Shown: piece by piece, positions 1 to 64,000 of the stretch
How the letters are laid out: every line of letters begins with the position of its first letter
Position numbering within the stretch: the stretch's first letter is position 1
Source of the DNA: a virus
Strand: one strand, 5' to 3'
DNA: 64,000 nt
IMG/VR virus record: IMGVR_UViG_3300040856_002888
Location: 53,598-117,597 of that record
Notes under the pieces: model-generated
What the model saw: only the letters and a program-made list of their open reading frames with translations
Told to the model about the DNA's origin: nothing
The model's database searches: none
Made by a program: the position numbers and the translations under genes

Positions 1-1
1 G

Positions 2-469
2 GTTGATCGCATTACAGCATGGATGGAAGATACTGCAGAAATGCAAACAGAATCTATGCTAGAACTAGGTGATGCTATCCGCGACGAATTGGGCCAAGAA
101 CAATCACAAACATTTATCGATTCTGTAAAACCAGCACTTGAGGCACTATATCAAGCACTTGAAAGCACAAGAGGCACACTAACACAAGGTGTAACCATGT
201 TAACAGGCGAAGAAATGCCTGCTCCAATGGGTGCAGAACCAGGAATGGAAGAACCAGGAATGGAAGAACCAGGAATGGAGCCTACTGTTGATGCTGAAGC
301 AGAGATGGGCGACGAGTTTGCTGCAGCCGAACCATCCGCAGGCGGAATGGAAGAAACAGGCAGAGAACAAAGAGAATCAATCCGCAGGGAATTCCGAAAA
401 GCTAGAATTATTGAAAGACAAAATTTATCAAGATCTCTAGGCCAAATCCTTAGCTCAAAAAAAAACTAA
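2..469 (+). CDS. Low-complexity phage protein, 5' end outside window
   Basis: The frame is open from the first bases, so the gene starts upstream; an internal ATG lies at 23. The visible 155 residues have a helical, acidic first half, a tandem EEPGM-type repeat (about residues 78-93) and a strongly basic C-terminus ending SSKKN. I do not recognise the family; a scaffold or assembly role would fit the composition but is only a guess. The last codons AAA AAA AAC TAA form an A AAA AAC slippery heptamer immediately before the stop and are followed by a large hairpin, so part of the product is probably extended into the next frame (see 460-528). Confidence 0.7.
   Translation, partial: VDRITAWMEDTAEMQTESMLELGDAIRDELGQEQSQTFIDSVKPALEALYQALESTRGTLTQGVTMLTGEEMPAPMGAEPGMEEPGMEEPGMEPTVDAEAEMGDEFAAAEPSAGGMEETGREQRESIRREFRKARIIERQNLSRSLGQILSSKKN
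236..280 (+). repeat. Three tandem 15-bp repeats inside a coding region
   Basis: Three consecutive copies of GAACCAGGAATGGAA (236-250, 251-265, 266-280, the last ending in G) encode repeated EPGME units in frame. The near-identity at the DNA level suggests recent slippage expansion of a flexible linker. Confidence 0.9.
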
Positions 470-528
470 GTATTACTGAAGACTTGGACCATTCTAAAAA
501 GTTAGTCCAAGTCCTTCGCACAGTAATA
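460..528 (+). promoter_or_regulatory. Probable programmed -1 ribosomal frameshift signal
   Basis: A AAA AAC (460-466) lies in the zero frame of the upstream gene, directly followed by its TAA (467-469). After a 4-nt spacer comes a long imperfect hairpin: 471-478 (TATTACTG) pairs perfectly with 521-528 (CAGTAATA), and 481-489 (GACTTGGAC) pairs perfectly with 505-513 (GTCCAAGTC), with a 15-nt loop and a small internal loop. Slipping back one base at 466 enters exactly the frame of the next ORF, which has no ATG and no clear ribosome binding site. Heptamer, spacer and stem match the standard architecture of -1 frameshift sites. Confidence 0.7.
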
Positions 529-855
529 GCAACAGCCGATAAGGATAATGTTGCATTATTCTTACACTTTAATACCCCTCCAAAAAAAGAAGATATGAAA
601 CAAGATGCAATGAATCTTGACCTTAATAAACTCATGCAAAATGTCGAAGGAGAACAGTTTGATTATGGTAGTTTTAAGGCTGCATATGATACTGATCCTA
701 GAATCAAAACTATGGTAAACAATTTTAATCAAACAGGAATTGAACCTAAAACAGCAAATACTATATCAGATCAACCTGAACAAGGAGATGCTGGAGGCGA
801 CGAAGTTGCACAAATGGCAAAATCAGCAACCGATTTAGGAGACCAGTTGACATAA
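484..855 (+). CDS. Downstream ORF, probably the -1 frameshift extension of the preceding gene
   Basis: The frame is open from 454 to the stop at 853-855. The first conventional start is a TTG at 484 without a convincing Shine-Dalgarno sequence, and it lies inside a hairpin. The simplest reading is that it is translated as a fusion entered at 466, adding about 129 residues to the upstream protein. The sequence is hydrophilic, with an N-terminal helix and an Asp/Gly/Gln-rich C-terminus. I do not recognise the family. The alternative is a separate protein starting at TTG 484. Confidence 0.6.
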   Translation: MDHSKKLVQVLRTVIATADKDNVALFLHFNTPPKKEDMKQDAMNLDLNKLMQNVEGEQFDYGSFKAAYDTDPRIKTMVNNFNQTGIEPKTANTISDQPEQGDAGGDEVAQMAKSATDLGDQLT

Positions 856-893
856 ACTTAAATTAACGTTACAATTAAAAATTAAAAGGTTTT

Positions 894-1223
894 ATGACTG
901 AAAGAACAAACGAAGAAATAGTTACCGCAATTAAGGAAGCATTAGAAGATTATGTACAACCAGCAGTGGCAGAACATGGCGGACATATAGACTTTGTAAG
1001 CTTTGATAACGGCACTGTTGAATTAATGCTTAGTGGAGCATGTAGTGGTTGTGCAGGCAGCATGTACACATTGAAGCAGGGTGTAGAAGGTATGTTAATG
1101 CATTTTGTACCCGAAGTTACTAATATTATTGCTCAAGATGATCCAAACAGCTCTGTTGATCCTTTCTATCAACACGATCCATTTATGTATCAAGATTATT
1201 ATTTTAATGAAGAGGATGAATGA
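894..1223 (+). CDS. NifU C-terminal domain (Nfu-type) Fe-S scaffold protein
   Basis: The 109-residue protein has the Nfu fold signature: a helix (EALEDYVQPAVAEHGG), a strand with DFVSFDNGTVELML, then the cluster-binding CxxC in GACSGCAGS (about residues 48-56). Nfu proteins hold a transient 4Fe-4S cluster between two monomers and deliver it to target enzymes. The last ~30 residues, rich in Asp, Tyr and Phe, are an unusual tail. The ATG follows AAAAGG. It overlaps the next gene by four bases. An A-type carrier at 58810 is a second Fe-S delivery protein in the same phage. Confidence 0.88.
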   Translation: MTERTNEEIVTAIKEALEDYVQPAVAEHGGHIDFVSFDNGTVELMLSGACSGCAGSMYTLKQGVEGMLMHFVPEVTNIIAQDDPNSSVDPFYQHDPFMYQDYYFNEEDE

Positions 1224-1903
1224 CTCTTCTTGTTAAGAAATTCAATTATGCTTCTATATCTAGAAAACAAGTTAATGGTAAAAGATTATACCTTACGCCA
1301 GACGGTAATGCTGTAGCTAGTGTGACTACAATATTAAATAAGACGAAAGATAATACGCATCTTTTCGAATGGAAAAAAAGGGTAGGCGAACAGAAAGCTC
1401 AAGAGATAACAACAGAAGCAGCCGGTGTAGGCACAAGGATGCACAAATATTTAGAAGATTATATAGAAACAGGATTCTGGCCAGAGGCTGGTAGTAACCC
1501 TTACGCATCTCAAGCAAATAAGATGGCTCAAATTATTAGAGAAAATGCATTTTCCTACATAGATGAAATTATAGGGTCAGAAATTAATTTATGGATGCCT
1601 AATCTATATGCAGGAACAACAGATTTAGTTTGTACTTATAAAAGTAATCTTTGTATTTGTGATTTTAAACAAACTAACAAACCTAAAAAAGAAGAATGGG
1701 TAGATGATTATTATCTACAACTTGTTGCATATATAGAAGCTCATAATGAACTATACAAAACTTCAATAAACGAAGGACATATCTTTATGTGTAGTCGTGA
1801 TTTACAATATCAGCAGTTTGACTTATTACCTAAAGACTATTCCTATTGGAAAAATGAATGGTATAATCGATTATATGCCTATTATGAATCTACTATTAGC
1901 TGA
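1220..1903 (+). CDS. PD-(D/E)XK superfamily nuclease
   Basis: The 227-residue protein has the core of RecB/Cas4-like exonucleases: GTRMHKYLE near residue 74, then TDLVCTYKSNLCICDFKQTNK (about residues 134-154) carrying the catalytic Asp...Asp-x-Lys, then YYLQLVAYIEA as the motif that often follows in this family. Such phage nucleases work in recombination, DNA-end processing or host DNA breakdown. Its start overlaps the Nfu gene by four bases (ATGA), implying coupled translation. The assignment to the superfamily is firm; the substrate is unknown. Confidence 0.75.
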   Translation: MTLLVKKFNYASISRKQVNGKRLYLTPDGNAVASVTTILNKTKDNTHLFEWKKRVGEQKAQEITTEAAGVGTRMHKYLEDYIETGFWPEAGSNPYASQANKMAQIIRENAFSYIDEIIGSEINLWMPNLYAGTTDLVCTYKSNLCICDFKQTNKPKKEEWVDDYYLQLVAYIEAHNELYKTSINEGHIFMCSRDLQYQQFDLLPKDYSYWKNEWYNRLYAYYESTIS

Positions 1904-1909
1904 TAAATA
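1902..1909 (+). promoter_or_regulatory. T4-type late promoter motif (GATAAATA)
   Basis: GATAAATA matches the NATAAATA late-promoter consensus described for T4-like cyanophages and lies 24 bases before the GTG start of the tail-fibre gene, which has a strong AAGGAGAGG ribosome binding site between them. The motif is short and the genome AT-rich, so single matches are weak evidence; the position is what supports it. Confidence 0.5.
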
Positions 1910-1933
1910 TTAGTTATAAACAAGGAGAGGTAA

Positions 1934-3604
1934 GTGGCAATAGTTCAAATCAGTAGGATACAAATTAGAAGAGGCCAAAAAAATCAAAATGAAGGATTAC
2001 CACAACTTGCAAGTGGAGAGCTTGCCTGGGCAATTGATAGTCAAGAATTATATATAGGCAATGGTAGTTTAAGTGAAGGCGCTCCGTTTGTAGGTAATAC
2101 AAAAGTTTTAACACAATCTGATGATTTATTTGAGCTTGCTGCAACTTACATTTACAAAAAAGGATCAACACAAACAGGCGATGCGTCATCTAGTCCTGTT
2201 GCAAGGACGTTACAAGATAGATTAGATGATATGGTCAGCATCCGTGCGTTTGGTGCAACCGGTGATTTTGATCAAGATGCTACCCCGATAATTCAAAGAG
2301 CTATTGACCAACTTTATCTTACAGCGGCAGGAAGTGTAGAAGCTGGAAGAATAACAATAAATTTTGAACCTGGACATTACAAAATTCATAGTACTATTTT
2401 TATTCCTCCGTTTACTACACTCGTAGGAGCAGGTCCTGAAAAAACGGTTATAGAACTGGTTGATCCTGCAGGCACAGAGATACCAATATTTAAAACTGTA
2501 AACGGATTAAGCGAAATTAATCAGCCATCTCATGACAGTGCAACTGATTATGGAAATGCACCGAGAGAAATTTTAATTAAAGGCTTTACGATCAAACATT
2601 CCGTTGATGATATTGGTTTACATCTTGCCAGTTGTAGAGATAGTATTTTTGAGAACCTGCATATTATTGGACCGTGGAATATTGGACAACAAATTAAAAC
2701 CACTAATCCAATTGGTATATCTGTAGGAGTTGGCATTGTTTTTGATTCATTAAGCCCTGCAGTAAGATCAACAAATAATAAATTTAACAATTGTAAAATT
2801 AGTGGATGGTCTTATGGAATATCAGCAAATCAAGAAGTAAACAATAATATAATTGAAAATACCACTTTTCAAACATTAGGGCAAGGTGTGGATTTTGGGT
2901 CATGGGTTGTTAACAATGAACATCCAAAAAATAATATTATTAAATACTCTAAGTTCCAAGATATCCAATATGAAGCTATTAAAATAATCCAAGGCAGCTT
3001 TAACAGCAGCCAATATAATCATTTCCGTGATGTAGGTAACGACGGAGGATCAGAATTTCAGGCTTTAAGAAGCATTATTAAATTTGAGTCTATTTCAAAT
3101 CAGACTTTAGGCGATTATTTTTATAGAACTGATATGCTTTCACAAGAAAATTTCCGTGTATCAAGTCGTCCTTATGTGCCAGAGGTCAGTGGAGCCACAC
3201 ACCATATTGATAATGCCCTTAGACGAATAACCATCATTCCTGCCACAGAAGAAAGAGATATTTTAAAATTACCTGGAGGTCAGGATCAAGCCTATATAAT
3301 TAAATACTATCTCTTTAATGCACTGGATAGTTTTCATAGAGTAGGAACTATAACCATTTTATGTGATACCACCGGCGGACTAGTGGCTAATCTTACCGAT
3401 GAATACGAACACATTGGCACAGGAAATTTCAACGAAGGTGATGCTTATATATCACGAGATATAACATTCTATAGTGAGTTTGTTAATGATGGTAGCGAAG
3501 AAGCTCCTGTTTATAGTGTTTATTTAAAATCAAAAACTGGTAATCAGGTTCAAAATGCAAGTGAATTTCGATATACAATAGAAACTCGTAGATTTACTTA
3601 TTAA
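1934..3604 (+). CDS. Tail fibre / tailspike-like protein with parallel beta-helix
   Basis: The protein has 556 residues from a GTG start with the ribosome binding site AAGGAGAGG. The N-terminus (QIRRG...LPQLASGELAWAIDSQELYIGNG) is the small attachment domain found at the start of many phage fibres. From about residue 97 (VSIRAFGATGDFDQDATPIIQRAID) the sequence reads as a pectate-lyase-like right-handed beta-helix with repeated short strands and Asn ladders (NNKFNNCKISG, NNIIENTTF). Likely a receptor-binding or glycan-degrading structural protein. No catalytic residues could be assigned. Confidence 0.8.
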   Translation: MAIVQISRIQIRRGQKNQNEGLPQLASGELAWAIDSQELYIGNGSLSEGAPFVGNTKVLTQSDDLFELAATYIYKKGSTQTGDASSSPVARTLQDRLDDMVSIRAFGATGDFDQDATPIIQRAIDQLYLTAAGSVEAGRITINFEPGHYKIHSTIFIPPFTTLVGAGPEKTVIELVDPAGTEIPIFKTVNGLSEINQPSHDSATDYGNAPREILIKGFTIKHSVDDIGLHLASCRDSIFENLHIIGPWNIGQQIKTTNPIGISVGVGIVFDSLSPAVRSTNNKFNNCKISGWSYGISANQEVNNNIIENTTFQTLGQGVDFGSWVVNNEHPKNNIIKYSKFQDIQYEAIKIIQGSFNSSQYNHFRDVGNDGGSEFQALRSIIKFESISNQTLGDYFYRTDMLSQENFRVSSRPYVPEVSGATHHIDNALRRITIIPATEERDILKLPGGQDQAYIIKYYLFNALDSFHRVGTITILCDTTGGLVANLTDEYEHIGTGNFNEGDAYISRDITFYSEFVNDGSEEAPVYSVYLKSKTGNQVQNASEFRYTIETRRFTY

Positions 3605-4011
3605 TGTTCACCGAAAAAACATTCGAAGAGAGAATGGCTTCTTGGAGCCTTTATAGAAACTCTCTTGAGCTAGTTGAAAATCCTAGTGAGTTAGCTTTTA
3701 AAGATTTTTCTAAAATAACACTGCATACTTTACAATTTGATCCTTGGAACGAAAACACCTGGCCAGATCCTTGGACATTAATAGATAAAAATAAATATTG
3801 TGCTTTTAGTCAAATCTTGTTTTTGTGCTATACCCTGCAGCTAATTAAACAATATACACAAAAAAAATTCTCTATTGTAATATATCAAAATCATGATACA
3901 CACTCTATTGAATTTGCTTTCATGATCGACACTATTTATTATTTTGATCCAACAAAAAATACAAACAATCGAACAATATTAAATATAAAAAACATACCAC
4001 TAGTACACTGA
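3604..4011 (+). CDS. Hypothetical phage protein
   Basis: 135 residues, starting on the last base of the fibre gene's stop codon (TAATG). The sequence mixes aromatic and hydrophobic stretches (FDPWNENTWPDPW; ILFLCYTLQLIKQY) and ends in a beta-rich part. I do not recognise a family. Translation is probably coupled to the fibre gene, which may hint at a fibre assembly or attachment role. Confidence 0.65.
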   Translation: MFTEKTFEERMASWSLYRNSLELVENPSELAFKDFSKITLHTLQFDPWNENTWPDPWTLIDKNKYCAFSQILFLCYTLQLIKQYTQKKFSIVIYQNHDTHSIEFAFMIDTIYYFDPTKNTNNRTILNIKNIPLVH

Positions 4012-4018
4012 GGAAAAA

Positions 4019-6319
4019 ATGAAAACAGAGATACAAATTGTCAAAAGAAAAGGATACAAAGAAAATTTAAACATTGATAAGATACATAAAGTTGTTGAGT
4101 TTGCGTGTGAAGGATTAGCTGGTGTAAGTAGCAGTCAAATAGAAATGAACGCTAATCTACAGTTTTATGATGGTATGACAACAAAAGAAATACAAGAAAT
4201 CCTTGTACGTAGTGCAGACGATTTGATATCACTTGATCATCCAAATTACCAATATGCAGCAGCAAGACTACTTCTTTACGGTATGTACAAAGAATTGTTT
4301 GGATCGTATGATGTTATTCCTTTGTATGACATTGTAAAAAATAATGTAGAAAGAGGTGTGTATGACAAGGATATCTTCCTTTATTACACAGAGGAAGAAT
4401 TTAGCAAGTTAAACTCTTATATTAATCATAAAAGGGATGAAAATTTTACTTACGCAGGACTACGACAAATTGCTGACAAATATCTCTGTCAAGACCGGTC
4501 AACAGGTATTATCTTTGAATCTCCACAATACATGTATATGCTAATTGCTGCGACACTTTTTGCAAAATATCCGCCCGAGACTCGCATGCACTATATAAAA
4601 CGTTATTATGATGCGTTGTCATTATTTAAAATCAACATACCTACTCCGGTAATGGCTGGTGTTAGGACGCCAGTTCGACAATTTGCAAGTTGTGTGCTTG
4701 TTGATAGTGACGATACCCTCGACAGTATTTTTTCAAGTGATATGGCAATTGGAAAATATATTGCACAGAGAGCAGGAATTGGTATTAACGCCGGTAGAAT
4801 TCGTGGCGTTAACAGCAAGATCAGAGGTGGCGAAGTTGCACATACTGGCGTCGTGCCTTTTCTAAAAAAGTTTGAAGCCACTGTAAGATGTTGTACACAA
4901 AATGGTGTGCGTGGAGGTAGTGCAACAGTGCATTTTCCTTTGTGGCATCAAGAAATTGAAGACATTTTGGTCTTGAAAAATAATAAGGGCACAGAGGATA
5001 ACAGGGTTAGAAAGTTAGATTATTCTATCCAGCTTAACAAAACAATGTATGAAAGACTATTAGCTGGAGAACATATAACACTATTTTCTCCGCATGATGT
5101 TCCGGATTTGTATGATGCATATTTTAATGATACAGAACAGTTTAAAGAACTTTACGAAAAGTACGAAAGAGCAACCAGTATCAAAAAGAAAAAGATCGAT
5201 GCAATGGATCTGTTTAGTGCGCTGATTAAGGAAAGAGCAGAAACTGGTAGAATTTATATAATGAATGTAGATCACTGTAATACCCACAGCAGTTTTACTG
5301 ACACCGTTTACATGTCAAATCTATGCCAAGAGATTACGTTACCCACTAAACCACTGCAGCATATTGATGACTGCGATGGCGAAATAGCATTGTGTATACT
5401 CAGTGCAATTAACGTTGGCATAATTAAAGATCTTGGCGATTTAGAAGAACTGTGCGATTTAGCTGTAAGAGGCTTAGAAGAAATTATTGATTATCAAAAG
5501 TATCCTGTAAAAGCAGCAGAAATTGGAACAAAGGCACGTCGGTCATTAGGTATAGGTTATATTGGACTTGCACATTATCTAGCAAAAAATAAAATGAGTT
5601 ATAGTGATCCAAATGCTGCTGTCCTAGTGCATGATTTAACTGAGGCATTCCAATACTATCTTTTAAAGGCAAGTAATAGGATTGCACAGGAAAAAGGTGT
5701 GTGTGATGGTTACAAGAAAACAAAATATGCAAAAGGCCTATTACCAATTGATACTTACAAGAATGATGTAGATACTATTGTTCCAAATCAACTAAAAATG
5801 GACTGGGACGATTTACGTAAACAAATAGAAATCTGGGGATTACGACATAGTACATTATCAGCACAAATGCCTAGCGAAAGCAGCTCTGTGGTTTCAAATG
5901 CAACAAATGGTATTGAACCTCCAAGAGGGTTTTTATCAGTTAAGAAAAGTAAAAAAGGACCATTAAAACAAATAGTTCCGCAGTATCAAAGTTTAAAAGC
6001 ATATTACACATTACTGTGGGATATGCCAGACAACCAAGGATATATAAATATCGTAGCAGTGATGCAAAAATTCTTTGATCAGGCAATCAGTGGAAATTGG
6101 AGTTACAATCCTACACATTATCCTAATAACGAAGTACCAATGAGCGTTATGATCAAAGATTTAATTACAACCTACAAGCTCGGATGGAAAACAAGTTATT
6201 ATCAGAATACATATGATTTTAAAATTGATCCAAATGATGTTGAAGAGAAAGAAGAAGAACAACTAATTGCTCCAAAGTTAGAAATCCCTGGCGAGGAGTG
6301 TGAGGCATGTGCAATTTGA
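4019..6319 (+). CDS. nrdA: Ribonucleoside-diphosphate reductase, alpha subunit (class I)
   Basis: 766 residues, full length for NrdA. It converts NDPs to dNDPs with NrdB. Residues 1-95 form an ATP-cone allosteric domain (KRKGYKENLNIDKIHKVVE). The active-site barrel follows, with SCVLVDSDDTLDSI, GIGINAGRIRG and an NLCQEI strand. The C-terminal ECEACAI carries the swinging CxxC pair that is re-reduced by glutaredoxin or thioredoxin. The gene is followed closely by nrdB and a glutaredoxin, giving a complete dNTP-making module. The ATG has an AGGAAAAA ribosome binding site. Confidence 0.97.
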   Translation: MKTEIQIVKRKGYKENLNIDKIHKVVEFACEGLAGVSSSQIEMNANLQFYDGMTTKEIQEILVRSADDLISLDHPNYQYAAARLLLYGMYKELFGSYDVIPLYDIVKNNVERGVYDKDIFLYYTEEEFSKLNSYINHKRDENFTYAGLRQIADKYLCQDRSTGIIFESPQYMYMLIAATLFAKYPPETRMHYIKRYYDALSLFKINIPTPVMAGVRTPVRQFASCVLVDSDDTLDSIFSSDMAIGKYIAQRAGIGINAGRIRGVNSKIRGGEVAHTGVVPFLKKFEATVRCCTQNGVRGGSATVHFPLWHQEIEDILVLKNNKGTEDNRVRKLDYSIQLNKTMYERLLAGEHITLFSPHDVPDLYDAYFNDTEQFKELYEKYERATSIKKKKIDAMDLFSALIKERAETGRIYIMNVDHCNTHSSFTDTVYMSNLCQEITLPTKPLQHIDDCDGEIALCILSAINVGIIKDLGDLEELCDLAVRGLEEIIDYQKYPVKAAEIGTKARRSLGIGYIGLAHYLAKNKMSYSDPNAAVLVHDLTEAFQYYLLKASNRIAQEKGVCDGYKKTKYAKGLLPIDTYKNDVDTIVPNQLKMDWDDLRKQIEIWGLRHSTLSAQMPSESSSVVSNATNGIEPPRGFLSVKKSKKGPLKQIVPQYQSLKAYYTLLWDMPDNQGYINIVAVMQKFFDQAISGNWSYNPTHYPNNEVPMSVMIKDLITTYKLGWKTSYYQNTYDFKIDPNDVEEKEEEQLIAPKLEIPGEECEACAI

Positions 6320-6329
6320 AAGGAAAAAA

Positions 6330-7430
6330 ATGAAAACTGTTTTTAATAGAGATAAGATCGATTTTAGTAAACAACATATGTTTTTTGGTGCTGACCAAAA
6401 CGTGCAGAGATATGACACTTTTAAATTTCCGCAATTTGATAAATTAAATCAGACGATGTTAGGTTATTTTTGGCGTCCTGAGGAAGTAAGCTTACAAAAA
6501 GATCGTGCAGATTATCAAAATTTCCGATCAGAACAAAAACATATTTTTACTGCTAATTTAAAATATCAGACCCTGCTTGATAGCGTCCAGGGTAGAGGTC
6601 CTTGCCTAGCTTTCCTTCCATATGTATCACTGCCAGAATTAGAAGGATGCATTGTTACATGGGATTTCTTTGAAACCATCCACAGTCGATCTTATACACA
6701 TATTATGAAGAACGTGTATGCGAATCCAGAGGAAGTATTTGATACAATACTAGATGACGATATGATTATTAAACGTGCAAACAGTGTAACAAAGTACTAC
6801 GATGAATTTATGACACTGGCACAACAGTATGCACATGATAAATCAATAGATAAAAAAATCCTAAACAAAAAACTTTTCCTTGCAATGATGACAGTGAACA
6901 TACTTGAGGGGTTGAGATTTTATGTTTCATTTGCATGTACGTTTGGATTTGGCGAATTAAAATTAATGGAAGGATCTGCGAAAATTATATCGTTAATTGC
7001 ACGTGACGAAGCACAGCATTTAGCAATTAGCACACACATTTTAAAATTATGGATGCAAGGCAAAGACGATCCTGCTATGCAACAGGCAGCAAAAGAATGC
7101 GAAGAAGAAGTATATGATATCTGGCGAGAGTGTGTAGGCGAAGAAAAAGCCTGGGCGGAGTATTTATTTAGGGATGGATCGATGATTGGACTAAATAAAA
7201 CGCTGTTAGATCAATATGTAGAATATATTGCTAACAGACGGTTGAAAGCACTTGGATATGAAACAATATTTGAGCAACCTGTAAACACTAATCCTCTGCC
7301 ATGGACAACACATTGGTTAAGCAGTTCAGGTTTACAAGTTGCTCCCCAAGAAACAGAAGTAGAGTCGTATATAATTGGCGGTATTAAACAAGATGTTAAC
7401 AAAGACGTATTAAAAGGATTTTCATTATGA
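6330..7430 (+). CDS. nrdB: Ribonucleoside-diphosphate reductase, beta subunit (class I)
   Basis: 366 residues from ATG 6330, which has AGGAAAAAA directly upstream; the longer reading from 6300 overlaps nrdA and is less likely. The ferritin-like fold shows the metal ligands in WDFFETIHSRSYTHI (about residues 109-123) and in LIARDEAQHLAIS (about 221-233). NrdB holds the dinuclear metal centre that makes the radical used by NrdA. The C-terminal peptide that docks onto NrdA overlaps the next gene by four bases. Confidence 0.96.
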   Translation: MKTVFNRDKIDFSKQHMFFGADQNVQRYDTFKFPQFDKLNQTMLGYFWRPEEVSLQKDRADYQNFRSEQKHIFTANLKYQTLLDSVQGRGPCLAFLPYVSLPELEGCIVTWDFFETIHSRSYTHIMKNVYANPEEVFDTILDDDMIIKRANSVTKYYDEFMTLAQQYAHDKSIDKKILNKKLFLAMMTVNILEGLRFYVSFACTFGFGELKLMEGSAKIISLIARDEAQHLAISTHILKLWMQGKDDPAMQQAAKECEEEVYDIWRECVGEEKAWAEYLFRDGSMIGLNKTLLDQYVEYIANRRLKALGYETIFEQPVNTNPLPWTTHWLSSSGLQVAPQETEVESYIIGGIKQDVNKDVLKGFSL

Positions 7431-7678
7431 TAGAAATTTTTGGAAAAAGTTCTTGTCCTAAGTGTCACCAAGCAAAAGTTTTCTGTGAAACTAGGAATCT
7501 AGATTACGAGTATAAGCAACTAGACAAAGATTTTACAAGAGAACAAATCTTTGAATGGTTTCCAGGCGCAAAGACTTTTCCACAAATTACCATTGACGGT
7601 AAAAGTGTAGGTGGGTGTGATCAAATGATTACATACGTAGAAACTATGAATTATCAAAACATTATGCACAAAGGATAA
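7427..7678 (+). CDS. Glutaredoxin
   Basis: 83-residue thioredoxin-fold protein. The active site SSCPKCHQAK (CxxC, about residues 9-18), the cis-Pro loop FPQITIDG and GGCDQM are typical of phage glutaredoxins such as T4 NrdC. It starts four bases before the nrdB stop, so it is very likely the electron donor for the adjacent ribonucleotide reductase. Confidence 0.93.
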   Translation: MIEIFGKSSCPKCHQAKVFCETRNLDYEYKQLDKDFTREQIFEWFPGAKTFPQITIDGKSVGGCDQMITYVETMNYQNIMHKG

Positions 7679-7679
7679 A

Positions 7680-7973
7680 ATGTTAATAGAAGCACCTTAT
7701 ACAACAGGTGATGTAATATCGGTTAGACTTTCGTCAGGAGAAGAAATAGTAGGAAAACTACTAGCAGACGACACAAATACAATGAAATTAAAACAGCCAC
7801 TTGCGGCAATGATGTCAGAAAAAGGATTAGCAATGATACCTTTTATGCTGACCGTTGATCCAGAAAAGGATTTAACCGTAAGTAAAAACCAAATAGTAAT
7901 TACTGCAAAAAGTCACAAAGAAGTTGCAGATCATTACTTACAATCAACAACAGGAATAAGTTTAGGAGTATAA
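7680..7973 (+). CDS. Sm-like (LSm/SH3-barrel) small phage protein
   Basis: 97 residues. The start (GDVISVRLSSGEEIVGKLLADDTNTMKLKQPLAAM) reads as two Sm-type beta strands, and the second half (IPFMLTVDPEKDLTVSKNQIV) as the remaining strands. Proteins of this shape are common in marine T4-like phages and might bind RNA like Hfq; that function is not shown here. Confidence 0.65.
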   Translation: MLIEAPYTTGDVISVRLSSGEEIVGKLLADDTNTMKLKQPLAAMMSEKGLAMIPFMLTVDPEKDLTVSKNQIVITAKSHKEVADHYLQSTTGISLGV

Positions 7974-7974
7974 A

Positions 7975-8151
7975 ATGACATTACATGAACAAATAGTACA
8001 TGCCTATACAATGTATATGGCAGAAACAGCTACATTTGATGACAAAGGCGTAAAAGCAGCCGCAGCAAGGGCAAGGAAAGCTCTTGGTGATCTAGGCAAA
8101 TTAACAAAAGATCGCAGGAAAGAAATCCAAGACAAAAAGAATGCGATGTAA
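7975..8151 (+). CDS. Histone H1-like (Hc1-type) small basic protein
   Basis: 58 residues from the ATG right after the preceding stop. The C-terminal half (GVKAAAARARKALGDLGKL, then a Lys/Arg-rich stretch) strongly resembles chlamydial Hc1-type histone-like proteins. A DNA-compacting role in phage or host nucleoid is the natural inference. The resemblance was judged by eye and the protein is short. Confidence 0.6.
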   Translation: MTLHEQIVHAYTMYMAETATFDDKGVKAAAARARKALGDLGKLTKDRRKEIQDKKNAM

Positions 8152-8153
8152 TT

Positions 8154-8453
8154 ATGGCAGCAGTAGCAAGGAAAGACGATAAAACATTTGGTGTCTGTTC
8201 TGCACACAGTCCTCCTTTAGCAATAGGAGGAAAAATTACAGGTAGCTCACCGACCACCTATGCAGATGGAATTGCAGTTGGAAGGGTAACTGACACAGTA
8301 ACCGCAGACTGCGGTCATACAGGAAAAATTTCTAGTGGAGCTAGTACTACCTATGCAGATAATTTAGCCGTTGCAAGGACAGGCGATCCTTTCTCTGGAA
8401 CCTATTCTGGTACAATCGTAGACTCTTGCTCACCTACTACTTTTGCTGTTTAG
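8154..8453 (+). CDS. PAAR-motif spike-tip protein
   Basis: 99 residues. The sequence has the glycine-rich repeated strands of PAAR proteins: PPLAIGGKITGSSPTTYADG, then VGRVTDTVTADCGHTG, then a second SSGASTTYADNLAVARTGD. PAAR proteins form a sharp cone on the tip of the central baseplate spike, with Cys/His residues that can bind a metal. It sits two bases after the preceding small gene. Confidence 0.85.
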   Translation: MAAVARKDDKTFGVCSAHSPPLAIGGKITGSSPTTYADGIAVGRVTDTVTADCGHTGKISSGASTTYADNLAVARTGDPFSGTYSGTIVDSCSPTTFAV

Positions 8454-8460
8454 GAGAAAT

Positions 8461-8592
8461 ATGGCACAATTTAAAATACAAAAAAGAACAAGATTTCGTA
8501 AAAGGACTAGTATAGGAAACAGTGGCTATAGCCGTCCCAAGAATAAAGGAATTCGAAGGGCATGGAAAAGATATCGTGGACAAGGCAAATAA
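8461..8592 (+). CDS. Small, very basic protein
   Basis: 43 residues from ATG 8461, with TAGGAGAAAT just upstream as ribosome binding site. About 40% of residues are Lys or Arg (for example QKRTRFRKRTS and RRAWKRYRGQGK). It resembles a short nucleic-acid-binding or ribosomal-protein-like tail, but I do not recognise a family. Confidence 0.55.
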   Translation: MAQFKIQKRTRFRKRTSIGNSGYSRPKNKGIRRAWKRYRGQGK

Positions 8593-8613
8593 ATACTTGA
8601 CAAGGAGAAAATT

Positions 8614-8694
8614 ATGTGTAATAATCCAAACTGTAAATGCAATCCGTGCAACTGCAAAGACTGTAAACCTAATTGCAAAGAGTGCGGCTGCTAA
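8614..8694 (+). CDS. Cysteine-rich, metallothionein-like micro-protein
   Basis: 26 residues with nine cysteines, at positions 2, 7, 9, 12, 14, 17, 21, 24 and 26, arranged as interlocking CxC and CxxC pairs with Lys and Asn between them. The ATG has a strong AAGGAG six bases upstream. Spacing and count match a single metallothionein-type metal-thiolate cluster. Likely binds Zn, Cu or Cd; metal and role are unknown. An AATAAATA late-type motif lies at 8588-8595. Confidence 0.6.
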   Translation: MCNNPNCKCNPCNCKDCKPNCKECGC

Positions 8695-8708
8695 CGTAAG
8701 AGATTAAG

Positions 8709-8813
8709 ATGCGTGACGGTAAAAACTTGGCTATTTGGTTATTGTGCATGTTTATTATATACATATTAATTTGGTCAGCAGAAATTGCTTTACACGTACC
8801 TGATCTAAACTAA
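8709..8813 (+). CDS. Single-span membrane micro-protein
   Basis: 34 residues: a charged start (MRDGKN) then one hydrophobic segment (LAIWLLCMFIIYILIW, about residues 7-22) and a short polar tail. It ends just before the tmRNA. The ribosome binding site is weak (GTAAGAG). Could be a holin-like or accessory membrane peptide; no family recognised. Confidence 0.45.
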   Translation: MRDGKNLAIWLLCMFIIYILIWSAEIALHVPDLN

Positions 8814-8814
8814 T

Positions 8815-9124
8815 AACGATGACGCTGAACAAAAGCTGAACTTGGACGCCGGTTCGATTCCGGCCACCTCCACCACACATTTTTCAACATACGGGGGTGT
8901 TCAGGTATTCGACAAGCAGTAAGTAGGGATGCTGAGTTATCCGGAGCAAGCTCGGTTAATGCAAGAAACTTTTATAAGTGCAAACGAAAATTTTGTACCT
9001 GGAGCATTTACTTCATTAGACATGTCAATGGCTAGTGAAGGTGAATTACTCGCAGCCTAATACGTTGTGAACTCCGCGGCATAGTCCACCGGGCAACAGA
9101 ACGGACTATCCCTCCTGCTTTTTT
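8815..9124 (+). ncRNA. ssrA: Circularly permuted (two-piece) tmRNA
   Basis: The acceptor piece comes first: T stem-loop GCCGG-TTCGATT-CCGGC (8848-8864), acceptor strand CACCTCC (8865-8871), discriminator A and encoded CCA (8873-8875). After a short spacer the coding piece begins at 8893 with GGGGGTG, which pairs with all seven acceptor positions (one G-U). The D-like region follows (TTCAGGTATTCGACAAGC). The tag reading frame opens with the resume codon GCA at 8980 and ends with TAA at 9058-9060: 26 residues beginning ANENF and ending ELLAA. A 7-bp hairpin (9081-9087 with 9103-9109) and six Ts (9119-9124) close the gene. The outer 5' limit and the P2 helix are not resolved. Confidence 0.9.
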
Positions 9125-9156
9125 GCTAAATATAAAAAATGATGTAAGGATATACA

Positions 9157-10566
9157 ATGTTAGCAAATGAAATTTTATTTGAAGAAAAAAAGATGTCACT
9201 TAAAGACGTTGGGGAATGGTTTCAAACCTACGACCACGGTGGTATGTTTAAACGTGGCAAAAAAGGGTTGATTAAACCTCAAGTTATAGCTGTGCAACAA
9301 TTTCTATCCGATAATGGTTTTAAATATAAGGTTAAAAATAAAGCTGGAAAAATTGTAACAGGCTTACCTAAGCCAGACGGTTGGTATGGTGCAAAAACTG
9401 CATCTGCTGTAAAAGCATTCCAAAAGCAGGAAGGTTTAAAACCAGACGGCGATGTTGGACGAAACACTCTAAAGGCTATGATCAACTTTGGGAATGATGA
9501 ATTAGATCCAGCTGGTGCACCAAGTAAGTTATCAGGCGATAATGCTAAATTAAAAGGACCAGAACACATTGAAGTACTTTATCAACAATGGGCTGATAAT
9601 CCAGATAGTAAAGATAAAATTTTTGCTCCTAAACCTGATTGGAGTGAAGATTTAAAAAGAATGGTGAAACCATTACTACAAAAAATGCAAAACGATCCTG
9701 TATCAGAAGTTGATGCACTTGGCCTTAATGGTGTAATAACTCAAAAAAATATAGATTTCTGGGTTAAAAACGTAACAAGGAGACTTAAAGATCCAAATAA
9801 TATCCGCGAACGAGAAAAACAAAGTTTACTTAATGGGTTTATGGAAGCTATTAAACATGCAAGGATAAGTCCTGCAAAAATTGCTACTGTAAATAACCTT
9901 ATTACCAAAGCAGGTTTAAAGCAACTAGGTAAAATCGGTAATGAATTGACTGGTAATAAAACCACAGATTTAGAAGATGTTAAGCACCGATTAGAACATC
10001 CTGCTACAACCGACAAAGACAAGGAAAAGATATTAGCTAGCCTCAAATTACCGCCACAGCAAATGAAAGAATTTTTAGCAAGCCTGGCTCCTGGTGTAGT
10101 AGATACCCTTGCTCCTGTTTTAAAAGGATTAACATCGGTTGGTAACATGATTAGTTCAACAATGTCAAATTTGAGTAAAACAGGAAAAGAAGCAAGAGCT
10201 AAGAATAATGAATGGGCAAAACAAAATCATGGTATGTCTTTTGTAAAACTTATTAACAGTGCAAAAAATGATCTACTTGATTTTAATAATATGAGTAAGC
10301 GTGAACTTGATCAGTATAGCCGGCGAGATTTAAGATTTATAATACCACAACTTACGAGATTAAATAAAGAAGTAACTGCGGCAGAAGAATTTTTGAAAAA
10401 AGTAAATCCCAACGATACACTGTCTGATAGAGATTACAAGATGATAAATTATTGGATGAAAGAAATTAGACTTTTTAGTACAAAACTTTCTCAACTTACA
10501 CAAAAAATTTCAGGAAAAGGAGATAGTCCGATTAGCTGGACATCATCTCCGTCAGATAGGAAGTAA
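9157..10566 (+). CDS. Peptidoglycan-binding-domain protein, likely virion-associated
   Basis: 469 residues. An N-terminal peptidoglycan-binding domain of the PG_binding_1 type spans about residues 45-110 (VIAVQQFLSDNGF ... PDGWYGAKTASAVKAFQKQEGLKPDGDVG). The rest is long, helical and charged, with no recognised enzyme domain. The N-terminus (MLANEILFEE) loosely resembles the capsid-targeting peptides of T4 internal proteins. The next gene, a cell-wall hydrolase, follows with one base overlap, so the two probably act together on the cell wall. Confidence 0.75.
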   Translation: MLANEILFEEKKMSLKDVGEWFQTYDHGGMFKRGKKGLIKPQVIAVQQFLSDNGFKYKVKNKAGKIVTGLPKPDGWYGAKTASAVKAFQKQEGLKPDGDVGRNTLKAMINFGNDELDPAGAPSKLSGDNAKLKGPEHIEVLYQQWADNPDSKDKIFAPKPDWSEDLKRMVKPLLQKMQNDPVSEVDALGLNGVITQKNIDFWVKNVTRRLKDPNNIREREKQSLLNGFMEAIKHARISPAKIATVNNLITKAGLKQLGKIGNELTGNKTTDLEDVKHRLEHPATTDKDKEKILASLKLPPQQMKEFLASLAPGVVDTLAPVLKGLTSVGNMISSTMSNLSKTGKEARAKNNEWAKQNHGMSFVKLINSAKNDLLDFNNMSKRELDQYSRRDLRFIIPQLTRLNKEVTAAEEFLKKVNPNDTLSDRDYKMINYWMKEIRLFSTKLSQLTQKISGKGDSPISWTSSPSDRK

Positions 10567-11162
10567 TGTTAAAAAAAATAATTTATGCATTAGGCGGAAT
10601 GTTATTGCTTTCCGCTTTTACCAATCCCCAGTCTCTTGGCTCTCCTAATTTAAATGAGCTGTCTAATAAATCATTAAGTGACCTACTTCCAGCTGAAATT
10701 TATACTATCACTGAACCTGAACTAGATTGCCTTGCAAAAAACATTTATCACGAGGCACGCAATGATATGATGGCAGGACAATTTGCAGTGGCAGATGTGG
10801 TTTTAAATCGAGTGCATGACAAGCGATACCCAAATGATATCTGTTCAGTTATATATGAAGGCCCTGTTTACGAATCATGGAAGACTAAACAAACACCAGA
10901 TCCAAACGATGCTGTATTTCATCCTGTAAAAAATAAATGCCAATTTAGTTGGTATTGTGATGGCAAACCAGATGAGATAGACGATCAACAATCTTGGAAA
11001 CAGGCCCAAGCAGTTGCCTATATGTTATTGAGCAGGAATGTAATGCGTGGCATCAGCGAAGGTAGCACCCATTATCATGCTACATATGTATCCCCAAAAT
11101 GGGCCCCTACACTATACCCAATTGGTAGGATTGGAAAGCATCGTTTTTACAAATGGTTGTAA
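10566..11162 (+). CDS. Cell wall hydrolase, SleB family, with signal peptide
   Basis: 198 residues. An N-terminal signal sequence (KKIIYALGGMLLLSAF) is followed from about residue 53 by the SleB/Hydrolase_2 domain: LAKNIYHEARNDMMAGQFAVADVVLNRV contains the likely catalytic Glu, then CSVIYEGP...CQFSWYCDG. Such enzymes cut the glycan strands of peptidoglycan. The signal peptide implies export to the periplasm, as in signal-arrest-release or Sec-exported endolysins. A good candidate for the phage lysin. Confidence 0.85.
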   Translation: MLKKIIYALGGMLLLSAFTNPQSLGSPNLNELSNKSLSDLLPAEIYTITEPELDCLAKNIYHEARNDMMAGQFAVADVVLNRVHDKRYPNDICSVIYEGPVYESWKTKQTPDPNDAVFHPVKNKCQFSWYCDGKPDEIDDQQSWKQAQAVAYMLLSRNVMRGISEGSTHYHATYVSPKWAPTLYPIGRIGKHRFYKWL

Positions 11163-11169
11163 AAAATAC

Positions 11170-11197
11170 TTGACACATTGAACATGTGTGTTATTAT
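11170..11197 (+). promoter_or_regulatory. Sigma-70-type promoter
   Basis: TTGACA (11170-11175) and TATTAT (11192-11197) are separated by 16 bases, in the short gap before the lipoprotein gene at 11226, which has a clear ATAGGAAAT ribosome binding site. It probably drives the run of four lipoprotein genes with host RNA polymerase. Confidence 0.7.
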
Positions 11198-11225
11198 ATA
11201 GTAAAACCTTAACCAAATAGGAAAT

Positions 11226-11798
11226 ATGAAAAAATTATTTATTGCTGCTGTTGTAGCAACACTTGCGGCCTGTGGCGGAGGAACAACAACTGTAAAAGTT
11301 GCGACACACAAAGAATATGTACAACCAGACTGGTATCAAAATTGTAAAGATATCGATACAGAATCATCTGGTTGGAAATTTTGGGAATCTACTACTTACT
11401 ATTATAGTTGCGGTAGCAGCTCAAGTGGGTTTGAATCTGCAGCCCATATCAAATCATTACAAATTGCAAGACGTAATTTAGCAGACAGGATTAATGGCGA
11501 AATTTCAAGTGGTAGCAAAATCCGCATGAATGACATTGGCACTGAAAGCGAAATGCGCTCGGAAACTGAGACAGAAATGCTTATCGTAAATAAAATTACA
11601 GATACAGCCCTGCTACACTATTCTGAAACTGAACATTATAGTTATAAAATGGGAGGAAATTACCACTCCTTTACTATGATTAAACTTAGTAAGGAAAATG
11701 TAGACGAGATGATAGAATATGCTCAGAGACGTAAAGCAGAGAAAAATGCTACCATGCCTCAAAAGCAATTTAACACTGATAAACTTTCCCAAAACTAA
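11226..11798 (+). CDS. Lipoprotein of unknown function (first of four)
   Basis: 190 residues. A signal peptide ends in a lipobox LAAC (about residues 13-16), followed by GGGTTTVK. The mature part has paired cysteines near residues 38, 60 and a helical region with repeated Arg/Glu, ending in a Lys/Gln-rich tail. No family recognised. It is the first gene after a sigma-70-type promoter and begins a block of four predicted lipoproteins, so it probably alters the host envelope during infection. Confidence 0.75.
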   Translation: MKKLFIAAVVATLAACGGGTTTVKVATHKEYVQPDWYQNCKDIDTESSGWKFWESTTYYYSCGSSSSGFESAAHIKSLQIARRNLADRINGEISSGSKIRMNDIGTESEMRSETETEMLIVNKITDTALLHYSETEHYSYKMGGNYHSFTMIKLSKENVDEMIEYAQRRKAEKNATMPQKQFNTDKLSQN

Positions 11799-11799
11799 T

Positions 11800-12126
11800 A
11801 TGAAAAATTCATTCCTGTTCGGTTTGATCGCACTAGGTGCTTGTGCTAGTAATAACGTAAACACCCTAACCGAGCAGGGTGTTCCTTACTGTTACTCTAC
11901 CGAAGTAATGGTAGATGTAGAAGGAGAACTTAAATCAGCTACTATACTTGAATGTACTGATAAACCACGTGTTGAACATTTTGTAAAAGATACAGGTATG
12001 GCAGAAGATTGCCGTCCTTATGATATTGCTTATTCAGTAAAAGGAAGAGGTAGAAATGTTAAAGGATTTTTATGTAAATTTCCAGACGGTAGCTGGCAGG
12101 CTGTTGATGGCAGGTACGCTTATTAG
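11800..12126 (+). CDS. Small lipoprotein (second of four)
   Basis: 108 residues from ATG 11800, chosen because it gives a proper signal peptide (MKNSFLFGLIALGAC) with lipobox LGAC; the longer open frame upstream runs back into the preceding gene. The mature part is Cys-containing and beta-rich, ending CKFPDGSWQAVDGRYAY, a pattern reminiscent of short surface or superinfection-exclusion lipoproteins. Function unknown. Confidence 0.7.
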   Translation: MKNSFLFGLIALGACASNNVNTLTEQGVPYCYSTEVMVDVEGELKSATILECTDKPRVEHFVKDTGMAEDCRPYDIAYSVKGRGRNVKGFLCKFPDGSWQAVDGRYAY

Positions 12127-12517
12127 TGCAGGTGCTTGTTCTCAACATTCAACAGCATATTATGGTGAAGAAACAACAGCTAATAGAACGAATACTGGTA
12201 ATATCTGGCATAGGGTAATGCCTAAACTTAAAGGCAGTGCCGATGCCTATGCTATTCCTTTAAAAGACAGAGATAGACACCAACGTTGTGTATTTTTTGC
12301 ATTAGAAAATCTCAATCTAGGAGAATCCTGTCGCTGGATAAGTCCTGATAGCAGTGCCAGAGGCGAAGTTAAAGTGGTATTTGTATATCCATCTGGCAGT
12401 AAAATGTGCCATGTATTTTATACTAACCTACAATACAAAGGTCAATCGCAAAATTGGCAAGATACAGCCTGCTACTCAGGTATAAACGGCGACTGGCATT
12501 TTAAAAGCAAAACCTAA
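12107..12517 (+). CDS. Small lipoprotein (third of four)
   Basis: 136 residues from ATG 12107, overlapping the previous gene by 20 bases. MAGTLISAGAC gives a short signal with lipobox SAGAC; a start at the adjacent TTG or CTG would lengthen the signal (GRLLMAG...). The mature part has conserved-looking Cys and Trp residues (CRWISPDS, CHVFYTNLQYKG, WHFKSKT). The WQDTACYSG end is like periplasmic single-domain proteins with surface antigen 2-like folds. Function unknown. Confidence 0.65.
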   Translation: MAGTLISAGACSQHSTAYYGEETTANRTNTGNIWHRVMPKLKGSADAYAIPLKDRDRHQRCVFFALENLNLGESCRWISPDSSARGEVKVVFVYPSGSKMCHVFYTNLQYKGQSQNWQDTACYSGINGDWHFKSKT

Positions 12518-12535
12518 CAAAAAAAATTAACGGCT

Positions 12536-13408
12536 ATGAAAAATTTTATATCTACTATCATTAGTGCAGCAGTGTTGTCTGGTTGTTTAACTCCACTTGC
12601 TGATAATCATTATCGTGGGCCAAGATATGAGACAATGACTGAGAGTGGGCAAGCATATTTTGATGATAAGGGTAACATCGAAGGATTACATGCGAACTCT
12701 GATAATATTGTAGCATCAAAGCCAGGGAGGATAGTTATAGATGATACAGAAGCAAGGGTTGGAAAAGATTCGATTAGATTCGTGCTACATCCTGGAGATT
12801 GTAGCAAGACATGGAATCATGGTTGGGATGACTGTGAGCAGAAAAACGAAAGGATTGAACTGCAGATGACGTCGCGAGAACGTACTAAAGAAGAGTTCTA
12901 TACTGTTTCGTTAAAATTAGATGAAAATTTCAAATACCAGAAACCATTAAGGCACAAAACCACTGCAATAATTAATTTATATCAATTTTACACTCTTGGA
13001 GTCCAGGGTTGTTTTAATTTAGTATATCGTTATTGGGGGGAAAATGGTTTATGGATAGATGAACGATGTGCAGATCAAAAAAGTTATCGCCGTCATCGAT
13101 GGACTGAACTAACAGATGAAACAAACACTCTAAACAGATGGCATGATTTTTTATGGCACATAAAGTGGTCAACTAAGGATGATGGATTTATTGTTCTGAA
13201 GCTCAATGGTGAAGAAGTATTTACGTACAATGGCATCACAGTAATTGAGTCTGAAGAAAGCTCAAATGAGCATGATGTTAGAAATAATTTATTCATATAT
13301 CGTTATGGAAAAGAATTCCACGAAAATACAACTCCTCTCACAATGTGGGCAGATGGTATTGGTAGATATGACTCCATTGAGAAAGTTCCAGCCTTATACA
13401 AAAAATAA
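12536..13408 (+). CDS. Lipoprotein polysaccharide-lyase-like protein (fourth of four)
   Basis: 290 residues with a lipoprotein signal (MKNFISTIISAAVLSGC). The mature part matches the heparin-lyase-like jelly-roll family (Polysacc_lyase type): KDSIRFVLHPGDC, then NERIELQM, YTVSLKLDENF, NRWHDFLWHIKWS, GFIVLKLNGEEVFTYNG, and a C-terminal FIYRYG. The order of these strands is typical of the family. The likely role is binding or cleaving an acidic polysaccharide at the cell surface. Catalytic residues not assigned, so substrate is unknown. Confidence 0.7.
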   Translation: MKNFISTIISAAVLSGCLTPLADNHYRGPRYETMTESGQAYFDDKGNIEGLHANSDNIVASKPGRIVIDDTEARVGKDSIRFVLHPGDCSKTWNHGWDDCEQKNERIELQMTSRERTKEEFYTVSLKLDENFKYQKPLRHKTTAIINLYQFYTLGVQGCFNLVYRYWGENGLWIDERCADQKSYRRHRWTELTDETNTLNRWHDFLWHIKWSTKDDGFIVLKLNGEEVFTYNGITVIESEESSNEHDVRNNLFIYRYGKEFHENTTPLTMWADGIGRYDSIEKVPALYKK

Positions 13409-13449
13409 GTCTATTCTATAAAACACTTAGATTTCCAATATAACATGTG

Positions 13450-13457
13450 AATAAATA
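13450..13457 (+). promoter_or_regulatory. T4-type late promoter motif (AATAAATA)
   Basis: AATAAATA matches NATAAATA and lies only five bases before ATG 13463, so the transcript start would fall at or next to the start codon. The same motif-to-ATG spacing occurs at 53005-53018. Confidence 0.45.
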
Positions 13458-13462
13458 TTTAC

Positions 13463-14791
13463 ATGATATATTTTTACCTCACCCTTATCACAGCACTTTC
13501 TATTAGTGCAATTGCAATTTATTACAGTGTAGCAGGTTTAGTTGCTATTTTCTCTGCTGCAGCAATCCCTATTATAATAATGGGAGGCACACTAGAAATT
13601 AGCAAACTTGTAACTGCAGTATGGTTACACAAATTCTGGTTTAAAGCTAAATGGTGGCTTAGGACATATCTCGCTGCGGCAGTCATTGTATTGATGTTTA
13701 TTACATCAATGGGAATATTTGGCTTTCTATCAAAAGCCCATATAGAACAAACTAGTGCAAGTGAAGAGAGTGTAGCACAAGAAGAACGTATAACACGAGA
13801 AATATTGCGTTACGAAGATGCTATTACTAAGTCTGAAGCATCAATTGCGAAGTTAGAGGAAAAAGGTACTGGCGGACAAGCTGTAATACAAACGCAAATA
13901 GATAAAGAACAAGAACGTATAGATGCTGCATATGCTCGCATCCAGCCTTTGATAGATGAACAAAATCGCATCATTGCATCTGCTACCCAACTTTACCAAA
14001 CTGAATTAGCAAAGATTGATAAAAATTTAGCTCTATTACAATCTTTTATTAATAATGGAGAAATTGCTAAAGCGCAAGGCATGGTTGGTACAAAAGCTGA
14101 CGGAAAGTACGGACCTAATACAGCCAGTGCATTTACAGCCTATCAAGAGCAAAAGTCTGCAGAAAGGCAAGAATGGCTAGATAAAATACAAAATGCTTCT
14201 GATACTGATACAGTAAAACAAGCTAAAGAAGAAATTGCAAGGTTACGAGCACAAGCAGAAAAACAAATTGCGGAATCTAATCAATTAATCACATCGTATA
14301 GATCACAACTACAAAGCACAGAAGCAAAAGATGTTTCTAGTTTATTAGAAGAAGAGCAAAATAAAATAAAAAACAATAATGCAGAATTAGATAAATTATT
14401 ACAGGAAAAATTTGCATTGCAAGCAGATGTAAGGAAACTTGAAGCAGAAGTAGGACCAATTAAGTATATTGCAGAAATGGTCTATGGCGAATCAGCTGAC
14501 AAAGATATTTTAGAAAAAGCAGTAAGGTGGGTAATAATTACTATAATTTTTGTTTTTGATCCTTTAGCAGTTTTATTATTAATTGCTAGCCAATATACTT
14601 TAGAATTTATTAAAACTAAGACTTCAAATAAAAGTACAGTACTTGAAGAACAAATAGTTAATACTGAAGTTATTCAAGAACTAAATGAAAAAATTATAGT
14701 TGCCAATAACGAAGAAATTAACACAAAAATAGATAAAATAGTTGAAGAAAAGAAAAGTAACGAAGAATGGGTGAACAAGAATACTATCTAA
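13463..14791 (+). CDS. Membrane-anchored coiled-coil protein with peptidoglycan-binding-like motif
   Basis: 442 residues. Two to three transmembrane segments at the start (about 1-45 and 68-93), a long charged coiled coil (about 95-345), another hydrophobic segment (about 350-375, WVIITIIFVFDPLAVLLLIASQ) and a Lys/Glu-rich tail. Within the coiled coil, GTKADGKYGPNTASAFTAYQ (about residues 210-229) resembles the core of PG_binding_1 domains. Probably an inner-membrane protein whose long middle part faces the periplasm. Function unknown; proteins of this layout occur in marine T4-like phages. Confidence 0.7.
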   Translation: MIYFYLTLITALSISAIAIYYSVAGLVAIFSAAAIPIIIMGGTLEISKLVTAVWLHKFWFKAKWWLRTYLAAAVIVLMFITSMGIFGFLSKAHIEQTSASEESVAQEERITREILRYEDAITKSEASIAKLEEKGTGGQAVIQTQIDKEQERIDAAYARIQPLIDEQNRIIASATQLYQTELAKIDKNLALLQSFINNGEIAKAQGMVGTKADGKYGPNTASAFTAYQEQKSAERQEWLDKIQNASDTDTVKQAKEEIARLRAQAEKQIAESNQLITSYRSQLQSTEAKDVSSLLEEEQNKIKNNNAELDKLLQEKFALQADVRKLEAEVGPIKYIAEMVYGESADKDILEKAVRWVIITIIFVFDPLAVLLLIASQYTLEFIKTKTSNKSTVLEEQIVNTEVIQELNEKIIVANNEEINTKIDKIVEEKKSNEEWVNKNTI

Positions 14792-14798
14792 ATAAATA
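14791..14798 (+). promoter_or_regulatory. T4-type late promoter motif (AATAAATA)
   Basis: AATAAATA begins right at the stop codon of the preceding gene and lies 12 bases before ATG 14811; TTTAGG between them could serve as ribosome binding site. It would serve the three-gene run 14811-16028. Confidence 0.45.
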
Positions 14799-14810
14799 AC
14801 TTTAGGTTAT

Positions 14811-15191
14811 ATGAGCGATATAAATTTAATTACCCCTCCTGATAAATTATATAGTAGAAATTCTTCAGTCCTATTAATAAATCCATCTGAAGGTTTACGA
14901 TTAGAATTACAAAATTTATTACAAAACACAAAACAATATTTCGATATTTATCTCTATGAGGTAAATACAGATAATCATGAATTCACATGGTTACTAGATG
15001 TTCATAGAATGGTTACCTGGTGTATCCTTGAATTAGAAAATTTACCACCTAAAATAAAAAAAATTGAATCCTATTTGATATCATTTGGTAATACCTATTA
15101 CATTACGCAAGGCGAAGACATTCTATTTAATCTTATTAGCAATAATAAAATTTACTCACTAGACCAATTAAAAGATATTTTACGAGGATAA
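14811..15191 (+). CDS. Hypothetical phage protein
   Basis: 126 residues, acidic. The core reads LINPSEGLRLELQNLLQNTKQYFDIYLYEVN, followed by HRMVTWCILELENLPPKIKKIESYLISFGNTYYI, suggesting an alpha/beta fold. I do not recognise a family. It precedes the bS21 gene by two bases, so it may act in host takeover. Confidence 0.6.
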   Translation: MSDINLITPPDKLYSRNSSVLLINPSEGLRLELQNLLQNTKQYFDIYLYEVNTDNHEFTWLLDVHRMVTWCILELENLPPKIKKIESYLISFGNTYYITQGEDILFNLISNNKIYSLDQLKDILRG

Positions 15192-15192
15192 G

Positions 15193-15447
15193 TTGGCATT
15201 CTTTAAGAAAAAAGATTATAAAAAAAATTATATATATAATAATTTATTCATTCCAGGAATAGCAGTAGTTGTTCAAAATAATAATACAGATGCTGCCCTA
15301 AGGAAATTCAAGAAAAAAGTACAAGAAGAAGGAATACTTCAAACAGTAAGGAACAAACAAGAATACGTGAAACCTAGCGAAAAAAGGAGGAAAGCAAAAG
15401 CTGCAGCAAAAGCTAGGTGGATGAAACGTCTTTATAAACCTACATAA
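15193..15447 (+). CDS. rpsU: Ribosomal protein bS21
   Basis: 84 residues from a TTG start. From about residue 24 the sequence follows the bS21 pattern: AVVVQNNNTDAALRKFKKKV (core helix 1), then EEGILQTVRNKQEYVKPSEK, then a Lys/Arg/Ala-rich C-terminus. bS21 sits at the 30S platform beside the anti-Shine-Dalgarno helix and helps initiation. Phage-encoded bS21 is known from pelagiphages and other marine viruses. The extra ~20 N-terminal residues (FFKKKDYKKNYIYNN) are unusual. A viral copy may bias host ribosomes toward phage mRNAs. Confidence 0.88.
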   Translation: MAFFKKKDYKKNYIYNNLFIPGIAVVVQNNNTDAALRKFKKKVQEEGILQTVRNKQEYVKPSEKRRKAKAAAKARWMKRLYKPT

Positions 15448-15455
15448 GAGGCAAA

Positions 15456-16028
15456 ATGGCAATGCATTCGGAGCTTTGGTTTCCTAATGTAATCTGGTCT
15501 GCAATAGTTCATGCGGTTGATAATACTGCAATTAAAAAATGGGCATATGAGAAAAAAAGAAATGATCCTGGCAGACGAGTAAGTAATTATATTGGCTACC
15601 AATCTACTGATATCAAGCAAAAAGAAAATACAGAAATAGATACTTTGATTGACTATGTCAACAAGGAAGTGTATAATTGTTGTGAGCAAGTGGGTTTACC
15701 ACAATGTAAAATTTATAATATATGGTTAAATATAAATCCTCCTGGTGCATATAATACCCTGCATAATCATGCTGGAGCGTTATTTAGTGGTGTCTATTTT
15801 GTAGATGCCACTCCTGACATGGGAAATTTATTATTTGAAAGAGGTGACGGAGCAGAATATTTTTTACCAGACAACCAACAACAGTTAACTTACTATAATT
15901 GTAGTAAAACAATGTATGCCGCCAAAACTAATGCCCTATATATTTTTCCAGGGTGGTTAAAACATTGTGTAGAGGGTAACAAAACAAATCAGGATAGGAT
16001 TAGTTTATCATTTAATTATGGTATTTAA
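15456..16028 (+). CDS. 2OG-Fe(II) oxygenase superfamily protein
   Basis: 190 residues. The double-stranded beta-helix fold shows NPPGAYNTLHNHAGALFSGVYFVD (about residues 88-111), where a His supplies a metal ligand, and a distal FPGWLKHCVEGN ... RISLSFNYGI with the second His and the Arg that binds 2-oxoglutarate. This form is common in T4-like cyanophages and pelagiphages. Substrate unknown. SD AGAGGC upstream. Confidence 0.82.
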   Translation: MAMHSELWFPNVIWSAIVHAVDNTAIKKWAYEKKRNDPGRRVSNYIGYQSTDIKQKENTEIDTLIDYVNKEVYNCCEQVGLPQCKIYNIWLNINPPGAYNTLHNHAGALFSGVYFVDATPDMGNLLFERGDGAEYFLPDNQQQLTYYNCSKTMYAAKTNALYIFPGWLKHCVEGNKTNQDRISLSFNYGI

Positions 16029-16036
16029 AAATTTTT

Positions 16037-16105
16037 TATAAATAGTTTTATAGCAGATGCCAATGGTGGGTCTGCTATAGATCTTGCTTAATTAAGGAGA
16101 AAAAA
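16037..16105 (+). promoter_or_regulatory. Late-type promoter and structured leader of dnaK
   Basis: TATAAATA at 16037-16044 is a perfect T4 late consensus. A hairpin follows: 16049-16057 pairs with 16071-16079 (9 bp), enclosing TGCCAATGGTGGG in which CCA (16060-16062) can pair with TGG (16067-16069). Then come ATCTTGCTTA and AAGGAGAAAAAAATG. The leader of hsp20 (17997-18061) has the same motif order, the same loop and the same 3' segment but a stem of different sequence that still pairs. The covariation indicates a functional RNA structure. Function unknown; regulation by temperature or stress is a guess. Confidence 0.7.
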
Positions 16106-17986
16106 ATGGCAAAAGTAATCGGCATTGATCTCGGTACCACTAATAGTTGTATTGCCGTATTAGAGAACAAACAACAAAAAATCATCGAAAACGCAGACGG
16201 TGGAAGAACAACCCCGAGCATTGTGGCATACAAGGACGATGAAATCCTAGTCGGAACAAGTGCAAAACGACAGGCAGTCACTAATCCAAAAAACACCCTA
16301 TTTGCTGTTAAAAGATTGATAGGTAGGAAACACAGTGACAAAGAAATACAAAAAGACATTAAAAAATTACCTTACGAAGTTGTTGCATCTGCAAATGGAG
16401 ATGCATGGGTACGTGCCAATGGAAAAGACCTTGCTCCACAGCAGGTATCGGCAGAAATTCTTAGAAAAATTAAAGAATATGCCGAAAGCTATTTAGGCGA
16501 AACTGTTACACAAGCTGTAATTACAGTGCCTGCATACTTTAACGACAGTCAACGACAGGCTACTAAAGATGCTGGTAAGATCGCCGGACTAGAAGTATTA
16601 CGCATTATTAACGAGCCTACTGCTGCTGCACTTGCATATGGTGTAGATAAAGACAGCAAGAAAGATATGAAGATTGCTGTATATGATCTAGGTGGTGGTA
16701 CATTTGATATTTCAATTATTGAGATTGCAGATGTAGACGGCGAAAAGCAATTTGAAGTACTTAGCACAAATGGTGATACATTTTTAGGCGGTGAAGATTT
16801 TGACCAAGCTATCCTAGATTATCTAGTTGCAGAATTTAAAAAATCAGATGGTGTAGATCTCAGCACAGATAAAATGGCACTACAGAGATTGAAAGAATCT
16901 GCAGAGAAAGCAAAGATTGAACTTTCAACTAATACACAAACAGAAGTTAATTTGCCATTTATTACTGCAACAACTGACGGTCCTAAGCACCTCATTGTAA
17001 AACTTACACGAGCAAATTACGAAGCAATGGTAGAAAAGTTGATTACAAGGTCAATTAACCCTTGCAAAATCGCTCTAAAAGATGCTAAACTACAAGCAGG
17101 AGATATTGATGAAATCATCCTTGTAGGTGGACAAACACGTATGCCAGCGGTACAAGCAGCAGTAGAAAAATTCTTTGGAAAAGCTCCACGTAAAGATGTC
17201 AACCCAGACGAAGCTGTAGCAGCAGGTGCCGCTATCCAAGGTAGTGTGCTTGCAGGTGATACAACAGATGTACTACTTTTAGATGTAACACCACTTAGCT
17301 TAGGTATTGAAACAATGGGTGGAGTAATGACAAAGCTGATTGAAAAGAATACTACTATTCCAAGTAAAAAGTCGCAGATTTTTTCAACAGCAGAAGATAA
17401 TCAACCTGCTGTAACTATTGTTGTAGCACAAGGAGAACGTGAATTTGTACGTGATAATAAGATGCTTGGCACATTTAATTTAGATGGCATTACACCTGCA
17501 CCGAGAGGATTGCCACAGATTGAAGTAACATTTGATATTGATGCAAATGGTATCCTAAGTGTAAGTGCTACAGATAAGGCAACTGGCAAAGAACAAGCTA
17601 TTACAATTAAGGATTCAAGTGGTCTGAGCGACGAAGAAGTAGAAAAAATGATTAAGGATGCAGAAGAGAACGCAGAAAAGGATAAGGCACAGAGAGAGCT
17701 AGTAGATACACGTAATTCTGCAGAAGCTGCTGTCCATACATATCAGAAAGACTTTGACGAAGTTAAAGACGATCTTACTGAAGACGAACGTACAAAGTTT
17801 GAAACTGCTGTAACAGAGCTACAAGAGTCTATTAAAGGTGAAGACAAAGAAGATATGACTGCAAAAGTAACTGCATTACATGAAGCAGTTGCTCCAGTAT
17901 TTGCTGCAAAGCAGAAAAAGACAGAAGCAACAACAGAAACAAATGATGACAATGTTGTTGAAGGAGAAGTTACTGAAGCTGCTTAA
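16106..17986 (+). CDS. dnaK: Molecular chaperone DnaK (Hsp70)
   Basis: 626 residues, a complete Hsp70. The ATPase domain begins [32 protein letters not shown] lies near residue 192 and [14 protein letters not shown] near 336. The linker [16 protein letters not shown] leads into the substrate-binding domain, then the helical lid and an acidic C-terminus ([13 protein letters not shown]). Both halves and the EEVD-like end look intact. No dnaJ or grpE is seen in the window, so host co-chaperones would be used. Strong AAGGAG ribosome binding site; the structured leader is shared with hsp20. Confidence 0.97.
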
Positions 17987-17996
17987 TTGAGTTTTT

Positions 17997-18061
17997 GGTA
18001 AATAACAGTGGATGCCGATGGTCGGGTCCACTACTAATCTTGCTTATTAAAGGAGAAAAAA
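17997..18061 (+). promoter_or_regulatory. Structured leader of hsp20, second copy of the dnaK leader element
   Basis: GGTAAATA (17998-18005 region) precedes a hairpin AGTGGA (18007-18012) with TCCACT (18027-18032), enclosing TGCCGATGGTCGGG in which CCGA (18015-18018) pairs with TCGG (18022-18025). Then follow AATCTTGCTTA and AAGGAGAAAAAAATG. Compared with the dnaK leader, the outer stem differs in sequence but keeps pairing, and the inner CC-GG helix keeps pairing with a different second pair. Confidence 0.7.
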
Positions 18062-18523
18062 ATGACAAGACTAACTACTCTCGACTTACCTTCATATTAC
18101 AAAGCTACAATTGGATTTGATAAAATATTTGACGAATTAGAAAGAACTTTTGCTAATAGTCAAAGTAATTCCTATCCTCCATACAATATCGCAAAACTAG
18201 ACGATAATGAATTTGTTATCAGTTTAGCAGTAGCAGGGTTTACTATGGATGATCTAGAAATCACTAAAGAATCTAATGTGCTCCGTATTGAGGGATCATC
18301 GCCTAAAAGCGAAGACAAAGTGAATTACATCCATAAAGGTATTGGCTCTAGGAACTTTAGGAGAGAATTTGCTCTTGCAGATTATGTTGAAGTTATAGAA
18401 GCTAGACTTTCTGTAGGTATGCTAAACATTCGTTTACGCAGAGAAATTCCCGAAGCATTGCAGCCTAAAAAGATTGCAATTACTGCAGGAGAAGATTTCA
18501 CTATCAAATATAACGAAGAGTAA
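18062..18523 (+). CDS. Small heat-shock protein Hsp20 (IbpA-like)
   Basis: 153 residues. The N-terminal YYKATIGFDKIFDELERTF is the IbpA-type start. The alpha-crystallin domain runs from about residue 40 to 140 (PYNIAKLDDNEFVISLAVAGF, then FRREFALADYVEVIEARLSVGMLNIRL). It holds unfolding proteins for refolding by DnaK. Hsp20 genes are common in T4-like cyanophages. It follows dnaK and shares its leader element, so the two are probably co-expressed. Confidence 0.94.
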   Translation: MTRLTTLDLPSYYKATIGFDKIFDELERTFANSQSNSYPPYNIAKLDDNEFVISLAVAGFTMDDLEITKESNVLRIEGSSPKSEDKVNYIHKGIGSRNFRREFALADYVEVIEARLSVGMLNIRLRREIPEALQPKKIAITAGEDFTIKYNEE

Positions 18524-18534
18524 TTAAATACTAT

Positions 18535-18552
18535 AGGGAGGGCGACCTCCCT
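18535..18552 (+). promoter_or_regulatory. GC-rich hairpin with GNRA tetraloop upstream of clpS
   Basis: AGGGAGG (18535-18541) pairs with CCTCCCT (18546-18552) around the tetraloop GCGA. It stands between hsp20 and clpS, 17 bases before the clpS ATG, and has no T-run, so it is more likely an RNA-stability or processing element than a terminator. Confidence 0.55.
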
Positions 18553-18568
18553 TCAACAAGGAAACACA

Positions 18569-18880
18569 ATGACTACAGAAACAATTGAAGAAATCATAAT
18601 TGACGAAAAAATCAAACATAGCATCGAAGAACCTGGTAAGTGGAGTGTAATTTTTTTAAATGACGATCAAACCCCAATGGATTTTGTAACAGAACTGTTG
18701 ATAATTATTTTTAAACATTCAAAAGAAACTGCCGAACAAATTATGTTAACTGTTCATGAAAAAGGCAGTGCAGTTGTTGGTACCTATACATTTGAAATTG
18801 CAGAACAAAAAACTACAGAAGCGACCCTTTGTGCCCGTCAACAAGGATTTCCACTAGGAATACAAATGGAAAGGGCTTGA
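18569..18880 (+). CDS. clpS: ATP-dependent Clp protease adaptor ClpS
   Basis: 103 residues. The ClpS signature is clear: WSVIFLNDDQTPMDFVTELLIIIF, then a helix region, VHEKGSAVVGTYTFEIAEQKT and a C-terminal ATLCARQQGFPLGIQME. ClpS binds N-degron substrates and hands them to ClpAP. With ClpP (25226) in the same phage, it could redirect host proteolysis. SD AAGGAAA upstream; ho1 follows one base after the stop. Confidence 0.94.
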   Translation: MTTETIEEIIIDEKIKHSIEEPGKWSVIFLNDDQTPMDFVTELLIIIFKHSKETAEQIMLTVHEKGSAVVGTYTFEIAEQKTTEATLCARQQGFPLGIQMERA

Positions 18881-18881
18881 C

Positions 18882-19457
18882 ATGAGCTTAAAAGATCTTA
18901 CCTGGGAACATCATAAAAATGCAGAACGACAAGAATTTGTCAAAATTATGATGAGTGGTAATATACATCCTAAATTTTATGCAACATTCCTCTACAATTT
19001 ACATCCAAGATACGATCTTCTAGAAGCAATGGGCAGGGTTCATTCATTGTTTAACGACATACCGGATGTTCAACGTCATAAGCTCATCCTAAACGATTTT
19101 AATTATCTCTGGAAAGAATCTTCTCCTCCGCCAACGTTGCCTAGCACTACCGCTTACATAGAGCATATGAAGACTTGCATGAACGACCCTGACAAGATAA
19201 TGGCACATATTTACACTTTCCATATGGGGGATTTAAGCGGCGGACAAATGATTGCACGGAAAGTTCCTGGTTTAAAATCAATGTTTGATTTCAAAGGTGA
19301 TATAGATGCAATAAAAAATAAAATTAGAGAAAAACTAAATGACGATATGGCAGAAGAGGCACGCTACGCATTTGATTCTGCAACCCAACTTTTTAAAGAA
19401 ATGATGGAACTAGACTGTGAGCATTATCTGGAACAAACTGATAACATGTCAGAATGA
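18882..19457 (+). CDS. ho1: Heme oxygenase
   Basis: 191 residues. LTWEHHKNAERQEFVKIM places the proximal heme ligand His near residue 10; HMGDLSGGQMIARK (about residues 113-126) is the distal-helix signature. It opens heme to biliverdin IXa, CO and iron. The next gene, overlapping by 41 bases, is a bilin reductase that would use biliverdin, so the pair forms a pigment-making cassette as known in marine phages. Confidence 0.95.
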   Translation: MSLKDLTWEHHKNAERQEFVKIMMSGNIHPKFYATFLYNLHPRYDLLEAMGRVHSLFNDIPDVQRHKLILNDFNYLWKESSPPPTLPSTTAYIEHMKTCMNDPDKIMAHIYTFHMGDLSGGQMIARKVPGLKSMFDFKGDIDAIKNKIREKLNDDMAEEARYAFDSATQLFKEMMELDCEHYLEQTDNMSE

Positions 19458-20109
19458 CATTATAAAGATTTTTGAAGACACCTGCAGTGAATATGAAGAA
19501 CCCGGACTTGATGCTTTTAATCAGCCTGATAGTGGTTGGGTTAATCGTGTTTTTGCTAATAAATCTGTACGTAGAGCACATATTGATGTAGTTGATGCAC
19601 GTGATACACGTGGGTTATGGATGATGCATGTTTGTGTATTTCCTATCCTTACAAATCCCAGTCCTATTTACGGGTTTGATGTTATCGCAGGAAAGAACAA
19701 AATGACTGGTGCATTCCACGATTTTTCTCCAAGTGCTTATCGCATACATCCTATGCTGAATTTATATTTTGACAGTGTAAGAGATTTTGTACCTAACAAG
19801 CAGAGAGAGTTGCCAGATTGGGCTAAACGTATTTTTACTGACAAGATGCTAGCAGCAGGCAATGTCAACACAGATGAAGAAGCGCAACAGATTATTGACA
19901 TTGCAGTTGTTAACCTCCGCATGTATATGGAAGAAGTAGGAAAATACGACGATTACTTAGACGGTGACGGTGTTAAAGTTGCACAAAATCACTATTGTAA
20001 TCATCAAAAACAAAATCCACACACACCTAAAGTAATGAAGAGTTTAGGATTAGACGAAGCAATGGTTGATACATTCTGTAAGGATATGTTATTCCCTAAT
20101 ATAGAATAA
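19417..20109 (+). CDS. pcyX: Ferredoxin-dependent bilin reductase (PcyX-like)
   Basis: 230 residues from a GTG start inside the ho1 gene. The FDBR family signature is strong: LWMMHVCVFPILTNPSPIYG, then GFDVIAGKNKMTGAFHDFSPS (about residues 89-109), then NHYCNHQKQNPHTPKVMKSL near the C-terminus. FDBRs reduce biliverdin with electrons from ferredoxin. The length, gene order and non-cyanobacterial setting fit PcyX, a phage enzyme known from marine metagenomes that makes phycoerythrobilin. PebS or PcyA are alternatives that only alignment and phylogeny can exclude. Confidence 0.85.
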   Translation: MSIIWNKLITCQNDIIKIFEDTCSEYEEPGLDAFNQPDSGWVNRVFANKSVRRAHIDVVDARDTRGLWMMHVCVFPILTNPSPIYGFDVIAGKNKMTGAFHDFSPSAYRIHPMLNLYFDSVRDFVPNKQRELPDWAKRIFTDKMLAAGNVNTDEEAQQIIDIAVVNLRMYMEEVGKYDDYLDGDGVKVAQNHYCNHQKQNPHTPKVMKSLGLDEAMVDTFCKDMLFPNIE

Positions 20110-20112
20110 ATA
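20105..20112 (+). promoter_or_regulatory. T4-type late promoter motif (AATAAATA)
   Basis: AATAAATA overlaps the pcyX stop codon and lies 17 bases upstream of ATG 20130, with AAAAGGAAT as ribosome binding site between. Confidence 0.5.
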
Positions 20113-20129
20113 TCTAAAAGGAATTTAAA

Positions 20130-21797
20130 ATGCGATTTAGAGAATTTAAAGTTGAGTTAGTTGAAGCAGAAGAAGTTGAAATTGATGGCGAGGTGCATAC
20201 ATTACCATCGACCAGAATGGCTCCGAAAGAATGGGATAAAAAAATCTCTAAAACAACTCCAGATCCTAGGAAATATGTATATAAAGTTGCCGATGGTATT
20301 GCAAAAGAAAAAACCTTTTTATGGAAAACAGGATCAGGAAAAAATGCTACAGTAATAGCAGGCAAAGTTGATAAGATTACTACAAATTGGGGAGACGGAG
20401 GAGAATTATCTGCAGAAGAATGGGCAAAGTGGGCTTCGGATACTGTTAACGTAAGCGCACAAGACATAGAAAATTCAACATTTTTTTGGGTTGACGGAGA
20501 AGAAATGGCTCCATCTCAAATGTACAAAACAGATGCAGCAACAGGGTCTCTCACTCCAAATTTAGGCGATATTGCAGAGGCTGTTTTAGGTGCAGCTATT
20601 ACAGCAAAATTTGAGCAGGGCGGTGCGAATATTGATGCTGCTATGGTTGTCGACATACTAAAAGAAGTTTGTAAGGCCAAAGATAAAAAAGCAAGAAGGA
20701 TTGCAAATTATGGTGATAAAGCTGTTGCAAACGACGATGTAACATTTTATCTTACATTAAATGCAACCAGCACTAAAGGCTTAAAAGTCTGGATGAGAGA
20801 AAAAGATCCATTGGCTAATCCTGCTGATTTCTTGCTTGTAAAAGAGTTTGACTGTCCAGTGAAAACAGTAAAAGGTATGCAAGAGCATGTTGCTAATGCA
20901 GTAAAATATGCAAATACCAGTCGTCGGGCGCAGGTAGCTGTTGATAAAGCAATGTTAGATCCAAAACAGAATTTAGTAGAAGTTGTATCAGATGGCGCTA
21001 ACCCAGAAAATCAAACAACAACTAAAGTTGATTTAAAAATCTTATATGACGGAACCATAACAAGATTATTGAGTTTAAAAGCAGGTGGTGTTAAACAATT
21101 TGGTCAAGTAAGCGGAGGAGTTTTTGAAAACCTTTGCCAATTCTTTTATGAAACTGTAGGAATTCAAGTGAGTGAGCATCTTAAACAAGAATTCCAGTTT
21201 AGAACTCCTGTAGGTGAGAGAGATAAAACTGCAGCTCAATATAATTTTAGCGAAGGACCATTTAATAAATTATATGACTTTGTTGCACAAGAATTAAAAA
21301 ATAATGTCTTAACAAACGACGATACAAAGAAAGAATTTCAACTTGTAGAAAAAATCTATAATAACATTGTACTTCATGCGACACGACTAGAACAAGGTGT
21401 AACTATGGTAATCCTTGGTTTAAATAAATCTACTCCTTACAAGGAATTAGCTTTTGACACAAGATTATACGAAGCCTTAACATTGTATGATTTACAAATG
21501 AAATACACAAAAGGAACAATGTCCATTGAAATTTATGGAGTCCTTTTAAAAGATAGGGCGGCAAAAAAACTTGGATCAAATGTAGATGATTTAGATAGCA
21601 AAGCTAGATTAATAACCTTTACTACAAGAATGATGGGCGGAAATGTACGGAATTTAGTAGAAATGGGTGATCTGCTTAAAAATCTTGCTGATATTGAAAA
21701 ACTAGACGCTGCTGAGGCACAGAGACAGCAAAAACAAGTACAGCAACAGCAAGCGCCAAACATGCAAAAACCTGCACAAGAACCTTTAAACGCTTGA
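20130..21797 (+). CDS. Unknown 555-residue protein, possible internal virion protein
   Basis: The N-terminus MRFREFKVELVEAEE resembles the capsid-targeting peptide of T4 internal proteins, with a possible prohead-protease site after LVE. The body is a mixed alpha/beta protein; KVDLKILYDGTITRLLSLKAGG (about residues 303-324), with an Asp followed by Ser-Leu-Lys, is reminiscent of a restriction-type nuclease core but this is weak. The C-terminus is Gln/Pro-rich (QQKQVQQQQAPNMQ). No family recognised. A nuclease injected with the DNA is one testable idea. The strong promoter at 21794 starts in its last codons. Confidence 0.6.
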   Translation: MRFREFKVELVEAEEVEIDGEVHTLPSTRMAPKEWDKKISKTTPDPRKYVYKVADGIAKEKTFLWKTGSGKNATVIAGKVDKITTNWGDGGELSAEEWAKWASDTVNVSAQDIENSTFFWVDGEEMAPSQMYKTDAATGSLTPNLGDIAEAVLGAAITAKFEQGGANIDAAMVVDILKEVCKAKDKKARRIANYGDKAVANDDVTFYLTLNATSTKGLKVWMREKDPLANPADFLLVKEFDCPVKTVKGMQEHVANAVKYANTSRRAQVAVDKAMLDPKQNLVEVVSDGANPENQTTTKVDLKILYDGTITRLLSLKAGGVKQFGQVSGGVFENLCQFFYETVGIQVSEHLKQEFQFRTPVGERDKTAAQYNFSEGPFNKLYDFVAQELKNNVLTNDDTKKEFQLVEKIYNNIVLHATRLEQGVTMVILGLNKSTPYKELAFDTRLYEALTLYDLQMKYTKGTMSIEIYGVLLKDRAAKKLGSNVDDLDSKARLITFTTRMMGGNVRNLVEMGDLLKNLADIEKLDAAEAQRQQKQVQQQQAPNMQKPAQEPLNA

Positions 21798-21822
21798 CAA
21801 TTTAATTTTAAACTGTTATTAT
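21794..21822 (+). promoter_or_regulatory. Sigma-70-type promoter
   Basis: TTGACA (21794-21799) and TATTAT (21817-21822) with 17-base spacing. The -35 box overlaps the stop codon of the preceding gene. It precedes the glutaredoxin-like and peroxiredoxin genes, which would be expressed by unmodified host polymerase. Confidence 0.75.
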
Positions 21823-21845
21823 TAACTTTTAACCTAAAGAGGAAT

Positions 21846-22091
21846 ATGCAATTAGATATTACTGGTTCAGTTGTATTTCGGCATGAGTCCTTTCCGGCTT
21901 GTGAAAAATGTGAAGAAGGAGCAGAATTAATGCGTGAACGAGGCATTAAATTTGCAACCGTCACATGCGACAAGTCTATGTTTGGATCTCTGATGAAAGT
22001 AACTAAATCTCAAGACGTTCCCCAATTTTTTGTAAAAGGCGAGTTTATTGGAGGATTGTCAGATCTAAAAACTCATCTTGAAACACTTTAA
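21846..22091 (+). CDS. Glutaredoxin/thioredoxin-like protein
   Basis: 81 residues. SFPACEKCEEGAELMRERG holds a CxxC (about residues 19-22), and VPQFFVKGEFIGGLSDLKTHL is the cis-Pro loop and last helix of glutaredoxins. It is the second such protein in the window and sits beside a peroxiredoxin, so it may be its reductant. The ribosome binding site AAAGAGGAAT is good. Confidence 0.85.
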   Translation: MQLDITGSVVFRHESFPACEKCEEGAELMRERGIKFATVTCDKSMFGSLMKVTKSQDVPQFFVKGEFIGGLSDLKTHLETL

Positions 22092-22112
22092 CACACACAT
22101 AAGGAGAAACTA

Positions 22113-22604
22113 ATGATTGTACCTAACAAAACTTTTAAATTCCGTGTTGGACCCGATTGGGATGATAAATCTACTGATGATCTTTTTAAAGGTAAGCGGG
22201 TAGTAGTTGTATCATTGCCAGGTGCTTTTACACCAACCTGCAGTAGCAAACAACTGCCTAAGTACGAAGAAATGTATGATCAATTTCAAGCAGCAGGAAT
22301 TGATGCTGTATATTGTGTATCGGTGAATGATGCTTTTGTAATGAATGCATGGGCGAAAGATCTAGGCGTTGAAAAAGTAGAAATGGTACCAGACGGAGAT
22401 GGAGTATTTACACGTGGTATGAACATGCTGGTAGATAAACCTGCACAAGGCTTTGGTTTGCGAAGCTGGCGATATGCTATGGTTGTAAACAACAAGAAAG
22501 TAGAAAAGATGTTTGTCGAGGAAGGTTTGAACAATCTCGGACTTGACAGCGATCCCTACACTGAGTCTACTCCAGAAGCAGTGCTTGAATATCTTAAAAA
22601 ATAA
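22113..22604 (+). CDS. Peroxiredoxin, Prx5 type
   Basis: 163 residues. VVVVSLPGAFTPTCSSKQLP (about residues 29-48) contains the peroxidatic Cys in the TPTCS motif, and the following YCVSVNDAFVMNAWAKDL and RYAMVVNNKKVEKMFVEEG are typical of the Prx5/AhpE-like group. It reduces H2O2 and organic peroxides using thiols. Placed next to a glutaredoxin-like gene, it may protect the infected cell from oxidative stress. Confidence 0.94.
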   Translation: MIVPNKTFKFRVGPDWDDKSTDDLFKGKRVVVVSLPGAFTPTCSSKQLPKYEEMYDQFQAAGIDAVYCVSVNDAFVMNAWAKDLGVEKVEMVPDGDGVFTRGMNMLVDKPAQGFGLRSWRYAMVVNNKKVEKMFVEEGLNNLGLDSDPYTESTPEAVLEYLKK

Positions 22605-22610
22605 TTAAAA

Positions 22611-23156
22611 ATGTTCTCTTCCGAATACTACGATTGGAATACATTAATAGATAACGACGCACGGAATCGGATGACGTGCAATATCCGAGAAGCTATTAAT
22701 ACAGGTCACTTTTGGACTAACAGTCCAAAATACCAAACTAATTATAATGTATTTGGAACTTCGCAGCAAGACTTTATAAACTTAAAAATGAGTTTTATTT
22801 GGTCTTGCTTTGCATTCCTTAATAAAGAAGTTAAAATACATAATATCCAGTCATGGGCATACATGACTAGTTTAAACTATCCTGAAGACAGAGACACCCT
22901 TTGGCATCATCACAATCATAATCCTGCAACTAAGACTGTGAGTGGTATATACTACTTAGAGCTGCCGGATGATGTATATAATTTAAAAGAAGCTGGTACA
23001 GAAATGGCACCAGATGGTGTTGACAGCAATAATAAATTCTTTCTTGATTGGCGAACTGGACACTGGCTAATTTATCCAGGAACTACATATCACCGGCCAG
23101 GAATCCTACAATCAAATAATGATAGATTTATCATTGCAGCCGACCTAGAATTTTAG
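22611..23156 (+). CDS. 2OG-Fe(II) oxygenase-like protein
   Basis: 181 residues. LWHHHNHNPATKTVSGIYYLELP (about residues 102-124) carries a likely metal-binding His pair, and GHWLIYPGTTYHRPGILQSNNDRFIIAADLEF supplies the distal His and the Arg, the same pattern as the phage 2OG oxygenases elsewhere in this window. Substrate unknown. It starts six bases after the peroxiredoxin gene. Confidence 0.75.
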   Translation: MFSSEYYDWNTLIDNDARNRMTCNIREAINTGHFWTNSPKYQTNYNVFGTSQQDFINLKMSFIWSCFAFLNKEVKIHNIQSWAYMTSLNYPEDRDTLWHHHNHNPATKTVSGIYYLELPDDVYNLKEAGTEMAPDGVDSNNKFFLDWRTGHWLIYPGTTYHRPGILQSNNDRFIIAADLEF

Positions 23157-23164
23157 GAAATATT

Positions 23165-23803
23165 ATGGCTACCTCTGAAGAAAAACAAGAATTTATTAAT
23201 GATATTAAATTTCCGTTCAAATTTTATAGGATTAAAGTATATGGACGTGGAGGGCATGATTTTTTATATAAGCTAGATAAGTATGGATTTGATTATTGGT
23301 CTAGGGAAGTACAAAAAAATCCTAGTGCAATTATAGATTATATAAATGATGCTCGCCATAGTACTGTTAAAAACAATTTACCTCCTTACGCTGATTTCCT
23401 TAACGATAATGATAGCTTAATAGACATGGAATGGGGCGCAAGTTTTTCAAGCTGTGATGTGAGCGTAACGCAAACTGACGGAGAAGATATAGGATCTAAT
23501 AATGTTAAAACTATAATCCAAGGTACTCCTTTATTATCGCTTAGCCGTCCTACTATTCAATTAGACAGAACACAACTTCCTAAATATGTTTTAGCGTACA
23601 GCAGTCACGAAGTAGGTGATTTTATAGAATTAATTCTAAAAATTGGTCATCCATTTGATATTAAACATCTAAAATTTGGTATCTTAGAAAGGGCAAAAGG
23701 AGATATAGTTCTCCAGGATTTAATATACCAAAATATAAAATTAGAAACCAACTTTGGACCTACTAAAGAAACAAACGAAACTACTAATATTTGGAAAACA
23801 TGA
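23165..23803 (+). CDS. Hypothetical protein
   Basis: 212 residues, soluble, mixed alpha/beta, with no transmembrane segment. Notable stretches: RIKVYGRGGHDFLYKLDKYG and FDYWSREVQKNPSAIIDYI near the start, then a beta-rich half. Not recognised. It overlaps the AbrB-like gene by four bases (ATGA), so the two are probably translated together. Confidence 0.65.
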   Translation: MATSEEKQEFINDIKFPFKFYRIKVYGRGGHDFLYKLDKYGFDYWSREVQKNPSAIIDYINDARHSTVKNNLPPYADFLNDNDSLIDMEWGASFSSCDVSVTQTDGEDIGSNNVKTIIQGTPLLSLSRPTIQLDRTQLPKYVLAYSSHEVGDFIELILKIGHPFDIKHLKFGILERAKGDIVLQDLIYQNIKLETNFGPTKETNETTNIWKT

Positions 23804-24000
23804 GTAAATCATATACATTTAATGTAGAAGATATTTTAATCAATGACCCGGATAATCCTAACCAGAGTATACTGCAGATTCCTGATAATATAATGAAAGA
23901 GCAAGGATGGGGTCCTGGTACAGAAGTCAAAATTCTATTAGGTGATCAGGGTACTATAATAATCCAAGAAGTCAAGAAAACTATTGACAAATCTGAATAG
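23800..24000 (+). CDS. AbrB/SpoVT-like swapped-hairpin domain protein
   Basis: 66 residues from ATG 23800. NQSILQIPDNIMKEQGWGPG, followed by TEVKILLGDQGTIIIQEV, matches the beta-hairpin DNA-binding domain of AbrB/MazE-type transition-state regulators (polar strand, Ile-Pro, helix, GWxxGTEV strand). It could be a small transcription regulator. The promoter at 23984 lies over its C-terminal codons. Confidence 0.7.
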   Translation: MSKSYTFNVEDILINDPDNPNQSILQIPDNIMKEQGWGPGTEVKILLGDQGTIIIQEVKKTIDKSE

Positions 24001-24011
24001 TATGCTATAAT
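23984..24011 (+). promoter_or_regulatory. Consensus sigma-70 promoter
   Basis: TTGACA (23984-23989) and TATAAT (24006-24011), spacing 16 bases, both perfect. It lies across the end of the AbrB-like gene and precedes the SprT-like gene at 24042, which has GCGAGGGC as ribosome binding site. Confidence 0.85.
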
Positions 24012-24041
24012 ACTCTTATACGTTAACAACAGCGAGGGCTT

Positions 24042-24506
24042 ATGCACATTGAAATTACAGGCGGCAGTACAACACAGAAGTTTTATGTTGAAAGCATGAT
24101 GCGCTTCTGTCACGAGAAACTGTTTCCTCGGATGCGTACATTGTATCTTAATGTACACATTAAGAATTTTGGTGATGATGATAGCTGTGGTTATTGCGTA
24201 CCTACCGAACCAGGCTCCCGTCCACGAGAATTTGATATAGAGTTAAATCGCAGTTTACGTCTGCGTACACTGCTTGAAACTGTAGGCCACGAAATGGTAC
24301 ACGTCAAGCAGTATGCACGTGGCGAATTGCGTGAAAACGCTGGTGTGGGCAAGCACCTATGGAAAGGTGCTTGGGTAAGCAGTAATATTGACTATTACGA
24401 TTTGCCGTGGGAAATTGAAGCTCATGGAAGAGAAACTGGTTTGTTTATCCGTTACATACAAAAGCATAATTTGTGCTATAAGAAATGGACTAAAACACAA
24501 CACTAA
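24042..24506 (+). CDS. SprT-like zinc metalloprotease
   Basis: 154 residues. The zinc motif HEMVHVKQYARGEL (HExxH, about residues 83-87) and the downstream E in LPWEIEAHGRETGLF fit the SprT/Spartan-like peptidase fold found in phages. It may cut a protein crosslinked to DNA or a virion protein. Target unknown. Good promoter directly upstream. Confidence 0.82.
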   Translation: MHIEITGGSTTQKFYVESMMRFCHEKLFPRMRTLYLNVHIKNFGDDDSCGYCVPTEPGSRPREFDIELNRSLRLRTLLETVGHEMVHVKQYARGELRENAGVGKHLWKGAWVSSNIDYYDLPWEIEAHGRETGLFIRYIQKHNLCYKKWTKTQH

Positions 24507-24514
24507 GAGGGCTT

Positions 24515-25219
24515 ATGTTTAACAAAGTTTCTTCTAAAAATACCAAAATGTTTAACACACTAGAAGTTCTTGCTGTAGCTTATGCAGCACATCGCATCAA
24601 CAAAGGTTACATTAAGTTTGGTAGTTATGATTATCACAAGAATATTGTAATTAACAAAGCTAATAAAGAAATTGTTAAAGACCATTTTTGGAATTATAAA
24701 GGCGACGAGGCTCTGATGCACAAGGTTACCGTCACTGATGAAGATCGTGAAAATGCTTCTAAAGCTCGAGCTCACTTTAATAAGTATACACTTGGATTAC
24801 TTGGCAATACATTAAATGAATTCCAGCAGGATTTATTTGCTGCTGTTACTGCAGAGGAAGTATCTAGTTCAGAGTTAGGTATCATTGCCTATGTACCAGA
24901 AATGGTAAAACGTGAACAAGCAGAATCTGCTCTTAAAAAGACTGTAAAACAAGAATTCCGTGAGAGCAAACATGTTGGTGCTCGTGGCGAAACTTTTGAA
25001 GGTATTTGTAGGATACTTTCTAAGCAGTGGTTTAGCTCTTTTGAACGTTGGGGTTATACTGTTGAATCTGAAGGTAATCTATTATCATTTTTTAACAAGT
25101 TTGAATTCCAAGAAGGAGAAACTCGTTTAGTAAAAGGTAAGATTAAAGATCTTGTAAATAACAAGAAGTTTAAAGTAGATGAAACACGATTAAATTATGT
25201 TAGACTATTTAATGTATAG
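24515..25219 (+). CDS. Conserved-looking hypothetical phage protein
   Basis: 234 residues; helical, rich in Lys and Glu, without a membrane segment. The start KMFNTLEVLAVAYAAHRINKGYIKFG and the C-terminus VDETRLNYVRLFNV look like conserved blocks of marine-phage proteins. Not recognised by function. Its ribosome binding site AGAGGGC follows the SprT gene by a few bases; clpP follows. Confidence 0.65.
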   Translation: MFNKVSSKNTKMFNTLEVLAVAYAAHRINKGYIKFGSYDYHKNIVINKANKEIVKDHFWNYKGDEALMHKVTVTDEDRENASKARAHFNKYTLGLLGNTLNEFQQDLFAAVTAEEVSSSELGIIAYVPEMVKREQAESALKKTVKQEFRESKHVGARGETFEGICRILSKQWFSSFERWGYTVESEGNLLSFFNKFEFQEGETRLVKGKIKDLVNNKKFKVDETRLNYVRLFNV

Positions 25220-25225
25220 GAGAAA

Positions 25226-25810
25226 ATGCCAAATTTAGTACCAGTCGTAATCGAAAAAGAAAGTAGAGGAGAGCGATCTTATGATATTTACAGCAGATTG
25301 CTAAAAGATCGTATTATAATGTTAGACACTGATGTAAACCAAACAAGTGCTAGTTTAATTGTTGCACAAATGCTTTTCCTTGAATCACAAAATCCAGATA
25401 AACCTATTAATTTTTACATTAATTCTCCAGGAGGCAGTGTTACTGCAGGAATGAGCATTTATGATACTATGAATTATATCAAGGCACCTGTGCATACTAT
25501 TGTAATGGGACAGGCTGCTAGCATGGGTTCTTTGCTTGCAAGTTCTGGCACAAAAGGACATAGATATATGCTTCCTTATAGTCGTCATATGATACATCAG
25601 CCATTAGGCGGCACACAAGGTCAAGCCAGTGACGTTGAAATACAATTTAAAGAATTACAATACTGGAAAGAAGCTCTTACAGAAATTTATCATAAAAATA
25701 CTGGCAAGACTGTTAAACAATTAGAAAAAGATATGGATCGAGATAATTTTATGAGCGCAGAAAAAGCAAGGGAATATGGACTCGCAGACAGTGTCATCTC
25801 ACATCGCTGA
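25226..25810 (+). CDS. clpP: ATP-dependent Clp protease proteolytic subunit
   Basis: 194 residues, full length. The catalytic triad is intact: Ser in [14 protein letters not shown] (about residue 98), His in [11 protein letters not shown] (about 123) and Asp in [16 protein letters not shown] (about 171). [21 protein letters not shown] is the family signature. No ClpX or ClpA ATPase is in the window, so the phage subunit would work with host unfoldases. It fits with the phage tmRNA and ClpS. Confidence 0.97.
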
Positions 25811-26072
25811 GATTAAAGGTATACCCGCAAAGGATATCCTAGAGCAAAATCTCAAAAATGGTATTTTTATTGTAACATTTAAAAAGTTAAATGGTGACGA
25901 AAGGAAAATGACCTGTACTAAACAAACAGATCTAATTCCAAAAGACCGGTTACCAAAAACCGAAAGTAAATCTAATGATAAAACTGTAACAGTATGGGAT
26001 ACTAATGCCATGGATTGGCGTAGTTTTAGATATGATAGAATTATTTCCGTCGAAGAATTATCTACAATCTAA
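25776..26072 (+). CDS. SH3-fold phage protein (DUF2693/WYL_2-like)
   Basis: 98 residues as read from ATG 25776; a GTG at 25791 is an equally plausible start because it shortens the overlap with clp[28 protein letters not shown] and [20 protein letters not shown] match the small SH3 beta-barrel domain common in phages. Function unknown. Confidence 0.75.
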
Positions 26073-26078
26073 TAAATA
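26071..26078 (+). promoter_or_regulatory. T4-type late promoter motif (AATAAATA)
   Basis: AATAAATA overlaps the stop codon of the SH3-fold gene and lies seven bases before ATG 26086. Confidence 0.45.
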
Positions 26079-26085
26079 ATTTGTT

Positions 26086-26271
26086 ATGGATAAACACACT
26101 ACATTTTCTTCATTAGCAACATTAAGAAATATTTGTGCAGATATAGAGCAACAGATAAAAGAAAAGCATACAAAAATGACAGAATTAAGGTATGACTTTT
26201 TAACCTTACAACGACAGTATAAAGATTTACAATCCGTTATTGCAAGTTTAGAAGAGAATGACTCTAAATGA
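26086..26271 (+). CDS. Small coiled-coil protein
   Basis: 61 residues forming one long amphipathic helix (ICADIEQQIKEKHTKMTELR, followed by heptads of Leu and Gln). No family recognised. It overlaps the following oxygenase-like gene by 14 bases. Confidence 0.6.
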   Translation: MDKHTTFSSLATLRNICADIEQQIKEKHTKMTELRYDFLTLQRQYKDLQSVIASLEENDSK

Positions 26272-26929
26272 AACTGAATTAGTCGAACTGAAAAGGATTG
26301 GGTATTTTACATATCCTTTAACAGAAGAACTTAAAAATATTACAAATTTTATTTTTGAAAGTATCGACTCAATTTACTCTAATATTAATGAACAGGAAAT
26401 TAATGATAATGAGATTGATCCTCCGATAAGTGAATTAATACCTTGTCAATTTCCATTATATGATCTTTACAAAGATAAAGTAATAGAAAAATATTATGTA
26501 AAAGATACAAGTATAAGATGTCAAGAAGTTTCGGCACAACCTTATAAATCTATACAATATGATCAATACATAGAAGCTTATAATTCTTTAATGAATATGT
26601 ATTTTCAAAAAATAAATGAAAAGGTTTTTCAGCAGGAATTTTATACAATTTATTATATAATTAAATATCATCCTTGGCCAAAAGAATTTCATGATCTAGA
26701 ATTTCCTAGGATGGGATTTCATTATGATACTAGTATCCTATCAAATGTAATAAGTAACAGTGAGGGATTGGTACTAGAAAATAATACTATCTCTGCAACT
26801 AGCTTAGGAATTATGCTAGCAGGAGCAGATCAAAGTTTATTTCCACAGTGTTTTCATGGTGTTGGAAAGAGAAAAATAAATAAAAAAAGATATTCAATTG
26901 TAAGTTTTATGATAAAAGGTACATGTTAA
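26258..26929 (+). CDS. Putative 2OG-Fe(II) oxygenase-fold protein
   Basis: 223 residues. FPRMGFHYDTSILSNVISNS (about residues 148-167) holds an HxD pair, and FPQCFHGVGKRKINKKRYSIVSFMIKG near the end has the distal His followed by an Arg. This is the arrangement of the 2OG-Fe(II) family. The first half is helical and acidic and not recognisable. Substrate unknown. Confidence 0.6.
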   Translation: MTLNETELVELKRIGYFTYPLTEELKNITNFIFESIDSIYSNINEQEINDNEIDPPISELIPCQFPLYDLYKDKVIEKYYVKDTSIRCQEVSAQPYKSIQYDQYIEAYNSLMNMYFQKINEKVFQQEFYTIYYIIKYHPWPKEFHDLEFPRMGFHYDTSILSNVISNSEGLVLENNTISATSLGIMLAGADQSLFPQCFHGVGKRKINKKRYSIVSFMIKGTC

Positions 26930-27014
26930 GGAAAATATTAAGCAATTTATTTTTTTATGGAAGCATCTTTGCTTCTTTATTTTTCCTAATTTTTATAATC
27001 ATATATTGGCATCC

Positions 27015-27024
<10 letters not shown>
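26923..27024 (+). CDS. Membrane micro-protein overlapping tRNA-Thr
   Basis: 33 residues: MLRKILSNLFFYGS followed by a hydrophobic span (IFASLFFLIFIIIYW) and WHPPQ. The ATG overlaps the previous gene's stop. Its stop codon (27022-27024) lies inside the tRNA acceptor/D region, so the two cannot be used from one RNA at the same time. Plausible but not certain. Confidence 0.4.
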
Positions 27025-27090
<66 letters not shown>

Positions 27091-27103
27091 CTTAAAAAGG
27101 TTT

Positions 27104-27910
27104 ATGAAACATTTAGTTAGTATCACAGACGCAAATATACCCTATTTACTTTCCTCAGCACATTGTATAGAAAATACATTTATAAATTACAAATTCAATA
27201 AAATTTTAACCAATTTATTTTACGAACCCAGCACAAGGACAAGCTCTAGTTTTGCAAGTGCTATGTATAAACTTGGTGGTAAAGTTATTAGCATTAACGA
27301 TGTAAATTATAGTTCTGTAGCTAAAGGTGAAAATCTTGAAGACACTATTAGGACTATGGGTACATTCTGCGATGCTATTGTATTAAGGAGCAGGACTGCC
27401 GGGGAAGCAGCAAGGGCGGCTTTTGTATCCGAAGTGCCCGTAATTAATGCTGGAGACGGTAACGGAGAACATCCTACACAAACACTAGCAGATCTATACA
27501 CTATACATAAAGAATTTGAGAGATTAGACAATTTAACTGTAACTTTTGTTGGCGATATTGAAAACGGAAGGACTGTACATAGTTTAGATAAAGCATTACC
27601 TGATTGCGAGAAACATTTCATTGATACATTTGATAAAAGCATATGGCCAGCAAGTGATGTATATTATTTGACACGGGTGCAGAAAGAACGTGGAAGTGAA
27701 GGTAGCTATCGTATGCGGAAAGAGCACATAAAACATATTCCAGATCATGCAATTGTAATGCACCCTTTTCCACGTAATGAAGAAATTCCTACTTGGTTTG
27801 ATAACGATCCTAGAGCTAGGTATTTCCAACAAATGCGTAATGGATTGATAATGCGTATTGCCGTGTTGGCTGACATTTTTACTGAACAAGATAAATACCT
27901 CGATACTTAG
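27104..27910 (+). CDS. pyrB: Aspartate carbamoyltransferase catalytic subunit
   Basis: 268 residues. The carbamoyl-phosphate site NLFYEPSTRTSSSFASAM (about residues 37-54), NAGDGNGEHPTQTLADLYTI (about 115-134) and MHPFPRNEEIP...DPRARYFQQMRNGLIMRIAVLA are the family signatures. It joins carbamoyl phosphate and Asp in UMP synthesis. It is about 40 residues shorter than typical enzymes, with the second domain trimmed between GDIENGRTVHSL and YYLTRVQKE. It starts 13 bases after the tRNA. Confidence 0.93.
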   Translation: MKHLVSITDANIPYLLSSAHCIENTFINYKFNKILTNLFYEPSTRTSSSFASAMYKLGGKVISINDVNYSSVAKGENLEDTIRTMGTFCDAIVLRSRTAGEAARAAFVSEVPVINAGDGNGEHPTQTLADLYTIHKEFERLDNLTVTFVGDIENGRTVHSLDKALPDCEKHFIDTFDKSIWPASDVYYLTRVQKERGSEGSYRMRKEHIKHIPDHAIVMHPFPRNEEIPTWFDNDPRARYFQQMRNGLIMRIAVLADIFTEQDKYLDT

Positions 27911-27928
27911 AGTATCGAAAATTTTTTT
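27901..27928 (+). terminator. Rho-independent terminator after pyrB
   Basis: CGATACT (27901-27907) pairs with AGTATCG (27911-27917); the three-base loop TAG is the pyrB stop codon. Four As and seven Ts (27922-27928) follow, so the terminator forms from the last codons of the gene. The A-tract would let it work in the other direction too. Confidence 0.75.
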
Positions 27929-27972
27929 GACCAATTTTTTTTGAACAAAATTTAAGTAAGGAAAAAGAAAAA

Positions 27973-28815
27973 ATGACACAACTTATAGACCCAGATAATT
28001 TTACCTATACCACACAAAAATTGCGGAATTTTTTTTTAGAAAAAGGATTCGCTGAAGTACACACCCAAAATAGACTATCTATCCTAGCAGCATGTGAAGA
28101 CCCGTTTAATGTTGCTACCTATAATTACGCAGGCGAAACATGGCCTCTGCCACAAACAGGACAGATGTGGTTAGAACATGAATTGCTTACAAAACCAGAT
28201 GCTAAAGGATTTTTTTGTGTAAGTACAAGTTACAGACAAGAACCTAACGCTATTCCTGGTAGACATGACATTATCTTTCCTATGTTTGAATTCGAATTTC
28301 CAGGTGATATAAACGATCTAAAAAAGATGGAATATGAGCTATGCGATTATTTAGGATTTAAACAACCTACAGAAAAAACATACGCAGAATGGCAACAACA
28401 TTATGGGCTAAAAGATGACGCCGAATTAACAGCGGAACATGAAGAAAAAATGGCTGTTCAATTTGGCACAACAATGATTACAGACTTTCCAGAATTTACA
28501 AGTCCATTTTGGAATATGAGCAGATATGATGATGGTGTACATAGCAAGAAAATAGATGTTATCCTTGGTGGAATGGAAACAATTGGTAGTGCAGAACGCA
28601 GCACAGATGTCGAAATGATGCGGGATACTTTCCATACCATAACAAATGGTGAGTATAGTGAATTACTGTACAAGTTATTTGGTAAAGACAGGGTCGAAGC
28701 AGAACTAGAAAAGTTTCTGTCATTTGAATTTTTTCCTAGAGTAGGCGGAGGCATTGGACTCACTAGAATGATTTCTGCATTGGAAAGAAATCAAACTTTT
28801 GCACAAGCTGCCTAA
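27973..28815 (+). CDS. Class II aminoacyl-tRNA-synthetase-like, asparagine synthetase A type
   Basis: 280 residues. It has class II synthetase catalytic motifs but no tRNA-binding domain: FCVSTSYRQEPNAIPGRHDIIFPMFEFE (motif 2, about residues 76-103) and VGGGIGLTRMISALE (motif 3, near residue 258). The sequence looks like the archaeal-type AsnRS-related asparagine synthetase, which makes Asn from Asp with ammonia and ATP. Lying next to pyrB and purF it could control Asp/Asn supply. An aminoacylating or modifying role cannot be excluded. Confidence 0.65.
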   Translation: MTQLIDPDNFTYTTQKLRNFFLEKGFAEVHTQNRLSILAACEDPFNVATYNYAGETWPLPQTGQMWLEHELLTKPDAKGFFCVSTSYRQEPNAIPGRHDIIFPMFEFEFPGDINDLKKMEYELCDYLGFKQPTEKTYAEWQQHYGLKDDAELTAEHEEKMAVQFGTTMITDFPEFTSPFWNMSRYDDGVHSKKIDVILGGMETIGSAERSTDVEMMRDTFHTITNGEYSELLYKLFGKDRVEAELEKFLSFEFFPRVGGGIGLTRMISALERNQTFAQAA

Positions 28816-28823
28816 AACATATT

Positions 28824-28847
28824 GGCCAGGTACGGCCTGGCTTTTTT
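28824..28847 (+). terminator. Rho-independent terminator
   Basis: GCCAGG (28825-28830) pairs with CCTGGC (28836-28841) around TACGG, followed by six Ts (28842-28847). It separates the asnA-like gene from the purine operon; a TATAAT-like box at 28863-28868 just beyond it may belong to a promoter for purF. Confidence 0.88.
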
Positions 28848-28888
28848 ACATCACTTCATAAGTATAATTTTACACACATAGAGGCAAT

Positions 28889-30322
28889 TTGTGCGGAATA
28901 GTAGGAATATTTTCCTTCGATAAAGACAGAAACGTTGTACCTGAACTTGTAAAAGCATTAATGGATTTACAAAATAGGGGACAACTAAGTGCTGGCATTA
29001 CTACATACAACGAAAACCGCAAACGCATCTTACAAACCTACAAAGACAACGGAAAAGTAGACGATGTTTTCCGTACCAACCATAAAGAAAAACTCCAACA
29101 TATAAAAAACACCTACGCAGGTAACATTGGCATTGGTCATGTCCGCTATGCTACTAGTGGAGATGACTCCGACACACTTGCACAACCTTTTGAGCGCCCG
29201 CATGGCAGATTATCAAAATGGTTTAGTATTGCATATAATGGTAATCTAGCAAATTACAGCACACTAAAATCGCAGCTAGAGTCAGTAGGCTATAACATGA
29301 CCTACGACAGTGACACGGAAGTTATCATGCATTATCTCAGCAGAGAAATGCAAACTAAGACTCCTACTGATGCACTAAACTTTGAAGAAATACTGCGAAA
29401 ATTAGATGGTGAGTTTGATGGTGCTTGGAACCTGTGTTTCCTTAATGCACAGGGTAGATTTTTTGCCAGCAGAGATAAGCACGGATTCCATCCACTAGTT
29501 TATGGCATGACAAAAGACTATCTTGTAGTTGCAAGCGAGAGTTCTGTACTAGATAATTTACAAATAAAATCATTTGATGTTCCGCCAGGATGTGCAATTA
29601 GTGTAGATATGCCAAACAAATGGTGGCACATACATAAATTTGCAGAAGCTGAGAAAAAACACTGTTTCTTTGAATATATATATTTTGGAAACAGTGGAAG
29701 TAAGATGGATGATGTTAGCTTATATCATACACGCACTGCAATAGGAGAGGCGCTTGCACAGGAAGAAACAGAATTTTATGATCCGTTTGATCAAGTTGTA
29801 GTACCTGTGCCTGAAACAAGTTTTATTGCAGCAAATAGTTACGCAAATAGCTTGCGATTACCTTACGAACAAGCTATAATAAAAAATCATCAAATAGGAA
29901 GAACGTTTATCGAAAGCAAAGATCGTCGTGAACGTGTAAAGATGAAATTTAGTTTTATTAAAGAAGTGCTTAAAGGTAAAACTGTATTCCTAGTTGACGA
30001 CAGCATAGTAAGGGGTAGCACACTAAAGGAATTAGTTGCGATACTAAAAGATTGGTGCGAAGTAAGAGAAGTACACATAAGGATAGGATGTCCGCCTATT
30101 ATCAAACCATGTTATTATGGTATAGATTTTCCAACAGAACAGGAGTTATATGCAGGAAATACTGCCCCTAGTGCTGACGATTTCAATGCTGATAGTCTGC
30201 ATTATCTTACTTTACAAGGGCTTATGAACAGCATTAGGAAAAAACAAGATCAATTATGCTCTGCTTGTATTACAGGCGAGTACCCAACACCTTACGGAAT
30301 TACGAGGATAAATGCACAATAG
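28889..30322 (+). CDS. purF: Amidophosphoribosyltransferase
   Basis: 477 residues from a TTG start, chosen because it places the catalytic Cys at position 2 (MCGIVGIFSF); GAGGCAA upstream is a fair ribosome binding site. The N-terminal glutaminase domain has GIGHVRYATSG, the C-terminal domain has the PRPP motif VFLVDDSIVRGSTLKELV (about residues 369-386). C-terminal CSACITGEYPTPYG is typical. It catalyses the committed step of purine synthesis, PRPP plus Gln to phosphoribosylamine. It heads the pur cluster and overlaps purB by 11 bases. Confidence 0.95.
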   Translation: MCGIVGIFSFDKDRNVVPELVKALMDLQNRGQLSAGITTYNENRKRILQTYKDNGKVDDVFRTNHKEKLQHIKNTYAGNIGIGHVRYATSGDDSDTLAQPFERPHGRLSKWFSIAYNGNLANYSTLKSQLESVGYNMTYDSDTEVIMHYLSREMQTKTPTDALNFEEILRKLDGEFDGAWNLCFLNAQGRFFASRDKHGFHPLVYGMTKDYLVVASESSVLDNLQIKSFDVPPGCAISVDMPNKWWHIHKFAEAEKKHCFFEYIYFGNSGSKMDDVSLYHTRTAIGEALAQEETEFYDPFDQVVVPVPETSFIAANSYANSLRLPYEQAIIKNHQIGRTFIESKDRRERVKMKFSFIKEVLKGKTVFLVDDSIVRGSTLKELVAILKDWCEVREVHIRIGCPPIIKPCYYGIDFPTEQELYAGNTAPSADDFNADSLHYLTLQGLMNSIRKKQDQLCSACITGEYPTPYGITRINAQ

Positions 30323-31601
30323 ATATACTGATCAAGAAATGGCTAGTATTTGGAGTGAGCAAGAAAAATACGAAACTTGGTTTGAAGTTGAACATAAAGT
30401 TTGTGAGATTTATGCAGACCTAGGTAAAATTCCTTATGCTACTCCCAAGACAATGGAAAGCCTACGTGAATCATGTTTTGCCGGAGATTTTGTAGGTAAG
30501 ATTGAAGAAATTGAGCGTGTTACAAAACATGATATTATAGCTTTCCTTACTCATTTATCAAACGTTATTGGAGAACCTGCAAAACACATACATTACGGAA
30601 TGACAAGCCAAGATCTTATTGATACAGCCCAAGCAATATTGGTAAAAAGATCTATCTTGTTAATCCTTAATAGACTGTCTGATCTCAAAGCTGCAATAAA
30701 AGAAAAAGCTGTCCTATACAAGCAAACAATTTGCATGGGTAGGTCACACGGTGTACACGCAGAGCCAATGACATTTGGATTAAAACTGTTAACACATTAT
30801 GCAGGATTTGATCGTTGTGCTAAAGCACTTTGGAGAGACTTACCCGAACTGGTAAGGATTAAATGCAGTGGTGCAATTGGAACATACAGCATGATTGATC
30901 CCCAGATAGAAACTACACTCTCGAGCAAACTAGGAATTCCTGCAGAAGACATCTCAACACAAGTCGTACCTAGAGATAGGCTAGCACTGTTATTCAGTCA
31001 TCTAAGCATCACGGCAAGTTGCATTGAGAGACTAGCAGTAGAAATTAGACATCTACAAAGGACAGAAGTGGGCGAAGTGATTGAAAGCTTTACACCTGGA
31101 CAAAAAGGATCCAGCGCAATGCCACACAAGAAAAATCCTATACTAACAGAAAATTTAACAGGATTAGCTAGGGCAGTCCGTATGAGCTTGACACCGGCTA
31201 TGGAGAATGTAGCACTGTGGCACGAACGAGACATTAGCCACAGCAGTTTAGAACGTATTGCACTACCTGATACGTTTACACATCTTAGTTTTGCATTGGA
31301 TCGTTTAACAGATGTTGTTAATCGTATGTATGTAAATACTGATCGTATGCGAGACAATGTTTGGTCACAAGGAGGAACATTCTTTTCACAACGTATCCTG
31401 CTTGCATTGATTGACAAAGGTATGACACGAGAAGATGCGTACAAGATTGTACAAGAAGCAGCTCATAATAACACTGATAATTTTAGATATGCTATTATGA
31501 GTAAAGACCTATTTTCAAAAGAAGAATTAAACGAATATTTTGGTTTAACACAATACACAAAGAATGTAGATTATATTTTTAACAAAGTTTTACAGGAGTA
31601 A
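30312..31601 (+). CDS. purB: Adenylosuccinate lyase
   Basis: 429 residues, full length. The fumarase/aspartase-family motif [15 protein letters not shown] (about residues 263-277) carries the mobile catalytic Ser; [14 protein letters not shown] and [16 protein letters not shown] are the other two signature blocks. It acts twice in the pathway: SAICAR to AICAR, and adenylosuccinate to AMP. It follows purF and precedes purE by three bases. Confidence 0.97.
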
Positions 31602-31603
31602 TA

Positions 31604-32092
31604 ATGGCCGATGTTGCAATAGTAATGGGTAGTATTAGTGATTGGGATGTAATGAAGGCAGCATGTGATGTGCTTGAAGAATATGGAGTAAGCTACGACA
31701 AACGTATTTTATCCGCACACCGCACACCACTTGAAATGATTGAATATAGTAAAAATGCAAAAGCAAATGGGTTTAAGGTTGTTATTGCCGGAGCAGGGGG
31801 AGCAGCACACCTACCAGGTATGTTTGCCGCAATGACAACCCTTCCTGTTATCGGAGTTCCAATCCGTACTAGCACAGCAGAAGGATTAGATAGTTTATTA
31901 AGCATCGTACAGATGCCACGTGGAGTACCTGTTGCTACAGTAGCAATTGGTAATAGTACAAATGCAGCACTATTAGCTTGTGAAATCTTAGCTTTATCAA
32001 ACAACGAACTAAGCGATAAGATTGTTGCAGCTCGTGCAAAAAGAGAAGCAGAAGTAAAGGCATTAAATGACACCGCTTGGGACAACTCTTAA
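31604..32092 (+). CDS. purE: N5-carboxyaminoimidazole ribonucleotide mutase
   Basis: 162 residues, class I Pur[16 protein letters not shown] binds phosphate; [17 protein letters not shown] and [18 protein letters not shown] hold the catalytic His and the substrate loop; [20 protein letters not shown] follows. It converts N5-CAIR to CAIR. No PurK is seen here, so the host must make N5-CAIR. It overlaps purD by 26 bases. Confidence 0.96.
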
Positions 32093-33431
32093 ACATCTTA
32101 ACCCCTGTCACGGTCGAGGTAAACGAATTATCGTCATAGGCGACGGTGGCAGGGAAGATGCGTTACGTTGGAAATTAGAAAAACACGATCATTGTATCGT
32201 GGAGGGGTTAGCTGATTTAACAGTAGTGGGACCGGAGAAAGAAATAGCAGGAGGCATTGCTGATAGGCATGCACATAAACATATTGTAGCACCGTCACAG
32301 CTTGCTGCTAGATTAGAAAGCAGCAAGCTGTGGGCTAAACAGTTTATGCAAAGGCATGATATACCTACTGCTAGATGGATGACATATACAAGGAGTCCAG
32401 ACGGTATGAATCAGGCTATTTTTGATATGGATAATATGCGTGATGACCATACACCTGTAGTAATTAAGGAAGACGGTCTTTGCGGAGGAAAAGGAGTAAT
32501 TATTGCGAAATCTAAACAAGAAGCTTGGAGCCATCTTCCACATATTTTTACTAACAATGTTTTTAATTCCCCTTCTAATAAAGTACTATTCGAAGATTTT
32601 ATTGAAGGATTTGAAGCGAGTTGTTTTGTTATGTCAGACGGAGAAAATTATAAAATGCTTCCGTTCTGCAAAGACCACAAACGATTAGGGGACGGAGATA
32701 CTGGACCTAATACAGGAGGTATGGGTGCTTATTGTCCGCATCCAGGCATAGACGAAAAACTAGCAAAAGAAATAGAAACAAAAATTGTTTTTCCAACATT
32801 AAATGGAATGCGACTAGAAGGATTGCGATACAAAGGCATCCTTTATGTTGGCTTGATGATCTCAAAAGATGGCCCTTATGTAATTGAGTACAATGTTAGA
32901 TTTGGTGACCCAGAGTGTCAAGTATTAATGATGTTAATGGAAGATGATTTATATCCATACTTAGAAGCAATCACAAATGGAACATTAGATAAATTACCAG
33001 AGCCTAAATTTAAAACAGGTGCTGCTGTAACTGTTACACTATGTTCACAGGGTTATCCCCGAGACTATGTTACAGGACATGAAATTACTGGATTAAACGA
33101 TCTTGATGATGTAGTAGTTTTCCACGCTGGTACCGAATTGAATGAGAACACTGGCAAGTATAAAACAACCGGAGGCAGGGTATTAAACGTTACTGCAGTA
33201 GGCGAAACCGTTGACCAAGCTAGCGAAAAAGTATATAATGCTATTAACAAGATCAATTTTGCAAATATGATTTACAGGACTGATATAGGAAAAAATGAAG
33301 AAAGTAACAATACAGACAAAGCTGCGAAGTGGAATCAAAGACGTAGAGGGAGAAACAATACTGAACAGTGTAGGAAAAAGTTCAAAAATCACTCACATTT
33401 CCGTAGGGCAGATCTTTTATCTAGAAGTTGA
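32067..33431 (+). CDS. purD: Phosphoribosylamine-glycine ligase (GAR synthetase), with frame-extended C-terminus
   Basis: 454 residues. ATP-grasp enzyme: [64 protein letters not shown] and [18 protein letters not shown] are in family order. The N-domain is shortened between the first two blocks. The natural C-terminus is near MIYRTDIG (about residue 408). The frame then continues 46 residues through purS in another frame. At the junction GGA AAA AAT GAA, one extra A, or a -1 slip on A AAA AAT, would put TGA in frame at 33296, overlapping the purS ATG. See findings. Confidence 0.9.
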
Positions 33432-33510
33432 GGATGATGTTGACATACATGATATTGCTAAAAATATCTTTGTCAACGAATTACTATATGACTACACTAT
33501 AGATGCGTAA
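33295..33510 (+). CDS. purS: FGAM synthase subunit PurS
   Basis: 71 residues. [22 protein letters not shown] is the first strand-helix unit of PurS and [17 protein letters not shown] the second. PurS bridges PurL and PurQ in the three-part FGAM synthase. Its start lies inside the 3' part of the open purD frame (137-base overlap) and its end overlaps the SGNH-like gene by eight bases. The separate small PurS is the form used with small PurL. Confidence 0.85.
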   Translation: MKKVTIQTKLRSGIKDVEGETILNSVGKSSKITHISVGQIFYLEVEDDVDIHDIAKNIFVNELLYDYTIDA

Positions 33511-34213
33511 AATTTTAATATTAGGCTGTAGCCATTCTTTAGGAAGTTTTAAACCCTCTGGTACAAATGAAGAATACCTTGCACATGAATATGGCTGGTG
33601 GTCATTTGTAGACTCGATACAAGACGATAAAAAAATTATTTTCGCAGGTGCCGGACTTAGTTGGATGTTTTGGAGTTACCTAATTTATAGTAAGTTTGTA
33701 AATATAAATGATTATGACTTTTGTATTATTCAAGACACCGCAAATGGTAGAATGTCATTGCTAGATGTTAATTGGAAAAATAAATTAAAAATTAAAAGTC
33801 TAAGTAAAAACATAGAATGGCATGGATTATTGCATCCAAGTGAAAGCAACATTATTATCAATAATGCTAATGCTATGATTAATATTATTAGAAAATTTTC
33901 ACTTACAAAAAAGTTAGAAACATTGTATAAATTTTGTGAAGCTATAATAAATTCTCCAACTAATGATTTAGCTTATATTACTCACCGTAATTGGCTGCTT
34001 GAGAAATTTCAACAGCAAAAAATTCCTGTTTTTATTTTCAATATGGAACAGGATAATATTGATTCAATACCGTATGGTCAAAAACTTGGTTGCAACGGTT
34101 TTATCTATAGATTAAGACAATATAGAACATTTCACAGCGGTCACTTTACAGAAATAGGAAACCAAAAAGTTGGAAACGCTGTGAATAAAGAATTGAGTAA
34201 TTATGTTAACTAA
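33503..34213 (+). CDS. SGNH-hydrolase-like protein
   Basis: 236 residues inserted between purS and purL. ILILGCSHSLGSF at the start looks like the nucleophile block of SGNH hydrolases, and FHSGHFTEIGNQKVGNAVNKEL at the end like the catalytic-His block. The middle is rich in Lys and Ile. It may be an esterase acting on a surface glycan or an unrelated protein. Why it splits the FGAM synthase genes is unclear. Confidence 0.6.
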   Translation: MRKILILGCSHSLGSFKPSGTNEEYLAHEYGWWSFVDSIQDDKKIIFAGAGLSWMFWSYLIYSKFVNINDYDFCIIQDTANGRMSLLDVNWKNKLKIKSLSKNIEWHGLLHPSESNIIINNANAMINIIRKFSLTKKLETLYKFCEAIINSPTNDLAYITHRNWLLEKFQQQKIPVFIFNMEQDNIDSIPYGQKLGCNGFIYRLRQYRTFHSGHFTEIGNQKVGNAVNKELSNYVN

Positions 34214-35795
34214 AGAAGAAGAAAAATTAATTGAAAATAGGATATGGCGTAAACCCTTTCCAACTGAACAAGCTGTTTTTGATGCTATGTGGAGCGAACA
34301 CTGTAGCTATAAAACAAGCAAACCGCACTTAAAAAGGTTGTACACAGATAACAAATACGTTTTCTCTGGTCCTGGTGAAAATGCTGGTGTAATCAGCATA
34401 GGCGGTTCGGATAGGATTGCATTTAAAATGGAGTCACACAATCATCCTAGTTATATTGAGCCGTTCCAAGGTGCAGCAACAGGTGTAGGTGGCATACTAC
34501 GAGATATATTTACAATGGGTTTTAGACCAATTGCATTAACTAACAATTTATTCTTTGGTGATCCTGCACTATCAGCTGATCCTAAACGTGTAATGGATGG
34601 TGTAATAAAAGGTTTAACACATTATGGTAATTGTGTTGGTGTGCCAACAGTTAGTAGTAAAATTTTATTCCATAAAAGTTATGAAAAAAACCCACTTGTA
34701 AATGCAATGGCCGTAGGTCATACACGAGGTCCTATGTTAAAATGTGGAGCAAAAGATCCAGGCAAGCTCTTATATGTAGGTGCGAAAACAGGTCGTGATG
34801 GCATTGGCGGTGCAGTAATGGCCAGTGATAGCTTTACAGATGGGGTAGACTTACGCCCTACTGTACAAGTAGGAGATCCATATTTAGAAAAATTATTAAT
34901 AGAAGCCTGTCTTGAACTAGCTGAAACAGGGCATGTAATTGCAGCACAAGATATGGGCGCAGCAGGACTTACAAGTTCAGTAACAGAAATAGGCATTAAA
35001 GGTGGATCTGCAACATTTCAAGGAAAATGTGGTATCGAACTAGATCTAGACAAAGTACCATTGAGAGAATCAGGAATGGAAGCATGGGAAATACTGTTAA
35101 GTGAGTCTCAAGAGCGTATGCTGTTTGTTGTACACGAATGGGGTATAGAAGAAGCAAAAGCAATTTTCCGTAAATGGGATTTAGATTGTGTTGAAATTGG
35201 TCATTTGACAGAAGATGGAAATTTTGTAGTTTACAAAGATAGCAAAGTTTGCTGTAATTTTCCACTTAGTGCCTTAGAATACCCAGAGCTAGAAAGACCG
35301 TGGACTCCTCGATTTAATCGTGCAGAAATACAATCAGAGTACAGGTATGTTACCGAAAACGTAGTATCACAATTTGATAGTGAAGTTCAAGGAAATACTA
35401 TAAAAGGTATACGTGATGAAGTTGCCGTAATAGAAATCCCTAAGAAAGACAAACGTGGTAAGGATAAACGTATTGCTATATATACAGATAGCTTTCCCTA
35501 CCACAGTTTTGTAAATCCAGATCAGGGTGCTGAATTTTGTATAAGCTCCATTTATGATAAATTAGTTAATGTAGGAGCCAAACCTATTGCACTAACAAAC
35601 TGTTTAAATTTTGGCAATCCAGAAAATCCGGAAATCATGTTTGAATTTAAAGAAACAATAGACGGAATGGCCAGGATTTGTGAAAAACTTGACTTTCCTA
35701 TCGTTAGTGGCAATGTTAGTTTTTACAATGAAACTTCAGGACAAAATATTTTACCAACTCCAGTATTTGGAGCAATTGGACTAATGGAGCACTAA
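34203..35795 (+). CDS. purL: FGAM synthase subunit PurL, lacking the last domain
   Basis: 530 residues. It begins as small-type PurL (LIENRIWRKPFPTEQAVFDAMWSEHCSYKTSK), followed by AIRS-like domain 1 (FKMESHNHPSYIEPFQGAATGVGG, about residues 77-100), its C-half and the second N-domain (NPDQGAEFCISSIYDKLVNVGAKP ... SGNVSFYNETSG). The chain stops after TPVFGAIGLMEH, where small PurL enzymes continue with another AIRS_C domain of about 200 residues. The next gene is purQ; no missing piece is visible in the window. It converts FGAR to FGAM with PurS and PurQ. Confidence 0.9.
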   Translation: MLTKEEEKLIENRIWRKPFPTEQAVFDAMWSEHCSYKTSKPHLKRLYTDNKYVFSGPGENAGVISIGGSDRIAFKMESHNHPSYIEPFQGAATGVGGILRDIFTMGFRPIALTNNLFFGDPALSADPKRVMDGVIKGLTHYGNCVGVPTVSSKILFHKSYEKNPLVNAMAVGHTRGPMLKCGAKDPGKLLYVGAKTGRDGIGGAVMASDSFTDGVDLRPTVQVGDPYLEKLLIEACLELAETGHVIAAQDMGAAGLTSSVTEIGIKGGSATFQGKCGIELDLDKVPLRESGMEAWEILLSESQERMLFVVHEWGIEEAKAIFRKWDLDCVEIGHLTEDGNFVVYKDSKVCCNFPLSALEYPELERPWTPRFNRAEIQSEYRYVTENVVSQFDSEVQGNTIKGIRDEVAVIEIPKKDKRGKDKRIAIYTDSFPYHSFVNPDQGAEFCISSIYDKLVNVGAKPIALTNCLNFGNPENPEIMFEFKETIDGMARICEKLDFPIVSGNVSFYNETSGQNILPTPVFGAIGLMEH

Positions 35796-36403
35796 TGTAT
35801 ACTGTAGGAGTAATTATATTTCCAGGCAGCAATTGTGATGCAGAAACTGTTGATTTTTTAAACACTTACACTGGATTACGGGTAAACAGGATTTGGCACA
35901 AAGATACAAACATTAAAATGCATGACATGTATATATTTCCGGGTGGATTTAGCTACGGTGATTATATGCGAGCAGGTAAACTTGCTACATTCAGTCCTGC
36001 AATTACAGAAATAGAGAGGCATATCAGATTGTATGAAAAGAAAGCACTAGGAATTTGTAATGGTTTCCAAATACTATGTGAATTAGATTTACTTCCTGGT
36101 ACATTAAGGCAAAATGAGAACTTGCAATTTATCTGTAAACCTGTTACTATATACAATGAAGACGAAGAGTATAAGGTTCCGATTGCCCACGGTATGGGCA
36201 ATTACTATCACCCACATCCAGAGTTAGTAAATGTCGCATATAGATATTCTGATAATCCAAATGGTAGTACAAATAATATTGCTGGGGTTTATAATCACCG
36301 CGGAAATGTCCTCGGACTAATGCCTCATCCTGAAAGAGCATTTAAACATTATCACGTTAGCCAAGATGGTTACAAGATACTAGAAAATTTTGCAAAGAGA
36401 TAA
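35795..36403 (+). CDS. purQ: FGAM synthase glutaminase subunit PurQ
   Basis: 202 residues. GVIIFPGSNCDAET, FPGGFSYGDYMRAGK and the nucleophile block GICNGFQILCELDLLPG (Cys near residue 87), then VPIAHGMGNYY and the terminal LMPHPERAF with the catalytic His and Glu. It supplies ammonia to PurL. It starts on the last base of the purL stop (TAATG). Confidence 0.96.
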   Translation: MYTVGVIIFPGSNCDAETVDFLNTYTGLRVNRIWHKDTNIKMHDMYIFPGGFSYGDYMRAGKLATFSPAITEIERHIRLYEKKALGICNGFQILCELDLLPGTLRQNENLQFICKPVTIYNEDEEYKVPIAHGMGNYYHPHPELVNVAYRYSDNPNGSTNNIAGVYNHRGNVLGLMPHPERAFKHYHVSQDGYKILENFAKR

Positions 36404-36404
36404 T

Positions 36405-36917
36405 ATGATAAAAGAATCATTATCAAAACCACATAAATTTACAGATTTTGTAAATTTCAAATATGTAGTTGATCGTAAGGGAGAAAGACTAACCCTTAGG
36501 ACAACAGGTAAAAAATTACCAAAAGGGATATATCAACTATATTTGCCATCATTTGGAATCTTTTATGTTGGCATTAGTTATACCGATAATAGTAATGGAA
36601 TTGTAAATCGTTTTTTGGCTCATGCCCAGAAATTGACAGGAGCTTTTAAAGGTGCAAAAGATACACGTGAATTTAAGCGTTTTAGGAATTTACTTGAAGC
36701 ATCTGGTAACGATTTAAGAACTATACTTAGCCATGTATCTGTGTATTTTATCCCTTGTCCAAAAATGAAAACTAAAGAAATTGAAGCATGGGAGACAATT
36801 ATTTTTAATTCTTTAAAAAACAAAGGACAAGCTATTTGTAATAGTGCTAAAAAAGTCGAATTAATGGATAAAGAAACTATAGACTATATTCTAAATCAAA
36901 AATATTTAAATGACTAA
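36405..36917 (+). CDS. GIY-YIG nuclease-like protein
   Basis: 170 residues from ATG 36405, two bases after purQ. KGIYQLYLPSFGIFYVGISYTDNSNGIVNRFLAHAQKL (about residues 42-79) has the GIY...YVG strands and the downstream Arg and Asn of the GIY-YIG family; EIEAWETIIFNSLKN has the metal-binding Glu. Could be a homing or repair nuclease. It lies between pur and pyr genes, where phage homing nucleases are often found. Confidence 0.72.
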   Translation: MIKESLSKPHKFTDFVNFKYVVDRKGERLTLRTTGKKLPKGIYQLYLPSFGIFYVGISYTDNSNGIVNRFLAHAQKLTGAFKGAKDTREFKRFRNLLEASGNDLRTILSHVSVYFIPCPKMKTKEIEAWETIIFNSLKNKGQAICNSAKKVELMDKETIDYILNQKYLND

Positions 36918-37707
36918 AGAAGAAGAGAAAAAAATTATAGATGAAATTTGTGAAATAACTGCATCAGATTTGGATATTTATGAGAGAAAACCTATGACAA
37001 AACGAAAATTTAGAGTGGTTGGTGAAAGATACGGTGGTGAACTTACTGTTGGCACTGTGAGTGCAGAGTTTGTAAGATATTGGCAAGACAAAGATACTGA
37101 TGATTTACAACAGCATTTATTAGGATTAGAATGGCAAGAAGAAGATAATATTGATCCAGATAGTCCTCCTGTTTTAGATGATGGGGAAGAATTTGTAGCT
37201 TGGAACGAAGTTGATGATTTAGAACACCTAACAGGCTATGCCGCTGACAGTAGGTTTATTGTTTCAGAGATAACTGATCGAAATGATGATTGGGCGTATG
37301 ATGAAAACGAAATAGAATTTTCTCCATATCCATTGAACAGTAGAGAATGTTATGCTGATGAAACGGAGCCTGAGAATCCACCAGAAGATGCTGAGTATAT
37401 TCCAGTATTGATGTGGTACAGTGCTGAAAAAGGAAATTTTGGTACTTGGTTTGTTGAAACTGATGGAGAAGATTTTAACCCCAAAAAGTTTGCAATTAGT
37501 TATATTGAAACTAATCTAGGCGAAATGGTTGAATTAGCTTACTACGACAAAGTTCCAATTGATTGTGAATATGATTTTGCTGAGTCTGTTGGCAAAGGAT
37601 ACTATGCATTTGTAGGTTGGATGAATAAGAAATGGCATGATACTGAGTACTTTATTGGTAATGATGAAGTTTGGGAAGGTTACGAAGATAACTTGCGAGA
37701 AGAATAA
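36910..37707 (+). CDS. Very acidic hypothetical protein
   Basis: 265 residues, with Asp/Glu the dominant residues, especially in WQEEDNIDPDSPPVLDDGEE and YADETEPENPPEDAEYIP. No domain recognised. Such composition is seen in DNA-mimic inhibitors, but also in many inert proteins. It overlaps the preceding gene by eight bases and abuts pyrF (ATAATG). Confidence 0.6.
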   Translation: MTKEEEKKIIDEICEITASDLDIYERKPMTKRKFRVVGERYGGELTVGTVSAEFVRYWQDKDTDDLQQHLLGLEWQEEDNIDPDSPPVLDDGEEFVAWNEVDDLEHLTGYAADSRFIVSEITDRNDDWAYDENEIEFSPYPLNSRECYADETEPENPPEDAEYIPVLMWYSAEKGNFGTWFVETDGEDFNPKKFAISYIETNLGEMVELAYYDKVPIDCEYDFAESVGKGYYAFVGWMNKKWHDTEYFIGNDEVWEGYEDNLREE

Positions 37708-38312
37708 TGGATTATGATAAATCAAAAGTAATTTTAGCACTTGATAATTATTCTGTACCAATGGCAGAAGAAATTATCAGTAGATGGCAAAGTGAAGTGT
37801 GGGGATTTAAATTAAATCACAACCTCTACCCTTATATTGGTAAAAATTATAATAACATATTTTGTGATTATAAGCTGTATGACATTCCTAACACCATGTG
37901 CGGAGTATTAGATAGATTAGTTGACGATGGATGTGAGATGGTAACTGTCCATATGACTAATAATAAAGCTGCGATCGAAAGTCTTAGGAAATATGCGGAC
38001 AAAATTAAACTGTTAGGTGTGAGTGTTTTGACTAGTTGGAATTTTGCGGATATCGACAAGGTTTTTAGGTCATCTGTAGAAGACATATACTCTCGAACAA
38101 TATGGCTAATGGAAGACAATGGATTTTATGGAATGATATGTTCAGCCCAAGATTTACAATATCTTCCGAAAACTGAGCTAAAGAAAATTTGTCCAGGAAT
38201 TAGACATAATACGATCGCAGATGATCAAATAAGGATTGCAACTCCACAAGAGGCGTATGACTTAGGAGCAGATTACATTGTAATGGGGAGGAGCTTCTTT
38301 GAAAACGCATAA
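37707..38312 (+). CDS. pyrF: Orotidine 5'-phosphate decarboxylase
   Basis: 201 residues. VILALDNYSVPMAEEII starts the barrel; FCDYKLYDIPNTM (about residues 52-64) is the DxKxxD catalytic motif; MVTVHMTNNKAA, LLGVSVLTSW, CPGIRHN and YIVMGRSFFE complete it. It makes UMP from OMP. The length is near the short bacterial/archaeal form. It overlaps the next gene by 14 bases. Confidence 0.94.
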   Translation: MDYDKSKVILALDNYSVPMAEEIISRWQSEVWGFKLNHNLYPYIGKNYNNIFCDYKLYDIPNTMCGVLDRLVDDGCEMVTVHMTNNKAAIESLRKYADKIKLLGVSVLTSWNFADIDKVFRSSVEDIYSRTIWLMEDNGFYGMICSAQDLQYLPKTELKKICPGIRHNTIADDQIRIATPQEAYDLGADYIVMGRSFFENA

Positions 38313-38574
38313 ACTAATGCCTATGATTTTGCGAGGATTTTTTAGTTATTTGCCGTTTACAGCAATTACAATTTCAAAGGATACTGCTTGGTACATTGAC
38401 TATAAATCTCTTGACAACGAAAATTTACGCAAGCATGAAGAAGCGCACATGGCACAGTTTGAACAGCATGGTTGGTTTAAATTTGTTCTAAAATATTTTT
38501 ACTACAGTTGTAGATACGGTTATTGGGATAATCCTTTCGAGGTTGAAGCAAGAAATGCCACTATACGAAAATAA
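38299..38574 (+). CDS. HExxH-containing small protein, metallopeptidase-like
   Basis: 91 residues from a TTG start with GGGGAGGAG upstream. LRKHEEAHMAQFEQHGWFKF (about residues 43-62) has an HExxH-type motif, and DNPFEVEARNA gives the third-ligand Glu. The N-terminal half has a hydrophobic stretch (MILRGFFSYLPFTAITI). Similar small zinc-binding proteins occur in phages. Catalytic activity is unproven. Confidence 0.6.
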   Translation: MKTHKLMPMILRGFFSYLPFTAITISKDTAWYIDYKSLDNENLRKHEEAHMAQFEQHGWFKFVLKYFYYSCRYGYWDNPFEVEARNATIRK

Positions 38575-39229
38575 TAAAACAGAAGAAGATCTAGCACTTT
38601 ATGTTGGCTGCGATTGTTATGATCCTAGCCATGCTGTTCATCTTAGTAGATTTGCAGAAGATGAACTTTTATGTGATCAACTATATCTCACATTTGTTAA
38701 TCAACCCATGTCTTTCATTGAAAAGTGTAAGGCAATGTGGCAGCTAATAAGACACAACACATTTCATCATAATGAAATTGTATTAAACAGAGAAACATGG
38801 CTAGAACTGGCAAACGTATTAGCGCAGGCATCTTTACGTAGGGTAAATAACATACAAGGAGATGAAATGGCTGATAAGATATTAAATCTAACACAACATG
38901 AAGCAACACAAACACAACTAGATTTAGGAGTGTTTGAGCCAGAGAACAAACAACAAGTTCGAAATCTATTAACATTTGAAGAACCGCCTAATCATAAAGA
39001 TATGGTTAGAAGGGCAAAAGAACTTGCAGAAATTTGTCGTAAACACGGTGCAACCCGTGCAATGATAGGAGGAGCAGGTTATTTTATGGGTACATTAGAA
39101 TACGTCCTTAGAGAAGAAGGAGTAATAGGTATGCATTCTTTCACAAAAAGGGTTGTATATGAAACAGATAATGGCGACGGTACAACAACTAAACAATCAG
39201 AATTTGTGCATACTGGATGGGTTAGGTAA
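38543..39229 (+). CDS. Two phage domains in one frame (likely fused)
   Basis: 228 residues (TTG 38543; ATG 38555 also possible). Residues about 1-105 resemble a short phage protein (LYVGCDCYDPSHAVHLSRF, then FVNQPMSFIEKCKAMWQLI). Residues from MADKILNLTQHEATQTQLDL onward look like another short phage protein, with AMIGGAGYFMGTLEYVLREE and GMHSFTKRVVYE. A strong AAGGAG (38856-38861) sits five bases before ATG 38867 at the junction, so the second domain may also be made on its own. Confidence 0.7.
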   Translation: MKQEMPLYENNKTEEDLALYVGCDCYDPSHAVHLSRFAEDELLCDQLYLTFVNQPMSFIEKCKAMWQLIRHNTFHHNEIVLNRETWLELANVLAQASLRRVNNIQGDEMADKILNLTQHEATQTQLDLGVFEPENKQQVRNLLTFEEPPNHKDMVRRAKELAEICRKHGATRAMIGGAGYFMGTLEYVLREEGVIGMHSFTKRVVYETDNGDGTTTKQSEFVHTGWVR

Positions 39230-39232
39230 GCA

Positions 39233-40024
39233 TTGTTAGATCACGTTAATATTGCTCGATTTATTTCTTCTTACGAATCAAAATATAATCTTTCGATACA
39301 AGAGTTTCTTACCGAATCTGATAGAAAAGAAATAATAGGGTTAAAATTAATTAGAGGAAAAAATCACATTTTTGATTTTGCTACAAATGATATCAAAACA
39401 TTTTTAGAGAAAAAAGTTAAAAAATATCTTCACGAAGATTTATTAGTTTCGCATACTTGTATACTTAAACTTATAAATCCTGCTCCTCCGCATATAGATG
39501 GACATTTTCCTTTTTATGTCCATTATAATAAGATTTATTGTATTATAAAAGTTTTCATTGTTCCTCTTGCTTTTGATACTGATCTAGATGCCACAGCGAT
39601 TGAAACAGGTATAGTTACATTCAAACAACATTATTGTAAACCAAGAGCTGCAGGCTATGAATTTCTTAATCTTTTTTTACAAGATAATTTAGCATTTGAA
39701 AACTTTTCTTTTGTTGATCAATCTAATTTACCGTTGACAAAACACTCAAATTTTTATGCAGATAAAAGTATTTTTAAATACTTAAACTCAGAAAAAATAA
39801 AGCAAGGTTTAGATATTGATAGAATTTCTTATCTAAAACTGGGAGATTTATCAACTTTAAACCCTTATCAAGTTCACTGTTCTACTGATTTTGAAGATAA
39901 ATTTTCTTCCAAGTATGTCTTACGTTTTGCTATTTCGAAACTGTATAATAAAAATTTATTAAAAGATTTTGCTATTACCAATGATCCGCATCAGTTGTTA
40001 TTGATGCTAAAAAGTAATTTTTAA
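39233..40024 (+). CDS. Hypothetical protein, possible 2OG-Fe(II) oxygenase fold
   Basis: 263 residues from a TTG start. NPAPPHIDGHFPFYVHYNKIY (about residues 82-102) contains an HxD pair, and NPYQVHCSTDFEDKFSSKYVLRFAISK near residue 213 could supply the distal His and Arg, the spacing used by iron oxygenases. The start is Lys/Glu-rich and helical. Tentative; it could be unrelated to the family. Confidence 0.5.
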   Translation: MLDHVNIARFISSYESKYNLSIQEFLTESDRKEIIGLKLIRGKNHIFDFATNDIKTFLEKKVKKYLHEDLLVSHTCILKLINPAPPHIDGHFPFYVHYNKIYCIIKVFIVPLAFDTDLDATAIETGIVTFKQHYCKPRAAGYEFLNLFLQDNLAFENFSFVDQSNLPLTKHSNFYADKSIFKYLNSEKIKQGLDIDRISYLKLGDLSTLNPYQVHCSTDFEDKFSSKYVLRFAISKLYNKNLLKDFAITNDPHQLLLMLKSNF

Positions 40025-40035
40025 GGAGTAATGAA

Positions 40036-40239
40036 TTGGGAACATTTAAAGAATTTTTGCTTGAAACAACTGGCAAAAACTATAGTCACGAACTAAACAC
40101 TCTTTTGAAGATTTGTAAATTACAACAGAGTTTACTGAAAGAGGTTAGCAATGAATGGAATCCAGACGTGCAATCTAAGATTGCCGAAATTGATAAAGCA
40201 ATTGTCAGCTTAGAAAATTTTACAAAAGTAAAAGAATGA
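40036..40239 (+). CDS. Small protein with T4 internal-protein-like N-terminus
   Basis: 67 residues from TTG 40036, supported by AAGGAG (40023-40028) seven bases upstream; the ATG at 40031 is in another frame. The N-terminus MGTFKEFLLETTG resembles capsid-targeting peptides of T4 internal proteins (MKTYQEFIAE). The rest is a coiled coil. Possibly packaged with the DNA; not proven. Confidence 0.55.
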   Translation: MGTFKEFLLETTGKNYSHELNTLLKICKLQQSLLKEVSNEWNPDVQSKIAEIDKAIVSLENFTKVKE

Positions 40240-40616
40240 CAGAAAAAGTAAATCATCCTAAGCACTATAATAATCACCCAAGTGGTGTAGAAGCAATTGA
40301 TGTTATACAATATATGAATTTTTGTTTAGGTAATGCATTTAAGTATGTATACCGTTACAAAGACAAGAACGGCATAGAAGACCTTAAAAAGGCAGTATGG
40401 TATTTAGAAAAACAAAAAACAGCTATGCTAAAAGCACATCTTGCAATTACACACACAGGTACTAATGATTTTTACAGGATTTTGCATCACGAGCCTGATA
40501 CCGATATCGCTAATGTTTTAGAAATTATATATTCGGTATCGTTCCATGATAAACCGTTTAAACTGCTAGATGAAGCTGTAGAAATATTAAAAAAGAAGTT
40601 GACAAACCCAGAATAA
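40236..40616 (+). CDS. DUF3310 phage protein
   Basis: 126 residues. VNHPKHYNNHPSGVEAIDVI and AFKYVYRYKDKNGIEDLKKAVWYLEK are the full DUF3310 signature, found in phage proteins often linked to nucleotide metabolism genes. The C-terminal half (DTDIANVLEIIYSVSF...) is helical. Function unknown. It overlaps the previous gene by four bases. Confidence 0.85.
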   Translation: MTEKVNHPKHYNNHPSGVEAIDVIQYMNFCLGNAFKYVYRYKDKNGIEDLKKAVWYLEKQKTAMLKAHLAITHTGTNDFYRILHHEPDTDIANVLEIIYSVSFHDKPFKLLDEAVEILKKKLTNPE

Positions 40617-40626
40617 CTGTTATACT
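40599..40626 (+). promoter_or_regulatory. Sigma-70-type promoter
   Basis: TTGACA (40599-40604) and TATACT (40621-40626), spacing 16 bases, starting within the last codons of the DUF3310 gene. The downstream gene at 40654 has AAGGAGCC as ribosome binding site. Confidence 0.8.
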
Positions 40627-40653
40627 AAACGAATAACACACACAAGGAGCCTT

Positions 40654-41238
40654 ATGCAAATTTCACTTCGTAAAGCTAACACAATCCAAAACGAGATTGC
40701 TAACTACATCGTCAATGGCTTTGACAGCATTGATCGCTCAGTTGATGCTATCCTAGTTGACGATTGGCAAGGAGTGACCGCACGTCTTGAACAAGAACAC
40801 GCAGAGCAGGTTGCAGAGCGTCGGGAACTGATTGGTGCCCGTTGGACGATTAGGAATATGATCGCAGAGGCTAATCATCATGCTGGTATTAACAAGCTGA
40901 TGGGACATATCGCTAGCGATGACTATGAAGTCAGCATGCTAGAGAATGCCCTGCATCACTGTGATGTACAGCAAGACGCTGCAATCTACGAAAGAAAGAT
41001 TGAGCTGAAGCGCAAAGATATGGAAAAGACTGAGCGCAGCCCTTATCAGCGTGACAACGTTGAGATTCCTGTGTTTACAAAACCATATCGCAAAAACATT
41101 GAGCGTGAGATCGCTACGCTGAAAAAGCAGATCAATCGCTACAAAGATCTACTGCTAGAGAAAAATATCACTACCAAAGTGACACTGACCGAAAATTTGG
41201 TTGACTTGCTCGCCAAGTACAATCTTATTGACGCTTAG
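40654..41238 (+). CDS. Coiled-coil hypothetical protein
   Basis: 194 residues, predicted almost fully helical and charged (RLEQEHAEQVAERRELIG, KRKDMEKTERSPYQRDN, EREIATLKKQINRYKDLLLE). Its DNA looks richer in G and C than neighbouring genes. Driven by a strong sigma-70-type promoter, suggesting early expression. Not recognised. Confidence 0.65.
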   Translation: MQISLRKANTIQNEIANYIVNGFDSIDRSVDAILVDDWQGVTARLEQEHAEQVAERRELIGARWTIRNMIAEANHHAGINKLMGHIASDDYEVSMLENALHHCDVQQDAAIYERKIELKRKDMEKTERSPYQRDNVEIPVFTKPYRKNIEREIATLKKQINRYKDLLLEKNITTKVTLTENLVDLLAKYNLIDA

Positions 41239-41492
41239 TGTCCAAGGATGGGGAGTAAGCAAAAACGTTGCTGTTCGCAGTAACACATCCAACTACGGTG
41301 TTGTCACCACCTCATGGAATTACATGTTCCCTGCACTGCCGGATTTTTGTTTTTTGTTAGGTCGCCGGTGCCTATTTGCTACAGGGGTATAATTCTTGTA
41401 ATTTGTCGGTTGTAGTTTGTGATTTGTCCTGCTTATTGTCCATCCTACCCCTCACCTTAACACTCTCCTAACACTTCATTAAGTAAATACCA
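41239..41492 (+). other. Intergenic region without convincing gene
   Basis: 254 bases, less AT-rich than the surroundings and with T/G-rich stretches (for example 41346-41361). A 63-codon open frame starting at 41201 crosses it but overlaps the upstream gene and has no ribosome binding site or recognisable product. I see no clear RNA fold. It may be the remnant of a former gene or an unrecognised small RNA. Confidence 0.4.
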
Positions 41493-41801
41493 ATGAGAAC
41501 TCTAATAGTAATACTAACAGCAGTTCTAATAGCTTCATCAGTTTCGGCTGACAACAAGACTGATAATTTATCTGTGTCATTTGAAACTGAAGAAGAATTT
41601 GTCGAACATCTAATTAACAAGAGCATAGATCTATATGCTCCTAAGCGGATGGTTGACATAGGGTTGAGGAACTTGTTCTATGATGATCAAATCTCAATCA
41701 CAGTAAATCTGAAGGACGCCCAGATTAAACTTTACGCCCCGTTTGGCGTTGTAGATGAAAAATACGACGGGACATTATTAACAATTGAGTATCGATTTTA
41801 G
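41493..41801 (+). CDS. Secreted small protein
   Basis: 102 residues. MRTLIVILTAVLIASSVSADN is a typical Sec signal peptide with cleavage after about residue 19. The mature part is acidic then beta-rich (ITVNLKDAQIKLYAPFGVVDEK). Next to the phosphate permease it may be a periplasmic or outer-membrane partner; no family recognised. Confidence 0.65.
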   Translation: MRTLIVILTAVLIASSVSADNKTDNLSVSFETEEEFVEHLINKSIDLYAPKRMVDIGLRNLFYDDQISITVNLKDAQIKLYAPFGVVDEKYDGTLLTIEYRF

Positions 41802-41810
41802 GAGAGACTA

Positions 41811-42779
41811 ATGGATGCAACATTACTCTATACAGTAGTCGGTTTTACACTCGCTGCTTATTCAGTTATAGCTAACGACTCGGTCCAGACGCTAGGAACT
41901 TGGATAGCAAGTAATTCTGATCGCTTTAAATGGTATATAATGTGGGCTGCGAGTAGCTCAGTATTATTGTTTACACTATGGTATGGCTGGTACATTAACG
42001 GTGGTGACATATCTTATGGAAGGCTAGAAAAAATCCCATATCAAACAATCCAGTGGTATCATGCTGTAGCACCTCTTGTGTTAGTTGCACTAACAAGATT
42101 TGGTGTTCCGGTTAGTACTACATTCCTTGTGCTAAGTGCTTTTGCAAGTACAGTAGTCCTAGAGAAGGTTTTGCTTAAATCTGCAATGGGCTATATTGTA
42201 GCGGCTGCAAGTGCTTACATAATATGGATGGTAGTATCAAAATATTGGGAAACAAAAACTGACATTCCAGAAAGCCACGACAAATGGTGGCGTGTAGCAC
42301 AATGGTGTACTACTGGATGGTTATGGTATACTTGGCTAAGTCACGACATGGCTAATATTGCTGTATTCCTTCCTAGACAAATTCCTACTGACACAATGAT
42401 TTTAATCAGCCTAGTGTTTGTAGCAGGACTAGCTTACATGTTTTACGAAAAAGGTGGTAGGATACAAGAAGTTGTATTAAGCAAGACAAATACGAAATAT
42501 GTCCGTTCGGCGACACTTGTTGATCTTATCTACAGTATTATCTTATGGTACTTTAAAGGATACAATAGTATTCCAATGAGTACAACGTGGGTATTTGTAG
42601 GATTGTTAGCAGGTAGAGAACTGGCGTTTGCTACTATCAATGATAAGTATAAATTTAAAACTGTATTTCCTCTAGTAGGAAGAGACTTTTTTAAAATGAT
42701 GATCGGACTTGCATTAAGCGTAGCAATTGTACTAGCAATACATGGATTTGCATTTAGTGGATTTGCAAATTTAGATTGA
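41811..42779 (+). CDS. PiT-type phosphate permease
   Basis: 322 residues with about eight to ten hydrophobic spans. The PiT family signature near the start is clear: AYSVIANDSVQTLGTWIAS (about residues 17-35), and the second inverted half has STTWVFVGLLAGRELAF. These permeases take up phosphate with H+ or Na+. It is shorter than bacterial PitA (about 500 residues) mainly in the central loop. A phage copy could raise phosphate supply for nucleotide synthesis in a P-poor ocean. Confidence 0.82.
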   Translation: MDATLLYTVVGFTLAAYSVIANDSVQTLGTWIASNSDRFKWYIMWAASSSVLLFTLWYGWYINGGDISYGRLEKIPYQTIQWYHAVAPLVLVALTRFGVPVSTTFLVLSAFASTVVLEKVLLKSAMGYIVAAASAYIIWMVVSKYWETKTDIPESHDKWWRVAQWCTTGWLWYTWLSHDMANIAVFLPRQIPTDTMILISLVFVAGLAYMFYEKGGRIQEVVLSKTNTKYVRSATLVDLIYSIILWYFKGYNSIPMSTTWVFVGLLAGRELAFATINDKYKFKTVFPLVGRDFFKMMIGLALSVAIVLAIHGFAFSGFANLD

Positions 42780-42799
42780 CATAACTTAACAGAGGTGCT

Positions 42800-42898
42800 A
42801 TGCTAGAAGCTATAACATTGTATATGGTGACTATTGGTATAGGTTGCCTCTGTTTTGTAGCAATGCTTTTAATTTTAGTATATAGAGACACACAATGA
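42800..42898 (+). CDS. Membrane micro-protein
   Basis: 32 residues with one hydrophobic span (MVTIGIGCLCFVAMLLILVY). Ribosome binding site AGAGG upstream; it overlaps the next micro-gene by four bases (ATGA), which supports real translation. Confidence 0.45.
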   Translation: MLEAITLYMVTIGIGCLCFVAMLLILVYRDTQ

Positions 42899-43065
42899 TT
42901 GAATTAATTTTAGGAACTGGTTTAGCAATGTCTGCTTTTACAGGAGCTTGTGCTATTGTTTTTGTAATCTATAAGATGATTACAGAATTACACCATGACT
43001 ATTGGTGTCATACTGACAGTATAGACCCTGAATTAAGCCATGGCAATGCTGAGCCGCATATTTAA
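42895..43065 (+). CDS. Membrane micro-protein
   Basis: 56 residues: a hydrophobic N-terminal segment (LILGTGLAMSAFTGACAIVF) then a His/Asp-rich polar tail (ELHHDYWCHTDSIDPEL). Overlaps the preceding gene by four bases. No family recognised. Confidence 0.5.
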   Translation: MIELILGTGLAMSAFTGACAIVFVIYKMITELHHDYWCHTDSIDPELSHGNAEPHI

Positions 43066-43079
43066 TTGGATTTACAGAC

Positions 43080-43271
43080 ATGTTTACTAACCCTGAATTT
43101 ATGCTGGCACTAGGCTTTGCTCTTGGCATAGTAGCTGGATTAAATATAGCACGTTTTTGCTGGCCAGACGAAGGTGTTTGGCGAGGCAAACTGAAAGAAC
43201 GTGAACGAGCACTTTGGAACAAAGAGCGAGAATTAGAAAAAAAAGAAGCTGAAAAGTCTGATGATAAATAA
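43080..43271 (+). CDS. Membrane-anchored small coiled-coil protein
   Basis: 63 residues: one transmembrane segment (FMLALGFALGIVAGLNIARF) followed by a highly charged helix (LKERERALWNKERELEKKEAE). Layout like phage spanin or holin-accessory peptides, but no lipoprotein partner is visible beside it. Function unknown. Confidence 0.55.
   Translation: MFTNPEFMLALGFALGIVAGLNIARFCWPDEGVWRGKLKERERALWNKERELEKKEAEKSDDK
43263..43270 (+). promoter_or_regulatory. T4-type late promoter motif (GATAAATA)
   Basis: GATAAATA at the end of the small membrane gene, 19 bases before ATG 43290; GGAGAT between them serves as ribosome binding site. Confidence 0.45.
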
Positions 43272-43289
43272 TTTGTATGGAGATAAAAG

Positions 43290-43727
43290 ATGAGTATTCA
43301 GCGACCAGATAAAGTACCTGCAGGACCTACACAAGGACGTACATATTTTAATGCATCAGTTGGAGAATGTAGTATTCAAGTATACCCTAACTTCCAACAC
43401 TTTGCAGTTCGTATATTTTTAATTAGGGCGAATAGATGGTACGGGTCATTGTTTGAAATGCATCTCGGGGCAAGAGGAAATGGATTTGAGTTTGATTACT
43501 TCGATTTTATGTTCTTGAGATATTTCTTAAAACAATTTAATCCTAGTATGTTTAAAAAATTGTTATCTCCGCTAACAATGCCGTGGAATTTACTTGACAA
43601 AGGTATTCAAAGTGTAGTACAATTAGATGCGTGGAGAGAAATTAACAAGGCAATTCCTACAGCTCAGTCAATCAAAGATAATCTTAAATCTAAAGAAAGA
43701 GATGTCATTAGAACAAGATCTAATTGA
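43290..43727 (+). CDS. Hypothetical phage protein
   Basis: 145 residues, beta-rich first half (YFNASVGECSIQVYPNFQHF, AVRIFLIRANRWYGSLFEMH) and a helical second half. Looks soluble; no family recognised. Late-type motif upstream suggests a virion or assembly protein. Confidence 0.6.
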   Translation: MSIQRPDKVPAGPTQGRTYFNASVGECSIQVYPNFQHFAVRIFLIRANRWYGSLFEMHLGARGNGFEFDYFDFMFLRYFLKQFNPSMFKKLLSPLTMPWNLLDKGIQSVVQLDAWREINKAIPTAQSIKDNLKSKERDVIRTRSN

Positions 43728-43884
43728 AATAAAAGAACTACTCGATACAATAAATCACAATAAACAAAATGAAAAAATATCTTTTAATGCTAGCGATAGC
43801 ATCTGGCCTAGCCGTCTGCACAGCTCCTCCGAGTCCGGCACAGGATTGGTCATTCATGAGAGGCTGGAACGACGAAAAACGTAA
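43702..43884 (+). CDS. Possible small protein overlapping two neighbours
   Basis: 60 residues from ATG 43702 (MSLEQDLIEIKELLDTINHN, then less regular sequence). The first 20 residues look like a real amphipathic helix, but the second half is out of frame with the secreted-protein gene at 43769. Only weak support. Confidence 0.25.
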   Translation: MSLEQDLIEIKELLDTINHNKQNEKISFNASDSIWPSRLHSSSESGTGLVIHERLERRKT

Positions 43885-44134
43885 TACATTTACCGCTTCT
43901 TGTGTAGATGCGTTGAGTCGTGATCCCGGTATTGTAGCAAAATTCCCTATTGAAAAAATAGGCGAAGCGTGTAAGTGTGTAACTGCATATTATGAAGCTA
44001 CTTACGATTATGATACTTTTAGATTCATGATGGATTCGGAAAATTTTAATTCTACAGAGTCTTATAAACAGGAAATGTTCAACATTTCATATCAATGCGC
44101 CCAATGGGTTTTAGGAGCAGGACAAGGGACATGA
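43769..44134 (+). CDS. Exported Cys-containing protein
   Basis: 121 residues. The signal peptide MKKYLLMLAIASGLAVCTAP may be a lipoprotein signal (LAVC) or a Sec signal ending PAQA-like. The mature part has four further Cys residues (ASCVDAL, EACKCV, YQCAQW) that could form disulfides. Not recognised. Overlaps purC by four bases. Confidence 0.65.
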   Translation: MKKYLLMLAIASGLAVCTAPPSPAQDWSFMRGWNDEKRNTFTASCVDALSRDPGIVAKFPIEKIGEACKCVTAYYEATYDYDTFRFMMDSENFNSTESYKQEMFNISYQCAQWVLGAGQGT

Positions 44135-45096
44135 TTGAAGGAAAAACTAAAAAAATTACAAAACTAGACCCTGCTATAGCAGGAAAGATGTGGAGTGCAA
44201 AAGTACCTCCATACCCACACTTAGTAAATATTGAAACTAAAGATAGGTTAACCGCGAATGATGCTGCTATTGATGCAACTGCTACTGTAGCAGCATATAA
44301 AACAAATCAAACATGCGATGTTTTCCGTTACTTAATGGATAAGGAAATTCCTACAGCATTTATCTCACAGCAAGACAGTTTTAATTTTATTGCTCGTGAG
44401 TGCGAAATGTTTCCGTATGAATGTGTAGCAAGACGCAGAGCATGGGGTAGTTTCCTAAAACGTAAACTGCAAATCCAACCAGGACATGTATTTGGTAGAG
44501 CAACAGGCGGCAGGTATCAGGATCCACTAATTGAGTTTTTCTATAAACTTGCTGTAGCACCTAATGGTGAGATAATCACTGAAGATGAAGCTAGAGCTAG
44601 ATATCTGCGAGACGGCAAGTGGACAGAAACTGTTCATACAGACCCTCTTGCTGTTTGGGAATGGAGTGATTGGCGAAAAGCATGTGACGATGAAAATAGC
44701 TTTGAAGAATTTAAGCTTAAACTTTATCCGCCTAAACAACCAGGACCTAATGTTAATACAGTTTTAGCAACAGTACCAAGTGTTATTACACCAGCTGAGT
44801 ACAAGAAAATTTTCAGTTTAACTGCTAAGACGTTCATGGCACTAGAAGAAGCATGGAAACATTTTGACGTTGAACTAATTGATATGAAAATAGAGTTTGG
44901 ACGTGATTTGAATACTGGTGAAATTTTAGTTGCTGACGTAATTGATAACGACAGTTGGCGTATTTGGCCAGGAGGCGATCACGAGAAACAGTTAGACAAG
45001 CAAAGTTTCCGCGATGGTGAACCGTTAGATGAAGTTACTGAAAAGTATCGCATCGTAACTGATTACACTAAACAATTTAATCACATAAACAAATGA
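44131..45096 (+). CDS. purC: SAICAR synthetase
   Basis: 321 residues from ATG 44131. IEGKTKKITKLD opens the ATP-binding half; AFISQQDSFNFIARECEMFPYECVARRRAWGSFLKR contains the CPYE-like ECVARR motif (about residues 96-110); LIDMKIEFGRDLNTGEILVADVIDND is the metal/substrate strand, DKQSFRDG follows. It joins CAIR and Asp. Longer than common bacterial PurC (about 240 residues), with extra sequence in the middle (about residues 155-230). It starts a second pur/pyr block. Confidence 0.94.
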   Translation: MIEGKTKKITKLDPAIAGKMWSAKVPPYPHLVNIETKDRLTANDAAIDATATVAAYKTNQTCDVFRYLMDKEIPTAFISQQDSFNFIARECEMFPYECVARRRAWGSFLKRKLQIQPGHVFGRATGGRYQDPLIEFFYKLAVAPNGEIITEDEARARYLRDGKWTETVHTDPLAVWEWSDWRKACDDENSFEEFKLKLYPPKQPGPNVNTVLATVPSVITPAEYKKIFSLTAKTFMALEEAWKHFDVELIDMKIEFGRDLNTGEILVADVIDNDSWRIWPGGDHEKQLDKQSFRDGEPLDEVTEKYRIVTDYTKQFNHINK

Positions 45097-45338
45097 CACA
45101 ACTTACATCAACAGAATGGCGTCTTTTTCCTACTGTTACACGAACTGTACTAAAGTCCGGTAAAGTTATCTTTAGGCCACGCAATGAACAGGCTAGGAAT
45201 CTACTGTACAAGATTGATACAATCCGTGCTGGGTTTAGAGAAAATGAAGTTAAGAACAAAAAGATGATTATTGTTGATGTAGACGACAATGTTATTAGCT
45301 ATAGTCGCAAAGCAGAACAGTTCCATAAAGCGCAATGA
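45093..45338 (+). CDS. Hypothetical protein between purC and pyrD-like
   Basis: 81 residues, basic, with a strand-rich start (TEWRLFPTVTRTVLKSGKVI) and a middle helix. Overlaps both neighbours by four bases, so it belongs to the same translational unit and may be linked to nucleotide synthesis. Not recognised. Confidence 0.6.
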   Translation: MTQLTSTEWRLFPTVTRTVLKSGKVIFRPRNEQARNLLYKIDTIRAGFRENEVKNKKMIIVDVDDNVISYSRKAEQFHKAQ

Positions 45339-46039
45339 CTGTCTATATCGCAGCACCGTTTGGTAATTATATTAAAACTAAGAACACTAGGAGTGTTGTT
45401 GGTAGTTTTACCCTAGAGCGTAGGACAGGTTTACTACGCCAAATTGCTACTACGCTGAGGTATCGCGACGGTGCTTGGTATAATGCACTAGGACTTAGGA
45501 ACCCTGGAATTGAATTTGGTTTAAAACATTATTATCGCAGCAAGAATGATATATTGTCGCTTGCTGCAATAGACGAAGGCGATTGGGAAAGACTAAGTGA
45601 AATTGTACCAGATGACATAGATTTAGAAATCAATTTAAGCTGTCCAAACATTGAACACTTTGACAACTATTCACAAGGTATTGACAATTTCCTTACAGGA
45701 AAACGTAAGGTCATTGTCAAACTCTCACCTCATGCTGAAGATGCGCTGATAGAAAATTTAATACAGAGAGGATTTAGCACTTTCCATGTTTGTAATACGC
45801 TACCTACAGAACATGGCGGAATGAGTGGTGAAAAGCTCGTGCCTTATGTTGTAAGGCTTTGTACAGTAATTAAATTTTATTCCAGTGAAGCAGAAATAAT
45901 TGCTGGCGGAGGAATTTCTCAAATCGAACACATACGTTATTACAAAAATTTTGGAGCAACTAGTTTCTCAGTAGGAACTCTTTGTTTCAATCCTGTACGA
46001 TTTTATAAATTTTTAAAGGAAATAGATGGATTATACTAG
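45335..46039 (+). CDS. pyrD: Dihydroorotate dehydrogenase-like protein
   Basis: 234 residues. DLEINLSCPNIEHFD (about residues 87-101) is the FMN/orotate strand of class 1 enzymes, KVIVKLSPHAEDA, GFSTFHVCNTLPTEHGGMSGEKLVPYV and AEIIAGGGISQIEHIRYY are the other barrel blocks. It oxidises dihydroorotate to orotate. It is about 60-80 residues shorter than usual, with the N-terminal part trimmed, so activity should be tested. Overlaps purM by 14 bases. Confidence 0.8.
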   Translation: MTVYIAAPFGNYIKTKNTRSVVGSFTLERRTGLLRQIATTLRYRDGAWYNALGLRNPGIEFGLKHYYRSKNDILSLAAIDEGDWERLSEIVPDDIDLEINLSCPNIEHFDNYSQGIDNFLTGKRKVIVKLSPHAEDALIENLIQRGFSTFHVCNTLPTEHGGMSGEKLVPYVVRLCTVIKFYSSEAEIIAGGGISQIEHIRYYKNFGATSFSVGTLCFNPVRFYKFLKEIDGLY

Positions 46040-46958
46040 CTCGGGTGTAAACGTTGCACTAGCAGATAAACTTGTAGATAATTTAAAGTCACAGTCAGAT
46101 CAGATAGGAAAATATGCAGCAGAATTTACACTGCCGATTGGAACGTCTACTAGGCTTGTAAGCAGTTGTGACGGTGTTGGAACTAAAGTACTGCTTGCAC
46201 TCGAAGCTAAGAAACGTTTTGGTAGATCACTTTCAAGCATAGGAGAAGATTGTGTTGCTATGGTCATTAATGATTTGCTATGTGAAAATGCAAATCCTCT
46301 TTTCTTTATGGATTATTTTGCGACAAGTTCACTTAACGAATCCGACTACAATGAGGTCTTGGCTGGAATTATAGCAGCATGTCGTAGTATAGGGGTGCAA
46401 TTGATTGGAGGAGAAACTGCTGAATTACCAGGTATGTTCCAAGAAGGCGCACTAGATGTATGTGGATTTGGTGTGGGCACTAAAGATTTTTTAGATTGGT
46501 ATCCTGTAAAAGAAGGCGATGTTGTGATTGGTATTCACAGCACAGGAGTACATAGTAATGGATTTAGCCTAGTAAGGAAAATATTAGAGCACAATCCGGT
46601 AGACGATGAATTTATGTCTAAACTGCTCGTTCCTACTCCATTATATAAAAAAGAACTTGACATTTTGAGATCAAATTATTATTTTATTAAAGCAGCAGCC
46701 CATATTACAGGAGGGGGTTGGAGTAACATCGATAGGGTGCTGGACGCTAAATACGATATAGCGTGGGAAGTTACTGACACAATTTTACACCAGCATGAAA
46801 TATTCAGTTGGTTACAAACAAAAGGTAATCTTACAGATGAACAGATGCGAGATACTTTTAACTGTGGAATTGGAATGGTAGTAATACTTGAGAACAGGAA
46901 TGTGGATAAACTTCCATTGTACAACTATACAAGATTAGGAACTGTAAAAACAAAATGA
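46026..46958 (+). CDS. purM: AIR synthetase
   Basis: 310 residues. SSCDGVGTKVLLALEAKKRF, GEDCVAMVINDLLCENANPLFFMDYFA and QLIGGETAELPGMF are the PurM signature; the AIRS_C half has VIGIHSTGVHSNGFSLVRK and TGGGWSNIDRVL, then NCGIGMVVIL. It turns FGAM into AIR. Known also as a typical cyanophage auxiliary gene. Confidence 0.96.
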   Translation: MDYTSSGVNVALADKLVDNLKSQSDQIGKYAAEFTLPIGTSTRLVSSCDGVGTKVLLALEAKKRFGRSLSSIGEDCVAMVINDLLCENANPLFFMDYFATSSLNESDYNEVLAGIIAACRSIGVQLIGGETAELPGMFQEGALDVCGFGVGTKDFLDWYPVKEGDVVIGIHSTGVHSNGFSLVRKILEHNPVDDEFMSKLLVPTPLYKKELDILRSNYYFIKAAAHITGGGWSNIDRVLDAKYDIAWEVTDTILHQHEIFSWLQTKGNLTDEQMRDTFNCGIGMVVILENRNVDKLPLYNYTRLGTVKTK

Positions 46959-47329
46959 GCACACTACCTGCAGCTCAAGATTTTACAGAGCTTGCACTTA
47001 CAGCAGTAGATGTACAAAAAAACACTTCACTTGGTGCTATGCAGCATCATGTTTCAGAACAGAAACAAAAGCTATTAGAACAGGCAAGACTACTCCAAGA
47101 ACAATTACAAGAAATAGAACAAAGAGAAAAACTAGCAGAAAAAATTTATCGGGCAAATTACAATTTCACTCCTGTGCTCCTTAAACCTTACAGTTTATAT
47201 GAACAAGACAACGTTATCACACTGAGTATGATTGCTCCACACGAATGGAATAATGCAATTCCTTATGGTAAATTCGTCAGTTATGTTAGGCAATTAGGCG
47301 ACGGAACATGGGAACCAATTGAGGAATAA
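46955..47329 (+). CDS. DUF2452 protein
   Basis: 124 residues. A helical Gln/Glu-rich first half (EQKQKLLEQARLLQEQLQEI) then NFTPVLLKPYSLYEQDNVITLSMIAPHEW and RQLGDGTWEPIEE, which match DUF2452. Function unknown. Overlaps purM by four bases. Confidence 0.75.
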   Translation: MSTLPAAQDFTELALTAVDVQKNTSLGAMQHHVSEQKQKLLEQARLLQEQLQEIEQREKLAEKIYRANYNFTPVLLKPYSLYEQDNVITLSMIAPHEWNNAIPYGKFVSYVRQLGDGTWEPIEE

Positions 47330-47331
47330 AC

Positions 47332-47517
47332 ATGTGGAGGTACCTAATGGATATGTATTACTGGCAAATTAAACATAATGATAAAATTGTTGGAGAAACA
47401 CAACCTTTTACTATACATCAGATGGATGATAGTTGGGTAAAAGAGGAGAGGGATTATATTATGGATAAAAACACAGAAAATAACCACAAGCCAACAATGG
47501 AATTGAAAAGGCTTTAA
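47332..47517 (+). CDS. Small hypothetical protein
   Basis: 61 residues from ATG 47332 (ATG 47347 and 47350 are alternatives with GGAGG upstream). Trp/Asp-rich beginning (MYYWQIKHNDKIVGETQPFT) then a charged tail. It abuts the next small gene. Confidence 0.5.
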   Translation: MWRYLMDMYYWQIKHNDKIVGETQPFTIHQMDDSWVKEERDYIMDKNTENNHKPTMELKRL

Positions 47518-47741
47518 TGTGGCAAATACGTGAACTAAATGGGTTTGGAGAAACAATAGGAATAATTGATTTTGCCCACTTAAATAAAGTAAGTGGATTA
47601 GAAACCTATTGGAATACGAAAATTGAGAGGAAGGATTCCCGCTTGATTATTTTTGATTACAGTGAAGCAAAACGTGTTTATGAAATTTTAAATGAGAAAC
47701 ACGAGTGGAGGATTTTCGAATTAGTTAATCTACTTTACTAG
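47517..47741 (+). CDS. Small hypothetical protein
   Basis: 74 residues. The pattern MWQIRELNGFGETIGIIDFA resembles that of the preceding small protein, so the two may be related. Start overlaps the preceding stop (TAATG). Function unknown. Confidence 0.55.
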   Translation: MWQIRELNGFGETIGIIDFAHLNKVSGLETYWNTKIERKDSRLIIFDYSEAKRVYEILNEKHEWRIFELVNLLY

Positions 47742-47749
47742 GAGATAAA

Positions 47750-47950
47750 ATGAAGAGGACACAAGCAAACAATGAGATTTACAAACAGGCAAAGTGGTTG
47801 CGAGGAAAAGTGCCTTTAGACAGCAATGTGTATATACATTGGAAGGATGACAATCCTACCGTGTTAGCTGATAAACAGAGCGGCTATGATCTAATAACAA
47901 CTGTAAAACTAACCAGTATCTTAAGGAGGCAAGTTTGGCTAACAGCGTAG
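47750..47950 (+). CDS. Small hypothetical protein
   Basis: 66 residues, basic, with TAGGAGATAAA ribosome binding site. VYIHWKDDNPTVLADKQSGYD suggests a small beta fold. Not recognised; its end overlaps the start of the next small gene. Confidence 0.5.
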   Translation: MKRTQANNEIYKQAKWLRGKVPLDSNVYIHWKDDNPTVLADKQSGYDLITTVKLTSILRRQVWLTA

Positions 47951-48108
47951 TGTTCGAGGACGATAAAGAAAAAGCTTTGTACCAAAAGATAGAACAAGCA
48001 AGGAATAGATACGATTGGGCAGCATATTATAAATTAATGGAAGAAATTTGCAAATATAACCTAGAAAAAAGAGGTTACAATATGATAGATATAATGGTTG
48101 ATCGATAA
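47935..48108 (+). CDS. Small hypothetical helical protein
   Basis: 57 residues from TTG 47935, with a strong AAGGAGG (47923-47929) upstream. Helical and charged (ALYQKIEQARNRYDWAAYYK, EICKYNLEKRGYN). Not recognised. Confidence 0.5.
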   Translation: MANSVVFEDDKEKALYQKIEQARNRYDWAAYYKLMEEICKYNLEKRGYNMIDIMVDR

Positions 48109-48159
48109 TAAATTATTTGCTAAAATATAATTTTGTTAACACTTTATCCATGGTATCAT

Positions 48160-48534
48160 ATGCGGCGCAAATTACGACTCAAAGAAAACAAGTTGACCAA
48201 ACTGCAGCACGAGCATAACAAGTATAACAAGGAGATGAGACAGATAGGTTGCCACAAGCAACAGAAGACATTCGACGAATATATTGCTTGGAAATATGGA
48301 AGATATCAGCCTAAGCTTTCTGGTGTTACTCCGAAAGAGGAACCTGTGTATCGTAGACCTGAGCAGTATGTACCTAGTCGTAACAGTGGTGTTTTTAATC
48401 AGTGCAGCAAGGCCAATGACCGCACATATACCGGAGAGCTTATTACTGGACTTGCTACTATGCACAAGAGCAATGTTGTGCCAATCTTCAACAAAGATCA
48501 AGCACACGATCTAGCAACAATGAGGAGAGGATAA
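48160..48534 (+). CDS. Conserved-looking basic phage protein
   Basis: 124 residues from ATG 48160 (a TTG at 48133 gives ten more residues). Very basic N-terminal half (MRRKLRLKENKLTKLQHEHN), then YRRPEQYVPSRNS and a C-terminal helix. The EYIAWKYGRYQPK block looks conserved in marine phages. Function unknown. Confidence 0.6.
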   Translation: MRRKLRLKENKLTKLQHEHNKYNKEMRQIGCHKQQKTFDEYIAWKYGRYQPKLSGVTPKEEPVYRRPEQYVPSRNSGVFNQCSKANDRTYTGELITGLATMHKSNVVPIFNKDQAHDLATMRRG

Positions 48535-48788
48535 TGAGGCGTTTCCAGATCGTAGGAACAACTGATAGCGGTTTTGAATTTGATGCAGTTTACACTGAAA
48601 AGGATATTCTGCATAGTGATTGGGCAAAACGATGGTTAGTGTTGATGACTGAAACAGAAAGGTTTAGAGAAATTAGCGATGCAAACTGTTTGAAAGAATG
48701 GTGCATTTTCCATTGGGCGCAGGAGTTATTAGACAATGGTGATTTAGTTACTCCAGATTTTATTAAAGACGAGTATAACAGGTATTAA
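48534..48788 (+). CDS. Hypothetical protein
   Basis: 84 residues, aromatic and Asp/Glu-rich (GFEFDAVYTEKDILHSDWAK, WCIFHWAQELLDNGD). Starts on the stop of the preceding gene and ends on the start of the next. Not recognised. Confidence 0.6.
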   Translation: MRRFQIVGTTDSGFEFDAVYTEKDILHSDWAKRWLVLMTETERFREISDANCLKEWCIFHWAQELLDNGDLVTPDFIKDEYNRY

Positions 48789-49129
48789 TGATTATTTACG
48801 TAGACATTGACGGGACGATATGCAATGAGCATCCTGACGAAAAAGGTAATAAAGATTACACAAAGGCAGAACCTTATAAAGACAGGATAAGTTATTTTAA
48901 CGAATTGTATGAAAAAGGACATACTATTACATACTGGACTGCTCGTGGTATTAAAAGCGGAAAAAATTGGTATGACTTTACAAAAAAACAGATCGAGGAG
49001 TGGGGTTGTAAATACCACGATCTACAAGTAGGTAACAAGCCTCATTTTGACGTTTATATTTGTGATAAAAGTTTTAACAGTGAGGCTTGGTTCCATCATC
49101 AAAAGTTACATAACGATATGCTTAAATGA
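48788..49129 (+). CDS. HAD-superfamily phosphatase
   Basis: 113 residues. IYVDIDGTICNE (Asp nucleophile and Asp+2, about residues 3-14), then ITYWTARGIKSGKNW (motif 2 Thr), and DVYICDKSF near the end with the metal Asp. Short HAD proteins in phages dephosphorylate small molecules, for example sugars or nucleotides. Substrate unknown. Confidence 0.8.
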   Translation: MIIYVDIDGTICNEHPDEKGNKDYTKAEPYKDRISYFNELYEKGHTITYWTARGIKSGKNWYDFTKKQIEEWGCKYHDLQVGNKPHFDVYICDKSFNSEAWFHHQKLHNDMLK

Positions 49130-49500
49130 GTATAAAAGACATTCCTGAAGAAATATTAAATGAATTACGATTTCAAGCTGAAACTGTATTTCGTTTAGCA
49201 TTATATAAACGTCCAGAGTTTAATTTTTTACCTTCTTTGGGAATACGTCATATATTTGAAACACTAATGGATAAAGAATATGGTTTTATTGGTATACTTT
49301 ATCTTAAATATAAAGTTGATGTAGATTATAGTCCTTATTGGAAATCTTATTGGTTTGATAAAGCGACTGAAGTAATACAACTAGCTGAAAACTTGCAAGA
49401 CAAAAAAATTGTGAACGAAGATAAAATTGTAGATTATCAGCAACATTACATTGATATGGTATATGGTAGGAAAAACACAGGAATTATTTTATTGAGTTAA
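49126..49500 (+). CDS. Hypothetical protein
   Basis: 124 residues, mixed helices (IPEEILNELRFQAETVFRLA; DKEYGFIGILYLKYKVDVDY). No family recognised. Overlaps the HAD gene by four bases and lies one base before the epimerase gene. Confidence 0.6.
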   Translation: MSIKDIPEEILNELRFQAETVFRLALYKRPEFNFLPSLGIRHIFETLMDKEYGFIGILYLKYKVDVDYSPYWKSYWFDKATEVIQLAENLQDKKIVNEDKIVDYQQHYIDMVYGRKNTGIILLS

Positions 49501-49501
49501 T

Positions 49502-50221
49502 ATGCACATAATGCTTACAGGCCATAGAGGCTTTATCGGAACTGAGTTATTAAAAAGACTCACAAAAAATCATAGTGTAGTAGGATTTGATCTTGTTGAC
49601 GGACAAGATTTACTCACTGTGCCTTTAAAAGAAAAATTTGATTTAATTTTGCATTTAGCCGGTGTTGCTGGATTAAGAGAAAGTTTTGAGGATCCTAAAA
49701 GCCATTGGTACAATAATGTAGAAGTTATGAAACGACTGCTTAGTATATACGGTGATAACACAAGATTTATTTACGCAAGTTCTAGTTCGGCTGCTGAACC
49801 AGAATTAAATCCTTATGGGGCTAGTAAATTTTTAATGGAAATTGCAGCCGCAAAATATACAAATACACTAGGAATGCGTTTTTGCACTGTTTATTCAGAA
49901 ACTCCTCGAGAAGGAATGTTTTTGCAAAAGCTTATAGATGGAGAATTAACTTATGTAACAAATCACTATAGAGATTTTATTCATATAGATGATTTATGCG
50001 ATGCAATTGAATTACTAATAGAAAGTAATTATACTGACATTGTAGATATAGGAACAGGTGATCCTGTGTTAGTTGCAGATCTGGCTCCTAATTATCCTTT
50101 GAACTTAGATACTCCAGGCGAACGTGCAGAAACTTGTGCAGATACATTAAGGATGGCACAATTAGGATTTAAACCAAATTATGATATTAGAGAGTTTATA
50201 AAAACTTTACCAATTAAATGA
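49502..50221 (+). CDS. NAD-dependent epimerase/dehydratase (extended SDR)
   Basis: 239 residues. The nucleotide-binding GHRGFIGTELLKRL, LILHLAGVAGLRESFEDP, then FIYASSSSAAEPELNPYGASKFLMEIAAAKY with the catalytic Ser/Tyr/Lys (YxxxK near residue 108) and RFCTVYSE are family signatures. Likely acts on a nucleotide sugar. It is shorter than typical members (about 310 residues). Overlaps the radical SAM gene by four bases. Confidence 0.85.
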   Translation: MHIMLTGHRGFIGTELLKRLTKNHSVVGFDLVDGQDLLTVPLKEKFDLILHLAGVAGLRESFEDPKSHWYNNVEVMKRLLSIYGDNTRFIYASSSSAAEPELNPYGASKFLMEIAAAKYTNTLGMRFCTVYSETPREGMFLQKLIDGELTYVTNHYRDFIHIDDLCDAIELLIESNYTDIVDIGTGDPVLVADLAPNYPLNLDTPGERAETCADTLRMAQLGFKPNYDIREFIKTLPIK

Positions 50222-51633
50222 GGAAAAAAGTACTATTAATAAATCTGCCAGGCATCTCTTCTGTAGCACCTCCTATTTCTCTCGCTACCCTTAAAGGAGC
50301 AATTAAACCGTACCATGATGTAACGTGTTTTGATCTAAATTTATATGTTAATAAGGCAATAAATATCAACGAAGATTTTGGATCATTTCACAATGATAAT
50401 AAAATGCAGAAAATTCAATTTTGTATTGAAAATTTTTTGCTACGAAATAAAATAGGAATGGTTCATTATGATGTTATTGGCATTTCTATTTTATCACAAT
50501 GGCAAGAAAAACTAGCGCACTTAACAATAACATTAATTAAAAAATATAAAAATTCTAAAATTGTTACAGGCGGTCCATACTTTGTCTATTCAAATTCCCA
50601 AAACTTTGATCTAGATTTCTACAAAAAAAATGTAGATGCATACATTGTCGGAGACGGAGAAATTTCATTTAAAGAATATTTAAATGACAATTTTACGTAT
50701 CCAGGCGTAAATTCGTACAAATACGATATTAAATTTGATCGTAATAGTATGCCATTTCCAGATTATGACGATTTTAATATTAGAGAGTATACCGAATTCA
50801 ATGTCGCACAATCAAAAGGTTGCGTAAGAAAATGTGCTTTTTGTACTGTTCCTGCTGTATGGCCAAAATATGTCTATAAAGAATCAAATAGAATGGTGCA
50901 GGAAATAATTTTTTTATATAAAAACTACCTTCATCAATTACCTGGCGAAAGTAAAAAAATCCAATTTGTAGATAGCCTAATAAATGGTAGCAAGAAACTG
51001 CTAATTGAAACATCAACACAACTCATAAGATATTTTGGCAAAAACCATAATAAATTCTATTACGGAGGTCAAGCTATTGCCACTTCTAAAAATCACATAC
51101 CTTTTGAAGCATACCAACTTGCTGCCCAAGCCGGATTACGATATTTAATAACAGGTGTAGAATGCGGTAGTGAAAAAGTAAGATGGGAAATGAATAAGCG
51201 TTTCACAGACGATGATTTAGTAAATCTTTTAGAAATCTGTAAAAGCTGTAATATTAAATTTGTTCCGCTGATGCTAATAGGATTTCCTACTGAAACCGAA
51301 GAAGATTTCCAAAAAACTTTGGATTTACTAGAAATTTTTGCTAAGTATGGTATTAATTGGATCACGCCACGAAATACTTCGCTAATGAGTCTAGGACCCA
51401 ATATGGCTATTACAATTGATCCTAAAAAATATAAGATTGAAGCAGTACACAACAATTGGCACTGGTCTAGTGAATTTCACGATTTAGAAGAAAGAGTTAA
51501 TCGGGCATACCGTTATGCAAAAAAAGCACAAGAATTAGGATTGTCATCGTTATGCCCAGATGAATTTGTAAAAAATTGTATACCTAATTTAGATGATATT
51601 TATAAACAAAAAGGATTTTCTTTAGTAAATTAA
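50218..51633 (+). CDS. B12-binding-domain radical SAM protein
   Basis: 471 residues. The first 150 residues form a B12-binding-type Rossmann domain (LLINLPGISSVAPPISLATL, IVTGGPYFVYSN, AYIVGDGEISFKEYL). The radical SAM core follows with AQSKGCVRKCAFCTVPAVWP (CxxxCxxC, about residues 204-211), then GGQAIATSKNH, GVECGSEKVRWEMNKR and FVPLMLIGFPTETEEDF. Members do difficult methylations or ring changes on sugars, lipids, tRNA or natural products. Substrate unknown; linked to the epimerase. Confidence 0.88.
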   Translation: MRKKVLLINLPGISSVAPPISLATLKGAIKPYHDVTCFDLNLYVNKAININEDFGSFHNDNKMQKIQFCIENFLLRNKIGMVHYDVIGISILSQWQEKLAHLTITLIKKYKNSKIVTGGPYFVYSNSQNFDLDFYKKNVDAYIVGDGEISFKEYLNDNFTYPGVNSYKYDIKFDRNSMPFPDYDDFNIREYTEFNVAQSKGCVRKCAFCTVPAVWPKYVYKESNRMVQEIIFLYKNYLHQLPGESKKIQFVDSLINGSKKLLIETSTQLIRYFGKNHNKFYYGGQAIATSKNHIPFEAYQLAAQAGLRYLITGVECGSEKVRWEMNKRFTDDDLVNLLEICKSCNIKFVPLMLIGFPTETEEDFQKTLDLLEIFAKYGINWITPRNTSLMSLGPNMAITIDPKKYKIEAVHNNWHWSSEFHDLEERVNRAYRYAKKAQELGLSSLCPDEFVKNCIPNLDDIYKQKGFSLVN

Positions 51634-51636
51634 TTC

Positions 51637-51664
51637 TTGACATTTTTTCCTATACTGCTATAAT
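51637..51664 (+). promoter_or_regulatory. Consensus sigma-70 promoter
   Basis: TTGACA (51637-51642) and TATAAT (51659-51664), both perfect, spacing 16 bases. It lies between the radical SAM gene and the conserved phage gene at 51702, which has CAAGGAGATAA as ribosome binding site. The strength suggests early, high expression. Confidence 0.88.
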
Positions 51665-51701
51665 AAGTATTAGTTGAAACACACAACCCAAGGAGATAAC
51701 T

Positions 51702-53006
51702 ATGGCTATTGCAAAAAAGAAGCGAAATGTAAGAAATGCTGGTATCGCAGCAAAATCTGCTGTAAGAAATAAAAATTTAGAGCCCATTTGGACAGGCTGG
51801 GAGCAGATGACAGGCGAACAATTTTTCAAGCACAAGCAATCTAGCATCCGTTATTACTACACTACTTTTAAATTAGCTGATCTCCTTGCTAATGTGTATA
51901 GTTGGATGAAGGAAAATGATTACAGTAAAGAGGATATCCGTGCTGCAAAGGCTGCTAGCTCAGGTATTATCACTGCTACTGCTGCAATCCACGCTCGTAT
52001 GCTCTCAAATGGTATGCCTGATTTTAATCAAGAGGAGCAGAATTATTATGAGGAAATGCCCGGACTAGGAGATACAGTTGCTCCGGTTACAGATTATATC
52101 AAAGACCGTGTAAAAATGGCAATCCAAAATGGCAAAATAAATCTTGCTTTGAAAAAAGAAGAGGAGCCCGAAGAAGAAATGCCTGCTGCAAAGCCTTTTG
52201 TTCCTACAATACAAGAACGCATTGCAGAACAAGCTGGTTCAATGAGTGAGGATATTGATGAGTGGTTAGAAAGCTTCTTAGATAACAAGAAAACGTTCAA
52301 TCCAAACGGATTTGACTTTAAGCGGCATTTCACTGCAAAAGGTGTAACACAAGCCCATGCTCGCAAGCTACGCAGATTTTATGATGAACAATTAAATGAT
52401 TTCCGTGAGCTAGAGCAAATGCCTACTGCAGGTAAATTAAAAAAGATGACCGAAGAAGAAATCGACCAGTGGGAACAACTTAAAGAAGCTTATAGTCATT
52501 TTTCTAAGAATGATATTAAAAAGTACACAAGTGCAATTGTAGGTGTAATTGAGGCACTAGATTTTGTAATCGAAGCTAGTAAAGCGCAACGCAAACCTCG
52601 CAAAGCAAAGCCTAAGAGTGCTACAAAATTAGTAGAAAAATTAAAGTATTGTGTAACCGACGACAAATATCAAACTGCAAGTGTTGCACCGGAGCTTATA
52701 ATTGGTGCAGCAGAGCTATGGGTATTTAACACAAAAACCCGTAAGTTAGGAAAATATGTAGCAGAGAATGTCGATCCTACAGGACAAAGAGCAGACAGTG
52801 GACTTAGTGTAAAAGGAACAAGTATTATTGGATTCGATGCACATAAGAGTTTACAGAAGACCCTACGAAAACCAGCTGAGCAACTAAAAGAATTTAAAAA
52901 AGCAGGTAAGGTAGCACTTAGGAAATTTTTAGAAGATATTCCAACTACTGAAACCCTGCTGAACGGACGTTTGAATGATACTACTGTATTACTCAAAGTA
53001 AATTGA
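51702..53006 (+). CDS. Conserved-looking phage protein of unknown function
   Basis: 434 residues. A basic N-terminus (AIAKKKRNVRNAGIAAKSAV), a helical part, an acidic stretch (KKEEEPEEEMPAAK), a middle block (NPNGFDFKRHFTAKGVTQAHARKL) and a basic linker (AQRKPRKAKPKSATKLVEKL) before a beta-rich end (GAAELWVFNTKTRKLGKYVA). The charged linkers suggest nucleic-acid contact. It has its own strong sigma-70-type promoter. Not recognised. Confidence 0.65.
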   Translation: MAIAKKKRNVRNAGIAAKSAVRNKNLEPIWTGWEQMTGEQFFKHKQSSIRYYYTTFKLADLLANVYSWMKENDYSKEDIRAAKAASSGIITATAAIHARMLSNGMPDFNQEEQNYYEEMPGLGDTVAPVTDYIKDRVKMAIQNGKINLALKKEEEPEEEMPAAKPFVPTIQERIAEQAGSMSEDIDEWLESFLDNKKTFNPNGFDFKRHFTAKGVTQAHARKLRRFYDEQLNDFRELEQMPTAGKLKKMTEEEIDQWEQLKEAYSHFSKNDIKKYTSAIVGVIEALDFVIEASKAQRKPRKAKPKSATKLVEKLKYCVTDDKYQTASVAPELIIGAAELWVFNTKTRKLGKYVAENVDPTGQRADSGLSVKGTSIIGFDAHKSLQKTLRKPAEQLKEFKKAGKVALRKFLEDIPTTETLLNGRLNDTTVLLKVN

Positions 53007-53012
53007 TAAATA
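53005..53012 (+). promoter_or_regulatory. T4-type late promoter motif (GATAAATA)
   Basis: GATAAATA lies five bases before ATG 53018, the same spacing as at 13450, so the transcript would start at or near the start codon. It overlaps the stop codon of the preceding gene. Confidence 0.45.
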
Positions 53013-53017
53013 TTTGC

Positions 53018-54136
53018 ATGGAAGCAAATATAAGAACTATCCGTGAAGGATTGAAATTAATAGCAGATGTTATAGAAGAAGTAGATAATAAACCTAAAAG
53101 AAAAATATCCTATAGAGAATTATCAGGCGATCATATCAGTGGAGGCAAAATTACACAATTTAGCTCTACTGGTATTGTTGATAAAGCCTCACGTGGTATT
53201 TTAGAGGTGAGTGATAATGGATTAAGGGTTAGATATGCTGATATACAAGAATTAACTTCGCCTTTAAAAGTCCAAGGAAATTTAACAGTTTTTGGTGATG
53301 TATTTTCTGACAAACTTACAGTTAATGGAGAAATTAAAGCAGGTAAACTTACAGTAAACGAACTTACAGCCGATATTAGAATAGAACGTACAGATTCTTT
53401 GCAATTTTTAAACAGCAACGGTAATACATCTGGTATAGGTTTAATATGGAATAATGATAACATTCAGCATAAGTTTCTTTTTCGATCGCCTGATCAATTT
53501 TGGTCTAGCGAAAATATTAGTCTGCCAAAAGATAAAGCTATTATTATTAACAGCAGGGTAGTTTTAAATGAAACTGGATTAGGATCAAAAGTTACCAATA
53601 GTAATTTAGAAGTTTTAGGATGTGTTAAAAATCTAACCACAACTGGATCTTTAAATTTTGATAATCATATTTTTTACAATCACAATTTTAAACGATTAGG
53701 CATTGGAACCGACTCTCCTAATGCAACTTTACATATTTTAGATAAATTTGGCGATTTCAAAATCGATGCAAATACAGGCGGCTTTAGCATTGGAAGCAAC
53801 ACTACTACAGATATTTCTATTGTTACAGATGATACTGCAAGGATACAAATTTCAGCTACAGGAGAAATTGTTCTAAACAAAAAAATCTTTATCAATGGAC
53901 AATTAGGTATTGGCGTTAAAAATGTAAATCCAATGCTTGATTTAGCTACATCACGTCCAATTAGTATACAAAATAAGAAAATAGAAGTTGGCGGACATAT
54001 TCCTTCAGCTGGTATATACAATAGAGGTGATATGGTTTGGAATAGTTGGCCAATGCCAGGAGCATTTGTAGGTTGGATATGCATAGAATCAGGAGAGCCC
54101 GGTAAATGGAAACCTTTTGGACAGATACAAAATTAA
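53018..54136 (+). CDS. Fibre- or baseplate-like structural protein
   Basis: 372 residues. The N-terminus has a helix (IRTIREGLKLIADVIEEVDN). The rest is beta-repeat sequence typical of phage fibres: LTVFGDVFSDKLTVNGEIKAGKLTVNELTA, then the GTDSP-like RLGIGTDSPNATLHILDKFG and QLGIGVKNVNPMLDL repeats seen in fibre shafts, and a C-terminus with GAFVGWICIESGEPGKWKPFGQI. Likely a minor fibre. Confidence 0.75.
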   Translation: MEANIRTIREGLKLIADVIEEVDNKPKRKISYRELSGDHISGGKITQFSSTGIVDKASRGILEVSDNGLRVRYADIQELTSPLKVQGNLTVFGDVFSDKLTVNGEIKAGKLTVNELTADIRIERTDSLQFLNSNGNTSGIGLIWNNDNIQHKFLFRSPDQFWSSENISLPKDKAIIINSRVVLNETGLGSKVTNSNLEVLGCVKNLTTTGSLNFDNHIFYNHNFKRLGIGTDSPNATLHILDKFGDFKIDANTGGFSIGSNTTTDISIVTDDTARIQISATGEIVLNKKIFINGQLGIGVKNVNPMLDLATSRPISIQNKKIEVGGHIPSAGIYNRGDMVWNSWPMPGAFVGWICIESGEPGKWKPFGQIQN

Positions 54137-54411
54137 CACAAATTACATTTTGGCAATGGTTTGGCAGGGTAGTTCCTATGATCCTTATTGTTGCCTTTTT
54201 ATCATTTTACATCTATGGCGGTGTAAATCTAATTGGTAACACAATTGCTTTCATCTTAACTGCCTTATCTTTTATACCTATAATTTGGTGGTGGTGGGCT
54301 ATGGATGTAATGAAGTGGCTTTCTAAATTATACGGCGAAACTATTGAGCATCAAACACTGATATTAGAAGAAATTAAAGATATCAAAAAAGAACTTTACA
54401 AACCTGAATAA
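54106..54411 (+). CDS. Membrane protein
   Basis: 101 residues with two hydrophobic spans (PMILIVAFLSFYIYGGVNLI and TIAFILTALSFIPIIWWWWA) and a charged C-terminal helix (HQTLILEEIKDIKKELYK). Overlaps the fibre-like gene by 31 bases. Layout allows a holin-like role, which is a guess. Confidence 0.6.
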   Translation: METFWTDTKLTQITFWQWFGRVVPMILIVAFLSFYIYGGVNLIGNTIAFILTALSFIPIIWWWWAMDVMKWLSKLYGETIEHQTLILEEIKDIKKELYKPE

Positions 54412-54441
54412 TATAAGTACAATAAAATTTTAAAGGGTAAC

Positions 54442-54930
54442 ATGGCTAGATATTTTTCGACTAAAACTTATGGCAATGATCGTGGCTTGAGTTGTTGCTT
54501 TAGACAGTGGCGAGCTACACATTCCCATTGCAGTTTATTACATGGTTATTCGATTGGTGTCAAATTAATTTTTGAATGTGAAGAGCTAGATGAACGCAAT
54601 TGGGTAATGGATTTTGGAGGATTAAAGGAATTTAAAAATTGGCTTGAACATATGTTTGATCATACTGTGCTCGTAGCCGAAGATGATCCAAAGCTAGATT
54701 TGTTTAAACAATTAAATAGTATGGACGACGGATACAATGCTAAAGGCATTTGTGATCTTAGGATTGTACCAGGTGTAGGTTGTGAAAAATTTGCAGAACT
54801 TTGTTTTAAGAAAATGGCAGAGCTTTTAGAAGAAGACAAAAAAACCCATCGAGCACTTAATCCTACTGTCCGAGTAAAATCTGTAGAAGTATTTGAACAC
54901 GGAGCTAATAGTGCAATTTACGAAGGCTAG
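54442..54930 (+). CDS. queD: 6-carboxy-5,6,7,8-tetrahydropterin synthase-like (QueD/PTPS)
   Basis: 162 residues. CCFRQWRATHSHCSLLHGYSIG (about residues 17-38) gives the catalytic Cys and zinc-binding His residues; NWVMDFGGLKEFKNWLEHMFDHTVLV is the second signature; VKSVEVFEHGANSAIY near the end has the pterin-anchoring Glu. QueD makes a 7-deazaguanine precursor from dihydroneopterin triphosphate, used for queuosine or phage DNA modification. The other Que enzymes are not in the window. Confidence 0.85.
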   Translation: MARYFSTKTYGNDRGLSCCFRQWRATHSHCSLLHGYSIGVKLIFECEELDERNWVMDFGGLKEFKNWLEHMFDHTVLVAEDDPKLDLFKQLNSMDDGYNAKGICDLRIVPGVGCEKFAELCFKKMAELLEEDKKTHRALNPTVRVKSVEVFEHGANSAIYEG

Positions 54931-54935
54931 CCAAA

Positions 54936-55748
54936 ATGGCTAAAGTAGATAAATCTCTCTATTCAAAACAAGAATTTAAGTTAATAAAAGAAGAAAGAAG
55001 AATTGCAAAATTAAAACAAGTTAATAAAGAAAATCGTTGCGGAAACATAGTTAACATTGTATGTTTAAAGCATGGGGTTAAGTATAGTCCAGATTACGTA
55101 AACAAATTGTATTACGGTGTCAAAAATAATCTTACATTGCCATTTAAATTTTATTGTTTAACCGAGAGTTCAAAAAATGTCTGCAGTGATATAAATGTAC
55201 TTCCTTTACCAGAAATTGATATACAAGGCTGGTGGTATAAACCATACGTTTTTTCAAAAGACTTACCTATACAAGGAACAATTTTATACCTAGATTTAGA
55301 TTTAGTCATTACGGGCAATCTAGATAAACTGTTTAGTTTTGCTCCTACTCACTTTTGCATTATAAGAGATTTTAACAGGATTCTACGTCCTAACTATGAT
55401 AGATTTAACAGCAGTGTAATGAGATTCGAGCATGGAAATTTAGATTATTTATGGCAAAAATTTAAAAAAGAATATAAAAGAATTACAAGTAAATTTTTTG
55501 GTGATCAAGACTTTATCTATCATGAAAAAAAAGGTCAGGCACAATATTTTCCCGACCAATGGATCAAAAGTTGGAAATGGGAAATTAGAAAAAGTAGAAA
55601 ATATGCTCCAAACGGAGTTCGTGGAAATAGAAAACTACAAGGCGTAGAAGATGTAGTACCTCCTCGAGACTGTTGTATCGCAGTCTTTCATGGCGATCCA
55701 AACCCGCACTTATGCGATGATCCTTATATTAAACAAACATGGATATAA
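54936..55748 (+). CDS. Glycosyltransferase-like protein
   Basis: 270 residues. ILYLDLDLVITGNLDKLFSF (about residues 110-129) holds the metal-binding DxD of GT-A enzymes; NSSVMRFEHGNLDYLW, FGDQDFIYHEKKG and CCIAVFHGDPNPHLCDDPYI are the other blocks, as in GT8/capsule-type families. It may decorate host surface, virion or DNA. Overlaps the next gene by ten bases. Confidence 0.75.
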   Translation: MAKVDKSLYSKQEFKLIKEERRIAKLKQVNKENRCGNIVNIVCLKHGVKYSPDYVNKLYYGVKNNLTLPFKFYCLTESSKNVCSDINVLPLPEIDIQGWWYKPYVFSKDLPIQGTILYLDLDLVITGNLDKLFSFAPTHFCIIRDFNRILRPNYDRFNSSVMRFEHGNLDYLWQKFKKEYKRITSKFFGDQDFIYHEKKGQAQYFPDQWIKSWKWEIRKSRKYAPNGVRGNRKLQGVEDVVPPRDCCIAVFHGDPNPHLCDDPYIKQTWI

Positions 55749-56827
55749 AAAGAATAGGTTTTGCATGCAAGTATATGCATCCTGACCAAACATTAAAAAA
55801 GCAGCAGTTAGAAGAATGTCAAAGACCACTAAATACGAAATGCACCACTGTTGCGTGGTTGAATAGACAAGAAAGGAACGTAGCAGAACAGCGTCTATGG
55901 GATATTATGGTACATAATATTAAATCCTTAGAACTCCTTATCCGCTACGTAGGAGGTTTACCAGATGAATTACGAATGGTTAGGCTTGGTAGTGATATAC
56001 TGCCTGTATATACCCAGCCCGATTGGAGTTATTATTGGCGGAACGCTAATGTACAAAACTATGCAGAAAATGCACTACGAAAAGTTGGAGAAATCAGTCG
56101 TGCGTATAACATACGCCTATCTATGCATCCTGGCCAGTTTACTGTACTGGCAAGTGATAATGCCGATATTGTTAACAACAGCATAGAGGAATTTGAGTAT
56201 CATGTGGATATCGCACGTTGGTTGGGCTACGGTAAAAGATTCCAAGACTTTAAAATCAACGTACACATTGCAGGTAGACAAGGTCCGGCCGGCATCAAAG
56301 CTGTATTGCCAAGACTATCCCCAGAAGCAAGGAATACCATCACAATCGAGAATGATGAAAACTCGTGGGGTCTTGAAGCAAGCCTCGAACTCGAAAAAGA
56401 TCTCGCACTCGTACTTGATATACACCACCACTGGATTAAAACAGGTGAGTACATCAAACCCACAGATGATAGATATAAACGTGTAGTAGATAGTTGGCGA
56501 GGTTTGCGTCCTACAATACATTATTCCTACAGTCGCAATGAGCATTTACCGGAAAATTTTGCACATGACAATTTTCCAGATATGGAACAATTACTCGCAC
56601 AAGGTTGTAAGAAGCAAAAGCTGCGAGCACATAGTGACTACTATCCGAACCCTGTTGTTAATCAATGGGCTGCTAGCTTTAGAGAAACAGCAGACATCAT
56701 GTGCGAATCCAAATGCAAAAATCTTGCAAGCATTGAATTTTATGAAAGTATAAATGGAAAAAATAATCAAGTTCTTCAAGGAGAGCTATCAGGCAAGTCC
56801 GCTGGCAACATATTGCGAGCTGCTTGA
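55739..56827 (+). CDS. uvsE: UV DNA damage endonuclease
   Basis: 362 residues. Metal-binding TIM barrel of the UVDE family: RIGFACKYMHPD at the start, then RLSMHPGQFTVLASDN, NINVHIAGRQG-like block at about residue 178, TIENDENSWGL, LVLDIHHHWI and RPTIHYSYSRNEH. It nicks DNA 5' of UV photoproducts. Useful to a surface-ocean phage. Overlaps the membrane gene at 56754 by 74 bases. Confidence 0.93.
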   Translation: MDIKRIGFACKYMHPDQTLKKQQLEECQRPLNTKCTTVAWLNRQERNVAEQRLWDIMVHNIKSLELLIRYVGGLPDELRMVRLGSDILPVYTQPDWSYYWRNANVQNYAENALRKVGEISRAYNIRLSMHPGQFTVLASDNADIVNNSIEEFEYHVDIARWLGYGKRFQDFKINVHIAGRQGPAGIKAVLPRLSPEARNTITIENDENSWGLEASLELEKDLALVLDIHHHWIKTGEYIKPTDDRYKRVVDSWRGLRPTIHYSYSRNEHLPENFAHDNFPDMEQLLAQGCKKQKLRAHSDYYPNPVVNQWAASFRETADIMCESKCKNLASIEFYESINGKNNQVLQGELSGKSAGNILRAA

Positions 56828-57032
56828 AGCATCTTTTTTAATCGTAGCAAGTGCTGTACTTAGTTTTACAATTCTAGACCCTGCTACTACTATCTTTATA
56901 CCACTTTACCTAGTAGGTAGCATACTGGCGGTTATAAGCACTTATATCCGTCGTAGCAGTGCTATAGTCTTATGCCTGTGGTTTACTGCTATGAATGGAT
57001 GGGCTTTTATACAGTTGTTCTTTTTAGGCTAA
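56754..57032 (+). CDS. Small membrane protein
   Basis: 92 residues with three hydrophobic spans (FLIVASAVLSFTILDP, TTIFIPLYLVGSILAVISTY, AIVLCLWFTAMNGWAFIQLF). Its first 25 codons overlap uvsE in another frame. The composition is strongly membrane-like, which supports real coding despite the overlap. Function unknown. Confidence 0.6.
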   Translation: MEKIIKFFKESYQASPLATYCELLEASFLIVASAVLSFTILDPATTIFIPLYLVGSILAVISTYIRRSSAIVLCLWFTAMNGWAFIQLFFLG

Positions 57033-57061
57033 ATAAAGCAAAGAGCCGGAGCGTAGACCGA

Positions 57062-58480
57062 ATGCTATTAAGACAAATATTTGAACAACAATTAAACGAA
57101 GCACAGTTAAGCGATATTACTATAGGGTTTGAAATTGAATGCGTTATAGACGGAGATATGGTCAAAGTCTATAATGATCTTGCAAAGAAATATAATGTAG
57201 ACGGTGGCAGTGATTCCAGCATACAGCCTAATACTGTCTACGGAAACGAAATTGGAATGGAGTTTAGGATAGGTGCTTTAGCAAAAGGTGGACAGATGGC
57301 TGCTACACCTGCTAACATCATGACCTGTGCAAACTTTGTACATGATATTTTTAAACTTGGCGCTTACACAAATCGAACATGCGGCATGCATGCACATTTT
57401 GGTTTGGGTCCTATCACTAAGATGAGCACAGTTGAATCTAGTTGGGTAGCTGTAATGATGTTACAGAGCCCGTTATTCGAACAACTGTATACCACATACA
57501 AAGGACAAAATCTCTACGACAATGATTATGCTAATGTGCAACGTGTAAAAGACAGCGTAGATGAAATTGTACACATGGCGCAACAGATGAAAGGTGAAGG
57601 TGAAGACAAAGAAGAAATAGTTGAATATCTATTCGACAATTTGTTTAACCGAGACGAGTTTGAAAAATATTCTGCACTTTTTCCACACGGTCAAGGCACA
57701 TTAGAATGGCGTGGGTTGCGTGGAGTACTAAATGATAAACGACAAAACATTAACTATGAAACTATACTAGGGTTTTTTAAACTTGCATTAAGTTTTGCTA
57801 GAACAATTAAAATGATAATGAACAAGTATAATGAGCTTTCTATAGCTGGTGTTAAGATGCGAGACTTACAAGAACACGGTGCCAGCTACGGTATAGAAAA
57901 ACAACAAGAAGTTAAATCAAACGTCATTCCGTTAATAAAAGTTTCAGGTCTTAACAATGGAATGCAAAAGATCTTTATTAACCACTTTTCAAAACAGTTG
58001 CAGCAACCAAAATATAAAAAACAATATTGGGCTAGGGCAAATAGCGTTTTCAAAAACGACTTACGATTTGCTGCGCCTGTTTTAAACTACTTTTATGATA
58101 AATTCAAACAATATGATTTATCAATAAAAGAAGATTATCTTGTGTCAGCAGAATTTCCTATAGTTGCAAAAGAATTTATTAGAAGAGAAGATATTGTTAT
58201 AGATGATATGTGGCGTAAAGGTAGAGACTTTGGAATTCTTTTAAGCTTTGTGTTTAAGCATTGTAATTTTATTGCGAAAGACATATCATTCTTCGAAAAT
58301 CACGGCAGAATGTTTTTCCGTGTTCCTACTATAGACGAAACAAATAAAATAATTATAAAAGACAAAAAAGACGAAGCTAAGTTAGACAAAGCACTTGCAA
58401 TGGTGACACCAAAAAACAAAAGATTTATGGATGTAAGAAGGAATGTTGAAATAGATCCGTCAAAGTTTACTGATATCTAA
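57062..58480 (+). CDS. Amidoligase-family protein
   Basis: 472 residues from ATG 57062. ITIGFEIECVIDGDM (about residues 19-33), GGSDSSIQPN, EIGMEFRIGALAKGGQMAATP and TNRTCGMHAHFGLGPI (about 107-122) fit the amidoligase fold (glutamine-synthetase-like), whose members join amines to carboxylates. GTLEWRGLRG near residue 219 adds a substrate block. The N-terminus MLLRQIFEQQLNEAQ looks like a T4 capsid-targeting peptide with cleavage after LNE, so the protein may be packaged and injected. Convergent overlap with the - strand gene. Confidence 0.75.
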   Translation: MLLRQIFEQQLNEAQLSDITIGFEIECVIDGDMVKVYNDLAKKYNVDGGSDSSIQPNTVYGNEIGMEFRIGALAKGGQMAATPANIMTCANFVHDIFKLGAYTNRTCGMHAHFGLGPITKMSTVESSWVAVMMLQSPLFEQLYTTYKGQNLYDNDYANVQRVKDSVDEIVHMAQQMKGEGEDKEEIVEYLFDNLFNRDEFEKYSALFPHGQGTLEWRGLRGVLNDKRQNINYETILGFFKLALSFARTIKMIMNKYNELSIAGVKMRDLQEHGASYGIEKQQEVKSNVIPLIKVSGLNNGMQKIFINHFSKQLQQPKYKKQYWARANSVFKNDLRFAAPVLNYFYDKFKQYDLSIKEDYLVSAEFPIVAKEFIRREDIVIDDMWRKGRDFGILLSFVFKHCNFIAKDISFFENHGRMFFRVPTIDETNKIIIKDKKDEAKLDKALAMVTPKNKRFMDVRRNVEIDPSKFTDI

Positions 58481-58747
58481 AGCACTGCTAGCTAGCAAAT
58501 CCCATACTGCTTTCCGTTCTTGACCTTTCCTCTGTGCAAATCTCTTTGCATCACAATTTCCGCAAACATGAAAGACATTATTATTAATCCTTTTAGGATC
58601 CATTTTACCTCTCAGTCTAGTAAAAATTTCGTTACACGAATCGCATCGTAAAACAAGCTCTATACTATGCCTGTAGTAAGTATGCTCTAAGCCAGTCTTA
58701 GATTTCCTTGTATATTTGTTTTTCATCATACGCTGATCTATAAACAT
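58460..58747 (-). CDS. Zinc-ribbon protein on the opposite strand
   Basis: 95 residues, the only convincing - strand gene. LRCDSCNEIFTRLRGKMDP and VFHVCGNCDAKRFAQRKGQERK give two CxxC pairs of a zinc ribbon in a basic protein. Similar small proteins occur beside phage genes, some as homing-endonuclease parts. Its 3' end overlaps the amidoligase gene by 21 bases. Role unknown. Confidence 0.7.
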   Translation of the reverse strand: MFIDQRMMKNKYTRKSKTGLEHTYYRHSIELVLRCDSCNEIFTRLRGKMDPKRINNNVFHVCGNCDAKRFAQRKGQERKAVWDLLASSALDISKL

Positions 58748-58783
58748 ATAAGTATTTACTACATTAAGATTATAAAATTAACA

Positions 58784-58791
58784 CATAAATA
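58784..58791 (+). promoter_or_regulatory. T4-type late promoter motif (CATAAATA)
   Basis: CATAAATA lies 18 bases upstream of ATG 58810, with AAGAGGTAA as ribosome binding site between. It would drive the Fe-S carrier and the long virion gene. Confidence 0.55.
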
Positions 58792-58809
58792 TATTCATAA
58801 GAGGTAAAA

Positions 58810-59184
58810 ATGTCATTTGTAATCATCACTGATAGAGCAAAAGAAAAAATTAATCAGCTATGCGAAGAAAATAATGTATTTGCCATCACACTAAATCTAA
58901 AAGGTGGAGGTTGTGCAGGATATCAATATGACTGGGGAGTTACTGATACTCCGACAAGACATGACGAAGTAATTAATACAGGAGATGGAAATTTAGCAAT
59001 AGGTAAAAAAAGTATGTTGTTCCTAATGGGTACTGAGATAGATTATGTAACAAGTATAGTAGGATCTAATTTTGACATACGAAATCCAAATGCTAAATCC
59101 AGTTGCGGTTGCGGTACAAGTGTAAGCTTTGATGTTAGTACCTTACCAACAGAGAAAAAACCAGTGTTTACGCCAACCTGGTGA
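58810..59184 (+). CDS. A-type Fe-S cluster carrier (IscA/ErpA/HesB-like)
   Basis: 124 residues. The three conserved cysteines are present: GGGCAGYQYDWG (about residues 35-46) and the C-terminal SSCGCGTSVSF (about 98-108). The core LNLKGGGCAGY and LMGTEIDYVTSIVGSNFDIRNPNAKS are typical. It delivers Fe-S clusters to apo-enzymes. It is the partner type of Nfu, also in this phage (894). Confidence 0.92.
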   Translation: MSFVIITDRAKEKINQLCEENNVFAITLNLKGGGCAGYQYDWGVTDTPTRHDEVINTGDGNLAIGKKSMLFLMGTEIDYVTSIVGSNFDIRNPNAKSSCGCGTSVSFDVSTLPTEKKPVFTPTW

Positions 59185-59203
59185 TAATATAGGAGAAATA
59201 TAA

Positions 59204-62200
59204 ATGGCTTTCCAAGAAGTTAACATTGGTGTAGAAGGAAACGACGGCACTGGTGATAGTATTAGACAATCATTTAGAAAAGTAAATGAAAATTTTAATG
59301 AATTATATGCTGTTTTCAACTTAGGCGGTAGAATTACATTTAAAGATCTAGACGACACTGCTACAGTCTATCAACCAAATTCTGTCTTCTTAGTAAATTC
59401 AAGCGGTCTTTTTATCGACAATGCTGTTCTTGATACAACTTATGTAACTGACGAAAATGGAAACCAAAGAGGATCAATAAACTTTCAGTATGAAGACGGA
59501 TATGTAACAACAGAAACCAATCCAGAAACAGGTGCAGACGAACAGGTTTACAATCCTGGAAAAATTATTATTTCTGCAGGATTTACAAGGGTTGCAGACG
59601 ACACTACTCCTAAACTCGGAGGACCATTAAGTGGACAAAATTTTGTAGTAGCTGGAGTACGAGTTCCATTAACAAACGACGACGAAGACTTACTTGCATT
59701 AAATGGCGTAAACGATAAAAATTATACAGTTGATAATGCAGTTATAACAAAAGGCTATGCGGACCAAAGATATATCACAACAGATATTCCAATTTCAATA
59801 ACAGACGAACCAGACGGAGTCTTACATTATACCTGGAGGATTTATGATTATATAAGCACACCCGGGGCAACTCAGTCTGCTCTTTATATCCTTTCACACT
59901 ACTTACCAGATCAAACAGAAAGTGTAACAGGACATGGGTTAACTGCTTCGTCAAATGGTTTAGAAGTAAAATTTGCCGGTAGACTCCATACTCCACAGGC
60001 ACTAGTTGGTGTTGAAAATTTATACATTAGAGTAGTAGATCCTTACCATTTATGGCTTTTTACAGATAAAGACTTTGCAAAATCACAAGATCCCAACGAA
60101 GCAGAAGCTAATAAAATAGATTTAACACAAGCTTCAGTAGAATTCAACGGAGAACCTGACACTCATACAATAACCTTAGCCACATTAGATCTTACGTTGG
60201 AAGGTTATTTTTTATCAGATCAAGCTGTGCCACGAAAATCTCTTGTGCTAAGGAACGGAGATACTATGACAGGAAAATTATTCCTATCAGATCATCCCGG
60301 AGATTTAGCAGGAAGCGGTACTCCTAATGGAGCAGAAGATTTACAAGCTGCGACCAAATTATATGTAGATCAAGGTGCAGCATACAGTTCGCCAGAAGTC
60401 CTGTTTGTTAGCACCGATGGCGATGATAACATGAAAGGCGTTCCTTTGGGTAAAGAAGGAACAGCGGCAGCATATGCTTTTAGAACAATTGGTGCGGCTG
60501 CAGCCAGGGCAAATGAATTAATACGAACTGCTCCGTCAACACCTGGACCATACATTCAAAAGCTTACATACACAACAAATAATGATGTTTTTGACGGAAC
60601 TGTACTAGGGTTTAATATAGAAGAAGGAGAAGAAGAAGGAGGTTATGCTTACAAAGCTAGAACATTATTAAGCCTGAATAGGACCTATATTCAAAAAGAA
60701 ACTATTGCCTGGATTAATGATACATTTCCAGAATTTTCTTATGATGCAGATTACTGTGAAAGAGACATAGGTCTATTAGTCGATGCCATTGTATTTGATA
60801 TATATAGAAAAATTGGAACAAACACGTTAACAAAGCAAGCTGCCGAAAGATACTTTAGTTCAGTAAGCGGTAGGAGAGCAGTTACAATACAGTTAAACGA
60901 AACCAATTCTGCTATACAATTTGCAAAAGAATTAAGCACTGATATACTACTAAAGCAATTATCTAATGCAGCAATTTTTTCTTCAATAAGCCAAGATGCA
61001 TCGTGCTCTATAATTTTTGATGGCGGATTGCCTGAGATTTATAACGACGGTGATTTAATAACCCTAAAGGATATACCTTTATCTGAATCATTGTCTTTCA
61101 TGAATGGCAAAACTTTCTATATCAAATTTACTAATGCAGAAAGAGACACTATACTTCTTTTCGAAGATTCTGCCCTAAATACTCCTTTTGATACGAGCAC
61201 ATACGATGCCTATGGAGGTAATGCAATTGCTACAATTGGTAAAGTATATCAAAAAGATTACAGTCAGCAAATCCCAGACACAATTGATCAAGCAGAGATT
61301 GCAGAACAAACAGCAGTTACTAGCCTATGGACATTGATTCAAACTATAATTACCAAAGGTATAGATTATCCCTTAATCGAAGATACCAATTACGGAAGAC
61401 CATATAGATTATATGTTAGCAATGGTGGAGAAGGCTATTTAAATCAGACAAGCGATACAAACTCCGATGCTTTACCAGGTAAAGTTGTAAGAGGAACAAG
61501 ATCAAGAGCAATAGGCCGCATAATCCGATTTGTTAATAATGATTCTGATAGCGGATTTGGCACAGATCTTACAAGATTTGATTTAAATCTTTTATCAGCT
61601 AGTCATTTTGAAGAAGGGGAACCGTTAGAATATGCAAATTATATCAAATTAAAAGAAGTTGTTATAAGAATAGAAGCAGGAAATTACTACGAAGACTATC
61701 CAATAAAAGTAGCAAATAATGTATCAATAAAAGGTGACGAATTTAGAAGAGTAATAGTTCAGCCTAAACAAGAAGAAGAGTCACACGTAGCTCGGATATC
61801 ACAAAGTAAATGGGCAAATACTTATTTTTATAGAGATGCAGAATTCGACGGTTTATCAATTACAGAAAACGGCACAAGTAAATTTTACAATCAAATACAA
61901 GATCCTAACACAGATCCTGATACATATCAGGGATGGTTTGGATATCACTACTTAGTTGATCCTTCAAAGCCTATTAACATAGACGATGCTGGGGCAATTG
62001 TTGTTGTGAATCCTAGCGGTAATTTCCACGCAGCAGATATATTAGAAAAAAACAGAGAATTTTTGCAATCAGAAACGGTAGCATGGATTAACTTTAATGT
62101 TGCAGCAGACAATGGTACATTTCCTACTAACTTTACCTATAATCAAGAAAAATGTTCAAGAGATGTAGGATTAATTATCAAAGCACTGGCACATGATTTT

Positions 62201-64000
62201 GAATATGGTGGAAGAGAAAAATCATTAGAAATACAAGGTTCTTATAACGGAAGTGGATATCCCGAATCTGTGAACGTCCTTGAAGATAATACCGGTCAAA
62301 TAGCTGCAACTCTAATTGCTATGGAGTTTATAAAAACAAGAGCAACAACACTCTTACAAGGAAATAGTTTTTCGTCTGCTGATATTTACGGTGATGTATT
62401 ACCTTTTGAAATATTAGACAGCACAGGTAATTTAATCCAGGGCGAAACAGGCACAGTTGCTACCATTGGCAATTTAATAGATCTTATTAAATTTGGGTTT
62501 GATACTGATTACAATCCGCCAAAGAGAACAGACGAAATGGATGTTTTCTTATTAGGTGATACAACTATTATTAGAAACCTTACCACCAGAGGTCATGGTG
62601 GATTTATGTGTGTATTAGATCCAGATGGGCAAATACTTACAAAATCTCCCTATACGCAAACAGCATCAAGTTTCAGTAAAAGCATAAATGCACAAACATT
62701 TTCAGGTGGAATGTTTGTAGATGCATATGTTGGGAATTTGCCAGCACGGATTTTAAATGAAAACGATCCTGCGATTGATGTTTCGGGTTATGTACAAAAT
62801 GACCCTTTCATCCTACCTATAATAAGCGACGATTCAGCGGATGGCGAAAAACAAGGATTAAGAATACGTGAACCACAACTACCCTGTCCTTTTTACAAAG
62901 ATGGAATCAGATATCAAGTAAATGCTATTAGCGATTACAATCAAGCATCTGGCTTTGCATTAATATATCTAGACCGGACCAGTGGTCCAGAAAACCCTGC
63001 AGATCCTGATGGGCCGCATTTAGGATTTAATACTGCAATACCTGTAGAAGGTATCAATATTTTCTTACAAACTGCAGGTAATAGATCGTTACTAGGAAAC
63101 GACTTTACACAGGTAAACGATTTAGGCTATGGTTTAGTAGTTACAAATGGTGCATTCTCTGAAATGGTATCCATGTTTACATATTATTGCCATGCTGCAT
63201 ACTATTCGTGCAACGGAGGCGAAATACGCTCATTAAACGGATCAAACGGATATGGTAATTTTGCTCTTGTCTCAGAAGGAGCAGATCCAAATGAAATTCC
63301 AGATCGTGTAACCCTAGATAGAACTATGACTAGACCTGCAACAGTTTTTGTAGGTACTGCAGTTGATGCTTCAAACAATCCTACGACTGCATATACAGCA
63401 AATTTTGAAGAAAGTTTTGTTGTTGTTTATAATCTAATAGATCCTCCGCAACCAGACAGTATAATAACTATAGATCATGCTGGCACAACAGGAATTCTTA
63501 ATTATAGAATTGCAGCAGTAAGCAGTTTAAGTAGCCTTGTAGGCGACTATGCTCCTGGTACAATTAATGCTGTTGACCCTGTAAATGCAAATGTCATAAT
63601 TAGAGATAAGACACTATACAGATTAGAATTAAGAGCAGACGATGTAATCCAAACTGATTACTTTGGTATTTTGCAAACAGCATTAACCCATGGCACACAG
63701 ATTGAATATCGAGATAATATTGATATCACGTTTAACAATGTAGCTATACCAACTAAATTAGTCACAAGACCAAGCACAGCCATAAACATGGACGAAAGCA
63801 GTGACACAACATATAGAAGTTTAGACTTTCAAACAGAAGATCCTTTCGGCACTCCATTAAGCTCAGAACTTATTTTGACATTTGCTCAAGCTGCTGTCGC
63901 TCCATTCAACACACCAGATGCAGTTATTAGCAACCAGGCAGGAGCTACTGCCCTTGTTTTAGAATCAAATTCCTTAGATCAAAACATTGTAAAAGTTTAC
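59204..64000 (+). CDS. Very long virion structural protein, 3' end outside window
   Basis: Open from ATG 59204 (ATAGGAGAAAT ribosome binding site) to the last base, at least 1,599 codons. The N-terminus (GVEGNDGTGDSIRQSFRKVNENFNELYAVF) is the motif that starts many long marine-phage virion and fibre proteins. Near residue 395 comes VSTDGDDNMKGVPLGKEGTA, a block seen in large structural proteins of T4-like cyanophages. Further on are WINDTFPEFSYDADYCERDIG and a similar ARDVGLIIKALAHDF-type segment near residue 985, showing internal repetition. Likely a long tail fibre or baseplate-attached protein; enzyme domains not recognised. Confidence 0.85.
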   Translation, partial: MAFQEVNIGVEGNDGTGDSIRQSFRKVNENFNELYAVFNLGGRITFKDLDDTATVYQPNSVFLVNSSGLFIDNAVLDTTYVTDENGNQRGSINFQYEDGYVTTETNPETGADEQVYNPGKIIISAGFTRVADDTTPKLGGPLSGQNFVVAGVRVPLTNDDEDLLALNGVNDKNYTVDNAVITKGYADQRYITTDIPISITDEPDGVLHYTWRIYDYISTPGATQSALYILSHYLPDQTESVTGHGLTASSNGLEVKFAGRLHTPQALVGVENLYIRVVDPYHLWLFTDKDFAKSQDPNEAEANKIDLTQASVEFNGEPDTHTITLATLDLTLEGYFLSDQAVPRKSLVLRNGDTMTGKLFLSDHPGDLAGSGTPNGAEDLQAATKLYVDQGAAYSSPEVLFVSTDGDDNMKGVPLGKEGTAAAYAFRTIGAAAARANELIRTAPSTPGPYIQKLTYTTNNDVFDGTVLGFNIEEGEEEGGYAYKARTLLSLNRTYIQKETIAWINDTFPEFSYDADYCERDIGLLVDAIVFDIYRKIGTNTLTKQAAERYFSSVSGRRAVTIQLNETNSAIQFAKELSTDILLKQLSNAAIFSSISQDASCSIIFDGGLPEIYNDGDLITLKDIPLSESLSFMNGKTFYIKFTNAERDTILLFEDSALNTPFDTSTYDAYGGNAIATIGKVYQKDYSQQIPDTIDQAEIAEQTAVTSLWTLIQTIITKGIDYPLIEDTNYGRPYRLYVSNGGEGYLNQTSDTNSDALPGKVVRGTRSRAIGRIIRFVNNDSDSGFGTDLTRFDLNLLSASHFEEGEPLEYANYIKLKEVVIRIEAGNYYEDYPIKVANNVSIKGDEFRRVIVQPKQEEESHVARISQSKWANTYFYRDAEFDGLSITENGTSKFYNQIQDPNTDPDTYQGWFGYHYLVDPSKPINIDDAGAIVVVNPSGNFHAADILEKNREFLQSETVAWINFNVAADNGTFPTNFTYNQEKCSRDVGLIIKALAHDFEYGGREKSLEIQGSYNGSGYPESVNVLEDNTGQIAATLIAMEFIKTRATTLLQGNSFSSADIYGDVLPFEILDSTGNLIQGETGTVATIGNLIDLIKFGFDTDYNPPKRTDEMDVFLLGDTTIIRNLTTRGHGGFMCVLDPDGQILTKSPYTQTASSFSKSINAQTFSGGMFVDAYVGNLPARILNENDPAIDVSGYVQNDPFILPIISDDSADGEKQGLRIREPQLPCPFYKDGIRYQVNAISDYNQASGFALIYLDRTSGPENPADPDGPHLGFNTAIPVEGINIFLQTAGNRSLLGNDFTQVNDLGYGLVVTNGAFSEMVSMFTYYCHAAYYSCNGGEIRSLNGSNGYGNFALVSEGADPNEIPDRVTLDRTMTRPATVFVGTAVDASNNPTTAYTANFEESFVVVYNLIDPPQPDSIITIDHAGTTGILNYRIAAVSSLSSLVGDYAPGTINAVDPVNANVIIRDKTLYRLELRADDVIQTDYFGILQTALTHGTQIEYRDNIDITFNNVAIPTKLVTRPSTAINMDESSDTTYRSLDFQTEDPFGTPLSSELILTFAQAAVAPFNTPDAVISNQAGATALVLESNSLDQNIVKVY

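Follow-up and report, generated by a model that had tools for sequence, protein, structure and literature searches.

The window, by which we mean the whole 64 kb stretch of DNA that was analysed (part of a 117.6 kb virus record), carries dnaK and hsp20 one after the other, each behind a short leader built from the same parts. Features are listed below; the basis of each assignment is given in brackets where one applies.

16037-16044, plus strand: TATAAATA of the dnaK leader, T4-late-type promoter or -10-like element (sequence); TAAATA lies within it at 16039-16044.
16049-16079, plus strand: predicted hairpin I of the dnaK leader, with bulged G16059 and a UGC/GG module (fold, ROSE_3 match, pair counts in homologues).
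16081-16090, plus strand: ATCTTGCTTA of the dnaK leader.
16082-16100, plus strand: predicted hairpin II of the dnaK leader, anti-Shine-Dalgarno (anti-SD) UCUUGCUU with bulged G16086, paired with the SD AAGGAGA (fold, ROSE_3 match, pair counts).
16094-16099, plus strand: AAGGAG of the dnaK leader; ATG at 16106.
16106-17986, plus strand: dnaK (Hsp70, 626 aa), putative regulated gene (Pfam PF00012, E 2e-259).
17999-18004, plus strand: TAAATA of the hsp20 leader, promoter-like element (sequence).
18007-18032, plus strand: predicted hairpin I of the hsp20 leader, with bulged G18014 and a UGC/GG module (fold, ROSE_3 match, pair counts).
18037-18046, plus strand: ATCTTGCTTA of the hsp20 leader.
18038-18056, plus strand: predicted hairpin II of the hsp20 leader, anti-SD UCUUGCUU with bulged G18042, paired with the SD AAGGAGA (fold, ROSE_3 match, pair counts).
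18050-18055, plus strand: AAGGAG of the hsp20 leader; ATG at 18062.
18062-18523, plus strand: hsp20 (small heat shock protein, 153 aa), putative regulated gene (Pfam PF00011, E 4e-15; phrog_432).

Next after dnaK and hsp20 comes a ClpS adaptor gene (18569-18880), so that the phage has a small proteostasis cluster. A permuted tmRNA gene is present at 8731-9110 of the window (Rfam tmRNA_permuted, 88.4 bits at 8813-9060; alpha_tmRNA, 52.2 bits); it is absent from the ARAGORN output, and a relative (L111, 158-404) has a permuted tmRNA too.

The order common to both leaders, as described in an initial annotation of this DNA, is borne out by the sequence: TAAATA, hairpin I, TGCCAATGGTGGG or TGCCGATGGTCGGG, ATCTTGCTTA, AAGGAG, ATG. 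So are the stem changes that it pointed out: the outer stem differs between dnaK (GCAGA/TCTGC) and hsp20 (GTGGA/TCCAC) with pairing kept, and the inner stem is also changed (CCA/UGG in dnaK, CCGA/UCGG in hsp20). Exact copies of ATCTTGCTTA number two in the window, both in these leaders; exact matches to the loop pattern, and later those to a covariance model, fall in the same two places only.

The folded element with both hairpins spans 16049-16100 (dnaK) and 18007-18056 (hsp20). Its predicted fold was equalled by none of 200 shuffles for dnaK (z -3.6) and by 3 of 200 for hsp20 (z -2.6), and comprises in both leaders hairpin I, which is stable, and hairpin II, which is weak. In the latter, UCUU-G-CUU is predicted to pair against AAG-GAGA with one bulged G left over; ATCTTGCTTA is regarded as an anti-SD because of this pairing. 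The initial annotation had recognised hairpin I and the conserved blocks, which stand, and had missed this second hairpin, formed by ATCTTGCTTA and the SD, which is taken to be the functional core of the element.

Covariation and relationship to the ROSE family

Covariation was assessed on an alignment (A5) of 76 distinct rows, which was fitted to the model and therefore favours the structure, and whose rows are not independent events. Standard pairs make up 96.0% of its cells (42-60% with partners slid), and two-sided compensatory changes are seen at 14 of 18 pairs: 9 of 11 in helix I, and 5 of 7 in helix II, the SD hairpin, where 93.7% of cells are paired. The covariation score is 0.468 (0.145 in shuffles; 0 of 500 shuffles as high), and the slid controls and raw leaders agree with A5. 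Among 63 rows with complete 5-nt arms, 40 different arms occur and 58 rows are fully paired. One group of leaders (L156, L163, L167, L168, L185, L186, L196, L206) has the SD hairpin extended by TTATTC/GAATAA outer pairs that are absent from the seed model.

Of 76 rows, 74 have either UGC/GG or CGC/GG as the core of hairpin II, and 75 have G at the position of the bulged base in the anti-SD strand (bulged according to secondary structure prediction). The same module, a Y.G or C-G pair, a bulged G, and a C-G pair, is found in hairpin I in at least 59 rows, and in more if alignment slips are allowed. As the YGC/GG module is present in both hairpins, the ROSE core seems to appear twice per element; no mention of such a doubled module was found in the sections consulted of the Pseudomonas ROSE paper (PMC3669281). 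The hairpin I loop varies across phages (UUCG, GAAA, GUAA, UAAC, or longer), and only its YGC/GG module, common to bacterial ROSE, is conserved; the loops UUCG, GAAA, GUAA, and UAAC are those of cyanophages of several genera.

The initial annotation knew of no named family for the element. At the Rfam gathering threshold no family matched it, and megablast against phages gave no matches. A permissive Rfam scan (15950-18100), on the other hand, ranked ROSE_3 (RF02523) first and second, covering both copies in full (positions 1-69 of 69): 16051-16111 in the dnaK leader (32.2 bits, E 3.2e-4) and 18006-18067 in the hsp20 leader (28.8 bits, E 2.3e-3), both below the gathering cut-off of 43 bits. 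The family is therefore a named one, with the copies under its threshold. ROSE_3 scores of 26.8-36.3 bits were obtained for seven leaders from six other phage records, including cyanophage MED4-213 and phage C48C1. In the permissive scan, the matches listed for the window leaders included neither ROSE nor ROSE_2, and a match to Freshwater-2 RNA (20.4 bits, E 3.8) was rejected as chance. From its consensus, and in agreement with the Pseudomonas loci matched here, we infer that ROSE_3 represents the short two-hairpin thermometer of Pseudomonas ibpA.

In the reverse direction, a covariance model (R1) was built from nine viral leaders only (the window hsp20 leader and eight contigs), on length-matched rows because MAFFT alignments misplaced the anti-SD. 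R1 found 21 of 21 Pseudomonas ibpA leaders (E 2e-6 to 0.02), including those of P. putida, P. stutzeri, and P. syringae, whose thermometers are experimentally functional (PMC3669281); on non-Pseudomonas contrast loci it gave partial hairpin I matches only (E about 0.03 or more). Across 299 evenly drawn Pseudomonadota genomes, six matches passed, four of them ahead of hsp20/ibpA, in a whole-genome search of low sensitivity: run over the complete P. putida genome, it missed the copy there. A bacterial pattern scan for the hairpin I core and SD returned mostly Pseudomonas ibpA leaders (core GATGCCGA..TCGGGTC) and one alphaproteobacterial hsp20 (L275).

The phage leaders share with the Pseudomonas ibpA short ROSE (RF02523, ROSE_3; Krajewski et al. 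2013, PMC3669281) the two-hairpin layout, a nearly identical hairpin I core (GAUGCCGA..UCGGGUC in Pseudomonas), U(U/C)GCU with a bulged G opposite the SD, and the position directly before a small heat shock gene; the covariance models detect each other. The hallmark of ROSE thermometers is a U(U/C)GCU motif that faces the SD and has a bulged G (PMC3669281 and PMC11182007), and UUGCU lies opposite the SD at 16084-16088 and 18040-18044. Unlike the Pseudomonas elements, those described here are phage-borne, score under the Rfam cut-off, have a hairpin II weaker by about 3 kcal/mol, and also stand before dnaK and, in other phages, before other chaperone loci. Pseudomonas ibpA is moreover sigma32-dependent, whereas the phage leaders, judged by sequence, have sigma70- or T4-late-like boxes at the place expected for the promoter. 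The rhizobial and enterobacterial elements ROSE and ROSE_2 (hsp20/ibpA) have the U(U/C)GCU:SD thermosensing hairpin and the heat shock gene in common with the phage leaders, and differ in having three or four hairpins instead of two (PMC3669281).

Occurrence in phages, target genes, and promoter boxes

The loop pattern was found in at least 119 stretches of viral contigs; at least 108 places have pairing flanks, in which at least 15 different 5-bp stems occur; almost all of these places precede hsp20. With these places and the strong covariation over 76 distinct rows, the initial proposal of a functional, covarying RNA of chaperone genes holds: further copies are many, and the stems are kept in homologues. 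As selection on the element itself was to be avoided, 80 viral Hsp20 genes were collected by protein similarity, of which 72 were searched (eight near-duplicates were left out). The model matched upstream of hsp20 in 69 of the 72 loci, where matches below about 20 bits are individually weak yet lie at the expected place; one further locus (L162) was positive by eye, and in two hsp20 leaders (L155, L172) the element was absent both by model and by eye. The hsp20 of Vibrio phage PWH3a-P1 is without the element. Campylobacter phage A11a (L120, MG065691.1), with a ROSE_2 match, was set aside, as the record is unverified and its hsp20 reads as E. coli ibpA; ibpA and ROSE_2 in this record are probably contamination.

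Searched whole, 22 of 24 phage records gave matches, one to three each and mostly before hsp20 or dnaK. The target is hsp20 in nearly all phage records with matches; dnaK is a target in the window and in the viral contigs L223, L225, L226/227/228/231, L232, and L233; records of this kind often have another copy in front of hsp20. In L119 (194-700) and L068 (minus strand, near 10679-10735), the element lies in a short leader ahead of groES-groEL (Cpn10 match); in both, it is followed by a conserved 8-codon ORF (MSKHIYVT or MSKHTYLT), a promoter-like sequence, and then groES-groEL. Two phages (L259, L262) have it before a phasin-like protein of 74-80 aa (Pfam Phasin_2, E 0.034, below cut-off). 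An exception is formed by four contigs (L001, L008, L051, L094), in which an element with altered anti-SD (CUACUUU) precedes a 93-aa acidic protein (phrog_13789) beside a clamp-loader-like gene; this target, without known chaperone link, counts against reading the element as a thermometer of chaperone genes. In Marine virus AG-345-E02 (L129), the ROSE-type leader of hsp20 is preceded, at a distance of about 500 bases, by a strong manA RNA (181 bits, 700-897).

Within a few bases upstream of hairpin I, 63 of 79 elements have TAAATA or a TATAAT with up to one mismatch (12% at random places), and some elements have TTGACA 17 bases further upstream; copies such as L011 have no adjacent promoter box. 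Since the boxes sit just upstream of the hairpin, transcription probably starts at the base of this stem, and the motifs suggest promoters of the sigma70 or T4 late type.

Proposed control of translation and alternative explanations

Translational control by masking of the SD fits best, because ATCTTGCTTA is an anti-SD with the ROSE signature U(U/C)GCU. We consider it quite probable that both leaders belong to the short, two-hairpin ROSE type of Pseudomonas ibpA and are carried by phages, being opened most simply by heat. Hairpin I would form a stable stem about where the transcript should begin, and hairpin II would pair U(U/C)GCUU, with one bulged G, to the Shine-Dalgarno sequence. Closed, hairpin II would keep ribosomes from starting on dnaK or hsp20; opened, most simply by a rise in temperature, it would allow both chaperones to be translated. 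In the cell, the SD would thus be hidden, on a transcript that would begin near hairpin I, with temperature as the presumed trigger and probably governing the masking. In the Pseudomonas short ROSE, hairpin I remains folded and hairpin II melts (PMC3669281); the phage leaders would respond to temperature in a comparable way.

The median energy of hairpin II at 37 °C is -1.7 kcal/mol in phages and -4.75 kcal/mol in Pseudomonas; a set point at lower temperature, or assistance by Hsp20, is therefore possible. The window copies have -4.1 kcal/mol at 20 °C and -4.8 at 15 °C, and come to -4 to -5 only at 15-20 °C, which makes a set point for cool water plausible. For the dnaK leader with some coding sequence, ViennaRNA gave an unpaired probability of GGAG of 0.08 (5 °C), 0.50 (20 °C), and 0.83 (37 °C); for the hsp20 leader with some coding sequence, the SD was open at every temperature. 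The dnaK profile is thus that of a thermometer, closed in the cold and opening on warming. The open hsp20 SD, the weak hairpin II, and the scores under the ROSE_3 cut-off count against the ROSE reading. As the same calculation gave no heat opening for the ROSE controls of P. putida, P. stutzeri, P. syringae, and E. coli, such whole-leader melting is not decisive.

Help from Hsp20 leads to a different explanation, which we regard as possible though unlikely: the leaders may be feedback operators, with free Hsp20 binding the ROSE-type hairpins and blocking hsp20 and dnaK translation, and translation resuming once Hsp20 is occupied by proteins that are unfolded or being assembled. Temperature would have little weight here, yet feedback is compatible with temperature sensing. 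It would account for the leader common to dnaK and hsp20, for the YGC/GG repeat in hairpin I, and for a hairpin II too weak alone. In E. coli, IbpA binds the 5' UTR of its own mRNA and so represses translation; it also suppresses IbpB, and this activity requires R93 and an aromatic residue at 34 (PMC10474464). The window Hsp20 has both, and among 86 phage Hsp20 proteins all have Y or F at 34 and 70 have R at 93; the others have K (15), which E. coli IbpA does not tolerate, or S (1). R93 discriminates little for autoregulation, since conserved positive residues are found at this position in human small Hsps as well (PMC10474464). A broader version, which we hold to be doubtful, is that large aquatic phages may possess their own chaperone regulon (hsp20, dnaK, and sometimes groES-groEL) with shared ROSE-type leaders, in which SD hairpins too weak alone would be held shut by Hsp20, with the YGC/GG of hairpin I as a second binding site, so that output would track how much folding virion assembly demands, either instead of temperature or in addition to it.

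That hairpin I merely stabilises the mRNA 5' end, with the second conserved block a translation enhancer and not an anti-SD, seems improbable to us. The promoter boxes of the 63 elements, immediately upstream, would place hairpin I at the RNA 5' end, and Krajewski et al. propose a stabilising role for the Pseudomonas hairpin I (PMC3669281); left unexplained, however, are the covarying SD hairpin, the strict UYGCU with bulged G, box-less copies such as L011, and the mostly chaperone targets. A site for protein binding, ligand binding, or processing, as initially suggested, does not give the best account if placed at hairpin I, given the ROSE signature in the anti-SD ATCTTGCTTA. A ligand-binding riboswitch or processing site of a new class could draw on the conserved hairpin I core and the covarying stem, but is very improbable: across phages the hairpin I loop is not conserved, the module that is kept belongs to bacterial ROSE too, and neither a competing terminator nor another fold came to light. 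ROSE-type masking of the SD, probably under temperature control, remains our preferred explanation.

Known phage thermosensors and significance

The lambda cIII mRNA thermosensor is likewise a phage leader, in which folding makes translation depend on temperature; it has two alternative folds, serves a lysogeny gene, and is unrelated in sequence to the phage ROSE-type leaders. To our knowledge, a ROSE-type element such as that on nearly every phage small heat shock gene examined here has not been reported before. Phage-carried RNA thermometers of the fourU type are described for blyA of SPbeta and the sigma70 gene of a gut Caudoviricetes (PMC11182007); they differ from the present leaders in class (four U opposite the SD) and in genes, and the anti-SD of the window leaders is UCUUGCUU, not four consecutive U. 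Our literature search, which covered freely accessible published papers, found ROSE elements in bacteria only and, as phage thermometers, those of the fourU type. It found no description of cyanophage hsp20 regulation, although hsp20 is a core gene of T4-like cyanophages (PMC3037559). The Rfam-based surveys of cyanophage RNAs that were consulted list wcaG, manA, glnA, and PhotoRC-II only; ROSE is expected to be missing from them because the copies fall under the cut-off.

The design is the same as that of short ROSE, and priority for the phage finding is not certain. What appears to be new here, from the sequences, is ROSE in phages, its place on dnaK and behind sigma70 or late-type promoter boxes, the weaker SD hairpin, and the wider range of targets. 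If this is correct, ROSE-type elements would be standard in abundant aquatic phages and would reach dnaK besides hsp20, and the many natural variants would form a data set for the tuning of ROSE hairpins, and the scope of Rfam ROSE_3 could be extended. For infection under warming or heat stress, the elements would then provide a concrete, testable switch.

Follow-up and report, generated by a model that had tools for sequence, protein, structure and literature searches.

A heme oxygenase and PcyX gene pair behind HSP20-ClpS in a probable PA5oct-like jumbo phage: a possible iron/redox module of a proteostasis operon

Introduction

Phycoerythrobilin (PEB) is a pink pigment that normally serves in photosynthesis. 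The locus described here raises the question of what a phage of a probably heterotrophic bacterium would do with genes for bilin synthesis. It lies in the window, i.e. the whole stretch of 64,000 nucleotides that was analysed, which comprises bases 53598-117597, about half, of a 117,597-bp virus record. A first, sequence-only reading had described a heme oxygenase (HO) gene overlapping a PcyX-like bilin reductase gene in a phage of a non-cyanobacterial host, and had named a light sensor, iron recovery from heme and antioxidant use as options.

Published work covers the biochemistry of PcyX, contigs carrying ALAS/valaS and HO-PcyX cassettes of marine phages, the cultured pelagiphage Mosig among them (PMC11480375), as well as the AX clade (PMC10151467). 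The new part is the setting, namely HO-PcyX behind HSP20-ClpS in a PA5oct-like jumbo lineage; a literature search found no paper tying PcyX/hemO to jumbo phages, chaperones or HSP20-ClpS.

Results

Identity of the gene pair

Both reading frames are open and share 41 bp, and Pfam confirmed both families (Table 1), in agreement with the sequence-only reading. The HO matched heme oxygenases in the PDB with E-values of about 1e-12 and showed 47-50% identity to the HO of Mosig. With its PF01126 match, the proximal His and the GDLSGG helix, it carries the features of the HmuO/HO-1 type.

Table 1. Features of the locus and its surroundings (positions in the window)
Feature	Position	Strand	Evidence and remarks
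NifU C-domain-like Fe-S scaffold	894..1223	+	NifU match, CSGC motif; putative assignment
Permuted tmRNA, alphaproteobacterial type	8813..9060	+	RF04321 88 bits, RF01849 52 bits
Ribosomal protein S21, conserved marker upstream of block	15193..15447	+	PF01165; PA5oct gene order
DnaK (HSP70)	16106..17986	+	PF00012 E=2e-259; 62-67% identity to alphaproteobacterial DnaK
HSP20/IbpA-type small heat-shock protein	18062..18523	+	PF00011 E=3.6e-15
ClpS, Clp protease N-degron adaptor	18569..18880	+	PF02617 E=2.2e-28; 1 bp before HO
Heme oxygenase (HO), 191 aa, ATG	18882..19457	+	PF01126 E=2.4e-19
HO His11 codon, predicted proximal heme ligand	18912..18914	+	Position by homology; kept in 155/157 phage HOs
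HO GDLSGG distal-helix motif, residues 116-121	19227..19244	+	G116, D117, G120 invariant; G121 in 156/157 sequences
PcyX-type ferredoxin-dependent bilin reductase, 230 aa, GTG	19417..20109	+	PF05996 (Fe_bilin_red) E=1.2e-14
Asp57 codon (= PcyX Asp55; Glu76 in PcyA)	19585..19587	+	Alignment; D in 80/80 relatives
His71 codon (= PcyA His88)	19627..19629	+	Alignment
Asp88 codon (= PcyA Asp105)	19678..19680	+	Alignment
Glutaredoxin-like protein, downstream of cassette	21846..22091	+	PF00462
Peroxiredoxin (AhpC/TSA)	22113..22604	+	PF08534 E=5.7e-26
IscA/ErpA-like Fe-S assembly protein	58810..59184	+	PF01521 E=8e-17

The GTG start of the reductase is backed by relatives with the same start position (M-S-x-I-W). 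Its best match among solved structures was PcyX_EBK42635 (5owg, E=4.6e-77), followed by PcyA with E=4.5e-12. All three catalytic residues, D57, H71 and D88, were identical in the 80 IMG/VR relatives compared, while every PcyA compared showed Glu at the position of D57. This Asp (Asp55) is described as specific for PcyX, and a phage enzyme lacking it makes PCB (PMC11480375).

The phylogeny that the sequence-only reading had proposed as a check bore out its assignment: in the maximum likelihood tree, the window reductase fell within the PcyX clade (26/26 tips, UFBoot 99), which is sister to alphaproteobacterial PcyA (AX clade, UFBoot 99), and apart from PebS and the PcyA of cyanobacteria and cyanophages. 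Two groups make up the PcyX clade: a pelagimyophage type (UFBoot 100), to which Mosig and 5owg belong, and the one with the window reductase (UFBoot 79). An identity as PcyA was rejected due to Asp57, the position outside the PcyA clade and a score of 83 bits against the NCBIfam PcyA equivalog with its cut-off of 206; PebS was rejected since the reductase does not lie on the PebA/PebS branch of the ferredoxin-dependent bilin reductases (FDBRs). Outside phage-like contigs no cellular PcyX was found, and the true bacterial matches were AX-type or cyanobacterial PcyA with 23-32% identity. Based on these assignments, the product of PcyX should be PEB.

In total, 267 IMG/VR relatives were found. 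Compared to the nearest relative, dN/dS was 0.04 for HO and 0.06 for PcyX, both indicating purifying selection. Judged by sequence, HO-PcyX is thus a real gene pair under selection.

Three variations of the locus were also observed. Two different heme oxygenase genes precede PcyX at L056 (1129-1707 and 2629-3255) and at L347. Tandem bilin reductases follow HO at L335:6987-8368 (also L336 and L353), the first a PcyX with Asp and the second a 222-aa paralogue with Glu there, as in PcyA, at 41% mutual identity; this is possibly a two-product or PCB-making variant. Finally, the ClpS-HO stretch of window 18400-19400 was 72-89% identical to locus L003, compared to 91-100% for both flanks and PcyX, a mosaic divergence that suggests recent recombination within the operon.

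Phage lineage

Between 57 and 60 proteins of the record matched two contigs of 335,231 bp and 357,559 bp in largely collinear order, compared to 18 matches for Mosig. The major capsid proteins of these contigs were 89% identical to each other and 35% to that of Mosig, and both values for Mosig speak against membership in its pelagimyophage type. Identity of 67-70% to the capsid protein of the 358-kb contig was found in the Pseudomonas PA5oct group (about 287 kb; PA5oct 67%), in Vibrio phage 2.275.O (349 kb) and in Sinorhizobium phage Phosso (469 kb). A related major capsid protein and a genome of more than 200 kb, which together define a PA5oct-like phage here, were found for the 358-kb relative and its 335-kb sister. 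Since no capsid or terminase gene was detected on the 117.6-kb record of the window, which is a fragment, its assignment rests on synteny; accordingly, it is most likely part of a T4-like PA5oct/Phosso-type jumbo phage of about 335-360 kb. Most HO-PcyX relatives are fragments as well, and since the loci were collected by similarity to the window, their shares of jumbo and Mosig type are uninformative on abundance.

Some further gene content was recorded. Window 27104-40024 comprises a large purine and pyrimidine biosynthesis block (carbamoyltransferase, AIR synthase, GARS, SAICAR synthetase, AIR carboxylase, adenylosuccinate lyase and OMP decarboxylase families), and window 55739-56827 a gene for a UvdE-like UV-damage endonuclease with 69% identity in both long relatives. 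Outside the window, at 33321-38801 of the record, genes for a tryptophan-halogenase-like flavoprotein and radical-SAM proteins lie close to genes resembling 2OG-Fe(II) oxygenases; together they may form a peptide-modifying cluster. A glutamine riboswitch (RF01739) was found on the 335-kb jumbo phage contig (L228:6916-6975).

Host and light-related genes

The phage probably infects a heterotrophic proteobacterium. Cultured members of the jumbo lineage infect Pseudomonas, Sinorhizobium and Vibrio, and no phycobiliprotein or psbA/psbD-type family was found across the 21 related records searched, two of them longer than 330 kb. In this respect the non-cyanobacterial host of the sequence-only reading was supported, while its argument from the permuted tmRNA proved weaker than stated: permuted tmRNA is also present in some cyanobacteria, and alone does not exclude such a host. 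The tmRNA nonetheless bears on the host, because it fits the alphaproteobacterial model. The same model gave 145 bits in the 335-kb contig, and the 358-kb contig carries a beta type. The host could still belong to SAR11.

Two other routes to the host failed. DnaK was similar to alphaproteobacteria generally and gave no resolution, and the four PcyX contigs occurred in metagenome-assembled genomes (MAGs) whose phyla are unrelated to one another (Halobacteroidaceae, Neomarinimicrobiota, Pirellulales, Rickettsiales), hence binning is no evidence. One of the MAG contigs, the 335,231-bp jumbo phage contig (L103 / PBPT01000016.1), lies inside a Neomarinimicrobiota MAG that serves as species representative, which poses a contamination risk for gene-content studies.

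Based on these data, a role in supporting the phycobilisomes of a cyanobacterial host, as in cyanophages, can hardly be credited. The combination of HO and FDBR is classical in cyanophages, and HSP20 is common there, but the reductase belongs to PcyX and not to PcyA/PebS, psbA/D is missing in the records searched, the capsid is closest to proteobacterial jumbo phages and the tmRNA is of proteobacterial type.

The sequence-only reading had also suggested looking for ferredoxin and bilin-binding proteins. Among the related records, no ferredoxin (Fer2) gene was found in 24, and Pfam revealed no biliprotein candidate in those searched. GAF domains were absent from 20 virus records, with matches only on other contigs of a MAG. 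A supply of chromophore for a light sensor (phytochrome) of host or phage is accordingly regarded as very improbable, all the more as PEB-loaded phytochrome is fluorescent and non-photoswitching. The idea draws on the hemO-pcyA-alaS-bphP island of Bradyrhizobium ORS278, where enzymes of these types work for a phytochrome, and on the phage CB_2 enzyme, which supplies Cph1 (PMC11480375).

Operon context and the slot behind ClpS

The order of genes around the pair is conserved. Among dereplicated jumbo-type relatives, HO lay beside PcyX in 92 of 94; ClpS preceded HO in 81 of 88, most commonly with a 4-bp overlap, and HSP20 lay upstream in 70 of 76. Besides peroxiredoxin, the window carries two glutaredoxins and NifU- and IscA-like Fe-S assembly genes. 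A scan for promoters and terminators gave nothing above shuffles. Ferrochelatase was rejected as a partner of the cassette, as it occurs in the Mosig type only and not in the jumbo type, with one match on another MAG contig.

The HSP20-ClpS block is also present without HO in PA5oct, where ClpX, S21 and two unknown genes lead to HSP20 and ClpS and a gene with a hypothetical annotation comes next, and in Phosso, where thymidine kinase stands between HSP20 and ClpS and an unknown gene follows ClpS. Among annotated phages, ClpS was restricted to the jumbo group, except for two Acinetobacter-named records and one unannotated faecal-phage record. HSP20-ClpS is thus probably older than the insertion of HO-PcyX, and the linkage of both may be passive. 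The idea that the genes following ClpS in these two cultured phages are distant HOs was rejected, since neither aligns with HO; the one in PA5oct is an Fe/Mn superoxide dismutase (PF02777, E=1.2e-21).

For a survey of this slot, three further scans were combined with the earlier loci to 188 dereplicated ClpS genes, of which 145 were followed by HO and 39 by another gene. Iron/redox genes made up 15 of these 39: a SUF operon (5), cysteine desulfurase (6, in five cases then peroxiredoxin), peroxiredoxin (3) and the iron permease FTR1 (1). The remaining 24 were other genes, including glutamine amidotransferase (10) and IMPDH (3). On phage contigs, the SUF-type Fe-S assembly operon was located directly behind HSP20-ClpS at L280, L349, L433, L435 and L326.

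The iron/redox families of the slot were found at 0 of 206 upstream positions, but they had been picked after viewing the slot, and an open all-Pfam scan of 102 upstream genes was used as control. These genes were mainly ClpX, S21, IF3 and GroEL, with two NifU_N and one ferritin-like match among the best 25 of 35 families. The resulting ratio of 15/39 in the slot to at least 3/102 upstream (best 25 of 35 families; Fisher p=1.9e-7) comes from partly non-independent lineages, from the data that gave rise to the hypothesis, and from an upstream sample and not a genome-wide background, so that the enrichment is suggestive but not proof.

It is tentatively proposed, at somewhat less than even odds, that PA5oct-like jumbo phages use the position behind HSP20-ClpS as an exchangeable slot for iron/oxidative-stress genes, with HO-PcyX as its occupant in aquatic members. 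Alternatively, the site could be a hot spot at which host-derived metabolic genes of all kinds gather, with HO-PcyX functionally untied to chaperones or redox. Glutamine amidotransferase, IMPDH, cytidylyltransferase, NUDIX and SbmA at the same site would fit such a hot spot, which nonetheless appears improbable in view of the excess of iron/redox genes, of the dismutase in the cultured PA5oct and of the usual overlap of ClpS and HO.

Discussion

With a probability of roughly 0.5, we regard HO-PcyX in this probable PA5oct-like phage of a heterotrophic proteobacterium as an iron/redox module of a proteostasis operon. According to this proposal, HO would open heme to biliverdin, CO and Fe2+, and PcyX together with host ferredoxin would carry out the four-electron reduction of biliverdin to PEB. 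With ClpX/S21, DnaK or GroEL, HSP20 and ClpS as operon partners, the pair could remove the heme of damaged or degraded host hemoproteins; the freed iron would serve iron and Fe-S enzymes of the phage, while biliverdin would be drawn into a reduced bilin able to scavenge oxidants.

Among the uses listed by the sequence-only reading, iron recovery and antioxidant use gained support from the slot, and the light sensor lost ground with the absence of GAF domains from the virus records. The slot evidence is the reason why an iron/oxidative-stress role is favoured over light sensing. Against this main reading stand the lack of a Fer2 ferredoxin gene in the 24 records and the 24 slots with other genes, by which the slot is not solely iron/redox.

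The supply of heme points to another possibility. A gene for ALAS (5-aminolevulinate synthase) is located on the same record outside the window (record 15397-16650, minus strand), and also on the 335- and 358-kb relatives with 71-73% identity. It stands beside a DUF454 protein gene, a pair conserved in both relatives. Since ALAS yields new heme precursors, it suits bilin production better than iron salvage, and where a phage first supplies heme synthesis and then turns heme into a bilin, the bilin may be what it needs. ALAS would boost the tetrapyrrole flux, and HO and PcyX would convert it to PEB, which would serve as antioxidant or regulator or bind to a host protein. The retention of PcyX, although HO suffices for iron release, and the published three-gene hemO-pcyA/X-valaS cassettes (PMC11480375) agree with this. 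However, ALAS is about 56 kb away from HO-PcyX in the record of the window. It lies less than 4 kb from the pair at L017, L076 and L194, but only 2 of 48 relatives have it in the 10 kb upstream, and with no biliprotein candidate in the searched records, the bilin as goal is considered rather unlikely. On present evidence, it is inseparable from iron salvage.

If the iron/oxidative-stress role holds true, viruses of non-phototrophs would be using phycobilin synthesis against stress, independently of light. From the operon context and the replacing genes comes a concrete, testable answer to the question of what such phages do with it, and PcyX turns out to be conserved in a jumbo-phage lineage whose cultured relatives PA5oct and Phosso are tractable, and not in pelagimyophages alone.

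Comparison with known systems

With PcyA and PebS of cyanophages, the window reductase shares the phage-borne FDBR family, while these differ in identity (23-28% for PcyA), in Glu instead of Asp (PcyA), in clade and in their cyanobacterial hosts. The PcyX EBK42635/5owg cassette from marine metagenomes is much closer, with the same family, a full-length alignment, Asp/His/Asp and an HO partner; it is of the pelagimyophage/Mosig type, whereas the PcyX of the window belongs to the jumbo-phage group and lies behind HSP20-ClpS. Pelagibacter phage Mosig EXVC030M likewise has adjacent overlapping HO and PcyX genes (QOI69018/QOI69017; 50% and 51% identity) and a tmRNA. Its genome, however, has 141 kb, its cassette adjoins 2OG oxygenases, ferrochelatase and a neck protein with no ClpS nearby, and it encodes its own 2Fe-2S ferredoxin. 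The pelagiphage-like hemO-pcyA/X-valaS contigs carry the same three gene families on one contig, and the available part of PMC11480375 makes no mention of a chaperone/ClpS operon; the window differs from them by its distant and inverted ALAS and its probable PA5oct-like jumbo phage. PA5oct (Arenbergviridae) itself shares the S21-HSP20-ClpS block and the related capsid of the lineage, but carries its superoxide dismutase behind ClpS where the phage of the window carries HO-PcyX.
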